Assembly: GCA_028753945.1 (NCBI GenBank)
Contig: JAPNXP010000012.1
Location: forward strand, 3,224,001 to 3,288,000
Reading direction: 5' to 3'
Source: Hexactinellida sp. DTS-2022
Taxonomy: Eukaryota; Porifera; Hexactinellida
DNA length: 64,000 bases
Made by a program: the position numbers and the translations under genes. Under the pieces are notes generated by a model, which saw nothing but the letters and a program-made list of their open reading frames with translations, made no database searches and was not told the DNA's origin. Each line of letters starts with the position of its first letter. Within the stretch, counting starts at the first letter, position 1. Shown here piece by piece: positions 1 to 64,000 of the stretch.

Positions 1-3000
1 TCAATTAGGATGCCTGGTATCAAAGCTAGTAAATATTATCCTGACAGATCAAGACCCAGGCTTTTGTCATTCTCACTTAATATGAATTATGGCTATATTC
101 TTCTCAAATTTAGTGAGACCATGGATATCAACACTTTCAACCCTTCCTTTATAACATTACAAATAAATGCTACATCTACCTTATTTAGTTTCTCTCTGAA
201 TGGAGCTACTAATTTCTCCTCGTTTAATGAACAATTACAGTCAATTGACCAACATTATAACCAGCCTTATGTGATTATTTTCTTACTTAATTCGGACCTC
301 AACAACTTAAAGAGGAACACAAAGCTAGCTACGTCCAAATATAATACTTTTATTGGCTTTGAATCGAACCTAATTGCTGACATAAGCAACAATCTGGTTA
401 TAAATGTTTCATCTGTTGCTGCTCAACCTGTCAATTTATTTACATCAGACAAAGTAAACCCAATTTTGACTTCTTTCAATTTTGACTTAGACACGGGTGT
501 TGTTAGCCTTCTCTTCAGTGAGACTATTAATTCTTCTTCTTTTCTACCAAACACAATTTCTATCCAGAATATTAATTCCAGGGATAATTATACATTAGTT
601 TATTCTCTCACTGGCGGCGAATTGATCAAACACTACGATGATCCTCTAATACATTTCACACTCAATATTATTGATACTAATGAAATTAAGAAAATTGATT
701 TATTAGCCACATTGGATTCTAATACTTTTATTACTATTGACGATCATACAGTTCTGGACATGAATGACAATAACTTAGTTCCTATCAGTAGTTCTGATGC
801 TCTCTTGGTCAATTTATACACCAATGATAGTACACGACCCAGTCTGAATTCATTCTCGCTTAACTTAACTTCTGAGATCATGACTCTTTCCTTCACGGAA
901 CCTGTCATCTTACATACTTTTAATTCTTCTCAAATCACTCTTTCTAACAACCAAACTCTTTTATTCAGATTGACTGATGGTTATTTATTTCATCAGGGTA
1001 ATGAAATTCGTTTTGATTTGATATTAACTACTTCTGATTTGAACTACATCAAAGAGTTAACCCCCCTAGTAGTCTCCAAAGATTCTACATTCATATCAAT
1101 AACTTCAGAGTTAGTCTCAGATACGCATTCGAATCAAGTCGTTCCGATAAATTATCTTCAAGTTATGGAATTCTTCCCTGATTTAATCAATCCGCTATTA
1201 AATGATTTCGATTTGGATATGAATAACGGAATACTCACTTTATATTTCAGTGAAACTGTGAATGCCTCCTCTCTGATGACGATACATCTTAGTATTTTGT
1301 CTTCAAATGAGAGTTCTGTACTGTGGCATACTCTAGGGGAATCCTCGTATACCAACTCTTCTAATTCGTATATAGTAACAGTTTTAATTAGCTTAGATGA
1401 TCTTAATCAAATTAAACAGTTAAAATATTTAGCCACTGACGTAGATAATTCATTTATTGTGATTAGTAGAGAGTTTATTAATGACATGAACCACAATCCT
1501 ATAATTCCTATTGTGTCCACTCTACCATTGCATATTCGTAACTTCACTAGAGATTCTACTTCTCCAGTTCTTGACAGTTTCAGTCTGGACATGAATATTG
1601 GGCTATTAACTCTTTTCTTTAGTGAAACTATAAATTCAACTACTATCCGCATTACTGATATCCTACTACAATCTCTTCCACACTCTAGTTTTTATTCAGT
1701 ACCATTAACATCCACTAGATTCTTTGAATTTGATGGCCCTAATATCACAATTACTCTCTCAGATTATGATCTAAATCACATTAAACAAATGAATACCCTT
1801 GCTCTAGATATCAACTCTACTTACCTCATTATCAACTCATCTGCAGTTTACGATTTAACTGGAAACCCTTCGATTGTAATTCTGGGCAATCAAGGACTGA
1901 AAGCATCTGTTTTTATCCCAGATATTACGAATCCTAATATTGAGGGATTCTCTCTTGATTTAAATACAGGCCTGTTTGTATTATCTATATCCGAAATTCC
2001 AAACTTGTCCACTTTTAACTCACTTTTGATTACTTTGCAATCAACCAGCTTTAGTAATGCTGTATCTCACTCTTTATCGAATTCCATTTCTAGCCTATTC
2101 GCTTCAACATTTACAACATTCTCTTTTATACTACATACTGCAGATCTCAATGAAATAAAGTTGCAACCTTTCTTGTTGACTGATGAAAATAACACATTCC
2201 TGAGCTTTCCCTCTGCTCTAATTAGAGACACCTTCGGTAATCCAGTCATTCTCAGGCCAAACTCAAATGCTCTGTCAATTAGAATTTTTATTCCTGATAG
2301 CACATGTCCTCGCGTACTTCAATTCGTGTTTGACCTAGATAGTGGGATATTATTAATTACTTTCGACGAAATAATCAACGCCTCTTCTTTTAACCAAAAT
2401 GGTCTACGCTTCCAAGCCAGTAACACTTATATATTAACAAGTTATCAACTTGTAAATGCTCAGACAAATTCAAAGGATGGTGCAATACTTCAAGTCGATA
2501 TTCCATTTAGCGATTTAAATCAAATTAAAATAGATTCTGATTTAGCCACTGAATTATCGAATACTTATCTCAATTTATCAACCTTCTCATTCGCAGATAT
2601 GGCCAACAACTCTCTATGTTCAGAGATAATATTGGCTAGTAATTTCACTCAGGATGTCACTCCTCCAAATATCACATCCTATGATTTCGATTTGGATACG
2701 TCTCTTCTCACACTAACCTTCTCTGAAACAATCCTTCTAGTTCATTTTATTATTGACATCATTACACTTCATCATAACAGATCATTAAACTCTCAGTCTC
2801 ATTTAATTAGTAACGGTCTGGCTATAGGTGGATCAACTAATATTTTTGATCCCACTGTGATCTCAGTTCAACTGTTTCAGATTGATATTGACCAAATTAA
2901 GAGCCTAACCTCTTTGGCTATCTCCAACACGAGTATCTACCTCACAGTTAAAGCTAACTCACTGTCAGATTCAGCCAATAATTACTTGACACAGATTTAT

Positions 3001-5646
3001 ATTCCTAATTCTCTGCTCGTGAGTACCTTTATTTCTGATAGCACTCAACCAACATTGATCTCTTTCCAACTTGATATGAATATAGGTAGCCTTTCTCTAC
3101 TATTTTCAGAATCGGTTGATAGTGATACACTTCTTATCTCATCTATTCTGTTGCAATCTAGCAACTCCTCTGCTACATATTTTCATCTATTTACTGGTGG
3201 CAAGTACTCCGTATTATCGTTAACTCAAATTAATATCCATTTTACTTTGGTGGACCTCAATTCAATAAAAAATTTGGAACCTCTAGCTGTTAGTTTAGAT
3301 ACAACGTATTTAAGTTTGGCAGATTATCTTATACTTGATTATGCAGCACTCCCTCTATTAGATATTACCTCTGGGAATGCTCTCAAGGCACAAACCTACT
3401 TTCCCGATGTATCAGCTCCGATTTTATCTGGAGTTGGTTTAAATATCACAACTGAAATTCTCTCTCTCTCATTTAATGAGATAGTGGACCCTTCTACTCT
3501 TGATGCTATTAAAATTGAATTTAAAAGATCGTCTAATGGTCCCAGTGTTCTTGCACTTAGAGGTCACACTATTAACTCAACTTTACTCAGTACAATTGTA
3601 ACTATCTCTCTATTGAAGCAAGATCTAGACCTGATTAAACTTGACACTCAATTAGCTGTTAGTGCTAATACTACATGTATTGTGTTATTGGAAAATTTTA
3701 TTTATGATGCTGCGCTTGTTGCTAATCCTAATAATCTACAAACTCAATGCGTCTCTTTCAGTGGATTCTTTCCTGATTTGGTGCGACCGATGCTTTTGAC
3801 GTTTTCTCTGAACCTTAATTTAGGAGAATTGGTTCTAAATTTCGATGAACCTGTCAATGTTTTCACATTAAATTCTACTCAGATCACATTCTTCTCTCAT
3901 CAGTTTGAAACTTCTGAAAGGGAACAATATACGCTATCAGGGGGGGCTACGAGTACTATTAATGGCTTAATGGCTACAATTAGTATGACAGTTTATGATC
4001 TAAACAATATAAAGGCTCTACCATTGCTTTTGAGATCTAACCAAACCACTTTTCTATCTTGTACTCACTTGCTTGTAAGAGACATGAATGATAATAGAAT
4101 TGTCTCAATCCCTTCAATTAAAACACTTATTGTCTCGCGATTTGTGGATGACTCTACTCGTCCTAATCTCGTACTGTGGGGCCTTGACCTCACTTTAAAC
4201 ATCATTACTCTCCAGTTCGATGAAATAGTTGACCCAAGTACAATTGATGTGTCAAGTATCAATTTACAGACCACTTCTACAGTTCAAACTTCTCAAGTAC
4301 ATACTCTACTTCCACTCACTAGGACCTTATCAGATAGAGAAAACTTAACAGTATTACTTAATCTCAGTTTGGCTGATTCTAACATATTAAAGAGGGATAA
4401 AATCGCACTAACTAAAATTACATCCTACATCACGTTCAATGAAACTGTCATTCGCGATGTTGTCGGCCAATATGCTATTGAACGTCCTCCAGGGGTTGCA
4501 GCTCTACTCGTCCACTTCTTCATTCCTGATAAAGTCTCTCCAATATTAGAAAGTTTCAATTTTGATTTAACATCTGAAGAATTAGTTTTATTCTTTTCAG
4601 AAACTGTTAGTTTTCAATCTCTCATTCCAAATCGAATTGCTATTTCAAATGGAATCTCTAATTCAACAATTGATTATCATTACTTCTACCAACTGCAGAA
4701 CAGTACTGTTATGTCTAGTATAGACTCCGATCAATTGATAATAAAGCTTTCAACGCACGACCTAAATGAGATCAAACTCAGGCCGGGATTAGCTACTTCA
4801 TTAACTAACACTTATTTTAATGGAGTCTCTTTCTTAACTGATGTATTCAATAATGTGGTTAGACCAGTTTCAAAACTACAAGTTAGTGAATTCATTGAAG
4901 ATTCAGTGCAACCCACTTTTTATTCATTTGATTTGGATATGGATAGTGGAACTATAACTTTAATCTTATCTGAAACTGTAAATACTTCATCTCTAGATAC
5001 CTCCGGATTAACTTTATCTTCTTACTATAACTTGTCTGGTCCATCACATATGCTGTTCGGTTCATATGTTGATGTTTCTTCAAATGGTCATGTCGTTTCC
5101 ATTACTCTTACTCGGGATGATGTTAATGCAATAAAATTCCAACAGGACCTAGCTATTAGTAGGGACACGACATTTCTGACAATTAAAGGAAAGGCACTCC
5201 TTGATATGAATAACAACAGAGTTTCTCTCAAAACTTCAATGTGCGAGACTTTTATGGAAGATACAACACCACCTTTTCTTTCCAATTTTACAATGGATCT
5301 TGATGTTGGAGTCTTAATTCTAACTTTTGATGAGACTGTGCTGGGCAGTAGCTTAACTTTAAGTTACTGGGTTGTTCGCAATAACAGAAGTGTTGTATTT
5401 AAGACTGATTCGCAGCATCAACTAACTTATAGTTATACCTCTATTATTAATTCTCCAACTATCTATATTTACATCTCCAGGGTAGACCTTAATGACATTA
5501 AGCGAAAGGATTTGTGCACTAATGATTTGATGGAAAAAGATTGCTTTTTGGCTTACCGCGTTGATGCCATCGAAGATATGAATAAGAACGAAATAGTCGG
5601 GTGCCAAGAATTGGCATTCACTACATCTCTACAAACTAATGGCTAA
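1..5646 (+). CDS. Giant tandem Ig-like repeat protein (5' partial, 3' end present)
   Basis: The frame is open from base 1, the first Met is at base 10, and the stop is at 5644-5646, giving at least 1878 residues without an intron. The window opens inside a repeat, so the true start lies upstream and no signal peptide can be judged. About 15 modules of about 125 residues are visible. Each begins with a D-x3-P segment, then a strand like SFSLDLNTG, an FSETVN-type motif, a DLNxIK motif, LATSxxNTFL, and DMNxN near the end. Modules start near residues 8, 144 and then every 120-130 residues; the last begins near residue 1755. Modules of this type are known from large extracellular proteins and resemble bacterial Ig-like (SbsA/Swm type) domains; that link is from memory. 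A secreted or adhesive surface role is inferred. No C-terminal membrane helix is visible, so the protein may be secreted or continue in a spliced form. Minus-strand frames here are shadows. Confidence 0.85.
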   Translation, partial: SIRMPGIKASKYYPDRSRPRLLSFSLNMNYGYILLKFSETMDINTFNPSFITLQINATSTLFSFSLNGATNFSSFNEQLQSIDQHYNQPYVIIFLLNSDLNNLKRNTKLATSKYNTFIGFESNLIADISNNLVINVSSVAAQPVNLFTSDKVNPILTSFNFDLDTGVVSLLFSETINSSSFLPNTISIQNINSRDNYTLVYSLTGGELIKHYDDPLIHFTLNIIDTNEIKKIDLLATLDSNTFITIDDHTVLDMNDNNLVPISSSDALLVNLYTNDSTRPSLNSFSLNLTSEIMTLSFTEPVILHTFNSSQITLSNNQTLLFRLTDGYLFHQGNEIRFDLILTTSDLNYIKELTPLVVSKDSTFISITSELVSDTHSNQVVPINYLQVMEFFPDLINPLLNDFDLDMNNGILTLYFSETVNASSLMTIHLSILSSNESSVLWHTLGESSYTNSSNSYIVTVLISLDDLNQIKQLKYLATDVDNSFIVISREFINDMNHNPIIPIVSTLPLHIRNFTRDSTSPVLDSFSLDMNIGLLTLFFSETINSTTIRITDILLQSLPHSSFYSVPLTSTRFFEFDGPNITITLSDYDLNHIKQMNTLALDINSTYLIINSSAVYDLTGNPSIVILGNQGLKASVFIPDITNPNIEGFSLDLNTGLFVLSISEIPNLSTFNSLLITLQSTSFSNAVSHSLSNSISSLFASTFTTFSFILHTADLNEIKLQPFLLTDENNTFLSFPSALIRDTFGNPVILRPNSNALSIRIFIPDSTCPRVLQFVFDLDSGILLITFDEIINASSFNQNGLRFQASNTYILTSYQLVNAQTNSKDGAILQVDIPFSDLNQIKIDSDLATELSNTYLNLSTFSFADMANNSLCSEIILASNFTQDVTPPNITSYDFDLDTSLLTLTFSETILLVHFIIDIITLHHNRSLNSQSHLISNGLAIGGSTNIFDPTVISVQLFQIDIDQIKSLTSLAISNTSIYLTVKANSLSDSANNYLTQIYIPNSLLVSTFISDSTQPTLISFQLDMNIGSLSLLFSESVDSDTLLISSILLQSSNSSATYFHLFTGGKYSVLSLTQINIHFTLVDLNSIKNLEPLAVSLDTTYLSLADYLILDYAALPLLDITSGNALKAQTYFPDVSAPILSGVGLNITTEILSLSFNEIVDPSTLDAIKIEFKRSSNGPSVLALRGHTINSTLLSTIVTISLLKQDLDLIKLDTQLAVSANTTCIVLLENFIYDAALVANPNNLQTQCVSFSGFFPDLVRPMLLTFSLNLNLGELVLNFDEPVNVFTLNSTQITFFSHQFETSEREQYTLSGGATSTINGLMATISMTVYDLNNIKALPLLLRSNQTTFLSCTHLLVRDMNDNRIVSIPSIKTLIVSRFVDDSTRPNLVLWGLDLTLNIITLQFDEIVDPSTIDVSSINLQTTSTVQTSQVHTLLPLTRTLSDRENLTVLLNLSLADSNILKRDKIALTKITSYITFNETVIRDVVGQYAIERPPGVAALLVHFFIPDKVSPILESFNFDLTSEELVLFFSETVSFQSLIPNRIAISNGISNSTIDYHYFYQLQNSTVMSSIDSDQLIIKLSTHDLNEIKLRPGLATSLTNTYFNGVSFLTDVFNNVVRPVSKLQVSEFIEDSVQPTFYSFDLDMDSGTITLILSETVNTSSLDTSGLTLSSYYNLSGPSHMLFGSYVDVSSNGHVVSITLTRDDVNAIKFQQDLAISRDTTFLTIKGKALLDMNNNRVSLKTSMCETFMEDTTPPFLSNFTMDLDVGVLILTFDETVLGSSLTLSYWVVRNNRSVVFKTDSQHQLTYSYTSIINSPTIYIYISRVDLNDIKRKDLCTNDLMEKDCFLAYRVDAIEDMNKNEIVGCQELAFTTSLQTNG

Positions 5647-5973
5647 TTACCAATTTGGTATTAGTTATAGATTCAAAAACTTTTCGACTAATTAATTTTT
5701 GTATTTACTTTATATCTTATCCATTTTATATTTTTATTTCATTTTACACCATATTTTATTCTATATTATTTATTTGAATCTACACAAATTTTCGATTCAT
5801 AATTAATTAAAGTAATGAATTATTAAATTTTTATTTGAATGCTTCTTTAGTTAACTATTGGGATTATATATATTTATTTCGTCTTGTATTATTAAATAGG
5901 TAAGAGTCACTTAGACACATGTTTGACGCTTTTGCTGAATTGTAATAAAAAACATGCATACATATTAAGAGTA

Positions 5974-6085
5974 TAGTGGCAACCTGAATTATACCAACTC
6001 GTTGAGACCACTCAAACATATTCGGATAATTTATGGAATAAAATAGGGACAAGTCAGGGGCTTTCGGGTAATTGAGGTTGCACTG
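5974..6085. mobile_element. Short TA-flanked MITE, pogo/Tc1-like
   Basis: The ends are inverted. The left reads TAGTGGCAACCTGAATTAT and the right, in reverse complement, CAGTGCAACCTCAATTACC. Both are flanked by TA. Size and TA duplication fit a non-autonomous Tc1/mariner/pogo element. The left end has a mismatch at the first base. Confidence 0.5.
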
Positions 6086-6596
6086 TACAAAAATATTAAA
6101 AATTCCTAAATCCAATAATAAAATAATGGTTTTCATCAGTAGCGAACTAGGTAGGGGCGATGTGGGCGTCATTTTCTTTACCATTTTTTTCTCACAATTG
6201 CACGAATTACATGTTAATAAATATCTCTGAACCATTTCAAGTTAATTTTTCTGAACGATTGCAGTTGTCACCTGATACAGTAATATTTTTTGAATAATTC
6301 AGTAATACATTTAGTATATGAACTCTAAACGTTCAAAAGGTCGTGGCTGGCTACAAACGTCAACGTGATGAACAAAACAAGATGGGAGCTGCAGCATTGC
6401 AAAGTTTTGTGGGGAGGCGGGTGGCGTTTTTGATGCTTGCCCCCAGCTGCACTTTACCACGTTACGCCACTGGTTTTTATTAATTAATTAAAACTCGCGG
6501 TTGCCCAGGAATATAAAAGTTAATTGAATTGAAAGCGCTAATGAAAATGGCTTTTTTCTATTTATATCTTTGACACAAGTTATCCACGCGTTTTTA

Positions 6597-6897
6597 TTAA
6601 ATACCTTATTATATGAAATTAACGCGAATTGGAGCTGAACATTTTCAAATACATGAATTAACACGAGTAAATTTTATAAAAAAATTTCAGGATTATTAAT
6701 CTCCTGATTGAATACTATTATTGTGCCCAAATAGGCTTCCAATCTACTTGATTGACATGGTATATCCTCTCAAACTAGTTGCACATCTGAAAATATGTAG
6801 CTCGGAATTTTGTCCATCCATTGTATAATTTTGCTAAATAGCAGGAAATTAACGCGATTTGGAGAAATTCGCGTTAATTTCCTATAATAAGGTAGCT
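6597..6897. repeat. Dispersed MITE-like repeat with AACGCGAATT core, copy 1
   Basis: The ACGCGAATT/AATTCGCGT segments and the end CCTATAATAAGG recur in partial copies at about 15090-15175 and, inverted, at 17255-17447 with continuation at 17859-17870. The inner text near 6700-6770 (CTCCTGATTGAATACTATT, then ATGGTATATCCTCTC) is the reverse complement of 17260-17340. Three copies identify it as a mobile repeat. Its superfamily is not clear. Confidence 0.6.
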
Positions 6898-7859
6898 TTG
6901 TTTTCGAAGAAATTAATTGAGAGGAAAAGTATAATCAAATCTCCAATTGGTAAAACTTTTTCTTTATCTATTTGTGGGAATTGGCTGTCTTCCAGAGCCC
7001 CTATTAATTTACTAGATATAAACATCTAGCCGGTCAATCCATTTTTTATCCACTTTTACTCAATAAATTGCTTCGAGTGTATTACAATCACTTCTACATA
7101 ATGTTTGTGTCATGTGATGATATACGCGATTTCTTTTGGGAAAGGAAATAAACCAAAATTTGGATCGGTATCGAATTCTTCCTTTTTTTTTCTATCCTAA
7201 TCTATAATATTTTATACATCTGATAACGGTTCATAATTCAAATTATACCTTATTAGTAAAATAAAGGAGGCGAAAATTTCACTAATCACCCTTAAATAAA
7301 TCGAATTTAGTATCAAATTGCAATATATTTATGAGACTTGCTTTTATAGCAAGGATTCGCTAACTTCTTGCCTATCGGTCACTTTATACTGAGATAAATC
7401 GCTACCGGCCGCACCTAAGATATTTTATACTTTATATGTGAGTGTGACCTAGTATTGAACAAATCTATATCTTAAATATACTTCTAAATACGAGTTAAGT
7501 AAGGTAAGATTTATATTATGATGACTATTTTAGTAAACCCAACATATTCCAAAATTACTACTGATACAAGTCTAACTGACTGATATCCAATTGAACTTCG
7601 TTAATCGAGCAGTATTCAGTCCCCTTCAAATCCATTTTTACACATTAACTAACCCGAATTTCGGATAAGGCAAACGTATTTTGGCGGTCCCCTGGTGTTC
7701 GTGCTTAACGAGGTTCTACTGTATTTATTATAACGATTAGGACTCCATGAGAAGGATGGGATTACTTGTTGGAGGATATTTTAATTCAGCTCGAGTGATG
7801 TGAGCAGCTTGAACAATAAGTTTGTGTGATCAGTTGTTAATCGGCTGCGATATTTGTTA

Positions 7860-9570
7860 GTGTGCCGACTATTATGTAATGGGCCAGTATTGAAACCACT
7901 GCCTTTATCATTATTGCCGACTATACTATAGAATAGTGACGTGGCCCAGTATTGAAATGATTGCCTTGGTATATTATTGTTACTGTGCCAACTACAATGG
8001 AGTAGGTCAGTTCTAAAATGACAGCCTTGGTTAACAAAACATTTAAATAGATACTGGACTGTAGAGGAGTCCCTTTACGCTTGAATAAGAACTGTTAATT
8101 TATACTAACGAAATGCAACATTTAGACGGTGTAGACATTTTATAGGTATTATTGGACTCGCAATCAGTAATTTTGCCCAAACTAATATCCCTGTACGCCT
8201 GTACAAAACAGCAAAAATATGATTCCTGTACAGTCGGAATGTATGAATGATAATACTTACATAGAGTTAGTTCGAACTACTGCTCTTGATTTCATTGGCC
8301 GGGCGGACCGAAGAGGTATCCTTCATTTATACGACGAGAATGGGCACGGCCCTATATTTCAGTGTCCAGGCGGACGAATGACCATCCCTCGTAATGTACG
8401 ACGCCTATGCTCATGGGACAGATGTGCACATGTACATCACGATTTTTGATTACATTTATCACTTATTGCATGTCACAATAGGAACAATAAATAGTGCCGG
8501 AATATTCTATTCATATGCATTCGATAGAGAATTTAATTATACACCATTTTCAAATTGGGTTTCGCTTGTGCCATATTGGGGTGCCAATCTCCTGTATTTC
8601 CTCGCACTTAAGATTCAGTAAACTGTTACTAAATCTAATTCTATTGTTTCAATTTGTCATAATTATATTGATTTAACTTGTGAATTCGAGCTGCCTTCTA
8701 TTTAATTATAGTATTACTATACAATGGATTAAATAAAATATTATAATATATGGAATTTGTTGACTTAACTCAACTCTCCGTGGATAACATAGCTAAAAAA
8801 TTAACTAATAATAGTATAATTTATTATCAATACATAATTAATTAATGGCTTTAAACTCAAGATGGAAATAAAGGTTGCCAATCCAAACCAATCCAATCGA
8901 GCCAAATTTGGACAATCGGCAATCCAAATTTCGACAATCGATTATTCGGATGACAATCCAATCGCAATCGACAATCCAAAATATCATCGATTTTTTTGGA
9001 TTGTTTTTCCGATTTTTTTCGATCGTTTACTCCTCAGTATTATATCAAAAAGAGTTATGTTTCATCATATGTTCAAACTTAAAACATATATTATTGGGTT
9101 TAATTGACGAGCGATTGAGCATTTTAAATTTTGGCATTATTTAGAAATTGAAAAAACAAACAATCGAAAAAAATCGATGAAAATTCATCGATTGCAATCC
9201 AATCGATAAAAATCGAAATAATCCAATCGACAATCCAATCGATGAAAAATGCAGCAATCCAACCGATAATCCAATCGATGAAAAATGCAGCAATCGGCAA
9301 TCGAAAATCTTCTCGATTGGATTGGATTGGCAACCCTGACTGTAACATAAACTTCAAATTCAACAATCGTTCCTTTGTCCCGTAACAACTTGTTAAATGA
9401 GTCTAAACACCATGAGGCGTTCATGACATGGCGAAAACATCAAAAATTGCAGCCTATGCAGAAAGTATCCCCTTTGGAGGAACTACTAGTTACCCAACCA
9501 CCAAATGTAGTGCCTTCAAAGGGAAATGCGTCCGCGCAGGCTGAAATTTTGGATTTTATGTATTTATCCG
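7860..9570 (+). repeat. Family R repeat, degenerate copy a (palindrome array to hairpin)
   Basis: Three decayed units of the GCCGACTATACTATAG...GTGGCCCAG motif lie at 7860-8035. A core shared with 15.8 kb and 16.7 kb follows at about 8620-8868. A decayed hairpin (AAAATTGCAGCCT arms) lies at about 9430-9560. The copy is interrupted by a hAT-like MITE at 8869-9338. The short reading frame at 8219-8449 lies in the copy and matches nothing I recognise. Confidence 0.6.
8869..9338. mobile_element. hAT-like MITE with CAATCCAATCGA internal repeats
   Basis: The left end reads AAGGTTGCCAATCC and the right end, in reverse complement, CAGGGTTGCCAATCC. The interior is dominated by degenerate repeats of CAATCCAATCGA in both orientations. 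It interrupts the family R core, which resumes with ACTTCAAATTCAACAATCG. The 8-bp duplication is not clean, so the hAT call rests on the CAGGG-type end. Confidence 0.55.
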
Positions 9571-9589
9571 TATCCTCTCCACACAACAG

Positions 9590-10937
9590 AATATTATTAA
9601 CTAAGAGCCCAAATTTTTAGGTTAAGGGTGCACCTGGGATCAAGATTTTTACTTACATTTTTTGGACACATTTTACAACTGTTTAATGTTAGAAAAGCAA
9701 CTACAGTCGAAATCGGATTATTTTGTCCAATTCTTTTCATGGATAATTCGACAAAATAATCCGATAAGACAAATAAACCCGGTGGGATATCCATGCAAAA
9801 TGGTATATATATCATAATTTTCCTCGAATATTAGCACAAAATAATCCGATAAAACAAAATAATCCGATGACAAAATAATCCGAAATGACTGTATAAATAT
9901 TGAGCAAATATTCAATGTATTTGCATTCGAGAGAGAATTTAATTCTACACTTTTTCACAGTGTACGAATTCTCAAATTGGGCTTCGTTTTGTGCCACAAT
10001 TGAGTAGCAAATTTCCTTTGTTACTAACACGTCTGTTCAATTGAATGTGTTATTATGTGTGTAAATATAATTCTGTTGTTTCAACTTTTTGTGATAATAA
10101 TATTGATTCAACTTGAGATCGAGTAGGTTTCTATATACTAATTGAAAACAAAGATTATAAATTCCATAACAACGACAGATTATGTGCGTATATATTTCTT
10201 CTGCAAGAATACTCTTGCAGTCTTGCACTATTAATATACTGACGTAATTAATCCTAATTAATTCAGTCTGTATTTGACATAGAGAAGTATCCAGTTTGTT
10301 TATAAGGGGTTGTCGAATGTGTTGAATTCAAATTTGGTAGCCAAATTCATTTAAAATTACTATTTGCAACAAATAATAAATTTAATAAATGTAAGATGAC
10401 CTTTAAATTGGAGTTAAATTATTAATAATATTAATAATTATTTATACCAATTAGTTAACTCAAATATCATAAATCTCAGAGATGATACAAGATAGAAACA
10501 AACTTCCAATTTATCAATTGATCCTTACAAATTGAACCTTACAATCTCTACAATTTGTTCTTGACACTTTGAGGTGATGATGACAACGTATAAAAATGTC
10601 TTTACAATTTTGTGAATTTTATATTTCGAATTGGTTTATGCCGTGTTGGGTGAACACCCAACATGTGCATAACAAATCTGACTCATCACCTATTATATTC
10701 TTCAGAAATTTGAATATCTATGAAATGAAATGAGCTAAAACGAAACTTCCAACTCACTAGGGGTCATTACATTCCGAAACTCCTTTCTGAAATGGTTAAC
10801 ACCTTCATAGTGATGATGACATGGCGAAAGAAAACCAAAATCGCAGCTGTGCCGAAAGCATTATCCTTGAAGGCACTATCAATTACCAAACCAGTAGCCA
10901 CCAAAAGATAGTGCCTCCAAAGGGAATTTTGAAATTT
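9590..10937 (+). repeat. Family R repeat, copy b without palindrome array
   Basis: This stretch is homologous, in reverse orientation, to 30424-31620. It runs from a segment beginning CTAAGAGCCCAAATTT to a hairpin at about 10825-10930 (TGTGCCGAAAGCATTATCC and its inverted partner). It carries a TA-flanked MITE at 9704-9891 that is absent from the paralogue. It contains no coding sequence. Confidence 0.65.
9704..9891. mobile_element. pogo-like MITE (188 bp) with TA duplication
   Basis: The ends are CAGTCGAAATCGGATTATT and, in reverse complement, CAGTCATTTCGGATTATTT, flanked by TA on both sides. Internal copies of AAATAATCCGA repeat in both orientations. The paralogous copy at about 31470-31490 lacks the insert and has a single TA at the matching site, which supports insertion. 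Confidence 0.8.
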
Positions 10938-10946
10938 TTGAAATTA

Positions 10947-11038
10947 CCGGAGGCTGCTCTGTTATCTTACAATATAATAACTCCCGGCATTATAATGCCG
11001 GTGGTTATTATATTGTAAGATAGCAGAGCAGCCTCCGG
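10947..11038. repeat. 92-bp near-perfect palindrome
   Basis: The arms start CCGGAGGCTGCTCTG and meet at GGCATTATAATGCC. Only about two base pairs of the 46-bp arms mismatch. The palindrome lies just beside the family R hairpin of copy b and just before a compositionally different GC-richer stretch. It could be a foldback element or the joined ends of a head-to-head insertion. Confidence 0.85.
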
Positions 11039-11300
11039 TCCCTACGACCACGAGCCGCCCCTCTACCCTACAGGGCATAACATATTGTATGAGTGGTTTC
11101 GTCCTATCACAAGGACTCATCAGGAGGGTAACCCTCGACCACCATGTCTAGACACCACCGTACTTCCGTGCCACAGTGTCTTCCTACACTATACCGTACT
11201 GCCGCTACCTACATACCCCAGTAGGCACTCCTGTAGAGTATACAAGTACAGACTCACCAGTAGACTCTCTCTACAGTGTGTACTTGTAACAGGACCATGA
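11039..11300. other. GC-richer segment of unknown origin
   Basis: Base composition changes sharply after the 92-bp palindrome. The stretch is rich in CCTAC/GTAGG and ACCCT/AGGGT motifs and has many short inverted words. A 71-residue frame crosses it, but the composition is not protein-like. No homologue is visible elsewhere in the window. It may be a SINE or the end of a larger mobile element. Confidence 0.35.
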
Positions 11301-11481
11301 TATTTTTCGTGTATTACCAAAAAAAAATATGAATTTAATTATTAACAATAATAGGATCAGATTGTCTAGTGTACATCGCTGCTGGTCGCTTCGCAAAAAT
11401 GCCCAACTTAACAATCTCAGCTTGAGTTGTGTGCTTAATTCTTGTATTATTAACTTATTATACAAACTATGATACGATTAT

Positions 11482-11627
11482 CAGGGCCCAATTAAGGTCT
11501 TCGTAGGCCCTAGGCACTTTGAGGATACCAGGCAGCAATTAGGCCCCAAATTTTTCGTAGGCCCCAAAATTTCGTTCGTAGGCCCTAGGCACAGTGCCTA
11601 ATGTGCCTATTGGATAATCCGGCCCTG
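11482..11627. mobile_element. hAT-like MITE, CAGGGCC ends
   Basis: Ends are CAGGGCCCAATTA and, in reverse complement, CAGGGCCGGATTATCC. The word CGTAGGCCC(T)A repeats three times inside. Flanks ACGATTAT and CCCATTAT match at 6 of 8 positions, as expected for an aged 8-bp hAT duplication. Confidence 0.6.
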
Positions 11628-11867
11628 CCCATTATACATATACCTATAAATATGAAAACACTAGGCTGTTTGTGTTAAATTTATAAAAATTTACTACAGT
11701 GGGAGACAAGAAAAAGTACGTACTAAGTAACCGAGGTAAGTCCTATCTGTATCACTGTATGCATAACCACAAGTCGAAATACTACTTGTTCAATGATATG
11801 AATAGGATGTATGGTGTACAAGTATATAAAATACTTGACGATTTTATTAAATTATTTAGTTGTCATC

Positions 11868-12080
11868 CAGGCTTTCATCCAGACAAAATTTATGCGCTCC
11901 TAGATTTAGTTTGAGCTCGTTCATTTTTCATTTTGTTCGCCTAGTTTGCACATTTTGTATTAAGTCTATGGGAGCATTTCACGATATTGTACGCCTAGAC
12001 ACGATTTTTGTACGCCTAGATTAAAATCCATCCAAATTACGCTCCTTTAGGAGAGCCCAATACGCCTGGATAACACCCTG
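11868..12080. mobile_element. hAT MITE with 8-bp duplication TTGTCATC/TTGTCACC
   Basis: The ends are CAGGCTTTCATCCAG and, in reverse complement, CAGGGTGTTATCCAG. The flanks match at 7 of 8 bases. It belongs to the same family as the element at 14080-14272, sharing GCGCTCCT, GTACGCCTAG and CCTGGATAA words. Confidence 0.75.
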
Positions 12081-12321
12081 TTGTCACCTAATTAAACCAA
12101 TCACTAATAGTGGGGCAGCAATCGCAGCATAACAGCCAAATAGGCGTGAATTGTTCAATTTGTGATACAAGCATGAAAATTGGCACAGACATAAATGTAT
12201 CATAAAAAGATATGGATATGGAGGCATCACGAAATTTTAATATTTTAAATGGCGGCCAAAAATTGTCGGAAAAAATCGGACAAAAGCGCTCTCGCAAGTA
12301 CTTGTTAAATGACCTCGTATA

Positions 12322-12470
12322 CATAGGCGTAGGAAATGGGCCCGCCGGCCCTTTGGGCCGCCCGGCCCAATCGATTCCGGGGCCGCTACATTCACGGAAA
12401 AATAGAGCCGGGTAGCCCCTTCGCCGCCTTCGAGCCACCCGGCCTGTGCCGGGTGGCTCAGACGCCTATG
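12322..12470. repeat. Short GC-rich element bounded by CATAGGCGT/ACGCCTATG
   Basis: An inverted 9-bp word bounds a very GC-rich 150-bp segment (GGGCCCGCCGGCCC, then GGGCCGCCCGGCCC) in AT-rich surroundings. Similar GC-rich text with GGGCCGCCCGG occurs near 51000-51145. It is probably a non-autonomous transposon; superfamily unknown. Confidence 0.4.
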
Positions 12471-13855
12471 CTCGTAGAGTGTTTAAATACGCTTAGTTAT
12501 CCTCAAATGACTGTGCAGTAAAGAAAAACGGGTAACTCGAAAGGGTAGAAACAATATTTGAGAAGTGGGGCTGTCCCACTATAACAGAGTTCTGCTGATA
12601 ATTTTCTAGAGTACTTACTACCCGATTAGAATACAGACATTTTCTTTACTTGGGAATAGAAATTGGTACGTGTTATCCGAGTACGTGTTAACCGAATCAT
12701 TCATAATGGATCAGATAGGAAGAAAAATAGGTTATTAGCGAACAGTACGTAATATCCGAGAGTACGTACTAAGCGAGTTCCAATGTGCATATATATATTT
12801 GTATAATAATGTAATAGTATATACCAACAATAACTGGCATCAACGCCATTGGGCCCTTCCCAACTCAAATACTATATGAAACCATATACGTAGTTTAAAT
12901 TTTTCAAGGTAGATAAAATACGAAAAATATAGTATACTCGAGATATTTTAAAATATGGGGACTTCCCCAAAAAGTGAATTACTATGGATATATTTGTGGG
13001 GTATCCCCCCAAAGTGACTTTATGTGGATTGTTTTGGGGGGTACTCCCCGAAAATTGGGGAGGCCAGTTGCATAGATTTTGATCCCCCATCGAAATCTGA
13101 CCCCCTTCAATAAAGTAACCATGGATGTTCAAAGGGGGTCAATTTTCTATACTGCTTGCAAATTAATTTTATCCCCATAGAATAATGACCCCCCCTAATG
13201 ATAACTCCTTCTGAAAGCACAGATTAACTCATCTACTTATACTTTTAATTATTCATTAAAATAATTGTAATTACTTGATGTAATTACTTGTCGTCAATAA
13301 TTTAAACATATTTGGCTTCAAATTCTACGCACAAATAATAATCTACTAGATTAAATAATTTTTACGAGATTAGGAGTACTGCCAAGTGTCAACGTCCCAA
13401 TTTAAAAATAGCATTATATTTGTGTTACATTGTTAGAAGTCTCTTTCAAATTTTGAACACAATTATTTACTCCTTGTATAATAAGCGATCAATCTTGGTA
13501 CGAACACACGCAAGGACGATCTGTAACATTCATGGTGATCTATGTGAAATGTTCTACAATTTCACTTATTAGAGATTGGATATAAATTTTCCGATTTGAG
13601 AAATAGGTAGTAAATTCGTGGACTGGCGTTAGTACAGTCATGTACTGGTATAGTAGATCAATCTACTCTGCCAAACGAACGAACAGGCAAACAGATAAGT
13701 ATATTTATTAATTGAATAATAACTACAAGGATCAAAACTAGTTAAATACTTTTTATTATTCCTGTAATATGTAGAATATTGAAATAATTTTTATTAAAGA
13801 GTAGCTTTTTCCCCAAACGACAAGTTTAGGGGACTTTATATCGTCATATTTATGT
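12471..13855. other. Non-coding stretch with G/C-run block
   Basis: A segment near 12650-12785 (CGTACTAAGCGAG, GAACAGTACGTAATATCCGAGAG) recurs at the right edge near 63925-63955. Positions 12955-13200 hold an unusual set of G4-G6 and C4-C6 runs at 20-40 base spacing. The remainder is AT-rich DNA without a credible gene. Confidence 0.5.
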
Positions 13856-14079
13856 TGCAGTGTATTAGTAAACTTTGTTCGTTCACACACATGTGTATTC
13901 GCGAACACACAGTTTTCAAACTTTGTGTGTTCGCGAATACACAATGTTATTGTGTGAGTATGAGTTTTTATTGATTATGGGCGCACAAAAAGATATATTC
14001 AATAGTTTATGCAATGCATACTGTATAAGCGTGGGCTAGGAGCGGGGATTGGTAGCTCGGACTTAGGTTTGGTTGGCTC

Positions 14080-14272
14080 CAGGGAATTATACAGGACTCA
14101 AATTGAACGCTCCTAATTGCCCTAAGGTCACTAGAGTATGTATTTTGTACGCCTAAAAGGTTAGTTTTGTATTACTCTACGGGGAGTTTCGGCAGTTTTC
14201 GCGCTCCTAAACGCAAACATAGCCAAATTTATACGCCTCTAGGCGTATGGCGCGCTCCTGGATAAACCCCTG
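14080..14272. mobile_element. hAT MITE (193 bp) inserted in element A
   Basis: The ends are CAGGGAATTATACAGGA and, in reverse complement, CAGGGGTTTATCCAGGA. The perfect 8-bp duplication GTTGGCTC lies at 14072-14079 and 14273-14280. Element B carries the uninterrupted site (GTTGGCCC in the same orientation), so the insertion is directly shown. Confidence 0.9.
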
Positions 14273-14340
14273 GTTGGCTCACTTTTATTTAAAATAACGG
14301 AAGATAACTATTGTTAGAGCCATTGGTACATGACCCTACC

Positions 14341-14481
14341 CATAGGCGCCGATAGTGCCGATTTGGGCGGGTTTCGGACCCGCCAAAATTTAGAGGAAAT
14401 CATAAGAAATCGGCTCCTATGGCTCAGAATCTGAGATGGACCCGCCCAAATTTTAGAGGAAATCAAAAGAAATCAGCGCCA
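14341..14481. mobile_element. MITE (141 bp) inserted in element A, 10-11 bp duplication
   Basis: The sequence ATGACCCTACC occurs on both sides (14330-14340 and 14482-14492), whereas element B has it once. The ends share GGCGCCGAT/GGCGCTGAT in inverted orientation. The interior is two copies of a unit containing CCGCC(C)AAAATTT(T)AGAGG. The duplication length suggests a Mutator-type element. Confidence 0.75.
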
Positions 14482-14622
14482 ATGACCCTACCAACCATCC
14501 CGGAGAAAACGCTTATGTATATATAGGTTTAGTTCTTTTTTCGTTTCCATCCCGTTAAATATGCATAAATTTGAATATATTCAGTTCCTAATGTAAGGCT
14601 ACGTACATTCAAATTATTTACA

Positions 14623-15243
14623 AGTTACATTAATTATTTACTCCTGTATGTTTGTCCGGATTGTATTAAAGTGATAGGGAAATAGAAACCGCACATATAA
14701 TTGAGATAGAGGTAGCTTCAAAATGTTATAATAGGAAAACAAGTATGCTGATCCCGAATTTCGCATTTAGAAATTCCAATATGAATATTTATTGTTGTTG
14801 TTGACAAAAAAGGTTCATAAATTCCAAAATTATGAACTTATATAATGAATGGTTTGGGGAAGCTTAAGGCCGAATAGCGGCGGTTAACTTGAGATGCATA
14901 GCACCGATCTGTCGCAAAGCGACCGAAACCGAAGAGCTCGTTGCTTAATACAGTAGGAATATATTGCTATATAAATATTATATAAACTGGTTATCAAAAT
15001 TTCGTTTTAGCAGTCTTGGCATATAATATCCCTCTTCTGGGTGTGCACAACTGTGAAGAACGTAGATATGCACTTTAGTGAATGAATATACCTTATAATA
15101 GGAAGTTAATGCTCCATGAAATTAACGCGAATTTCTCCAAATCGCGTTAATTTAATTCGGGTTAATTTCCTGCAAATCCATAGTATTTAGCTAATATATA
15201 TATATACAATCGATGGACAATCTTCTAAGCTACATTTTTACTG
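14623..15243. other. Non-coding stretch with a partial AACGCGAATT repeat
   Basis: Only AT-rich DNA is seen, plus a partial copy of the repeat first seen at 6597 (about 15090-15175, with TTATAATAGGAAGTTAA and ATTAACGCGAATTTC). No gene signal is visible. Confidence 0.5.
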
Positions 15244-16274
15244 TGTCGACTATACATAGTATAGTGGCCCATTATTCAAATCACTGCCTTTATTACTGTG
15301 CCGACTATACTATAGTATAGTGGCCCAGGTTTGAAATCACTGCTTTATTTATATTTTTTACTGTGCCGACTATACTATAGTATAGTGGCCCAGTATTGAT
15401 CTTACTGCCTTTATTTTTATTATTTTTTCTCCGTAGCAGGTGCCCTGGCCACACCTGTTACCTGTATACATTGAGGGCTGAAACTTGGCATGTAGGTTCG
15501 GAGTCGACGTCTAATTTGCAGATGGGGTTACGATTTTTGATTAACAAATTTTGCGCACATCTTTGACACCATTCAAAATTTGTCTGGTCCATAACTAAAA
15601 AAATGTTTTACTAAACCCCAAAATTTTATTTCACATTTGGATTCACCATAAAATTCTGCGCCTGATGGGAGAAGAAATTTTTCAATAAATGGTTTAATTT
15701 CTGCCACAAATGGGGGTTGAAATTTCTTTATTTACTCACACTTCATTTTCTGTAAAAGTGTTAAATCTAATTCCATTGTTTCAACTTGTAATAATTATAT
15801 TGATTTAACTTGTTAAATCCTACTCTATTGATTCAACTTGCCATAATTATATTGATTTAACTAATGAATTCCAGCTGGCTTCTATTTAATTGTAGTATTA
15901 CTATACGACGGATTAAATAAAATATAATTAAATAAGGAATTTATTGACTTTACTCAACTCACCGTAGATAACATTGCTAAAATATATAACTAATAATATA
16001 ATTTATTATTAATACATAATGAATGAATGGCATTTAACTAAAGATGGTTTATGATAGAAACAAACTTCAAATTCAACAATCGTTCCTTGTGACTCCGACC
16101 AATTAACAGATGGTTCTTCACACCTTGGGCGTTGATGACTTGGCGAAAAAAAATCCAAAATTGCAGCCTGCGCCGACAGCATATTCCTTTGGAGGCACTA
16201 TCAATAAACCACCAACAAAATATAGTGCCACAAAGGAACATGCGTCGGCACAGGTTGCAATTTTGGATTTTTTT
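15244..16274 (+). repeat. Family R repeat, copy c with three palindrome units
   Basis: The 5' end is a three-unit tandem array (period about 62 bp) of a motif holding ACTATACTATAGTATAGT; perfect copies lie at 15304-15321 and 15369-15386. A core rich in TTCAACTTG(T)AATAATTATATTG follows, then a hairpin at about 16138-16265 with AAAATTGCAGCCTG arms. It runs directly into copy d, head to tail. Confidence 0.75.
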
Positions 16275-17251
16275 TACTGTGCAGATTATACTATAGTATA
16301 GTGGCCCAGTATTGAAATCACTGCCTTTATCGATAGTATTATTAGTATTTCTCCTAGACGGTACCCTGCCCTCACCTCTATAGATACAGAGCTGAAACTT
16401 GCCATGTAGGTGCGAATGGTCCGTCTAATTTGTACCTGGGGTTACGATTTTTGATCAATTAATTTTAACACCTATTTAAACTAATTATGGCTCATAACAT
16501 TAAATAATTAACATTGAGCTTGATAAATTTTACATGTACGGATAGAGAATCAAATTCTACACCTTTTGGCAAATCACAAATGTTTAATTTGGCCTAGGTT
16601 TGCGCCATAATTGGGGTACCAATCTCCTGTGTTTCCTCACACTTCAGATTTAGTAAAACTGTTAAATCAAATTCTATTGTTTCAACTTGTAATAATTATA
16701 TTGAATCTAATTCTATTGTTTCAACTTGTAATAATTATATTGATTCAACTTGCGATAATTATATTGATTTAACTTATAAATTTCAGCCGGCTTCTATTTA
16801 ATTGTAGTATTACTATTAAATATAATAATATAATATAATGAATTTGAGGACTTAACTCACTCACCGTGGATAACATTGCTAAAATAAATAACTAATAATA
16901 TAATTTATTATCAATACATAATGAATGAATGGCATTAAACTCTAGATGGTTTATGATAGAAACAAACTTCAACTACATTTCCTTGTGACTCGGACCAATT
17001 AACAAATGGTTCTTGACACCCTGAGGCGTTGGTGACTTGGCGAAAAAAAATCCAAAATTGCAGCCTGTGCCGACAGCATGTTCCTTTGGAGGCACTATCA
17101 ATATACCACCACCAAAATATAGTGCCACTAAAGGAACATGCGTCGGCACAGGCTGCAATTTTGGATTTTTTTTCGCCAAGTCACCAACGCCTCAGGGTGT
17201 CAAGAACCATTTTTTAATTGGTCCGAGTCACAAGGAGATGTAGTTGAAGTT
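16275..17251 (+). repeat. Family R repeat, copy d, ending in a long palindrome
   Basis: It starts with one ATTATACTATAGTATAGT unit joined to the hairpin tail of copy c, then carries the same core as copy c. It ends in the near-perfect palindrome described separately at 16966-17251. No protein is coded; the small frames at the 3' end are palindrome artefacts. Confidence 0.75.
16966..17251. repeat. About 286-bp near-perfect inverted repeat (foldback)
   Basis: Arms of about 130 bases run inward from AACTTCAACTACAT...TCCTTGTGACTCGG to ATAGTGCC, around a loop of roughly 25 bases. Because it is a palindrome, both strands encode almost the same 68-residue frame (MAKKNPKLQPVPT start, IGPSHKEM end), which shows how well the arms match. 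A transcript would fold into one long hairpin. Confidence 0.9.
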
Positions 17252-17870
17252 TCCAACTAGGTTGAGAGGATATACCATGCCTATCAAGTAGATTAGAATC
17301 CTATTCTGTGACAAGAAATAGTATTTAATCAGGAGATTAGCTATCTTGAAGATTTTTCTAAAATTTATTCAAGTTTATTTCATGTATTTGAGAATGTTTT
17401 GCTCCAAATCGCGTTAATTTCATGGAGCGTTAATTTCCTATAATAAGCAGGGGTGAAAACATCTATGTTGTTAACACCTAACAGCAAATTTGAGCTGTTA
17501 TTGAACTGTTAAATGCGTTTTTAAAAGCATATTAAGGACCTGATATTTGCAATTATCTCCTTGGATATATTCTATTATAATTGGAATCGACATTCACTGT
17601 GAAAGAACGATTTGCTTTAAACGGCCCCACTTAAGAGTGAATGGTTTCTTATTTCTAGAAATCGAAAAAGATGTTACATACTAATTTGCTTTACTTGGCA
17701 TAAATATACTGATGATAGTAAAGTGTGCTCAGATAATTTATACTATATAAATATACTTAAAATAGGCCTGATATTCAACAAGACGACTTTCAAAAACTGA
17801 GCTGTTAACAGCAAGAGAGATGCTGTTAACAGCATTTCTACCAGCCCCTGATAGTAAGGTAATGCATAGT
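17252..17870 (-). repeat. AACGCGAATT repeat copy 3, split by a hAT element
   Basis: The text from 17260 to 17447 is the reverse complement of about 6597-6775 in part and ends CCTATAATAAG. A 403-bp hAT insertion then splits it, and the repeat resumes with TAAGGTAATGC at 17853. Confidence 0.6.
17448..17850. mobile_element. hAT MITE (403 bp), CAGGGG ends, GCTGTTAA-rich
   Basis: It begins CAGGGGTGAAAACA and ends TACCAGCCCCTG. The duplication is ATAATAAG (17440-17447) and ATAGTAAG (17851-17858), 7 of 8 bases equal. The interior is rich in GCTGTTAACAGC-like words. A related copy occupies 34496-34939. Confidence 0.8.
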
Positions 17871-18176
17871 TTCCCAAATAATATCGATCAATGATTTTGG
17901 AGGATACTATTTAGGGTTACAAGTAAATCAGATATTCATAAGGGAATGGATACATATATTTAACAGTACCCTAATTTCATTGACGGTAGCTAATAATATT
18001 AGGATATTTTCCCCTGTACCCAATTGGATTTCTGCACTAGTCAGTATCACAGTTCCAAACTGGATTTGAGTAAGAGAAGGGGGTTAAAATTATGTAAATC
18101 TAAAAGTAAATGGCTTGACAAATTGGAAATATAACTTAAAAATCATCTAATAACCCCTTTTTAAATTAAGAATAAA

Positions 18177-18610
18177 TAATTTGAACGTACGTAACCTTAG
18201 ATTAGGAACTGAATATTATTCAAATGTATACATATTTAACGGGATGGAAACGAAATAAGCACTAAACCTATATATACATAAGCGTTTGCTCCGGGATGGT
18301 TGGCAGGGTCATGAGCCAATAGCCCTAACAATAGTTATCTTCCGTTATTACAAATAAAAGTGGGCCAACCAAACCTAAGTCCGAGTCACAAGGGCCCTAC
18401 CAATCCCCGCTCCTAGCCCACGCCTATACAGTATGCATTGCATAAACTATTGAATATATCTTTTTGTGCGCCCTAATCAATAAAAACTCGTACACACACA
18501 ATAACATTGTGTATTCGCGAACACACAAAGTTTGAAAACTGTGTGTTCGCGAACACACAGTAAATATTGTGTGTTCGTGAACACATAAAGTTTTATAATA
18601 CACTGCAACA
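18177..18610 (-). mobile_element. Element B, empty-site partner of element A
   Basis: It is the reverse complement of element A (13856-14622) without its two insertions. Its end CACTGCAACA at 18601-18610 is the inverse of the TGTTGCAGTG start. A 22-bp perfect palindrome centred on TTCGCGAA lies at 18539-18560. Four bases (TTTA) separate it from the Ginger element starting at 18615. Confidence 0.7.
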
Positions 18611-18614
18611 TTTA

Positions 18615-18815
18615 TGTTGCAGTGTAAACGCGAGATTGGTGTGAACGCGAGATTTTATTAAGTTTAGTTAATCTCGCGTTTACACCAGTGCAAACGCGAG
18701 ATTGGGGATTTATTATACTTGTGGTTCATTTATATTAAATAGCTAACGTGGTATTTGTTGACCATGCTAGGCAGGATTATTATGGGAATGGGAATCATTT
18801 TATTCCCTGTGGGAT
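18615..18815. repeat. Left terminal inverted repeat of Ginger copy 1
   Basis: It starts TGTTGCAGTG and carries several CGCGAGATT/AATCTCGCG words in both orientations that can form stem-loops. It matches 22450-22668 in inverted orientation, including CCATGCTAGG(C/A)AGGATTATTAT. Confidence 0.85.
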
Positions 18816-19038
18816 TCTATTATAAGTGTGTGTACTATTTATTATACGTAGACCCAAGTGCACTATATACACAGCTCTCATATTTGTCGGTATATACCGA
18901 TATATACCCTTTGAAATCTTGTGTAATCGAATGGGTCTGAAGTATTTTCCTACAGTTACGTTACCCTGACTGTATCATTTGATAAGAAATAGTATGTATT
19001 GCATCTCGTTCTTGCCAACTGTTCCAGTAATTCTTTTA

Positions 19039-19208
19039 AGAGAATACTTATCCACCGATCATCGGTAGCACCGATCATCGGCGTTTGTATTAAAAAACCT
19101 CGCTACTTTCTACCGATTGTTTTTTTATGTTTATAAAAAACATCATCAGTAGAAAGTAGCGAGGTTTTTTAATACAAACGCCGTTGATCGGTGCATTAGT
19201 ATTCTCTT
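19039..19208. mobile_element. Foldback MITE with about 47-bp inner arms
   Basis: GAGAATACT and AGTATTCTC mark the outer edges. Inner arms GCACCGATCATCGGCGTTTG through GCTACTTTCTAC are mirrored at about 19146-19194. The loop is roughly 30 bases of T-rich DNA. It lies in the non-coding part of the Ginger element. Confidence 0.75.
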
Positions 19209-19950
19209 CTTTTAAACTGTCAACGTCAAGGAATATATTATACATACCAACTCGCTCATTAATTTCCTTATCTTAATTATTTTCATTTAGTACTAATTAT
19301 AAATGTTGGTACAAGCTATAAGGGTGTTTCATGGATCAATAAATTTACATTTATCAATGAATAGAGATAACGAACATTTATATATTCTATTACGACCAGT
19401 GGCGTATGTTGTAATTTGTGTGCGAGAAAAAGCACTCGCGTATTCTCTTGGTGGGTTTGCTTATTGGCATAAAACCAAAATACTTATAAGCGTTAAAATC
19501 TCTTGGCATGTTCAATGTAAGCCATCGCTAATCCGAACGGGAGAAATAACAATTTTTTCGTTTAAAAAGAGAATAATTTTCAATTGGAATTGGAAACTTT
19601 CTAATTATACGAGTAATAGTTTCGTTTGGATTAATGAGGTTCGGATTAGCTAGGTTGTACTGTACTATTATATAGTTCTGTTATATACAACACATTATCT
19701 GGCAAAGTTGTTGAGATATAAAACCCAGGACTATTTCCCAATATTGAACGAACATGATTGATATACGTTTTATTACTTTTATTTATTATAAGTTACGCGA
19801 GGTAGCAGAACTTTTTATTACTACTTATAATAGCTACTTATTAGCTAGCATACCAATACATCAAAGAATAATAATCGATAATTTGTTTTTATTAGGAGCA
19901 ATGATACACTTAACGGATAAACTTCCAACTATTAGCACTACGAAATCCTA

Positions 19951-21992
19951 CTAAGGATTAGAATCATTAGGTGCTTCAACATGTTTGTTAAGACATACGT
20001 GTCCCCTATGACACTTTGTATTGCAGCTTCGACCTGACTTCTTGCAGGGACACCTCTGAGTCTTGCAATGCTTACATCTGCAAGCTGAGCTGCTAGAAAT
20101 ACCGAGAGAAGCACTCTGCATTGCCTCTGTCTGGGTAATCGTTACAGGAGGAACGGAATCCAACGAGAGAATGTTAGCTGGACATAATTCAAACTGGTTA
20201 CGACTATAATTAACGGCCAGTGTTCCTTGAGTCGTGCCGATGGAGTATGTAGATTCATCTCTACTCGTAATACATCCAAGGATGTTGCGAGGACCCAATG
20301 AGTGCATCTTATCAGGCCGGGAGATAGGGATTAATACTGAATCTCCCACTACAGCATCCTTGAATTTCTTCGAGGCAGTATTAAGCATTCTGTCTTGTTG
20401 TTTCTCCTGACAGCGCTTGATACCAGCCCTCATCTTGTTGCACTTTTCTTTTCTGGATGAAAAGTCACATGCGGGACACACTACACTGCTTCCGTAGCCT
20501 TCTTCTCCCTCAGACCTTCCACATATGATGTGGATGAAGCCAAAACAGCGTGGACATGTGTGTGCACCAGAAGTTACTTCTCCACACACAACACAGTCTA
20601 GAGTGGAAATCGAACAACTAGCCTGAATAGGATCTGGTGAAGTTAACGGAGATCTTGTAGATGTGTAATTATCAGATTCAAGTAATTCATCTGAAATCTG
20701 GTTTTCGGAGACAAAGGAACTTAATAGAGGTGGTGGAGCAGTGATATTTGAATGAAACGACACCAAATTGTCACTGACAATTGTCCCAACTGGGATGGCT
20801 GTCAAAATTTCATTCTCGCACTCGTCGATTTGTGTGGGAAATTTCGAAAGAGGAGGAGATGGAATAGACGAATACGATTGATACTCGCTTACTTCTAACT
20901 CTGCGTTTAGAACCTCTGCAAGACCAGGTTGTACAATGTTCCTCTGGAAGACCTCGAACTCATCTTCAGTATTAATGTCTGCCCAGAATTCATGGGGTAT
21001 GCCAATATTCGTTAGTCCCATTGGCGGCTTCTTGTTATAAACAGCTTCATAAGGAGTCATCCGGATAGTAGTATGATAGCTGGTATTATGATTCCACTGT
21101 ACCCACCTTAGGTACTTCACCCAACAATGGTCGTTGTTGTTATCTCGCATCATTCCGAAAAGGCCGTCTTTGATATCGCGGTTAGCTCTTTCCACAGCAC
21201 CCTGAGACTCTGGGTGTCTGGGTTTTCCGTGGACTATTTTTATTGTTGGCCATTTCGTTGCTAGAGTAGTGAAGAGGAGATTGTTAGAGAACTCCCTACC
21301 ATTGTCTGAGTGGAGAATGTGTGGAGGTCCAGAGTCACAAAAGATATCGAGCAAACTCTCGCATACCTCTTCAGCCGACTTACGTTTAAGCGGAACTAGG
21401 TTGATCTTCTTGGTAAAATGATCCAAATAGACCAACAGATATTTATATGGTGTAACCCCATCAGAGGACAAGTTGAGCTCGATATTTTGATCGCTCATAT
21501 CGATCAAGTCCATCTGTGCCCTGCTGAGGAATTCGGTGGATGTGATGGGTATCACAACTACACTCTTAAGAGACTTCTTGGCTTTCTTTAAATGACATAC
21601 ATGGCAAGTTTTGACAAAAAGCCCACAAATCTTTTCTGTCACGCCATGATATTTCAGAGCAGCGTGCTTGTAGAGCTTGGTTCTACCTGTATGGTTACCT
21701 TCGAGCCTATGAAGCGAGTCCAATTTATCGTACAGCTCTTCTATTGCCAACACTCTTCTGGATATTCCATCTTTCTTGCCCTTAAGATACAGGATACTTG
21801 TTCCCTGATAAGACACCAACTCAAAACGGTCCTGAACCCTTTGCCATCTGGAAAGTTCATTCTTCTGGGGACGGATGGTTTGGTACTTTGGAGTAAAGTT
21901 ATTTTATTAGCTATATCAGCTCGCGTAAAAGTAGCACTTGATGGCTCCGTCGATATAGTTAAGAGTGACTTGTCGAATTCACTCCTGGACAT
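19951..21992 (-). pseudogene. KRBA2-like Ginger transposase (integrase + PHD-like + CXC tail), one frameshift
   Basis: The main frame (622 residues, 21819 to 19951) has an integrase zinc-binding region (HTGRTKLYKH, then CHVCHLKK), then a DDE core: D in MDLIDM, D in HSDNGREF and E in GAVERAN, the last two 37 residues apart. Next come a linker of about 120 residues, a PHD-like Cys/His cluster (CVVCGEVTSGAHTCPRC onward), and a Cys-rich CXC tail (CRCKHCKTQRCPCKK). The N-terminal part lies in another frame from a Met at 21992; homology to copy 2 shows the frames join near 21850-21860 by a one-base lesion. The family is related to vertebrate KRBA2. It would catalyse element excision and insertion in the nucleus. 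The PHD-like domain may read chromatin; that is inferred. Confidence 0.85.
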
Positions 21993-22449
21993 GTTACTCT
22001 TCCAGTAGATTCAAACGGTATTGATAAATAAGAGATCTTACGAATACGCCCATTGATCTATTTATAAGAAACTTGGCAATTTTGTTTACAGTTACAGTTT
22101 ATGTGATCACAAACCAGCGCATAACATCAAACAGATGTCATACTTCAATTCTATAGGCAACAATGCAATAGCAGGAAATACTTTGAACATTCTGATGCAA
22201 TCACTATTTGTTTATGCTATCACCATACAATATTTTAAAAGTGATAATCGTCATTATTTATAATCCAGTTTAGACTGTTATTTGCTTACCTAATACAGTC
22301 GCCACTTAACTGGGTCTAACTACCCTCGGACCAGTGACACTATTATGCGCGCAGTTGGTGGTTTATAATATTATTGGACACTACTAGAATATTATATTAT
22401 TAAATAGTACTGACCAACTACAATTATAGAAAAATAAATGACACTCAAT
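21993..22449. other. Upstream region of Ginger copy 1 transposase
   Basis: This AT-rich non-coding DNA lies between the transposase start and the right inverted repeat. It would hold the promoter, but no specific element can be defended. Confidence 0.4.
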
Positions 22450-22668
22450 CAATACAATGATTCCCATTCCCTGATTCCCATAATAATCCTTCCTAGCATG
22501 GTCAACAAATACCACGTTAGTTATTTAATATAAATGAACCACAAGTATAATAAATCCCCAATCTCGCGTTTGCACTGGTGTAAACGCGAGATTAACTAAA
22601 CTTAATAAAATCTCGCGTTTACACCAGTGTGAACGCGTGTACACCAATCTCGCGGTGGCACTGCAAAA
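22450..22668. repeat. Right terminal inverted repeat of Ginger copy 1
   Basis: It mirrors 18615-18815. It holds three AATCTCGCG modules and ends CACTGCAAAA against the truncated MITE that follows. Confidence 0.8.
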
Positions 22669-23053
22669 TAAATGTTATAGTAAGAGATATTTAACCAAGT
22701 AGTAATCCAGAAGAAGTAATATTATTGGGTTTAATACAAAGCACATTTGAAGTAAATTAATGTTGCAAAAGTACAAAATATTAAAGAAAACATGAAAGTG
22801 AATATAAATTTTTAGCTAATAAACATTTGAAGAACAATAACAACTAATTGGGTTTAACTTTCTTTTTTATTAGAGTATTTTTGACACGAACCGACTGCAA
22901 AGGTACAAGGCATTCATATTTTTCGTTCTGGATTACTACTTGGTTATATATCTCTAACTATAACATTTATTGCAAAAGAATCAATGGACTTAAACGACAT
23001 CCATGGTCCAAAATTTAACACTAATGAACAGGCCTTATTATAACGTAGGTCAC
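22669..23053. mobile_element. Truncated copy of the GTGACCTACGTTA MITE
   Basis: It matches 62610-62994 nearly base for base and ends AACGTAGGTCAC, but about 85 bases of its left inverted repeat are missing where it meets the Ginger right end. This points to a rearrangement rather than simple nesting. Confidence 0.8.
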
Positions 23054-23385
23054 GCACTGGGATATTTTTTTTTAATGTATAAGAAAAGGAAGTATACTAG
23101 GATGATAAGAAATAATATCTGTAAACGCCTGTACTTAGATTTTTCGTCAAGCTCTCTATGTAATCGAGATAAATAAGATCCTTCTCCCAAGGTTTGAATC
23201 TCTTTACGTTTGATACCATCGAAAATATCCTGTGAAATAGTTGGAGTGTATGACGAATTCGAAGATTTCAATCATTACGCCAATATAACTATTTCTCCAA
23301 TTGTTAAAAAATCAAAAATTACAGCTGTGCCGACAGCATGTTCCTTTAGAGGCACTATCTTTTGGTGGCTACTGGCTAGTTAATT

Positions 23386-25400
23386 GGAATCCCGGAAGTT
23401 TCGTCCCTGGAAATTTCGTCCCACGGAAGTTTCGTCCCTGGAAATTTCGTCCCCGGAAGTTTCGTCCCTGGATTATTCGTTCTATTTTTTTATTTTATTT
23501 AGTTCGATAACTAAGATAACTATTTACTAGAATATATGTTTTAATGAAATTGATGATTAGATGTAGTGAAATATAGTATGTATTCAAAAGTCAAAATTAT
23601 AAGCGATCCCCCTAAGGTAAGTTTCTATATCCCGGTTCGCATAGTCTGCAACAAGTAATTTGTATACGATTTTCTCGCTCAATCGATTTTTTACTGCGTA
23701 CCATCGTGCTACCAGCCTCCCACTTTATCAGCTTGGCTTCTTGGAGTGACTGCTCTCGTTGCAAGCATTTAAAAAGCTTTGGTACACATGGGTGTGAGCA
23801 ACCAATACTAGAATTTAAGGCATTGTGCCACCCCTCAACAGCATTGTTAGTTCGCGATAGTTTCTCACGTACTCTTTCAAACATGTTCCACATTCGGATA
23901 GGGAAGGGTGGGATCCTTCTACTGTTATCAGGCAATCTTTTACCTATATAGGTTTCTTCAAAGTAAACCGCGACATTTAGAGCAGATTCTGGAAAATCTG
24001 TCATCAGAATATTGCAGCAATCTACAACATCTTCTTCTGGCACAAACGCAAGGCTAGGAATCATCTTTAGCTTGATGAGAAATTCTCTGTCTTCTTGATA
24101 GATAGCAGATAATCCCTCTGATTGTATTTTTCTATATACATTCTGGGAGAGATGAAAGAAGCAGCCTGAAATTATTGCTAGAAATTTGTCTTCAAATACA
24201 TTTATTGCTGCTTTCTCGAAATCCATCATTACTCTAGAAGGGTCTAAGGCTGGTTGTATTTCGAGGAGTTTATCGAGGAGTCTTCTGTAAGTAGAACTAG
24301 TTTTATTAGGTAGTAGGGCATATACGCATGGATAGACAAATCCATCTTTCTCTGCATGTATGGTATACAACTGAAAAAAATACTCAGGTACAACCTTGAA
24401 GGTGCCGTCAGCATACCAAGTTCTCGAGTCTGCAAGAAGCGATAAAAACCTTGGGGCAGCAAACATAATCATCCGATTGACGTCGCCATAACCCGAATCG
24501 AAGAGTAGAAATGGTTCTTGCTTGAGTTACTTTATATTTTTCTGGAACTATTATTTCAGCAGCACAAGTAGGATTACCACAGTTTTCTTCAGATCTACTT
24601 TTGTACGTACGTATGGTTCTTTTGACAGATTCCAATTTAGGAAGTTGTGCAACACTTGAAGCTCCCATTTGCTGAATACCATAGGATAGGATGACCCTTG
24701 TACTCTCTTCAGAATCTATAGCACGTTCTTTTACTTTGTTATAACCTTTAAGCATGTCGATTCGTACAGGGTCTGAACCATGAGTATGGCTAGAATAAAT
24801 GTCGTTTAGCACCGTCGGCTTGATAATTACATCGCCTCTTGTGTGCATCCGAGCTTTACAAACACCCCGCATTTCACATACCCACTGTTGCACTTCAGAT
24901 GAGGACTTTGTCAATGTATAAACGAACCCTTGAAATATAGCCTTTTCTTTCCCCCTTCTACTTTTCAAAAATTCTATAGTGAGAGGAGCAGCAGCCATCA
25001 CAATATTGTGTTTATAACAAAAGGATAAATCGTGCACTCTGATGGAAGAAAAAATAACCGATTCTATTTTATAGCTACTTATATACACACCAATTGTTGC
25101 ATTCAATAATTGTCTATTTTAGTCACCACTGTGGTAAGGAAATATACTATTCATGCACAGTAGTATTGGTTTATCACCAGGACTAATATGGTTTCACCAA
25201 TTAAAAGTTTGTCATGTTTTTCTGAGGTTTCATTTGTAATCTCAAAATAAATAGTCAAATAAACTTGACAAAATTGAATGATATCTCCAGGGACGAAACT
25301 TCTGGAGACGAAATTTCCGGGGACGAAACTTCCAGGGGACGAAATTTCCGGGACGAAACTTCCGGGGACGAAACTTCCAGGGACGAAACTTCCGAATACC
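23386..25400 (-). mobile_element. Complete FLYWCH-MULE transposon (2015 bp)
   Basis: The 8-bp duplication AGTTAATT lies at 23378-23385 and 25401-25408. The inverted termini begin GGAATCCCGGAAG and, in reverse complement, GGTATTCGGAAG. Each is an array of alternating GAAGTTTCGTCCC and GAAATTTCGTCCC words, at about 23390-23475 and 25275-25395. One gene on the minus strand fills the middle. Target-site length and transposase both fit Mutator-like elements. Confidence 0.9.
23612..24998 (-). pseudogene. FLYWCH + MULE transposase, split by a single-base lesion
   Basis: The likely start is the Met at 24998 (MAAAPLTIEFLKSRRGKEK), since the FLYWCH zinc finger follows at once: a YTLTK region, then WVCEMRGVCKARMHT, then SHTHG. 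The upstream in-frame extension to 25106 is less plausible. The catalytic MULE region is in the second frame (24472 to 23612): D in WYADGTFKVVP, D in VMMDFEKAA, the C-x3-H element in GCFFHLSQ, and E in NNAVEGWH. The frames join near 24488 at a GGG run, where one extra base accounts for the break. The protein would be about 460 residues, normal for this group. It would bind the terminal arrays and move the element. Decay is minimal, so it is a young copy or an assembly indel. Confidence 0.88.
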
Positions 25401-25570
25401 AGTTAATTGATAGTGCCTCCAAAGGAAATGCTGTCGGCACAACTGCAATTTAGGAGTTTTTTCGCCAAGTCATCAACGCTTCAAGGTGTCAAGACCAATT
25501 TCTCAAGTGGTCACGAACCACAAGGAACGATTGATAAATTTGAAGTTTGTTATTACGTATCTTGAAACAT

Positions 25571-26048
25571 CTTCGAAATTATTTACATTTATTTATTGTT
25601 TATAAATTATCAATTACTAGCCCGCTTCGCTTGCTAGGTCGCTTCGCGGCAGAACACAACCACACATCAACCGCTTCGCGGTTGGTGTGGGGTTTATATA
25701 CTCCTAATTTCAATTATAAAGCGTAAATAGGCCTAAATAGTCTAATTTAACAATATTAAATTTTAATGCTTACGTCAACATGCAATAATGAGTTAGTATA
25801 TTGGCGATCAAAAGTGACCAGCATGTCCGAATCATGTTCTATTAAATTTTCAGATTTTATCTCTTAAAGGGCGCGAATTATGTCCGATCAAGTGAATTTT
25901 CAGGGTTCTCGAAATGTGACAATGACGTCATAACTTGTCGAGGTGTGAGAAATTTTGAGTGGAAACTTCAACTTGTTGTCGGGTGCCAAAAGTTACCCCT
26001 ATATTCCAAAAATCATAGTTTCATTATACCTAACGTATAACGTATACA
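25571..26048. other. Non-coding stretch with a TTCG-loop hairpin
   Basis: Positions 25621-25692 hold AGCCCGCTTCGCTTGCTAGG and a stem CATCAACCGC-TTCG-GCGGTTGGTG. The remainder is AT-rich and shows no coding signal. It ends in CGTATAACGTATA, part of a repeat that resumes after 40157. Confidence 0.45.
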
Positions 26049-26057
26049 TGTTGCAGC

Positions 26058-26563
26058 TAGGGCATTAGTCGATCGCCAAAAAATTGATCGCGATCTCGAT
26101 CCCGATCTTCACTTAAAATAGTATCGCGATCTCGATCCCGATCGCATTTTTACAAATGATCGCCGATCCGATCCCGATCATTTAAGTGATCATTTCTTAT
26201 TTGCCGTAGTAACTAGTCAGGATGCTCAGGTTTCAACTTGACCAACTTTTAGAAACAGTGAAGTTAGATTTTCAACAACTTGAAAAATATTTTATTGTTA
26301 CGGGCCTGTTTTATGGATAAATTGAATTAATAATCGTATTCAAATTCAAATACAACAAATTAGGTGGTTTGGTTAATTGGGAATTTAATTGGGCAACCTT
26401 TTCTAAAAGATCGGAATGTAGGATCGAAAATTTATGCAAAAAAATGATCGCGATCTCCATTTCGATCGTTCTGTAAAATACGATCGACGATCCTGCTTCG
26501 ATCGTCAAAAAAGGATCGCGATCGTGATCGCGCGATCTTTGATCGTTCGATCTTAATGCCCTA
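26058..26563. mobile_element. hAT MITE (506 bp) in the Ginger copy 2 terminus
   Basis: The ends are TAGGGCATTA and TAATGCCCTA, with a perfect 8-bp duplication GTTGCAGC at 26050-26057 and 26564-26571. The interior is packed with GATCGCGATC-type words in both orientations. It cuts the first ten bases of the Ginger inverted repeat from the rest. Confidence 0.92.
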
Positions 26564-26911
26564 GTTGCAGCCCAAATTCGAATTTGGCCCGTTCGCGAAC
26601 GGGCTGGTCCATTTGCAAACAGACCACTTAATGGTCTATTGGCAAATGAGCTAGATCTATTGGCCCAAATGCGAATCGTATCAAAACTAATTCAAATGGT
26701 TAGTTAATAAGTCATCAAATCAGACTAGCTCCCCAAATGGGCTACAATAGTAAAATAACTTATTGTAACCTATTAAACACGATCCTAAAGTACAGTAATT
26801 ATCGGTTATACTACAACACCGATTATAAGAACATATCGGTTGTAACTTATAAAAACATATTTCTCTCCTCCCGTCAATGTTCTTATAATAACCGATTACT
26901 ACTGTATGTAT

Positions 26912-27113
26912 CAGTGATGTGCTCCGTTACTAATTCTTTCGTTATTCCGTTACTCCGTTACCGTTACTTTATAACTCCTGTTACCGTTACTCCGTTACAG
27001 TACTTTTTTTCTCCAGTTACCGTTACTTTATTTTCCCGTTACCGTTACTTTTTCCGTTACCGTTACTTTTTCCGTTACCGTACTCCGTTACTCAGTAACG
27101 GAGCACATCACTG
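26912..27113. mobile_element. hAT MITE (202 bp) with CCGTTACCGTTAC repeats
   Basis: The ends are CAGTGATGTGCTCCGTTACT and its near-perfect inverse, with a perfect 8-bp duplication GTATGTAT at 26904-26911 and 27114-27121. The interior is a run of CCGTTACCGTTACTTTTT-like units. Confidence 0.93.
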
Positions 27114-27356
27114 GTATGTATAGTAATAATTATAGGAACTAAATGTTCAACACGAACACGGAACAAATCGTAAACTAACAATAACATTCTTGTCTGTTGT
27201 TTTCATATAAAATTCTGTATATTGTAGGCAGTATACTATAATGATAGAGTGCCGTACGTCAATATAATTATACATTATACAGAGCATGTGAAAGTAGTAA
27301 ACTTCACCAATGCGTAAACTACGATGCGTCATTAAGTACTAATGTATATTCAACTG

Positions 27357-28477
27357 TTACAGCCGAGGCTTGTTGAAACAACTCTTCCCCTCATGACATC
27401 TTGAGTGACAGGATAATGAGGCTTTACGACATGAACAACGAGATGTTGAACAATTCTTGCATTTGCACAAATAAATAACGTTCTGAGAAGCATTCTGCAT
27501 CGCTGTTCTCTGAGAAATAGTATTTAGAGGAACACCTTCTCGATCCAAGAACTTGGAAGGACAAATTTCAAATTGATTTATTGAATATTTTCTGTCTAGT
27601 ACTCCATATTTCGTTCCAATTGAATACATATCCTCCTCTTTACCTAACACGATTCCAAGCATATTTTTATTTCCGAAAGCCAACGAATCTGGTTTGGATA
27701 TTTGCAGTATGATGTTGTCACCAATACTTGCGTCAAGAAACCGATTGCAACTTGATTTAAGCATTCGTTGGTGAAGTTGTACTTGCTTGCGCTTAATTCC
27801 TCTCCTTTGAGTATCAGATCCTACTTGTCGCTTCTGTAGATCACAACGGTGACACCAGACTGAGCATCCGTAGCCTTCTTCTCCTTCAGTTCTGCCACAA
27901 ATTGCATGAATAAACCTATTACAACCCGGACAACTGTGTGTTCTTGATGTTTCTTTCTCACAAACAGCACAGTTGATTGAAGTAATCGTTTGAGATTCTA
28001 CAGATATATGTTCTGGTGTAATCAAGTTACTAATCTCTGATTCCACAGTATTAAACTTGGAATTGATTAGAGTGGATGGTAAGAGTTCTGGGGGATAATG
28101 ACAGTCTTGAGATTCTTCATAAACATGAACAGTGCTGGACAATGGTTGAGATATTTCATCTAAATATGGATCCGAGTGGAAATCTAATTGTTCAATTGTG
28201 CTAGAGTTGTCGGAGTTTATTGGATTGTCAATTGAACAAGTTGAATGCAGTTCGATTGGATTACTAGCATACTCCTGGATAGTTCGGTCAAGATCTTCTT
28301 CGGTAGATATACCAGACCCTAATTCGATTGGAATTCCAAACTCGGATAATCCAATGGGTGGCTTCATGTTGAAAATAGGATGAAATGGTGTCATTCCAAT
28401 TGTTGAATGGTAGTTTGTATTTCTTCTATACTGTACTAATCGGACATATTTCACCCAATTGGCGTCATTTTTATTTT
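27357..28477 (-). pseudogene. KRBA2-like Ginger transposase copy 2, C-terminal part
   Basis: It continues the integrase core right after the third catalytic residue (NDANWVKYVRLVQY onward). It then has a Ser/Glu-rich linker, the PHD-like cluster (CAVCEKETSRTHSCPGC) and the Cys-rich tail (CKCKNCSTSRCSCRK), ending at 27357. It is cut from its N-terminal part (37934-38759) by the 9446-bp element. One copy of the 10-bp duplication joins the halves in phase, with the same spacing as copy 1. No other lesion is seen, so the gene was intact when it was hit. Confidence 0.9.
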
Positions 28478-28650
28478 GGGAAAATTCCAAAAATACTCAA
28501 GTTTAAAAAAAAAATCCAAATATACTCAACTTTTTACTGATACTCAAATATAAAACTAGATCTGTTTCATCGTAACTTGATTCGCATCGTAACTTGATTC
28601 GCACCATGGATGTAATTATTCTATAGTAACTTGATTCGCTTCTAATACCT
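28478..28650. repeat. Left terminal inverted repeat of the integrase-OTU element
   Basis: It holds GGGAAAATTCCAAAAA, repeated ATACTCAA words, and four GTAACTTGATTCGC-like words. The matching right sequences are at 36660-36950 and 37740-37923. Confidence 0.85.
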
Positions 28651-28800
28651 AACACAATATCTCTAGTCAATGATAGAATGGGACAAGGATTGAGATGAGT
28701 ATAAATTTGTCGTAAAATGCTAAAAAACATATACCACATACCAAAAACTTAGTAATTTCTCAAGCAATTTCTTATTCGTTTATTATTATTGATTGATATT

Positions 28801-31800
28801 ATGGATGAAATTCAACATAATAATTTGGTGAAATTTCTATTGAATGGAACGTATTCAATTGAAATAAGAGAAGGAAAAAGACACTTAAGAAGTAATTTTC
28901 GCAGAAAGGCCTCCCATTTTACAGTTGAAGGCGAAAAACTATACAAGGTTAGTCAAACATTACTGAATAGAATTGTATATTTAATGTATCTGTTTGTATG
29001 TAAAAATTTTTGCATAAACTAAAGACATTCAGGGCTGAAGTTGTGGCCTCCTCGAACAACTTCGAGTCTTGTGCGAATAAATTTATAATTAAAAAAAATA
29101 TTACTACTCTTTCTTTCGCAAAACTAATTGTCGAGAATAAGCACACGACAAGCGACAACCTGTTGTTTTGTGGCCACCACAGGTAGGGTAACGATCTTTG
29201 AAGCGTACCCAATAGTATTTTTACTGTGCCCACTAACATTTAATTAAAAGTAAACCTCGTTTCAGGATATTCAGAATGAATCAAATTTTATCGCAATCGT
29301 TGTTACATGCAATTATTATATACAACAAAGTTGCATGTAAAATGGTGACATACAAGGTGTAGCAATGTTGCATGCAATGTTGCCTTTTCTGCTGCATAAA
29401 AATAGAACACTGCTCAATTTCTATGCAACAAAGTTGCATGGAATTCCCAACAAAATTATACATAGATGATGCAACAAATGTTGCATCATGGCTTTATACT
29501 AATATCCAAATGTATTACACGTACGTATTAAATATCGTGAAAACTTATTATCAGAAATTTTCTCTTATAGGTTGTTCGTAATAAGAAGGGTAATCTTGAA
29601 CGTTTTGAATACCCACACCAATCCGAAATCCCTAATATTCTGGAGGCGTATCATGTGGATCACCCGGGCATCAATGCTATGACGTGCTCTATTAGACAAA
29701 CCTATTTTTGGGATAATATGTACGACACTATCGAACAATTTGTAAGTTTGTTTCTATTGGTTAGTTATTACAATGATAAATTTTAGAATAACGTCACTCT
29801 ACAAATAGGTCAAGTCATGTCACTTTTGTCAGATAAATTCTGCAAATATTCCGCATCCACACAGGGAACTCCAACCCATCATTCCCCCTGAGAGACCTTG
29901 GCAGCACATAGGCATTGATTTATTTGTTGATATGCCTCAAAATGAGTTTGGATACAAACATGTGCTCGTGGCTGTTTGTTACTTAAGCAAATATGTCGTT
30001 GCACGACCGCTTAGAACGAAAACTAGCGCAGAAGTAGTTGCTGAGCTATTGAGTGTCTACCTCACTTATGGTGTCCCGAAAATATGCCAGCACGACCAAG
30101 GAAGAGAATTTACCAGCAAGGTTAGTAATTCCAATAACTTATAAAGTATAATGCGATACATGTACGATATTGTCATTCTAATTCAATGCAGAAATGCAAA
30201 CTTTAACTCATCCTTCATTGTCAACAATACTGACATCAATTATTGTGCAACATTCCAACAAGATCGTATGCAACAGTTGCATCATGATAATAATAATTGT
30301 ATCTAAACTAGTAATCTAGTATCGTTCTAGTACGTCTCATTGTTTTGATTGGTGCTAAATCTATCTTATTTTGAAGTCACTACGTAATTCTCATTATTGC
30401 TATTGTAATAATGATGAAATATTCGATTTCTTTTCACCAAAAAAAATCCAAAATTGCAGCCTGTGCCGACGCATGTTCCTTTGGTGGCACTATATTTTGT
30501 TGGTTGTTTATTTATAGTGCCTCCAAAAGAACATGCTGTCGGCGCAGGCTGCAATTTTGGATTTTTTTTTCGCCATGTCATCATCACTATGAAGGTGTTA
30601 AATTATTTCAAAAAGGTGTTACAGAAGGCATCGACCCTTAGAGTGGTGGAAGTTTCCATTTAGTTCATATAATTTTAGAGATATTCAAGTTTGAGTAGAA
30701 TATAATAGCTAATGACTCAGCATATTTTATGTGAGTGTTGGGTCATCACCCAACATCAACTAACCTATTTTAAATATCAAATTAGCAAAATTGTAAAAAC
30801 ACATTTTTTTAACGATGTCATCATCACCTCAAGGTGTCAAGACCCACTTGTATAGGTGGCACGTGCCATAAGGACCAATTGATAATTTGAAAGTTTGTTT
30901 CTATCTTCTATGATCTCTGAGATTTATGATATTTAATTAATTAGTATAAATAATTATTAATAATATTTATAATTTAACACCAATTTCAATGTCAACTTAT
31001 ATTTATTAAGTTTAATTATTTTGTCATAAATAATTAATTAATTAATTTGGCTATCAAATTTCAATTCCGCACACTCGATAACCCCTAATAAACAAATTGG
31101 GAGCATCTATATAAGTCATATACTGACTTAATTAATTATTATTAATTACGTCAGTATATTAACAGTGCAAGAGTATTCTTGCAGAAGGAAATATAATCAC
31201 ATAATCTGTCGTTGTTATGGAATGTAGAATCTTAGTTTTCAATTGGAAAATAGAAGCCTACTCGATCTCACAAGTTGAATCAATATAATAATAACGAGTT
31301 GAAACAATAGAATTAGATTTAACACTTTCAATTGAACTGAAGTGTTAGTAAACAAAGGAAACTTGCAACTCAATTGTGGCACAAACTAAGTACAATTTGA
31401 AAATTCGTGCACTGTGAAAAGGTGTAGAATTTAATTCTCTATCGAATGCATATAAATAGAATATTCGCGCACTATTTATTGTTCTTTTTCTAATATTAAA
31501 CAGGTGCAAAAATGTGTCCAAAAAAATGTGATAATAAAACGTGACCCCAGGTGCACATCTGTAACCCATGAGACACATATCCTGAAAATTTGGGCTCTTA
31601 GTTAGTAAAACTCTGTTCAGTAGAGAGGCTACGGACTAATAAAAATCCAAAATTGCAGCCTGTGCCGACGCATGTTCCTTTGGTGGCACTACATTTTGTT
31701 GGTTGTTTATTTATAGTGCCTCCAATAGAACATTCTGTCGGCGCAGGCTGCAATTTTGGATTTTTTTTTCGCCATGTCATCATCACTATGAAGGTGTTAA

Positions 31801-34800
31801 ATTATTTCAAAAAGGTGTTACAGAAGGCATCGACCCTTAGAGTGGTGGAAGTTTCCATTTAGTTCATATAATTTTAGAGATATTCAAGTTTGAGTAGAAT
31901 ATAATAGCTGATGACTCAGCATTTTTTATGTGTGTGTTGGGTCATCACCCAACATCAACTAACCCATTTTAATTATCGAATTAAAAAAATTGTAAAAATA
32001 CATTTTTTTGACGATGTCATAATCACCTCAAGGTGTCAAGACCCACTTGTATAGGTGGTACCTGGCATAAGGACCAATTGATAAATTGAAAGTTTGTTTC
32101 TATCTTGTATCATCTCTGAGATTAATGAAATTTATCTAGTTAGTATAAATATTTAATTTATTTATTTATTATTTAACACCATTATTATATACAGCAAAAT
32201 AAATTAAGTTCAATTATTTGCAATTATTATTAATTTAAATTGAATTTCACTATAATATTTGAATTCCACGCACTCGATAACCCCAATAATCTATTTGGAA
32301 CCGTCTATAAGTTAAATACAAATGAATTAATTATAATTAATTAAGTCAGTCATTAATTGTGCAAGAATATTCTCGCCGAAATAAATATAATCACTTAATC
32401 TGTCGTTGTTGTGGAATGTAAAATCTTAACGGTTCTATCATAAACCATCTTTAGTTTAATGCCATTCATTCATTATGTATTGATAATAAATTATATTATT
32501 AGTTATTTATTTTAGCAATGTTATCCATGGTTGGTTGAGTTGAGTCAACAAATTCCTTATATTATATTATTTAATTTAATCAATTGTATAGTAATCCTAA
32601 AATTAAATAGAAGCCAGCTGGAATTTATAAGTTAAATCAATATAATTATCGCAAGTTGAATCACTAGAGTAGGATTTAACAAGTTAAATCAATATAATTA
32701 TTACAAGTTGAAACAATAGAATTAGATTTAACACTTTACTGAAATTGAAGTGTCAGTAAACAAGGAAATTTCAACCCCCATTTATGGCAGAAATTGACCC
32801 CTTTATTGAAAAATTTCTTCTCCCATCAGACGCAGAATTTTATGGCGAATCCAAATGTGAAATAAAATTTTAGGGTTTAGTAAAACATTTTTTGAGTTAT
32901 GGACCAGACAAATTTTGAAAGGTGTTAAAGATGTGTCAAAAATTTGTTAATACAAAATCGTAACCCCAGGTGCAAATTAGACGTCGACTCCGAATCTACA
33001 TGCCAAGTTTCAGCCCTCTATGTATACAGGTGTGGCCAGGGCACCTGCTACGGAGAAATAATAATAATATAAATAAAGGCAGTGATTCTAATACTGGGCC
33101 ACTATACTATAGTATAGTCGGCACAGTAATAACTAACCAAAGCACTAAGATTAGAACTGGGCCACTATACTATAGTATAGTCGGCACAGTAAAAATGTAA
33201 TCTGATTGACCAATTTAAAAACTTTAACAGGAGTTCAGCGATCTGCATCAACAGCTAGGAGTAGATAACAGGCGGACCAGTGCTTATTATCCTCAAAGCA
33301 ACGGTCTTGTGGAGGCACACAACAAGATTTTGAAAAGGTTTGAGTTTATTATTTTGATTAAAAATCTTTAACAATGAATCATAATACTGTTATATGTATT
33401 AAGAATGTAAATAAGTAAACAATTTTTTAACTAATATTTCGTAGGAAAATTGTGAAACTTCGCCAAACCTCAGATGGAGCATGGCCAACCAAACTACCAT
33501 TCGCAGTAATAGCTTCAAATACTAAGATCAAGAGAGCCACAAAGTTTACAGCATTCGAGCTTATGTTTGGCCGCAAGTGTGATGCCATTCCATTACTAAA
33601 TCTGAGCAAAATGTACAGCACATTTACTAGCGAACAATCCTCAGACGATGAATCGATCCAGAGCAACTCTCTAGATGATCCTTTTACTAATGAAACTGAA
33701 AATACTGACGTTCTTGGCGAAGAAATGCAGTTAATTCGGAATCAAAATGAATCGGAAGCTCGATTAAATATCAAAATTGAGCAGAAAAGGCAAAAGCGGA
33801 TCTATGATAAGAAAGTGAAAACTAACAGGTATATACTACTATTCAAATAAAAAATAAAAATGGATATCTTATTCAATAATTCTATTTTAGGGAGGATTTT
33901 CAAGAGGGCGATTTGTTTTTAGTACGCAATGTCAAAAAAGACAAGAAACTTCCTAATACTAAGACACAACCTAAATTTCTCGGCCCCTTTCCTGCAAATA
34001 CAGTAACAAAAAGTAATTTGTTTACTGTAAAACATACTAAACAGAAACAGAGTAAAGCTGTTTATCCTATACATCTTTCCAAGAAGTATATACAACGCGA
34101 AAAACAGGTAAATGAACGCCGAAACTTAAATAATTAAATCTTGAATACGAATAGTATTATATTCTTCTATCCTTGCAGCCGCTCCTCGAAGATATTTCTA
34201 TAAAAAAAACTGTCTCAACTACTATTATTTCACCCATTCCACACCAAGAGACAAAACCTTACAAAACAAGGAACAGAGATGTGCAACCTAAGATTGATTG
34301 TAAGAGAACAAAAGTAAGTATAATATATTTTAAACTAGAGTTTCTAATAATCATGTATGATTGATTTACTGCAATTTAGATCGAAACTCCATGCGAGCAG
34401 TTTGTCTATGGAATTTCGCGAGAAACAATCCTTGATGAATTAAATTTTTTGCAGGTAAGTAAAATTCATAGAACTTATTTTCGTATGGTTATAACTAGGG
34501 CTGGTAGAAATGCTGTTAATTAGCAGCCGATTTAGTTGTTAGCTGTTAAGGCTCATTTATTGAAAGTCATTTTGTTGATTTATCAGGTCTATTTTTAGTA
34601 TATTTATACTATAGTATAGCTATATTTGCACAAAATCACATTGTATTACAATCAGTATATTTACGTATGCAAAGAAAAGCAAATTGCTATGTAGCAGCTT
34701 TTATTAATTTCTAGAAACACTAAGAAATTATTCACTCTTTAGAAGAGTCGTTTTAAGCAAATCGTTCTTTCACAGTGAATGTCGATTCCACTTATCATAG

Positions 34801-36331
34801 GATATGTCTCCTATGAGATATCGAAGCAGATAATTGTAAATATCAGCCCCTTAATATGCTGTTAATTAAGAACGCATTTAACAGGTCAATAACAACTAGC
34901 TGTTAACAGCGTTGTTAACACATAGCTGTTTCACCCCTGATTAAACAAATAGGACATGATCAGCAATATTTATTATCAAATATTCTACTTCAAAGGAAGA
35001 TGTTATCAGGAAATTAAAAGGGAATCTGTTTGTTTCCCCTTTGCACGAAAAGCTTCACAATACGTTGAAAAAAGAAATGTGTCCAACAGTTACTATCCTT
35101 TTCTCTGTCCTCAAAGATGTCACCCCATTCGAAATGGTTTGTTATATGTTCTAATAGCAATATATTAATATAAAATGTATCGTTATGCTAACATGATGCA
35201 TCGTTTTCTAGAGAGAAGAGATGATGAACATACTTCTGCACTGGGCAGAAGTTGCATATGCTAACTTGTATGAAAACCAGACACTACAGAGTAGACATTG
35301 CATTGAATATTCACACACAGTTTTATACTCAGTAGTAAGTGAAAATAATACAATTTGTTTATAAATACAGGTTTCGTATACTTTTTATAGTACTAGTCTA
35401 CACAAGGTAAAAACAAAAACATTAAAAAAATTATTATTAGTTATCTAAAATGGATTCTAGGCAGAGTATTCCCCATCTCCAATGCAAAATTTGAATTATA
35501 GCTCTTTGCCAGTTCTCAATCGGAGAAACAAATAAAAATTAAATTAGTTTTAAGATATAAGATATCATCCATTTATGTTTTTAGATATGTGAACACCTAG
35601 AATCAGAAGTTATTTTAAGAAAATTTTCATCTGCGACGGAAAACATGCCATTTAAGTTACCATCACTCTCAAAAGAAGGGCCATATTATCACCCTATTAC
35701 AGAACAGTGGCAAAGTCAAAAATGTCAACAACTTGGGATTAAATTCACTAAAATTTTTGAACACCATCCCACACACACAGGTATTCTTCTGTCTAAGATC
35801 ATTCCATGGCAAACCGATAAAATTTCAATGGATGGGAATTGCTTTTTCAGATGCATATCTAAGATGATATCAGGCACTGAAGACCATCATGTCAAGCTTA
35901 GAGCGGAAGTATGTAGATACATGGTAACAGATGGCAAACCAATTATTAATCGCTATCTCAAGACCTTCAGTAAGGATTGTTCTCCAGTGTCATACTTAAA
36001 GAAGTCCGCCATGACTGAAAATGGTAATTGGGCAACTGATGTTGAGATAATGGCAATTTCATGTATACTCGACTCAGATGTTTATGTAGCTACACAAATT
36101 TATGATGAAGACAAACTTTGGATACGAACCATTTGGAATCGTTATTCCGGGAGTATTAATCCTCTAAATAAGAATCCACAAGAAGTCACACTTTACATAT
36201 CTAATGTAAATCACAACCATTACGAGCCTGTAATCCGTCTAATGAACTCCGATTACGATTCATTTATGAGGCATGATTCTAGCAACTTGACAGTGGCCGA
36301 AACATCTACTGATCTTGTTGATATACTATAG
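28801..36331 (+). CDS. Integrase-OTU protease fusion transposase (Ginger1-like), 11 exons
   Basis: I assign exons 28801-28947, 29571-29741, 29809-30120, 33231-33337, 33445-33828, 33891-34107, 34179-34313, 34380-34454, 34953-35136, 35219-35334 and 35585-36331. All have GT-AG borders and phases that fit, giving 2595 bases (864 residues) with no stop. Domains in order: N-terminal region; integrase zinc finger (HVDHPG, then CHFCQ); DDE core with D in GIDLF, D in QHDQGREF and E in NGLVEAHN, the last two 35 residues apart; a GPY/F-like module (LGPFPAN); a linker; and a C-terminal OTU protease with DGNCFFR (catalytic Cys) and NHNHYEPV (catalytic His). Ginger1 transposases are known to end in OTU or Ulp1 domains. 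Introns 3 and 8 have swollen through insertions. The exon 9-10 junction is the least certain. Confidence 0.85.
29281..29495. promoter_or_regulatory. Cluster of GTTGCAT/ATGCAAC motifs in intron 1
   Basis: Within about 210 bases GTTGCAT or ATGCAAC occurs about eight times in both orientations. It includes TTGCATGCAA and a 24-base inverted repeat at 29466-29489 with arms ATGATGCAACA. More copies lie at 30240-30290. It could be a binding-site cluster or a small decayed foldback. The function is not shown. Confidence 0.35.
30424..31620 (-). repeat. Family R repeat, copy e, in intron 3
   Basis: The hairpin (about 30440-30585) is followed by the core and ends near CCAAATTTTCAGG-type text shared with 9590-9640. 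It is almost identical to the first part of copy f 1.2 kb downstream and lacks the palindrome array. Confidence 0.75.
31640..33195 (-). repeat. Family R repeat, copy f, full length, in intron 3
   Basis: It has the hairpin at about 31640-31780, the core, and two array units with perfect ACTATACTATAGTATAGT at 33101-33118 and 33164-33181. With copy e it expands intron 3 of the integrase-OTU gene to about 3.1 kb. The splice acceptor follows 35 bases after its edge. Confidence 0.75.
34496..34939. mobile_element. hAT-like MITE in intron 8 of the integrase-OTU gene
   Basis: It is related to 17448-17850 in inverted orientation: TAGGGCTGGTAGAAATGCTG at the left, GTTTCACCCCTG at the right, and GCTGTTAA words inside. 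The duplication is degenerate (GTTATAAC against ATTAAACA). It ends 13 bases before the exon 9 acceptor. Confidence 0.65.
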
Positions 36332-36408
36332 AAGTATAGACTCCTTTCGATTATTTCTAGACTTATTCGAATATTCTTCTTTAATTAAATAACACCGATT
36401 AAAATGAA

Positions 36409-36438
36409 TTTTGATTTTGATTTTGATTTTGATTTTGT
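36409..36438. repeat. (TTTTGA)n simple repeat
   Basis: Five near-perfect TTTTGA units lie about 80 bases after the OTU stop codon. Confidence 0.9.
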
Positions 36439-36950
36439 TTTTATAAATCATCATTGTTAACAACCTTGGACAGGTAGAGAACTTCACCCTAAATCTAACA
36501 TTTTATCTTTTTTAGGTATGAAACAACATTTGAAAATTGATTAATATTTGTTTTAATTAATATAGCTATTAATTTTATATTCTCAGTATTATATACATTT
36601 ATTTGAACAACTGATTAAACTCCTATATTTGTACCTTTAACTTCTTTAGAATAGTCATTACAATAGAAGCGTACCAAGTTACTATAGATTAATCATTACA
36701 ATTATACAATAGAAGCGAATCAAGTTACTATAGAATAATTACATCCATGGTGCGAATCAAGTTACGATGCGAATCAAGTTACGATGAAACAGATCTTTCC
36801 GAATCTACTCAAGTTTTTCAAAATAATTCCAATTCTACTCAAGTTTTTCAGAATAATTCCAATTCTGCTCAAGTTTTTTAAATAAATTCCAAATCTACTC
36901 AACTTTTCAGTAAATCCACAGATCTACTCAAGTTTAGAAAGGCTATATTT

Positions 36951-37739
36951 AGTTTATCTTATATATTAAATCACAATGTTTTTGTGTTTGTTTGTTTGTG
37001 TGTTTGTTCAGAATAGATTGAGGAACTGGTAAAAGCTACAGACCTAAAATTTTCAGTGGGGTGGGGAATACTGTATGTACAAACAAGTTCAATATCTAAA
37101 AAGATATTCACATCTTCCATCACAAAAGGTGTCAAAACCTTTAGCCAATTAAATTCGAGGGTTGTTCCATTAGCAGCTAGCATTCAATTAGTATAATTGA
37201 ATGCTTTAGTGTCTGTCAAATGTTAAGATGCATTATAGAATACTGAGACAGTAATCTAATTGATCGAGAGAAAGTTCAGGCATCTAATCAGTTATTTGTG
37301 TACTGTCTGTCTAGCTATACATTTCTAACATTCCATTGTGTTAATTGATATCAAATTATTATCAATCAATACAATAACTTCTCCACATCCCAAAGTTAGG
37401 GGTCCACTGGTACAGTTTCTTAGTGATATTTAATTTTATATTTGGAGTTGGTATATTATTATACACGGACGAGCTTTAACATCTATAAAATTATCTGTTC
37501 AAATTTGCATAAATATCCAAATTATTTAATCTGTCCTTATAGAAACCTGTAGCAAGGATGAACGGATATAAATAGACAGCTAGCGGCCACTCATCAAGAA
37601 CGACATTTAATTTGAAAAGGAGATGCTTTAAATACAAGCGAGGGCCGTAGGCCCGAGTACAAGTTGTAAGGACGCGCGTAGAGCAGACGAGCAGATTGTA
37701 CTAATAAATATTTTTTGTGGTTGGGGATCTCCATACTAG
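36951..37739. other. Unrelated DNA inside the right inverted repeat of the 9.4-kb element
   Basis: The stretch separates two blocks of TACTCAAG-type terminal words. It includes a (GTTT)n patch near 36980 and a segment at 37138-37290 (AGCCAATTAAATTCGAGGG, then GCAGCTAGCAT) also found at 43853-43990. It is probably a later insertion; its exact ends are not clear. Confidence 0.5.
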
Positions 37740-37923
37740 TTTCAATAATCCAATAAAACTTGAGTATATTTGGAATACTCCAAAAAAACTTGAGCATATT
37801 TGGAATAATCCGGTAAAACTTGAGTATATTTGGAAAAACTTGAGTATATTTACAAATTAGTTGAGTATTGTTGAGTATATTTGGAAATTTTTAAAAAACT
37901 TGATTATTTTTTGGAATTTTCCC
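37740..37923. repeat. Outer right terminal inverted repeat of the 9.4-kb element
   Basis: Six to seven AACTTGAGTATATTTGGA-like words at 20-30 base spacing end in TTTTTGGAATTTTCCC. They mirror the left end at 28478. Confidence 0.85.
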
Positions 37924-37933
37924 TTTTTATTTT

Positions 37934-38759
37934 CCAACATCATAGTAGTAAAATGTTTTTTAATGTCCTGATTTGCTCGTTCTACAGTACCCTGAGATTC
38001 TGGGTGACGAGGCTTACCCCGGATAATTTTGGTCGTAGGCCACTTTTCGTTAATAAGCTGGAATAACAGGGAATTGTTAAATTCTCTTCCATTATCAGAT
38101 TGTAATATAAGTGGAGGACCTAGTTCACAAAATACGTCCATAAGGAATTCTACAACTTCTTCAGTACACTTTCTTTTCAGCGGTCTGAGGCGAATAAATT
38201 TCGTAAAATGATCCTGATAAACTATGAGCCAATTGTAAGGCTGATTAACTTCGGGAAATACAGTCGATAAATCAATTAGATCAATTTGACTACGGGAAAG
38301 ATAGCTAGAAGAAGAAATAGGCTTTATCACCAGAGATTTCAATGATTTTCTTGATTTTTTAAGCTGACAAATTTCGCAATGGTTAACGAAAGTTTGGCAT
38401 ATAGAACGAGGAATTCCATGAAATTCCATTGAAAGTCGTTTATAAAGCCCAGTTCGACCACAATGATTTTGTTCCATGTGTACCCTTTTTACTGTGTTGT
38501 AAATGTCCTCGATTGCTATTACCCTTTTGTTTGGTACATCACCTTTGCCACGGAGATACAGAATATTTTGATGTTTGACATTTAACAAGGAGCACTTCTT
38601 GTTTAACCTATACCATCTGGAGTAATTTTTGCCATGGGCTGGCTTTCCTCTCACCAAAGTTAGGATCTTTTCATTGATAGTTTCTAATGTTTGAAGTTCT
38701 GAATGATCAGTTCTTGGAATTTGAGAGATTTCTTCAAGAAACGCATCTGCTGATTCCAT
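37934..38759 (-). pseudogene. KRBA2-like Ginger transposase copy 2, N-terminal part
   Basis: It starts at the Met at 38759 (MESADAFLEEISQIPRTDH), which gives the true N-terminal region missing from the main frame of copy 1. It has the zinc-binding region (HCGRTGLYKR, CEICQLKK) and the catalytic residues: D in SQIDLIDL, D in QSDNGREF, and E in GTVERAN, the last two 37 residues apart. The gene is cut 15 residues after the third catalytic residue by the 10-bp duplication and the 9446-bp element. Its partner is at 27357-28477. Confidence 0.92.
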
Positions 38760-39989
38760 TCCCGTAGCAAGTTTTCAATGCAAGTGAAAATACAAGATAA
38801 AAAGTTGGTATTTTTCAACCTTCGTAGATTTATAGCATTCATATATTTAGTTAATGGATGCATATTTTCATTCAGCGAAAGTTGGGAGAATTAAGTCATT
38901 CTTACACTTGAAGTTGAAGATTATTTTCTCATCGGAACAAAACAACACCAAAATCTAACAGGTGTTGCAAAGAATGCAAACACATTTGACCTTTAAGTAA
39001 TAGTGATATCACCATTGACTTGCTAAATTCCATTTCGATGATTACAAACTTGTCTCACTAGTAGATACATGCAAGGGAAATATAACACAACGGGTTGGGA
39101 GTGTACTTCCTCTGGTTGTACATTGCAGCAATTACCTCCCCCAATGTTAAGTACAGGGATGCTTGTTAAATATGAATTTAATAAATAAAATATGTTTTAA
39201 TTCCTATTCGAATTGTCAATACAAAGTATAATTCAAACAAGAATTTGCTATATTAGTAGAAGTATTTACAAAATTAGATGTTATATGTATATTTGCGTTA
39301 ATATTTTCAATAATAGAATTCACATCATCGTCAATTGTAAAATATTCAAAGTGTTTTAATTGCACCTTGTATGTAACAGACATTCACTTACTAACAATAA
39401 TATAACAATAATAACAGTCATTATTTATCTAAGATAGTATTGTAGTAATATGTAATATGTTCAATAGTATCTGTAATTACAATATGGAGAAAATGGGTAA
39501 GTTATGTAAAAAACCGTTAATAGAATCTACAATTGGTTAAAGACATATTCATTTGAATTGATAAACAGAAAGAACATCCTTATAGGAGAGTACAACCTCT
39601 ATATTTTCAATTGCTAATACGAATTATCAAAGAGTCACTAGACCAGAACACAAATTTCGATATAACTGACGAACGAAAAGGAAATTGAGAAATCGGGCTT
39701 CGAGGTGATCATCTCTAGGAAATTATGTATCTTTTATTCAAATTTGAAATCTATAGCACCAATGATCTAGTCAGGCCATCGCCTACGGCCGGCCGGCCGG
39801 AACACGACCAGAACGATTTGAGTACTGTTCATCTTATGGTATAAAACTATAGTAACGTATTTTACTGGAAGAAGCACACTAATAATTTTTATATGCAAAT
39901 ATAAATTATTAGCCTGCTATATGCTTTGTACAAAAGTCCTATCCCAAATATCCAAGAGGTATTGGTACCAAAAGCTGTCATTATTGGCG
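38760..39989. other. Upstream non-coding part of Ginger copy 2
   Basis: No gene is visible between the transposase start and the right inverted repeat. A GGCCGGCCGGCCGG word lies near 39788. This stretch is longer than the matching part of copy 1, so it may hold an unrecognised insertion. Confidence 0.45.
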
Positions 39990-40156
39990 CTAGTCTGATT
40001 TGCTGACTTATTAACTAACCATTTGAATTAGTTTTGATACGATTCGCATTTGGGCCAATATAACTAGCCCATTTGCGAATAGACCATTAAGTTGGTCTGT
40101 TCGCAAATGGACCAGCCCGTTCGAGAACGGGCCAAATTCGCATTTGGGCTGCACCA

Positions 40157-41460
40157 TATATATATGATACCATTACACGATAGGTGAACGTATAATGCCA
40201 TCATACGTAACGTATAATCATCATACGACGTATAACGTATAACGATTTAAACGTATATAAGGTCCATTATACGCTCCCCGAACGTATAAGGTATAATCGT
40301 ATAATGCATCTATGCCAAAAATCATATTTGGAAACCGTCCAGTTTCTTCAATCAACTCGGAACATACAAACAAATATATACACACACATACACATATATA
40401 CACCCAGCCTTGTGTTTTAATAGTATAGATGTATAAATTAAATAATTAATATGTTAATATTATCCACAGTGAATCTAGTTAAGTCAAAGAAATTCCTTAA
40501 TTTAATTTAATTTAATCTACAGTCAACTCCGCTTAATAGAGTTAATCGGTTTCTCCGCTTAATCGGGTCAAAATTTCACAGGATTTTTAGGACAGAATTA
40601 CAGTTTGGTTTACAATATTTTCGGTTAATCGGTTTCTTCGCTTAATCGGGTCAAAACAACCTGGTCCCGACTCCCGAGGTGGCTCTATTAAGCGGAGTCG
40701 ACTGTAATTAAATTTAATATAATATAATTTCATCCATTGTATAGTAATACTGCATTAAATAGAAACCAGTCGAATTCAGAAGTAGAATTATTATAACTAG
40801 TATAGCAAATTGAAACCGGATACCGACATTTCGTACCACAACAATTCGTACCTAATTTGATTGGTCTAATTATTTATAAGAGAATGGATTACATGCAATT
40901 GCTTTATCTAAGTAGAGCTACTGTAACATTATAATTAGAATATCTTGTGATAACTAAAATCGTATCTGGTTAGTCCGAAGTGAAGATGGAATCTATCTTA
41001 GAAATGATAAACTGAACAATAACTGTATAAATTCGATCCAACATAAAACTTCAACAATAACAACTGACATGGGCTAAGGTATGTACGTACTTCTATTCAT
41101 CTGAGTAACTTTGATTGTTCAGTAACATCGTCATTAACTGATTGCAAACTACATGTAAATTATACATTGTATAAATAAAAATCTGAAAATATGACATAAA
41201 TATGGCATAAAATTTATCATTTATAAAGTACTGTTTCGTAAAAATATGTCCGGGTGTAATGAAATGTCCGGATATATATACGAACATTCTATTACAGACC
41301 ATGGATATCACTGTAATAAAATGTCCAGTGTAAAATAATGTCTGGGTAGCTATAAATAACAACAAACTGTAATTCTAAAATCTAAATACAATACGACAAT
41401 TATTCTATACAACACATAATTATATCAACACGTGCAACACTTAACTTAACTCAACACTTC
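40157..41460. other. Non-coding DNA with CGTATAA repeats and a pogo-like MITE
   Basis: Positions 40185-40310 hold about nine CGTATAA/TTATACG words, the continuation of the CGTATAACGTATA text left of the Ginger insertion at 26048. A family R core fragment lies near 40435-40800, interrupted by the MITE at 40520-40704. TGTCCGG/TGTCCAG words repeat near 41245-41345. Confidence 0.5.
40520..40704. mobile_element. pogo-like MITE (185 bp), CAGTCAACTCCGCTTAATAG ends
   Basis: Perfect TA flanks at 40518-40519 and 40705-40706. The right end mirrors the left with one change (GTCGACTG). Internal CGCTTAATCGG words repeat. It belongs to the same family as 47318-47419. Confidence 0.88.
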
Positions 41461-43140
41461 ATGGAAGAAGAATTCTACAATCAAATATTACAGTACATAA
41501 TTTCGAATTCATATCTTGGTCCTATGTATATATCGGAAACATTGAAGAAGAAGACACGTAGAAATGCTAAAGGCATCATTGTAAAATATCCTTACTATAC
41601 AAACAATGTGCGAATTCATGCGTTCTCATTATAAAGCAAGGCGAAACTGAAAGATCCTTCAGGAGTGTCATGATTTTATTGGTGGTCACAAAGGTATTCA
41701 CGCTACATATGGCATCATTAAAGAGAGGTATTTCTGGCCCAATATGTTCGCAGAAATCAAAGACTATGTGATTATTTTGTTTATCTCCAATGTATTCGTC
41801 TATGTTAAATAAAACAAACATACCAATATCGTACTTCTCGAATAGACCCTCGACCCTTTAAAGTAAAAATAAAAGTAATTGTAGGCTAAATTATATAATT
41901 ATGAAAATGGGACCGCTAATAAACCGACTACAGTAGAACCACGCATATCGGAGCATGCGCGTATCGGGGCAGTAGGTTGGTAATTTGCTTTTTCCCCTTT
42001 AAAAATAACCCCGCGTATCGGGGCGCCATTCACTTATCAGGGCACTCCACCGAAGATTATTTTCTCTTAAGTAACATGATTTACTTTTGAGCAGCTTAGT
42101 ATTCTTTGTAATGGCCGCTAAGCGTCACCCACTCACGCTAGATACCCGTAAAAATATACCGTGAATCGGTGATTATCATAGATTTGTGACTCCTAGTGTA
42201 GGTAAAGTATAATGTGAAATTGTAATGTGTAGTACTGCTTAAATATCAGCCTTAAGTCTAGGTTTTGACTATATGTGTATTATTTGTTGTGTAGGTGCTA
42301 ACTTAATTGTTTTAACCAAACATATTGGAGTTCTCTTAGAATCCCGCATATTGGGGCACTCTCTCGTATCGGGACGCTGAGCGCTTGGACGGAGGTGCCC
42401 GATACGCGGGATTCTACTGTACCGTTCGAGGATGTACGGTTTTTTTGCAATTTAGTAACTTCGTTCAATTAGAGAATGTCTAATGACTGTAATATTTTAA
42501 TTCCTATTGCATAAGGTAATTTGCAAAATGTAATAATATTGCCCATTGCTCCGTCTTTTTCATTACACCCACCACAAATTAGATCGCAATTTATACGTAG
42601 TCATTTGTAATTTATTTTCTAAATAGACTCATGCTTAATTGAGTGATGCAACATTTCCGATTATATTTTTAGCCAACTTAGTGAATAATCTAAATTCAAG
42701 TTATTTAGCATAAATATTATTCATTTAATACTCATAAGCATGATAACATTCCAAACAATGTGTAATTATCCATTAGGTCCAGTCTTGTAAAAACTGACAA
42801 GCCAACTCAAACTACAGTATCAAAGCTACTCGTCCTTTGGAACCAATTTTGGTAACATCCAAGGCATGGTATATATGCGGGATGGACTTAGTAGGACCTT
42901 TAGTACGTTCAAATGGATAGAACTATTTTCTGACAATGACGGACTATTTTACAAATTATGTCGCAACCAGATTGACAAGATATCACATTATGTAGACCTT
43001 TTTGGTAGCGAGAATAGGTTGAACTGTCTTCTCAGGAAAATTCTTTTTTCCTGTGATGCTTATAAAGTTGATTATACTTGCAAGCTATGTCGACAACATT
43101 TCATTCGCTCCAAAGAAATTGGCTTGTTGAGGTTAGTATG
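41461..43140 (+). pseudogene. Decayed Gypsy-like integrase of a DNA transposon, split by a MITE
   Basis: A Met at 41461 opens a frame with a YPYY-type motif (VKYPYYTNN). After a frameshift comes a clear integrase zinc-finger region (CHDFIGGHKGIHATYG, then YFWPNMFAE). A pogo-like MITE occupies 41931-42419. Past an acceptor near 42777, degenerate core text follows (CGMDLVGPL with the first catalytic Asp, then MTDYFTNYV). Several stops interrupt it. It resembles Ginger1 or Gypsy integrases and is distinct from the KRBA2-like copies. No reverse transcriptase or protease is nearby, so a DNA transposon is preferred. Confidence 0.7.
41931..42419. mobile_element. pogo-like MITE (489 bp), CAGTAGAACCACGC ends
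   Basis: The left end reads CAGTAGAACCACGCATATCG and the right end, in reverse complement, CAGTAGAATCCCGCGTATCG. TA flanks both sides. Several CGTATCGGGGC words repeat inside. It sits in the intron of the integrase pseudogene. Confidence 0.88.
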
Positions 43141-43632
43141 ACTATCTTCTTACAAATTTTGATAATGTGATCATTTGTAAAGATGACAAAATCAGTTGGA
43201 CAAATTAATTGTGAATTTGTGATGTCAATATAAAATTCCAAAGAAAAGTTAAAATTTTATAAACTCAAAATTTACATTTTTGTAATTTAATTAAACACGA
43301 GCTTTTCTATTTCTTTAGTCACCCAAAAATTGAGGTCACCACAAGTATATTCAATAAAATCGAGTCGAAGAAATTGAAATACATACTGTAAGTGCAAATT
43401 AATTACTTTAAAATGAGTTATTGGAAACAAATAGAAAACCACAGAATTTGTTATAACCTGTGGCTTTAATAAATTTTATTTCTTCCATGCTTTAAATCTA
43501 GAGCATTGTGTCATGGAATTGCATTGCAGATCTCACGAAATCTAGCTTCCAAACAATCCCGTCGATGTTATTCATAGAGATTGGCAAGACAGGACTGTAA
43601 GTCGAATTGTAGTGCAATTCGACTGCTTTAAT
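43141..43632. other. AT-rich non-coding stretch
   Basis: Nothing beyond low-complexity AT-rich DNA is seen. It may hold further decayed exons of the integrase pseudogene. Confidence 0.4.
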
Positions 43633-44461
43633 TATTACTGTGCCGACTATACTATAGTATAGTGGCCCAGTATTGGAATCACTGCCTTTATTATTATTAT
43701 TATTTTTTCTCCGTAGACGGTGCCCTGGGCACACCTTTATACATAGAGAGCTGAAACTTGGCATGTAGGTGCGGAGTGCCCTTTTAATTTGCACCTGGGG
43801 TTACGATTTATGATAAAATAATTTTAATACCTATTTAATCCAATTATGGCTTAGCCAATTAAATTCGAGGGTTGTCCCAGTATGAATTAGCAGCTAGCAT
43901 CCAATTAGTATAAAAGGATTTTCTATCAATTGTTAGTGTGCATATAGAATGCCTAACCGAGGCTGTAATTTAATTGGTCGAGAGTAAGAAGATTTAACTT
44001 ATTAAATCTTTCACTATTGTTTCAACTTGCGATAATTAAATTGATTTAACTTGTGAATTCGAGCTGGCTATTTACTTAATTGACTTATACAATACAATGG
44101 ATTGAATCAAATTTAATTAATTAAATAAGGAATTTGTTGAATTTAAACTCACCTTGGATAACATTGCTAAAATACTTAAATATTTATATTCTCTATACAT
44201 AATCAATGGCAATAAATTCAAGATGGTTTAAGATAGAAATAAACTTCAAATTCAACAATAGTTCCTTAGTCCCGTAACAACTTGTCAAATGAGTCTAAAC
44301 ACCATGAGGCGTTCAATACATGGCGAAAAAAATCCAAAATTGCAGCTGTGAAGACAGCATATTCCTTTGGAGGCACTATCAATAAAACACCACCAGAATA
44401 TAGTGCCACCAAAGGAACATGCGTCGGCACAGCTGCAATTTTGGATTTTTTATTTATTTAT
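43633..44461 (+). repeat. Family R repeat, copy g
   Basis: It opens with one array unit holding a perfect ACTATACTATAGTATAGT (43646-43663), then the core and a hairpin at about 44325-44450. The segment at 43853-43990 is shared with 37138-37290 but not with copies c and d. Confidence 0.75.
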
Positions 44462-45193
44462 CTTTAAAGTTATTATCATATTGATCTAGTCAGTTTCAAT
44501 TTCATTGGCTCTCTGAATATCTGCAGATACCCTCAGGAAACAAGTTGCTCAAGTGAGTTCCGCACAAATGCTTGATACTAAACTTGAGTTAAAGTTTAAG
44601 AGACAATATTTTATATTTAGGTACCCCCACTTTGTTCCCATGCGCCCCCAATTGGAATTGGGATATCGATAGATCATGGCATACTTAATATACGGCCGTG
44701 TATGCCACCGAGAAGGCCGAAAAAATAGAAGGCCAGATAATAGATTTCATTCTAGGATAAACTATGCCTCCTATTGTTATTATTTGGGTTGGATATGGGG
44801 TAATCAACCATTGCGAGTCCAATGAAACCACTTTTGAGAATCTCATATTTGTGGTTAAGCTGTTTAGGCGGAATTTCATGGTGACGGTAACAATTTATGG
44901 TAAAATGAAAAAAAATCAAATATCATAAATTCATTTTCTTCCTACTTTATAATTATTTTACAACAGGAATACTAAAATAGGGATATAATTAAAATACCCC
45001 AAAGGCTACTAAATCACAAAATTGCGCCATTATAAAAATTATAAAAAATTATAAAGCAACCACATGCTAAAATACAAGTAGTAACCGAGTTACAACTTAC
45101 TATTTTCGTCCATAAAACGTATATAATCGCTGGTTTATATATAATCATTCTCATTATATATTCGGAATGTATATGTTGTAGGCGAAATTGAGC

Positions 45194-45226
45194 TTCAGGC
45201 GAGATTGAGTCTCAATCTCGCCTGAA
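45194..45226. repeat. Perfect 16+1+16 hairpin in a GGCGAGATTGAG cluster
   Basis: The arms are TTCAGGCGAGATTGAG around one base. The word AGGCGAGATTGAG occurs again on each side (45179-45250) in both orientations. Confidence 0.85.
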
Positions 45227-45254
45227 ACTCATTCTCGCCTAGGCGAGATTGAGT

Positions 45255-45680
45255 AATACTTATATAGAAAATGTTTGACTAAATATTATGGGTTGTTAAA
45301 AATTAATTATATCCCAGATCTAATCCCTTTATTTGTTCACTTCCAAATGTTAATACTAGGTAGACAAGTATGCTGAATACGTAATTGACACTCACAAATT
45401 TATATTATGTCTATTTGTTCTTGTTGTTTACAAAATAGTAATGACTTACAACGGGAATTTGTAAACGATTGACCCATTTACAAATTTATAATACAAATAT
45501 TTATTCTTGTTATTGTTCTTGTTGTTGTTGTTATTGACAATATAGGCAACAAGTTTGTAGAATATTATAATTGAACTAGAGACTAGCTTAAGACGGTTAT
45601 TTTAAGTAAATTGAATATGCTAAATACGAATTTAGAATTATCTACTTGCAAATAAGGGCTGTTTGTTGTTAAAGTTGGGG
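45255..45680. repeat. Inverted dispersed repeat, member 1
   Basis: It is the reverse complement of about 51180-51520, sharing AAAATGTTTGACTAAATATTA, ATTAATTATATCCCAGATC and ACAAGTATGCTGAATACG, with small gaps. It contains a (GTT)n patch. Confidence 0.75.
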
Positions 45681-47317
45681 AATTAATGACTAAGAATAAG
45701 ATTGAGATTTTAAATTATAAATAAGTAAGCAAACTAGTATCATATAGTACGTATATAGATTAATATTGAAGATTGACAAAATGAATACGAGTCCTTTTGT
45801 AAGTTTATTATAATGCGAGGTAAAAATGTAAATAGTATTCCCTAGCAAAAGCGAACGAGATTATAGGCTCGTAATAAATATTTATCCTAATCTACTCGCG
45901 AATTCAAACCATTTCACTCAAGCCACCAGTTTAATCTCCAATACATATAATTTTCCATACATTCACCATAAACAGAACATAATTAATCGCGACACATTCT
46001 CAAATTAATGTTGAGTTTATTGATAAGCTGGTTGTGTTGATAGTTGGTTTAATAGCTGGTTGTTGCTGTTAAATCAGCTTATCAATATCACTAAGTTGAG
46101 AATGTGTAGCGAGTAAATGAGTAATTACGTTCTATTTATGTAGTAAATGTGTTTAAATGTGCATCTATATTAACAATACAAAGGCGTAGGCTCTGGTATG
46201 GTTGGTAGGGCCATGGACATACAAAAGTTTGCCAATTGAAATACCAATGTGCAATGGCCTCCCAATGTCACCTTAATGGACTAACCTATGGGCCCTACTA
46301 ATCCAATTCCGAGACTACGTCAAACTCCGTATGTGGGAATTCTCCGAATCTAAGATGTTGACATTTTCAGACTACTTTCTCAATATTGGAAAAGTAGTCT
46401 AAAAATAACAATTGTTATAATATTCAACCAGAGATGGGGCCAAATCCCTAGGGAATTAGGGTTTTAAAGATTTTAAGATTAATCCCAGTCCATTCAGAAG
46501 GGATTGGGAATTAATCAGAAAATCTCAAACTCAAGGTCAGTGTGTGGGAATTAAGGAACTTCTAAATGATATTATTTCGAAACTGCTCTGAATTGGTGAA
46601 TGACAAATAGGACATGTTAATCCAAATTATTTTATTTAATGCTGACATCTACACCAATTTGCATGTCTACAGGGTCTGCAAGTAATTTCGTTTCTCGTAC
46701 CTTCAAACAAACAACAAATGTGTATTGTAATTATATGTAATATAAATTATATTATTGATAATAAATAATTATTTAGAAGCTTCATTATACTTTACTTTCA
46801 CTAAGTAATATAATCTTTGGACAGGTGCGAAGTCAGCCCTAACTATAGTGGGTGTCAAGTGCGTAGGAGTAAGTGTAGCCAGCGACCCCAATAGGGGCTC
46901 AGCAGAAAACCTCTTACACACTAAGAGGCCTTGATAAATGTTAATTCAGGAGCACTTTCTATAAAAAGGTGCTATGTAACAACTGAAAAAGAAATAGCAC
47001 AGTACATATTGACTGTGAAAGCTAACTAATATGATTACATTCTTGAGCTTAGCTGTGGACGCAATTGCAATTGCATCTCTTACGAAAAAAAGCACAACCC
47101 TTAGTATATTGATTATCTTTCTTTTGGATACAAACAACTTGTGACAATCAGGTGTTCTATATTTTGAACAGCGATTTTATTTATATTGAGTCGAAGTAAA
47201 TCCATGTTAATTAAATATCAATTACTAAATAGTATTAATAATATTTCTTATACGTATTCTATTATTAGCCAATAAATCATCATGTTTAAATAAAACACAA
47301 GATCTGAAAAGTACATA

Positions 47318-47419
47318 CAGTCAACTCCGCTTAATAGAGCCACCTTGGGACTAGTTTGTTTTGACCCAATTAAGCGGAGAAACCGATTAACCGGTGGCTC
47401 TATTAAGCGGAGTTGACTG
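47318..47419. mobile_element. pogo-like MITE (102 bp)
   Basis: The ends are CAGTCAACTCCGCTTAATAG and its exact inverse, with about 27-bp inverted repeats and TA flanks at 47316-47317 and 47420-47421. It is a deletion derivative of the 40520 family. Confidence 0.92.
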
Positions 47420-48225
47420 TATATCAACAAATATTGTGTTGAGTGAAAACATAAATAAATTACAACTGTTATTGAATACTCACATTAGGATAATTAATAA
47501 ACAGTCGGAGTAATGCCAGCATAAAACATAGAGACAAGGTAGTCGGAAAATTCTAAACATTTGATATTTGGAATTTTGGACAAATGCCGACATACGGAGT
47601 CGGACAAATGCAGGCCCCTAGTTAGTTTTTATCTCAAATAGAGATGCGTTTTTTTAATCTCCAAATTACTTTAATATAATCCGGACAAACACACACATAC
47701 TCACAAAGAACGATTGTGCTTTTAATATATAGATTATTGTGGTCTGCTTAAGCACTGCCGGATTTGGTAGCCCGCGAAACCATAGGCGGGCAAACAATAG
47801 TGCAATCTTAAGGATTAAGGTTATCCACCAGTTGTAATTCTGGTAGTTCAATAATTGTTTTGCCATCTCGTAACCTATCTTATTAAAGAGGTTTTGATCC
47901 GGGGTCCCGGCTGTCTATTAACGGCCACCCCAAATAATATTATGAGGGGCGAAACGATACCTATTTTAATTTGAACATACAGAGTTACAGACTAGCCTCA
48001 ATTCGCAGGTCTAGACTATATTCGGTTCGCCGGGTGACCGCTTAACCGCTGCTAATATTGGTTAACTGTTACAGATTTAATTGAGCAGTTAACCGGTCTG
48101 TTAATCTAGTTAAATAATATCAATGTAATTGCGTATATAAAACACTAATTTAAATTATATTAATTTTGTTAGAATATGGTAATCTTAATTCTATGCATTT
48201 CCATACGTAGTAAATTCCTATAAAC
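47420..48225. other. Non-coding stretch with a solo MULE-like end
   Basis: At 47575-47618 the text GTCGGACAAATGCAGGCCCC matches the right terminus of the RING-MULE elements (GGACAAATGCAG, then CCCC). No matching left end was found, so it is a solo or truncated end. Confidence 0.45.
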
Positions 48226-48843
48226 CAAGGGTGAGGTAACTGAGGTTGTTATTGTTAACCGTTCGGGGGCTACAGTTATGATTCGTTTTGTTTATACTAC
48301 AGTGTAGGACTCAGTATTATAAAGTATTACCACATAAGTAGTCATTAACTAATTCATTTCGCAATTTTGGAAAGTTAGAAATAGTGTAGTTACAGAAAAT
48401 ATATAATGTGGTCATTGTGGTGATGAGAAATGGATTTATGATCATCATTTCCAACAAAATTCAGATATTTTTAATTAGCTTACAGTACTTCCTCGCTAAT
48501 CCCAACATGAGGTGTTCCGATTCAAAAAATTCTGTCCCGATTAGTGAATTCGTTCGGATTAGTGAAGTGTAAATACATTTTCCATTGCAAACCTTTTTAA
48601 TCCAAACTAAACTTGTAGTATACTACCTAACTTATTGTCTGAGACTTATTAATTTATAATTCCATTGTAATATACGTTGGATCTCCTGTTCGGACTAGCG
48701 AGGATGTACTGTAAGATAATTTCCAAATAATACTGCTGATTATCAACAGACCGGCTAACTGGTTAACGAAATCTGTAACCGTTAACCGATATTTAATAGC
48801 AACAGTTAAGCGGTTAGCCAGCCGGTTAACAAATCCAGCCTTG
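48226..48843. mobile_element. hAT-like element rich in GTTAACCG words, with a nested pogo MITE
   Basis: The ends are CAAGGGTGAGG and, in reverse complement, CAAGGCTGGAT. TATAAAC occurs on both sides (48219-48225 and 48844-48850). A TA-flanked MITE sits inside at 48483-48711. A second, more decayed copy follows at about 48857-49274. Confidence 0.65.
48483..48711. mobile_element. pogo-like MITE nested in a hAT-like element
   Basis: The ends are CAGTACTTCCTCGCTAATCC and, in reverse complement, CAGTACATCCTCGCTAGTCC, with TA flanks at 48481-48482 and 48712-48713. Internal CGGATTAGTGAA words repeat. Confidence 0.9.
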
Positions 48844-48856
48844 TATAAACAATAGT

Positions 48857-49274
48857 TAAGGGTGAGGTTGGTTAACCGTTTGGAGCCACGGTTACGATTG
48901 TCTTCACACTACGATTAACCGGTTAACCGCCACTGAAAGTTAAATCAAAATAATAGACATTTCTCAGAAAATATCTAAATTGTAGTAACGAAAAAGACAT
49001 TCTTTTAACCAGTACTCTATAAGTACAATTAACATACGTACAAGTTTATCACTTCAGGTTACTTCTACACTGTGGTGTCAACAAAATATATCATGTGACT
49101 ATGGGTAATCAGATAAACAATTATTATATTCTGAACAAAGTGCGTGCAAATTCACACTGTTATCCAAAAATTTGTACTTCTAATTGTAATACCGTATTAA
49201 TATATCGCTTAACTGATCACTAAAATCCGTAACAGTTAACCGGTATTAGGGGCAGTTAACCGAATCCAGCCTTG
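48857..49274. mobile_element. Second GTTAACCG hAT-like copy
   Basis: AAGGGTGAGGTTGGTTAACC at the left and GTTAACCGAATCCAGCCTTG at the right match the ends of the preceding element. The target duplication is not readable. Confidence 0.55.
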
Positions 49275-49523
49275 ATTTAATATTTTATGAAGGACGAAAT
49301 GTAGCAGTAGTAAGGAATAAAAACAAAGCTGAACCTTACTAATTATGTAGTACAAATAAATGTTCTTCAGTGTTGATCAGCATGGGCGGTTAACCGGTTA
49401 ACCGTGGCGAGAAATTGAACTGTAACCGTCCCGAGAATTTAGCATTGAATACAATATTGGGAACAACAAGATTTCTCCCCTGACTTTAGGGTGGGGTCAA
49501 CACCTCCCTCCTGAGGCTATACA

Positions 49524-49926
49524 CAGGGCCGCCGAGAGGATTACCAGAGGATTTGCGGGCCCCGGGGCAAAACAATAATGATGGGCCCAGGCACGTAGCT
49601 ACGGGGGGGCGAGGGGGGTCGACTGCCCCCCCAAAAGTACTTCTCGCCCCACCCTCCCAAGAGAATTTAGGAAGTGTTCGTTATAGTAAATAGAGTGATT
49701 CGTCCCCCACTTGCCCCCCCCCGACTCCCTGCACTTTCCCCCCCAACATAAAACTTCCCCCCCTGAATTACATACTCTAGCTACGTGCCTGGATGGGCCT
49801 CTCTGGAACCTTTCCTAATCCCAAATGTTCATTTTTACACGATTTCCTTATTTTCACGGGCCTCTTAGATCCACGGGCCCCGGGGCAACTGTCCCCCCTG
49901 CCCCCCCCCCCCTCTTGGCGGCCCTG
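49524..49926. mobile_element. hAT MITE, outer (CAGGGCCGCC ends, perfect 8-bp duplication)
   Basis: The ends are CAGGGCCGCCGAGAGG and, in reverse complement, CAGGGCCGCCAAGAGG. GCTATACA is duplicated at 49516-49523 and 49927-49934. It hosts another hAT MITE at 49588-49791. Confidence 0.93.
49588..49791. mobile_element. hAT MITE, inner (CAGGCACGTAGCTA ends)
   Basis: Ends CAGGCACGTAGCTA and its inverse, with a perfect 8-bp duplication GATGGGCC at 49580-49587 and 49792-49799. The interior is rich in long C and G runs. Confidence 0.93.
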
Positions 49927-51616
49927 GCTATACAGTAAGTGCATAGGCGTCGTAAGTGCATGTCAATCCTTCGGGCACACAGTAGTTTATTTGGACCATT
50001 CACAGGAATTAGGTATTTCCAGGTCAGATAGACCTATCAAATGTATTATATACCAATAAGGGATCGATACCTGTGAATCAATTTATGGACTCAGAAAATT
50101 AGTACGGCTTCTTATTTTTAAGTTATGACGTCATAGTAGTTTTTTAGACTCCCATAGTTTCCACAAATATTTGCCAAATTTGTATTTTCAAATAAACTAG
50201 AGCTAATTAATTTATGTGCAACTCTAAATAAATGCATGGTGTAGATATAAATTAACTTGATAATGTAATTCTAGATCCTAGGCCTGTTAAATAACCAGTT
50301 TTATTAACATCAACGATTCGACCAGTTTTTATTGATCCAATTTTGGCATTTGATCACCCTTGCTTTTTCTATTCCATTACAGCAACCTGTATAGATTCTG
50401 CAACCCGTATACTTCTAAATTATTCATTGTAGTTTACTAATAGATGAAATTTCGATAAGAAAAATTAAAATCTTGGTATATGAATTTTCAAAGCCCCCGT
50501 ATATAGACAAGTAGATTTTGGTTTGCACGGGTTTGCGCGGGGTTAGAAAGTGGTTAAAATAGAAGTTTATTAGGTAATTATAAGATAAAAACGTGTCTGG
50601 GTACACGGCACTTGACGGCACCACAAAATTAGGCACTTCCTAAAAAGGTATATATCTGTCCGGACTTTTAGTTTCAACATATTTTGTAATGATCCACTAC
50701 ACTTAGAGTTGACGTGATATATATTTGAAACTCAACTGTTTTAGGATGATCTAAGGTACAATAATATGTATTGAAAGTCTTAGGTCATAATGAATGAAGC
50801 CTACAGAGAATATGAGCATGATCTAAAGCAAGATTATGAAACCACAAAATTCAAAAATAAAATGATTCTGTTGTGTCATGATTTGATGCATTATATTTCC
50901 TAAACTCTTTCGAATTTTTAGCTGAAATTTATCTTTTCCTACGTTTTAGCTTATGCTTAAAACGATAAAAATGGTTTAGTGTGATTTGAGAACTTGAAAT
51001 TTTGCACTAATTCCTGTCAATAAACCACTGTGGGGCAGCCCGGAAATTCCGGGTAAAGTCCGGGTATAGTACTAGTAGCATAGGGGCAACCCTTACGGGC
51101 CGCCCGGACATTTCCGGGCACCCGGGCGGGTTACGACGCTATGAGTAAGTGGCTTAGAAATTAGTATGTATCTCAAATAGAAAGTGTTACTAAGTGTCTC
51201 TTTAACAACAAACAGCCCTTATTTGCAAGTACATATGTAGTTAATTCTAAATTCGTATTTAGCATATGCAATTACTTAAATAACCGTCTAGTCTCTAGGT
51301 AAATTCTAATATTTTACAAACTTGTTTACCTATATTGTCAATAACAACAACAAATAGACATAATATAAATTTGTGAGTGTCAAATTCGTATTCAGCATAC
51401 TTGTTTACCTAGTATTCACATTTAGAAGTGAACAAAAAACTGGATTAGATCTGGGATATAATTAATTTTTAACAACCCATAATATTTAGTCAAACATTTT
51501 CTATATAAGTATTACCCATAGCCTACTCTATATATGGTCTGACAGTAGATGTACCAGGGATGCACAAGAAGATGGGAAATTTTAATTTTTTAATGTTTTC
51601 TATATTGAACTACTAA
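49927..51616. other. Non-coding stretch with a GC-rich repeat and an inverted-pair member
   Basis: A GC-rich block lies at about 51030-51145 (GCCCGGAAATTCCGGG and GGGCCGCCCGG). The second member of the 45255 repeat is at about 51180-51520. No gene is seen. Confidence 0.5.
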
Positions 51617-51990
51617 GGGGCTGCATGCACTTGTCAGAATTTTGGAGTTGTCATTTGTCAGAATAATGGGAGTTGTCACTTGTCAGAATGGCTTTTTGTA
51701 GAATTGTCACTTGTCAGAATGGCTTTTTGTAAGACTGTCACTTGTCAGAATGGCTTTTTGTAGAATTGTCACTTGTCAGAATGGCTTTTTGTAAAACTGT
51801 CACTTGTCAGAATGGCATTTTGTAAGACTGTCACTTGTCAGAATGGCTTTTTGTAAAACTGTCACTTGTCAGAATGGCTTTTTGTAAAACTGTCACTTGT
51901 CAGAATGGCATTTTGTAAAACTGTCACTTGTCAGAATGGCTTTTTGTAAAACTGTCACTTGTCAGAATGACTTTTTGTTAGATTGTTACT
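51617..51990. repeat. Terminal tandem array of RING-MULE copy 2
   Basis: It starts GGGGCTGCATGCACTTGTCAG, the same terminus type as 59955, and continues with two outer variants and about ten units of roughly 30 bases with the core CACTTGTCAGAATGGC. It is the left terminal inverted repeat of the MULE whose gene lies at 52102-54860. The partner array on the right is missing. Confidence 0.85.
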
Positions 51991-52101
51991 TTATTTTTAT
52001 TAATGTAAATACTTGATAAAGAGAAATAATATAATGCGTAATAGAATATGTCAAATTATTGTCAACTATTAATTAATTAACCCCTGAGTATATATGGTTG
52101 T

Positions 52102-54860
52102 TCAATTCGTGAATATTTCTAATCTTTCTTCTATGTTGCCACGGCATATAGGACACTGATCTCCTAAATTTACTAGTCTTTCGCTGCAATCACCACAAAA
52201 GCTTGCATGCCGACATGGCGTAAAAATCCATGCATCTCTCCTTTGTGAAAGGCACACAGAACAAATTATTTCCATGTTTGTGGTTTGTTCATCTTCAACA
52301 TCTGAGAGATCTGATTCACTAGAAAGATACACAGCATGTGTTTTGATATCGCCAACAGTGTAACTCATTGCTTGCACAAATTCCCATGGAGTCAGTTCTC
52401 CATTATTCAACTTTTGTTTCAGGCTTAATCTGTGTTCTCCAATTTTCAAATCTGTTTTAGCTCTTGGTCTACTAATTTCCCTACCTTGGTATAAGCGACT
52501 TATATCATTATCTGTATCCTTAATGATTACATTAATGTGTGTCATAAAGGTCCATATTCTGGGGTGCACAGTGGGCATTTTCAAGGGTGTAAGGGGAAGT
52601 AGGAAAACTATGCTAGATAGACTCTAATGAAGTATTATTGACATATAGGTTATCGGTAGCTGCAAACCGAATGGCAATATCAAAAATGATATATGTAGTC
52701 TCCTAACAGTAGTTTTGGACGATCAATGGTAAATTCATGATTTATTAAATTTTTGGTTCTGTAACAATCATATATTAATCACCCATGATTATTGATAATA
52801 CATCTTAAACTTGGGTAAAATAATTGAAATGTTAGTCTTATCCCTAGGTATTCTATATCTCATTGATTTTATAGAAGGGTAGATGGATGCTGAGTGTAAC
52901 TATCGCATGTGCAATTACTCTTAGGAAACCCTACATAGTTTTAGGTAGCATAGTTGTATAATATGGAACATTGCTAGCGCCTAAATTTCTTCCGGATCTC
53001 ATAAAATTATTTTACTGAAATTCAAAAGCATGGATGAATTTCTAACTTGGTATGCTGATTGAGAGATTTGACTTTAATATATCATAAACTGCTTTGTTAT
53101 TCATTATCACTATCAGTTAATGGAAGAAAAAAACTAAATTAATTGGATAATTAGTGGAGAAATTCAATTTACATTATATGAATTTTCTGAGGGGACAATG
53201 GTAAATTGAAAAAAATCATTCCGGGGCGGGTTTGGGCGGATGCAAAACTAATATAAATATTTTGCTAATATGTCTATGTAACATTTAAAAGCATTAGAAT
53301 ATGTGACCACGACCGAGCACCTAATGTTTTTGAACCAAAATGGCATATAAATTTCCGTCCGAAATCCATAAATACTTCCATAAGATATTGTAAATTTAGC
53401 TTCAATTCCACAATGAAATTGTATTTATAGCAATGACATCAAGAAGTTACAGTCTTGAGTCTTGATATAAATTACATATTGATAGTATGAATCATCATAT
53501 GGGTAGAAATCGTACAAGTTTGATTACGATCGTAATATCACAACAGAATTATTGATAGAAAATATATTTAGATCAGTCATTCCAATTCATATTATTCGTT
53601 ACCCCGCTAGTATATGACTTCGAAAATTAGTATTTCTAGGTTTGAAACAATGGTGAATCTGAAAAAATATAAAAGTTCGTAATCCAAGGGTGTTGACAAA
53701 TAACTCTATTTCCCCTGGTTTGCCCACTGTGGGGTGGTTACACCTCATTCTAGTCTTTAGCTTGGAGTGGTAGCTCTCTGCCCCGTTATTAGTTGCTATA
53801 TTTATTTCATTCACTGAGAGTTCCTCAGCTGGTGTTTGATTGAGCCATCGTTTCTTAAAATAGTTCTTGAGTTTTTCTAGCTTAGACATCTGATCAGCTG
53901 GTAGAGCAGGGGTTTCTAACTTTCTATCAAGCTATATGTGGGGATTATCAGTGAGCAGGCAAAAAAGGAATAGCCATTAGTAGTCGTATGAACTTGGAAA
54001 CCTGGACATTCTCTTTAAAACTCTGGGTGAGTCCAAGCTTCTGTGTTTTTGCCCAGATTCTTTGTGTGAAGTCAAACCAGCACCCATATAATTTCATTTG
54101 AGGATAGATTTCCTTAAAGGCGTTTCTGGGTGCTGGTTCCCAATCTGACATTGACCCCTTGGGCTGGAAATGGGGAATAAGTGAAGCAAGGTCCTCCAAA
54201 ACTGCTGTGTATAATTCTTGACTCTTGGATGTCATTATACAATGGATGGCAGGCATAGTGTGTCTTCCAACAGCCACAAATATTGTCCACAATTGAACAA
54301 ACTGTTTTGGAACTGTCTGGAATGTGCCATCAAATTGGATGTTCGTGATCTCGTTGAGGAGAATCTTCATCTCATCTGAAAAAAAGATTACGGCAGTTTG
54401 GCTTCCTCTTGTTACTGAAAATTTGAAGTTTTCCCAAAAGTTGATGTTGCTAACATTTCACAGAAGTCAGTAGCTGTTAGAGGAATTTTAGGCTCAAGTG
54501 TTCTTCTTGCGCGATACAATGATGACTCGCATTCTACAAACGATATATCAGCTGCACAGGGATTGTGTCGTCAAATATTTTTCGAAGGTTCATTTGTGAA
54601 TGTTTTGTAACACTTTTGCACTTAGCCTTGAGTTGGAATACATCAGATTTATAGTCTTCAACACTATGATTATGTTGATTCATTGGAGTGATTAAATTTC
54701 TTAGACGATTCAACTTGCTAGTTCCTTTGCAACCAGTTCTAAAAATCGCGTTTGAGGTATACATAATCCTCGGTTAACTTTGAATGAACATACTTGTGTC
54801 CGTCGCAGGTTGTAATGACTTTTCCAATTGATCGTTTATATTCCTGTGAAGTGAATTCCA
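52102..54860 (-). pseudogene. MULE transposase with C-terminal RING finger, copy 2, interrupted
   Basis: It reads from a Met at 54860 (MEFTSQEYKRS) through a FLYWCH-like zinc-binding region (AIFRTGCKGTSKLNRL, then HNH near 54670). The MULE core at 54370-53948 has D in QFDGTFQTVP, D in MSDWEPAPRNAF and the GCWFDFTQ motif; 53889-53730 has E in NNGAESYHS. After a 1.16-kb hAT insertion, the last exon part (52565-52102) ends in a C3HC4 RING finger (CSVCLSQRR, CRHASFCGDC, CPICRG). Frameshifts near 54400-54540 and 53890-53950 disable it. The Asp in WFDF replaces the usual His. The RING suggests a ubiquitin ligase activity fused to a transposase; that is inferred from its repetition in sister copies. 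Confidence 0.85.
52569..53729. mobile_element. hAT-like element (about 1.16 kb) inside the RING-MULE gene
   Basis: The ends are CAGTGGGCA and TGCCCACTG. On the coding strand the flanks are CCACCCCA and GCACCCCA (7 of 8 equal, allowing one offset base). Removing the insert with one duplication restores the reading frame and the CNHPRIWTF text matched by copy 1. No transposase is visible inside. Confidence 0.85.
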
Positions 54861-55763
54861 TTATCGTTTATAAAATGACTAACTAATTCGGAGTTTAAAT
54901 ACTTGACATTTGCATTGTTCGTAACTAATAGATTGATTTGAATTGCATGAATCGCTAACACCCACAAAAATAACAAATTCCGATTGTTGTTCCATAAGGT
55001 ACAAATAGTTATCTGAAATTAAATTCTAATGGTTTCAGCAACCACTAAAGTCACATACAAAAAATGGCTCCAAATTGAACTCACCATCAGTAGTGGAATA
55101 CGCTATACGGAGAAGAAATGACTTAACAAATGACTGAATACATAGATTGAAAGGAAGTGTCTTGTGGTCAGCAAATATGTTTGATTATGCTAGAAAGTTT
55201 AAGTCGACGCTCGGTTCAAGGATTTGAAGATAGGAGATGTGATAATTAGAACCCGACATCATACGGTATAGACCGAAATGGTCCTAGGGATCCGTCTGTA
55301 GAAAGGAGGACAAGACAACAGATATGTAAAGCCACAAGATTGAGTCAAATGATTGGTAATTTGTGGTAAGGTAATACAAGCATGTCTAAAACTGGTGTAT
55401 GTTGTTTACTCAGTTTGCCAATCATCTAACCAAAACTACATGAGTCAAAAATAGAAATCGCTCGTCATTAAAAGTCAAAGGTCTAGAGAAATTATCGTTC
55501 AAACGTATTCCTTTAAAAGGTGTGTTAAAGCAAGTTCCTGCAAAACAGATTCAATTTCTCGGATGTCACTAATTGCAGCAATGGAAACGGATATACTCTG
55601 TCTATTAAAATAGGCTGAGGTGGATAAATAAGCATTGATTTCAAGGTACAAATCTACTGAGATATTTTTTCAGCCATTTTAGCGAGAACAAACGTTATGT
55701 TGCTTTCATTACGGAACCACACCAACCAACTATAAGGTAAATAAATCAAGGTTAACTTATCTT
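54861..55763. other. Non-coding stretch upstream of RING-MULE copy 2
   Basis: The right-hand terminal array expected for the MULE was searched for by eye and not found. No gene signal is seen in this AT-rich DNA. Confidence 0.45.
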
Positions 55764-56209
55764 TCAAGTCCTGTGGAGAGTTACCACAAACTTCTCTTTC
55801 TCTTGACTCTCGGATCTCAAGCTGAGTTGTAGTGTTTGGTTCATCAATTCTTCCTCTTTTGCATCGTATGAGAAGCGATTCCGTTTGTAAGGTTTGGATG
55901 AGTAATATGCTGGGCAGCCGGGCAGTAAACTTGGTACAGCGCCTTCCTTCAGCTTTGGATTTGCCCGCGGTACTTCAGTAAAAGTACCATCTCCTCTTGG
56001 GACTTTCCAAAGTGTAGTATATGTTTTCTTTCTGAAAATGGTTGATACATACATAGACCACCTTCAGGTCACCGATATCCTCGCGACGAAGAGCGCATGT
56101 CCAGGCATGATTCAGGGTTGGTGGATTTTGAGGCATCTTGAACACAAGGAACATGGTCATCAGGGTTGTAGTTGCTCTTGCATCCGGGAACAGAACACGA
56201 GTTAGGCAT
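55764..56209 (-). pseudogene. THAP zinc-finger gene fragment with two frameshifts
   Basis: It begins at a Met at 56209 (MPNSCSVPGCKSNY), the usual N-terminal THAP position. After a frameshift near 56150 come FKMPQNPPTL and VCINHFQKENIYYT, completing the C2CH pattern. After another near 56010 come GDGTFTEVPR and the GAVPSLLPG motif that ends THAP domains. A short charged tail ends at 55764. THAP domains bind DNA in host regulators and in P-element-like transposases. No transposase core is visible, so either origin is possible. Confidence 0.75.
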
Positions 56210-57481
56210 GAATAGAAGCTAATATGAATAAAATACCAAAGCGAAATTAAAAGGATGAGATTTTACGTCAATAGAAGAGTTTGGAATAAAATATGATCAA
56301 TAATTGTATATATTTCAAGAATATTTCTAATTAATGTGGTTGATTATGATTATTATTTTTGAAATTAAATATTGTGGTTGGATAAATATTACTATCTTCT
56401 CCTTCAACCTTGGTCCACATTTTCTAGGTTACTGTCAGGCCATATATAGAGTAGGCTATGGCCCAGCTCTTTTAATTGTTTATAAGATTTAACAAACCTT
56501 AAGAAACTGTATGGAGGATTTCTTGATACTGTCATGAGTTCACTGTACTCAATCAGGAGGCCATAATGAACGAAATATTTGTTATTTATATTTATTAGTT
56601 GTATATCTTGGCCTTCATCTTGCACTGACACTTTCCTCTGCAAGTAGAACTATACACTACATAAACGAAATTTAGTTAAAATATCGTTAGAATTATCTAA
56701 AACAATTTAATAATTTAAGTAGGTTTTAATATTATATAAAGTTATAACATTTTAGGCTATACCTCGGTGTTCTTTGAGCTGGCGAACCTCACTCTCCAAA
56801 TATAGGATAACTCCACTTTTTTCTAACTTCAAATTAGCTTCTGCATATTCAAAGCCTAATGGACATGTTTGCAGCATTTTTCTGGGTATAAATTATCTGG
56901 AATTGGGGTATCAGATACTAATTGATGCTTTGAAACATCTGAAAGGGTTCTGCTCAAAGCAAATGGAATCTTTGTTGTAGAAATACATTCAGATTTTCGT
57001 TGAGGTTGAATATTTCGAGGTACTTGAGGTATAAGGTTTTCTGGGATATTATGGACAATTAATTTAAAATTGAAGGATCTTTCACAAGATGTACATGACC
57101 ATTTTTCTCTTGTAAACGATAATTGTGAATATTAATTGGACAAACAACTAAGATGATGTGAACACTATCTACTATGTAACATGCCACGTTCTGAATGAAA
57201 TAGGCATTTATTGTGATGAATGTTATATAACAAATGCAGTTCCATAAACTAAGCAGTGAATGCAGTCAATCGAATGGCAATGGTTACAACATTTGGTGTC
57301 CGTTTTCACGGATACCAAATTCTATGCGAGGAATATTTTACCTATAGGAATATAAATAAAATACTAAATGAATATAATTGGTTTAAATCATTAATGATAA
57401 CAGGGCTAACCTTGATTGCATCTAAAGTCTGGAAAGAATGTCAGGTTAGAATCCAAGAGATTCAAAAAATGAGGACTTTTT
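56210..57481. other. Stretch with unassigned minus-strand frames
   Basis: A 79-residue minus frame (56643-56404) and a coiled-coil-like minus segment near 56780-56880 (NLKLEKSGVILYLESEVRQL) could be decayed exons of the THAP gene or of another gene. I recognise neither. Confidence 0.3.
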
Positions 57482-58053
57482 CAGTGCTGCCAACCCTCCC
57501 GCTTTGGGCGGGAGGGTCCCGCTTTTTGATGTTTCCTCCCGCTCTCCCGCCTCCCCTCTCAAACCTCCCGCTTTTTGGATGATTGTATATGTAAATATTA
57601 GAATCTGAATTTATAATTACAAGCAATATATTTTAGAAGTATTCACTTAACTAATTTACTCTAACCCCAGAAACAAATTTGTCTATTTTAAAAATACCAT
57701 AATTCTGTATATTATCTTGTATTTCCAATTTTCCATTCTGACACATCATTAGGAAATTTTTATAACACACCATTTAGGAAATTTTTATTTATTTATATAT
57801 TTTATAATAATAATAAAATGCTCACTGCTACCTTATATTTCAATATGAGAGGGTAGAAACTAATTGATAGGTAGAGAAATGTTTTTATAATGCCTTTTAT
57901 TCAGGTATTCTTGCTAATTTAACTAAAATACTGACCTCCCGCTTTTTCTCCCGCTTTTAGAGTATCAACCTCCCGCTTTTAGATGAAACTCCCGCCACAG
58001 GTCCCACTTTTGGGTATATATAATATATATCATATTTTAGGTTGGCAGCACTG
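57482..58053. mobile_element. MITE (572 bp) with CAGTGCTGCCAAC ends and CTCCCGC repeats
   Basis: Ends are CAGTGCTGCCAACCCTCCC and, in reverse complement, CAGTGCTGCCAACC. The word CCTCCCGCTTTT repeats near both ends. CTTTTT is present on both sides. The CAGTG-type ends suggest hAT, although only 6 duplicated bases are seen. Confidence 0.75.
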
Positions 58054-58849
58054 CTTTTTACAAGAAGGCCTATATATTGACCGATTCTTGAAATTGGAAC
58101 GGTTTTTATTTCTACATCATAATTGGAATCAGAATCTTCAAGATACGTAGTTGGTATAGCAACTGTGTCTCAGGTATTCTAGTGTTCATGACTAGTCTGA
58201 GTTTCATGAAAAGAAGGAATATCAACTGTTAGTACATGTGAAATACTTGTAGATAATTCTTCAGATAATCTGCGTTTTTTGTGAGTAGGCTGTACTTCTG
58301 AAAAAGAAAATACTTCAGCCATTTGTTTGAAAGATGCCTGGTATATATTTCTGGAAATCAAAATATTAAAGATAAATAAATTTGATTTAAGCATTGGTAA
58401 GAATGGCTAGAGCTGATTACCATTTCTGTTCAGCTTATCTGACAGCTACTAAGTTAATTAAGCTCTGGCGCTTAGTAGGTTAGGCGCTTTAGTAAGTTAG
58501 GCGCTAGCGCCTAGTTATTTTTAATATAAGGATTTTTCAAACATTTTGAGGAGAAATTTATGCCACGAAAACAATAAGCGCCAGGGTGCATATTCTAAGC
58601 ATTACGGTATTTTAGCTTCCTTTCCAATAAGCAAACACCTAAATTTACAGTAGAACAATTCTTAGGTTGTCAAATATCCTTCACATCCTGTATAAGTCCA
58701 AATTTGAGTAGTTGTTAGAATATACATATCAACAGGTTTCCTTTAACGAAGTCCTTCATTGGCATTTTCAGGGAGTAAGTGTACATTAATGTAGCTTTTG
58801 AATATTTGAATAGGATAAGAACTAAGCTAACTTAGAAATACTAAGCTTA

Positions 58850-59780
58850 CTAATTTCTACCAATGTTATGTAAAAACTCAAATTTTTCTGATATTATTGC
58901 ACGACACGTAGGACACTTCATTCCTTTTTCAAATTTATGTGCGCATTCTTGACATATATTCGCATGTGCACATGGGATGAAAATGTATGTTATTAATATT
59001 TCACTTAGGCAAACGACACAGTATCCCTCTTCCGGAATTTCTTCACTTGACGATTCACTGGAAGAGCTATTGTAGGCAGATTCTTCTTTGTTAGTGTAAT
59101 GTTTTTCCAATGGTGCTGCTAATCTCTTAAATATTCAATCGGTGTTAATTTATTGGGTTCGAGTTTACTTCTAGTCTTCTACAGACTTCGCGTAGCTTTG
59201 TTTTTTCAATATTTTGTTGCTTTTGATAGTCTGAAATATCCATTTTCTAATCGTTGAAATTCTAGATAATATTTCTTCATTGTCTCTTCTAGATGCTCCA
59301 TAAAACTCAAAATATTAGGCTCTTAACCCGAATTTTTTAATTAAGAGCTTTATGATATACAGGTATCTCATACTCATTGTTTGTTTTATCCTTTGAAGCA
59401 TAGACTGAAACCCCTTCTTTATGTGCCCATTCTTTGTATATAAATTTTAGGAATTTCTGTTTAGCCTTGTGATCAGTATTTGACAATCTATCATTTCTTG
59501 TGAAAGCATAGTTAATACGGGAGTGATTTCCTCTTGTGGGAGTAATGGAGAGCCATAATGCATTTAGCCGTCTATTAAAATTTTTGGCACGAGCCCATAT
59601 TGCCTGAGAAAAATGGAAAAGACATCCAACAACGTTGATGGAATAATGATTGCTTGAAATGCATTTCTAGAGGCATCTTCATATTCTCCCTCTGCAAAGT
59701 CAGGCTTAAATTCTGGTTGAATTTCTAGAATGTTTCTATCACAGCTTTATACAGAGATCAGTTTTCCTACTCACCCTGAC
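58850..59780 (-). pseudogene. MULE-RING copy 3, strongly decayed
   Basis: The clearest part is a C-terminal RING finger at 59110-58850 (CVVCLSEI, CAHANICQEC, CPTCRA), preceded by a Ser/Glu-rich stretch as in the other copies. Upstream, across many stops, MULE-like text is readable near 59560-59650 (GCLFHFSQAIWARAKN) and the region before it. It is more divergent than copies 1 and 2, so it represents a separate, older lineage of the same fusion. Confidence 0.7.
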
Positions 59781-60302
59781 TCATCAATACATGGGCGCAA
59801 GGGAAAAAATGTCCATCATGCTTATGAAAATAGTAATAATTGATAAAATATTTTTGGTACAACTTAGAATATAGCGTCAAAATTAATACTCTTGACCTCT
59901 TTAAGATTGGCAACCATTCAGTTTGATATTTAAGCACTTCCTAGTACTATATTTGAGGTGCCTGCATTTGTCCGAATTTTGATGTTGTCATTTGTCCGAA
60001 AATGTGGGACCTTCACTTGTCAGAATCGTTTTTCAGTATGTTGTCACTTGTCCGAATCGTTTTTCAGTATGTTGTCACTTGTCCGAATCGTTTTTCAGTA
60101 TGTTGTCAATTGTCCGAATTGTTGATTGTTATTTGACACTAAATCATTTTATACTCTTATTGTTTTTTGACACTATATCATTCTATTGATATTTCATTTA
60201 TAATCCTGATTGTTTTTCAAATGCAAGTTTGAATATGGTTTTGCGGTTCTAAAACCAACTTACCAACAGATATAAATTAAAACATTTTTTCTTTGAAACA
60301 AG

Positions 60303-61868
60303 ATGGAATACACTAGAGAAGAATATAAACGAACCTCAGGCAACATCTTCTGTACTCCTGATGGAAACAAGTATGTCCAGTCCAAACCTATGGAGAATTA
60401 TATCTACCTGAAGTGCGCTATATTTCGAACCGGTTGCCGAGGCACGAGCAGGTTGAACAGAGAAACAAATCTAATCACTCCCTTGAAAAATCACAATCAC
60501 AGTGTTGAGCTTTACAAGACTCAAGTTTATCAACTTAAAACGAAATGTAAATATGTTGCCAAAAGTCCCAAACAAATTTGAGAATGGTGTTCGATGATGT
60601 GACTAGAAGAGACCCTGGTCCTGCCATATCTCTTTTCCGGAATGTGAGTCATCGATGTATCGAGCTAGAAGGATGATACGGCCTAAAATTCCATTAACAG
60701 CAAACGAATTTATTGACATGCTCCCCACAACTCAGTATAAGGAATATTTCAAATTTGCTGCAAGATCTGGAGATCAAATTGCAGCAGTATTCTATTCTGA
60801 TCAGATGAGTATGCTTTTAGCAGAAATTACAAACGTGCAATTTGATGGAACGTTTTTCACCGTACCCAAACAGTTTTTTCAACTATGGACTATATTTGTT
60901 TCAGTTGGGCGTCACAGTCTACCAGCAATTCATTGCTTAATGTCTTCAAAAAGTCAAGATTTATACAAAGCAGTTTTGGAAAAAATTGCGAATGAAGTCC
61001 CCCTGTTCCGGCCTTTTGCTTCGATGTCTGATTGGGAACCAGCAGCCAGAAATGCATTTAAAGCAGTGTACCCGGAAATCAAGATGTATGGCTGCTGGTT
61101 CCATTATACTCAACGGATATGGGCCAAATCACAGAAGCTTGGATTGAGCCAAGGATTCCATAATGATTTACAGACAACTACTTACATAAGACAACTAATG
61201 GCAATACCATTTTTGCCAGAAGCTCTAATATATCCCACAGCTAGTCTCCTTCAAATTCCGACAGTACATCATTCCGAAAGGTCGAAATTTGAAAAGTTGC
61301 AAGTATATTTCAAAAGACGTTGGCTAAGGCAAGTTACACCGCAGGAACTATCAATTTATGATCTAACTATTGTCACCAACAATGCAGCTGAATCTTACCA
61401 TTCCAAAATAAAATCTATAGTAAAAACCTGTCATCCACGAATATGGACCTTTATGGAATCAATTAATCATATAATAGAGGTACTGATAATGACATTGGTA
61501 GATTGCGCGAGGGAAGGGAAATCAGTAGGCCAAGGAAGAAGAAGGACTTAAAACACGATGAAGATAGGATGAAATGTAAACAGAAACTCAAAGATGGAGT
61601 ATATGATCCATTAGAATTTCTGAAAGCTATGAGCCATACAATAGGCAATGTTGTGAGTACTCAAGATGCATTCTCAAGTGATTCTGAAGATGAAGGTGAG
61701 AACGATGATGCTCCAACAATGGGGAACCAATGTATTGTATGTCTTGGACCACGACTGGAAACTTGGGTATTTATGCCATGCAGGCATGCAAATTGTTGCG
61801 CTGATTGCTGCCAAGAGATAGAGAATCTAGCACAAACTTGCCCTGTGTGCCGCTCCACCATTGATTAA
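60303..61868 (+). pseudogene. MULE transposase with C-terminal RING finger, copy 1
   Basis: The start is MEYTREEYKRTSGN at 60303. Domains in order: a FLYWCH-like zinc-binding region (AIFRTGCRGTSRLN, then HNH); the MULE core with D in QFDGTFFTVP, D in SMSDWEPAARNAF, C and H in GCWFHYTQ, and E in NNAAESYHS; a helical region; and a C3HC4 RING (CIVCLGPR, CRHANCCADC, CPVCRS) ending at 61868. About three single-base frameshifts (near 60575, 60640 and 61481) break it. The corrected reading is about 520 residues, with no gap between transposase and RING. The terminal arrays are the presumed binding sites. Confidence 0.88.
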
Positions 61869-62071
61869 ATTTTCAAAATATACAATTAATCATTCGGGAT
61901 ACACCTACTTCATTTCCTTCGTATTTCTCTGATTCTATTTTCCTTGTTTTACCTATGCATGTTAAAATAATCAATTAAATATAATCAATTTATTAAATAC
62001 AAGTACGGACAATTGTTCCAAAATTACATACATAAAAAAAACAATCCGATATAAAAAACATCAGTACATTC

Positions 62072-62455
62072 TCGGACAAATGACAACATACTGAAAAACG
62101 ATTCGGACAAATGACAACATACTGAAAAACGATTCGGACAAGTGACAACATACTGAAAAACGATTCGGACAAGCGACAACATACTGAAAAACGATTCGGA
62201 CAAGTGACAACATGCTGAAAAACGATTCGGACAAATGACAACATACTGAAAAACGATTCGGACAAGTGACAACATACTGAAAAACGATTTGGACAAGTGA
62301 CAACATACTGAAAAACGATTCGGACAAGTGACAACATACTGAAAAACGATTCGGACAAGTGACAACATACTGAAAAACGATTCGGACAAGTGACAACATA
62401 CTGAAAAACGATTCGGACAAGTGACAACATACTGAAAAACGATTCGGACAAGTGA
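62072..62455. repeat. Right terminal array of RING-MULE copy 1, about 12 units of 31 bp
   Basis: The unit core is CATACTGAAAAACGATTCGG followed by ACAAGTGACAA. Units are nearly identical. Since 31 is not a multiple of three, all frames stay open, which produces three overlapping false proteins of 140-157 residues on the minus strand. Confidence 0.93.
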
Positions 62456-62525
62456 AGGTCCCACATTTTCGGACAAATGACAACATCAAAATTCGGACAA
62501 ATGCAGCTTCCCCCTATATTTTACC

Positions 62526-62994
62526 GTGACCTACGTTATAATAAGGCCTGTTCATTAGTGTTAAATTTTGGACCATGGATGTCGTTTAAGTCCATTGATT
62601 CTTTTTACAATAAATGTTATAGTAAGAGATATATAACCAAGTAGTAATCCAGAAGGAGTAAATATTATTGGGTTTAATACAAAGCACATTTGAAGTAAAT
62701 TAATGTTGCAAAAGTACAAAATATTAAAGAAAACATGAAAGTGAATATAAATTTTTAGCAAATAACATTTGAAGAACAATAACAACTAATTGGGTTTAAC
62801 TTTCTTTATTATTAGAGTATTTTTGACACGAACCGACTGCAAAGGTAACAAGGCATTCATATTTTTCGTTCTGGATTACTACTTGGTTACATATCTCTAA
62901 CTATAACATTTATTGTAAAAGAATCAATGGACTTAAACGACATCCATGGTCCAAAATTTAACACTAATGAACAGGCCTTATTAACGTAGGTCAC
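62526..62994. mobile_element. MITE (469 bp) with about 120-bp inverted repeats
   Basis: It starts GTGACCTACGTTATAATAAG and ends with the inverse; arms continue through GGACCATGGATGTCG and beyond. A truncated copy is at 22669-23053. No clear target duplication is readable. It starts 4 bases after the RING-MULE duplication. Confidence 0.88.
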
Positions 62995-63200
62995 GACAAA
63001 ACATATAAACAACAAGTGCTTTGTATATTGTAACATGAAACAGTTCACTAAAACAAAATATTAACATATCGACATCAAAATTTCTGCGTCATTTGCGTCA
63101 CGAAAATAAACAGTGTCATTAATGGTTTCGTAGGTCGGCGTGCTCCCGTATATATAAATTGCTGCTGAGTACTTGCAATAAGTTTACAATACCGAAAAAA

Positions 63201-63892
63201 ATGGACCATAACCGCAAAACAAATTGGAGCAGAGAAGAAGAATGCAGTCTCATTAATAAATTGAATCAGCAGGTGAGATTTTGAAAGGCTCAGGAAATAG
63301 TGCTGACAAAAACAAAAAGAAAAAACAAATCTGGAGAGACATTGTAGTTAAACTTAATTCAGCTTATGGCAATGGTAGAGCTGTAGAAGATGTGAAAAAA
63401 AAATGGACCAACCTTAAGCTAAATGCCAAGCATAAAATTGATGCAAGCTTTAGGGAAGCCAGAAAGACTGGGGGGGTACAAACACTGCTGGACATGTCGA
63501 AGACGAAGACATGCTAATTATATCAGCAGATAGAGGTATTTCTGACTCTGCAGACCGGGTAATAGAGATGTTTTCAGGTGCTGTTGATTTTTTCCAAGCA
63601 CCAGCTGGGAACATGAAATCCCAATACGCGTGGCATCAAATAGCTTAACAGCATCAACAGAGGGTCCGTTGAATTTGAAGGAAGTCCAATTTTAGAGTCT
63701 CCAGAAGTTGAAATCCCGACATATAAGCCATCAAAGAAAAGTCGGAAGAGGAGGCGAACTGTTGATAACCAAGATGATTCGGTCGAGTTATTGAGTGCTG
63801 CAGACTTACTTCCATTACAGCAGGCAGTTTTGTATCAACAGATGGCTGTATTCTCAGTACAGCTTCAGTTGATAGAAGAGCAGAGGGAGTAA
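63201..63892 (+). pseudogene. Myb/SANT-like DNA-binding protein gene, frameshifted
   Basis: The start is MDHNRKTNWSREEE at 63201. After a shift near 63275 come ILKGSGNS, IWRDIVVKLNSAYG and VKKKWTNLKLNAKHK, the pattern of the zeste/NAIF1-like Myb/SANT family often paired with Harbinger transposons. Another shift falls in a seven-G run near 63470, and one more lies near 63640. A basic patch (KSRKRRR-like) and a Gln-rich C-terminal helix (LPLQQAVLYQQM) end at the stop at 63890-63892. No Harbinger transposase is in the window. Confidence 0.75.
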
Positions 63893-64000
63893 TAATTTAT
63901 AGATTGAAACGTCTTAAGACGTACTCTCGGATATTACGTACTGTTCGCTAAGGGATACCGACATTTCGAGACGCGACAATTCGAGATGCGACATTTCGAT
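63893..64000. other. Right-edge repeat fragment
   Basis: CTCTCGGATATTACGTACTG matches the reverse complement of 12735-12770. ATACCGACATTTCG also occurs near 40820-40835. It is the edge of a dispersed repeat cut by the window end. Confidence 0.5.

Follow-up and report, generated by a model that had tools for sequence, protein, structure and literature searches.

A hexactinellid sponge family of MULE transposases with a C-terminal RING finger

Phantom elements (Mutator/Foldback), for example Tm1 of Meloidogyne, encode a FLYWCH finger and a MULE core in a protein of about 500 amino acids and have 9-bp target-site duplications (TSDs); the Tm1 passages of PMC3169594 also describe the inverted ends as composite, with tandem repeats that vary. 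The Ghost clade of MULEs occurs in arthropods and cnidarians, and the Ghost element described as most complete, found in Myzus cerasi, carries a RING near the MULE transposase, according to the Ghost section of PMC6446971. Table 1 of the same source includes a C3HC4 RING finger entry for the Phytophthora MULE 37_Pi. In Chapaev transposases and in RAG1, a RING lies in the same chain as the DDE transposase or recombinase; the RAG1 RING has E3 activity toward itself, histone H3 and karyopherin alpha 1, as summarized in the relevant passages of PMC4411706 and PMC3124419. A statement in PMC4411706 (2015) places RING and Chapa in no other known transposable elements, whereas a passage of PMC3630058 reports RING domains in retrotransposon proteins.

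MULE and RING sequences in the window

We analyzed a window of 64,000 nucleotides from Hexactinellida sp. DTS-2022 (contig JAPNXP010000012.1, positions 3,224,001 to 3,288,000), in which a sequence-only reading had reported three copies of a MULE transposase joined to a RING, here called A, B and C. The features are as follows.

46567..46689, minus strand: fourth family RING, relic fragment (52% over 44 aa to L039)
51612..52045, minus strand: copy A, 31-bp subterminal repeat array at the element's 3' end (repeat spacing 31)
52102..52623, minus strand: copy A, frame that spans the post-core region, the acidic/Ser linker and the RING at the C-terminus (PF13920, 9.5e-13)
52126-52266, minus strand: copy A, RING itself
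about 52567..53730, no strand: copy A, insert (about 1.16 kb) that separates the catalytic core from the RING, with hAT-like inverted ends (approximate, by eye)
53599..53931, minus strand: copy A, catalytic region, second part (TNNGAESYHSK; frame, tblastn)
53948..54457, minus strand: copy A, MULE core (PF10551, 1.2e-9)
54564..54764, minus strand: copy A, part of the N-terminal region (tblastn, L016 residues 6-72, 73%)
58850..59134, minus strand: copy B, acidic/Ser linker and RING (PF13920, 1.7e-11)
58889-59029, minus strand: copy B, RING itself
59337..59666, minus strand: copy B, decayed MULE remnant (tblastn)
59947..59954, no strand: copy C, left TSD CTATATTT (sequence)
59955..60123, plus strand: copy C, left inverted end with 31-bp repeats
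60303..60581, plus strand: copy C, N-terminal frame (tblastn, 72% to L028)
60607..61551, plus strand: copy C, MULE catalytic frame (PF10551, 5.9e-11)
61467..61868, plus strand: copy C, post-core region, acidic linker and RING (PF13920, 4.1e-10)
62345..62513, minus strand: copy C, right inverted end (31-bp repeat array 62072-62455)
62514..62521, no strand: copy C, right TSD CTATATTT

In all three copies, MULE-type transposase sequence is followed by a RING on the same strand, which confirms the side-by-side arrangement first reported. Both parts are recognized by Pfam in A and C. In copy B, the RING is a Pfam match and the MULE part was found by tblastn: PF10551 was not detected by Pfam in the frame at 59337-59666, and 58877-59926 aligns with residues 166-529 of L064 in a tblastn search with family proteins (E 7e-12, 22% identity). 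The RINGs of A, B and C retain every one of the eight zinc ligands as well as an Arg directly behind the last. The C-terminal ends differ: copy A is the only window copy with the RING tail, which has an aromatic residue at +11; copy B has Leu at +11 and a longer end; and copy C stops five residues past the last zinc Cys, so it is without the +11 tail.

All three copies look dead. Copy A is decayed by frame breaks as well as by the insert, copy B is strongly decayed and the frame of copy C breaks near 60581-60607 and 61467-61551. Copy C is a complete element, with inverted ends and a matching TSD on both sides. Structure prediction from the window pieces gave models too poor to use (mean pLDDT 45.5 and 50.1). 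Separately, the relic RING at 46567-46689 is absent from the sequence-only reading.

The family across the genome

Copies A, B and C are decayed members of one large family with 127 scored MULE matches in the same 112-Mb genome. Among the 150 PF13920 matches listed, 61 lie at most 2.5 kb downstream of a family MULE match on the same strand, compared with two on the opposite strand and one upstream, which rules against a chance join. A point on the other side is that, with the RING matches listed, a RING is seen behind at least 61 of the 127 MULE matches and not behind all of them; many of the copies are decayed. We examined 61 family loci, half of them chosen for open frames, and the intact copies whose search had been proposed were found: 32 of the 61 have one unbroken frame that is 500 codons or longer, and in 24 of the 32 this frame retains the full set of eight RING ligands. 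The DDE triad is kept in 29 of the long frames (E is gone in L045, and the first D in L054 and L061) and the N-terminal CCHH in 31; 23 keep the RING ligands, triad and CCHH together. The eight long frames outside the 24 have lost a ligand or the whole RING, and a sub-clade (L053, L054, L058, L059 and L061) has Y or F as the third RING ligand with the frame still open.

The chain order is a FLYWCH-like finger, the MULE core, a further region, an acidic/Ser linker of 25-37 residues and the C-terminal RING. PF10551 and the RING are above the Pfam cut-off in one chain in 8/8 family proteins scanned; a ninth protein in that scan, L070, is a RING-less MULE and is not counted among the eight. PF04500 (FLYWCH) appears in five of the eight, always under the cut-off (for example, 21.4 against 23.6 bits in L002), and in none of the other three. 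The RING holds the same chain position across subfamilies that are 34-37% identical to L002. A tree separates the family from nine RING-less MULEs by a single split with modest support. Searches for relatives in viral contigs and in bacterial and archaeal genomes gave 5 and 105 pattern matches, respectively, none confirmed by tblastn. On the host side, six contig starts of 2 kb contained none of seven simple telomere repeats (two consecutive units), and a silicatein motif found nothing.

MULE and RING might instead be neighboring but separate genes or messages, as are the two ORFs of the Myzus cerasi Ghost element, in which a 420-bp RING ORF lies beside a truncated transposase ORF (Ghost section of PMC6446971). 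The MULE and RING parts of A and C do lie in different frames; however, the breaks in these copies look like decay, and 24 of the 32 long frames run unbroken from the core into a complete RING. Moreover, 44 of the 61 linked pairs are spaced by 184-274 nt, and no Met column between core and RING is common to more than 5 of the 24 complete copies, so there is no conserved separate start for the RING. The unbroken frames, the tight spacing and the missing start led us to set this explanation aside as very improbable; open copies run as one frame, so at the level of frames the split into two genes named beforehand as a refutation was not found.

The family also shows signs of recent movement. Identical or near-identical frames stand at separate sites (L050/L051, L055/L056 and L062/L063). 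Exact TSDs of 8-9 bp flank 21 of the 61 loci, against 3 of 2450 swapped-flank control pairs, and an inverted 14-bp seed is present at 50 of the 61; inverted ends and TSDs of 8-11 bp are marks of MULEs, as are PF10551 and the DDE triad. Arrays of 31-bp repeats occur in A and C, and other subfamilies have subterminal repeats of different sequence, as judged by eye.

Rates of change and RING type

We compared the rate of change of each segment in three independent diverged pairs. The RING (dN.125,.153 and.154) changes about as slowly as the core (.121,.171 and.165), and the linker is faster (.49,.32 and.57); ratios are rough, since dS is about 0.7-2.2 by segment in the informative pairs. In near-identical pairs the RING has changed little, and silent changes are not in excess (silent/replacement 0/2 in L064-L066, 1/0 in L062-L063, 0/1 in L058-L059 and 0/3 in L052-L054), so recent constraint is unsupported. 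Such counts would suit a RING that is captured host DNA, carried passively and not maintained, and MULEs tend to pick up host gene fragments (capture passages of PMC6446971). Against this, the RING occupies its fixed place in diverged subfamilies and over longer spans is as slow-changing as the core; this spread and long-term slow change led us to set passive capture aside as highly unlikely. Together with the one-frame copies in diverged subfamilies and the one split from the nine RING-less MULEs, the slow change gives good support to the proposal that the fusion is an inherited trait of the family.

The family RING resembles IAP- and MDM-type RINGs in sequence. All 24 complete RINGs have Arg after the last Cys, V or I as the third position of C-x-[VI]-C and an aromatic residue at +11. 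In ligase RINGs, such positions serve E2 contact and the activity of the dimer. A profile of 19 RINGs searched against solved structures returned BIRC3 first and BIRC2 second (2.8e-11 and 1.3e-10), and the alignment to both is gapless from the last Cys to the +11 aromatic. The nearest solved relatives carry E3 ligase names, and the prediction of ubiquitin-ligase activity for the family RING is, by this resemblance, well motivated. The transposase chain ends in a well-kept ligase-type RING, so the enzyme may also tag proteins with ubiquitin.

Alternatively, the RING could be a structural zinc module for transposase dimerization, or for DNA or histone binding at the ends, with no ligase activity. 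In piggyBac-related transposases, C-terminal cross-brace zinc domains serve to bind histone H3 or the DNA ends (PMC8086355), and the sub-clade without the third zinc ligand keeps an open frame. Yet a purely structural module need not keep the Arg, V/I and +11 aromatic, which 24/24 complete RINGs do, and the closest solved relatives of the family RING bear E3 ligase names. We consider the structural explanation rather unlikely.

We favor, as fairly probable, the reading that A, B and C are dead members of a large Phantom-like MULE family whose one-chain transposase carries a RING of the IAP/MDM kind, presumably dimeric, with a proposed ubiquitin role. It builds on the architecture, the open frames, the slow RING change, the mobility signatures and the split from RING-less MULEs. 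More tentatively, this transposon lineage may have a transposase that is a dimerization-switched E3, in which pairing of the element ends pairs the RINGs and switches on ubiquitination of the transposition complex or target chromatin. In the mechanism proposed with the favored reading, the N-terminal finger and core would bind the subterminal tandem repeats as putative sites and bring the ends into a pair, and the meeting of two or more transposases would bring their C-terminal RINGs together. The paired RING, via its C-terminal aromatic and the Arg that follows the last zinc Cys, could then recruit and activate a host E2~ubiquitin. The ubiquitin might end up on the transposase itself, where it could limit copy number or take the complex apart once cutting is done, and/or on chromatin proteins close by, a target reported for RAG1.

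Comparison with known systems

The MULE core and the repeat-bearing composite ends, which part of Phantom also has, liken the family to Phantom; the N-terminal CCHH may be a FLYWCH-type finger, with a Pfam match below the cut-off. Tm1-A is described as a 496-aa FLYWCH-MULE protein, and no word in the text of PMC3169594 begins with 'ring', whereas the proteins here end in a RING. In the Myzus cerasi Ghost element, the RING has its own 420-bp ORF, the transposase is truncated and the Ghost section of PMC6446971 gives no TIR or TSD as found and reports no RING conservation. The first two Asp of Ghost are 84 positions apart (Ghost passage of PMC13359780), whereas L002 has D182 and D244 with 61 residues between them and so falls outside the Ghost spacing of about 84 positions. 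37_Pi is a single entry in plant/oomycete group 50 (PMC6446971, Table 1). Chapaev and RAG1 belong to another superfamily (Transib/Chapaev) and have the RING N-terminal of the core, whereas it is C-terminal in this MULE family.

Among the closest solved relatives, the RINGs of IAPs (BIRC2/3 and XIAP) and of MDM2/MDM4 are likewise C-terminal, and BIRC2/3 share the aromatic 11 positions beyond the last zinc Cys. IAPs carry BIR, whereas the eight family proteins scanned have no BIR at E <= 0.05, nor other IAP domains, and have a transposase instead.

The architecture had been thought not to be a standard MULE type. This holds insofar as our full-text literature search, within the text it returned, found no description of a conserved in-chain MULE-RING architecture, and so did not bring up the catalogued fusion that had been named as a second possible refutation; the Ghost RING ORF, the Phytophthora MULE RING, Chapaev and RAG1 soften the novelty. 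MULE transposases, the family suggests, acquire regulatory domains and retain them.

No recombinase with a ubiquitin-ligase RING of its own is better known than RAG1. In 2011 the effect of this activity on V(D)J recombination was 'yet to be established' (in the words of a passage of PMC3124419). The present family adds a second superfamily in which the RING is conserved, in-chain and of the IAP/MDM type, with many frames open and recent movement indicated. As an independent system, it would let a transposition assay ask directly whether ubiquitination by the transposase governs turnover, disassembly of the complex or the chromatin at the target. If the switched-E3 reading is true, a RAG1-like coupling of DNA cutting to ubiquitin would have evolved separately in the Mutator superfamily, at the opposite end of the protein.

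Copies of the family within the window

Four loci in the window belong to a family of Phantom-like Mutator (MULE) transposons, in which the encoded chain runs from a FLYWCH-like finger through the MULE core and an acidic/Ser linker to a C-terminal RING. A different MULE is also present.

52102-54860 (-): copy A, MULE and RING both supported by Pfam
58850-59780 (-): copy B, RING alone supported by Pfam, MULE part visible only against family proteins
60303-61868 (+): copy C, MULE and RING both supported by Pfam
46567-46689 (-): a fourth RING, a relic belonging to this family, overlooked in the sequence-only reading
23612-25118 (-): different MULE in two frames, without RING; PF10551 3.2e-11, FLYWCH 8.9e-10, above cut-off

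That reading had placed a RING after the MULE in three copies, and a RING is indeed found downstream of MULE-type sequence in A, B and C. All three are decayed, with broken frames, and in copy A an inserted stretch, about 1.16 kb long as read by eye, interrupts the element. Copy C is a complete element, with inverted ends of about 170 bp containing 31-bp repeats and an exact 8-bp target-site duplication (TSD) on either side. In A, B and C alike, the RING retains its eight zinc ligands and, directly following the last of them, an Arg. Among the window copies, only A has the C-terminal tail with an aromatic residue 11 positions after the last zinc Cys (+11); copy B has Leu at this position, and copy C reaches a stop five residues past the last RING Cys.

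Several other features lie in the window. A TIR-like repeat (47574-47619; 80% to the end of copy C) is located about 0.9 kb from the fourth RING relic, and near copy C, immediately beyond its end, 62539-62605 and 62917-62983 form a perfect inverted repeat of 67 bp, perhaps a small non-autonomous element. An OTU-like cysteine protease frame at 35585-36331 (+) (PF02338, 8.2e-11) is a possible deubiquitinase. Three integrase-type frames are alike by eye [19951-21903 (-), 27357-28496 (-) and 37857-38774 (-)], the first having an rve domain and a SCAND3-like zinc finger. A type III hammerhead ribozyme at 11091-11144 (-) scores 58.7 bits, exceeding the Rfam cut-off, and an 1881-aa open frame at 1-5646 (+), which extends beyond the window start, is made up of a repeat unit that recurs many times in similar form (SFSLDMNxGxLxLxFSETVN, by eye).

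Linkage of MULE and RING in the genome

The catalytic part of copy C has at least 127 scored matches (126 of 1902 candidates scored) in the genome assembly of 112.4 Mb and 18 contigs. We compared 150 scored matches to the RING entry PF13920 (606 candidates in the genome) with the 127 scored family MULE matches. Sixty-one of the 150 lie on the same strand and no more than 2.5 kb downstream of a family MULE match, with a spacing of 184-274 nt in 44 of the 61 pairs; the controls gave two on the opposite strand and one upstream. Seen from the MULE side, 61 of the 127 have a linked RING among the scored matches, and the others are decayed, have a RING beyond the 150 scored or are without RING. Two further MULE searches, with coordinates compared by eye, linked seven more RING matches (C11:3943065, C12:4749643, C12:834351, C13:3583511, C14:1952732, C1:12155440 and C8:942222). 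The remaining 82 of the 150 are without a MULE neighbour among those scored, and part of them are presumably host genes. Four equal-scoring matches with no MULE neighbour among the scored matches (C1:8927435, C2:2424992, C11:12673143 and C18:3098925; frames of 557, 485, 190 and 225 aa) are possibly another repeated RING-bearing element. The RING at C1:7575267-7575419 (-) sits 1.8 kb downstream of a PF10551 match at C1:7577244-7577546 (-), which is absent among the matches listed in three family searches, and it may be a RING beside another MULE type.

MULE and RING both exceed the Pfam cut-off within one frame in all eight family proteins scanned, with the FLYWCH match below threshold in five (L002, L011, L055, L064 and L058). 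We examined 61 family loci, comprising the 30 best matches, L001-L030, and 31 hand-chosen from the remainder, L037-L067, the latter mostly for long open frames; 32 of the 61 have a stop-to-stop frame of at least 500 codons, a share which is thus not that of a random sample of the 127. All eight RING ligands are retained in 24 of these 32 long frames, and together with the DDE residues and the N-terminal CCHH in 23; the exception, L045, has lost the Glu and has a short N-terminus. In the 24 complete copies, the linker preceding the RING is 25-37 residues long, of which 7-10 are acidic and 5-10 are Ser or Thr, and there is no conserved Met between core and RING, since no Met column is common to more than five copies. 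In an alignment of 15 sequences hand-picked from the 32, no sequence departs from the others at the eight ligands, at the Arg following the last Cys or at the DDE residues.

The long frames without all eight ligands are L013, L016, L024, L053, L054, L058, L059 and L061. L024 has lost the end of the RING. In the sub-clade of L053, L054, L058, L059 and L061, the third ligand, a Cys, is replaced by Tyr or Phe, a change that apparently arose on more than one occasion, with frames still open. Our tree contained the 32 long frames, copy C, the RING-less loci L068-L072 and L074-L076 (L073, longest frame 250 aa, was omitted) and the RING-less window MULE (23612-24526). We call an L locus RING-less when the open frames of its fetched sequence contain no RING pattern, and the window MULE RING-less because its frame has no RING domain. 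A single branch separates the nine RING-less rows, with support of 68/58 and in 64% of bootstrap trees, which is modest support in view of the long outgroup branches; these rows were picked by hand and represent a small part of the MULEs in the genome. Broken RINGs are scattered among complete RINGs.

Mobility and constraint

A 14-bp inverted seed occurs between the flanks of 50 of the 61 loci, and 21 have an exact 8- or 9-bp TSD outside it at matched offset (23 in a looser initial pass), compared with 3 of 2450 when flanks were swapped between loci. The frames of L050/L051, on different contigs, are identical and those of L055/L056 and L062/L063 nearly so, as expected from recent movement. 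L020/L021 are identical too, but only about 2.5 kb separates them and their orientations are opposite, so this pair may be a local duplication.

Overall dS is below 1.6 in 21 pairs, which comprise twelve near-identical ones and a remainder that amounts to three independent comparisons. For L050-L052, L027-L028 and L044-L045, respectively, dN is.125,.153 and.154 in the RING,.121,.171 and.165 in the core and.49,.32 and.57 in the linker, with dS of 0.7-2.2 across these segments. Over this span, constraint on the RING is roughly as tight as that on the catalytic core. The loss of the RING end in L024 and the near-identical pairs weigh against tight constraint: the latter show no excess of silent RING changes (silent/replacement 0/2 in L064-L066, 1/0 in L062-L063, 0/1 in L058-L059 and 0/3 in L052-L054), the changes being too few to judge.

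Kind of RING and comparison with known elements

Among solved structures, the RING frame of copy A alone matches the RING2-BMI1 chimera, MGRN1, BIRC3, XIAP, BIRC2 and MDM4, among others. When 16 family RINGs and those of copies A, B and C are combined into a 19-RING profile, BIRC3 and BIRC2 come out at the top, followed by MUL1, CGRRF1, MGRN1, MEX3C, BIRC7, MYLIP, XIAP, MDM2 and MDM4, and the profile's alignment to BIRC3/BIRC2 is gapless from the last zinc Cys through the +11 aromatic. Both this aromatic and the Arg that follows the last Cys matter for dimeric RING activity, and 24 of 24 complete RINGs have the two residues. On these sequence features, the RING is a putative ubiquitin ligase. 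The reading most in keeping with the conserved C-terminal tail is that ubiquitination would be switched by dimerisation and coupled to the transposition complex. Five of the genome's seven BIR-domain matches cluster at C5:4489675-4500492 as IAP-like genes, a conceivable source of the family RING.

According to passages of PMC4411706, a RING is present in Chapaev and RAG1 but was known from no further transposable element in 2015; contrary to this statement, RING domains are described in retrotransposon proteins (PMC3630058). PMC6446971 lists a C3HC4 RING for one Phytophthora MULE and, for one Ghost element, a RING encoded by an ORF of its own; piggyBac (PMC8086355) and RAG1 (PMC3124419) offer parallels. 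The word start 'ring' does not occur in passages of PMC13359780. The full-text papers searched included none on a MULE-RING-FLYWCH transposase fusion and, for a sponge MULE transposase with a RING, a single one whose title concerns another topic; the FLYWCH-MULE-RING architecture is likely to be undescribed so far. Phantom-like elements, with FLYWCH-MULE proteins and Foldback-like ends, are described without a RING in passages of PMC3169594. Distinguished by its conserved C-terminal RING of the IAP/MDM type, the present lineage is a new form of the already known Phantom-like MULEs.
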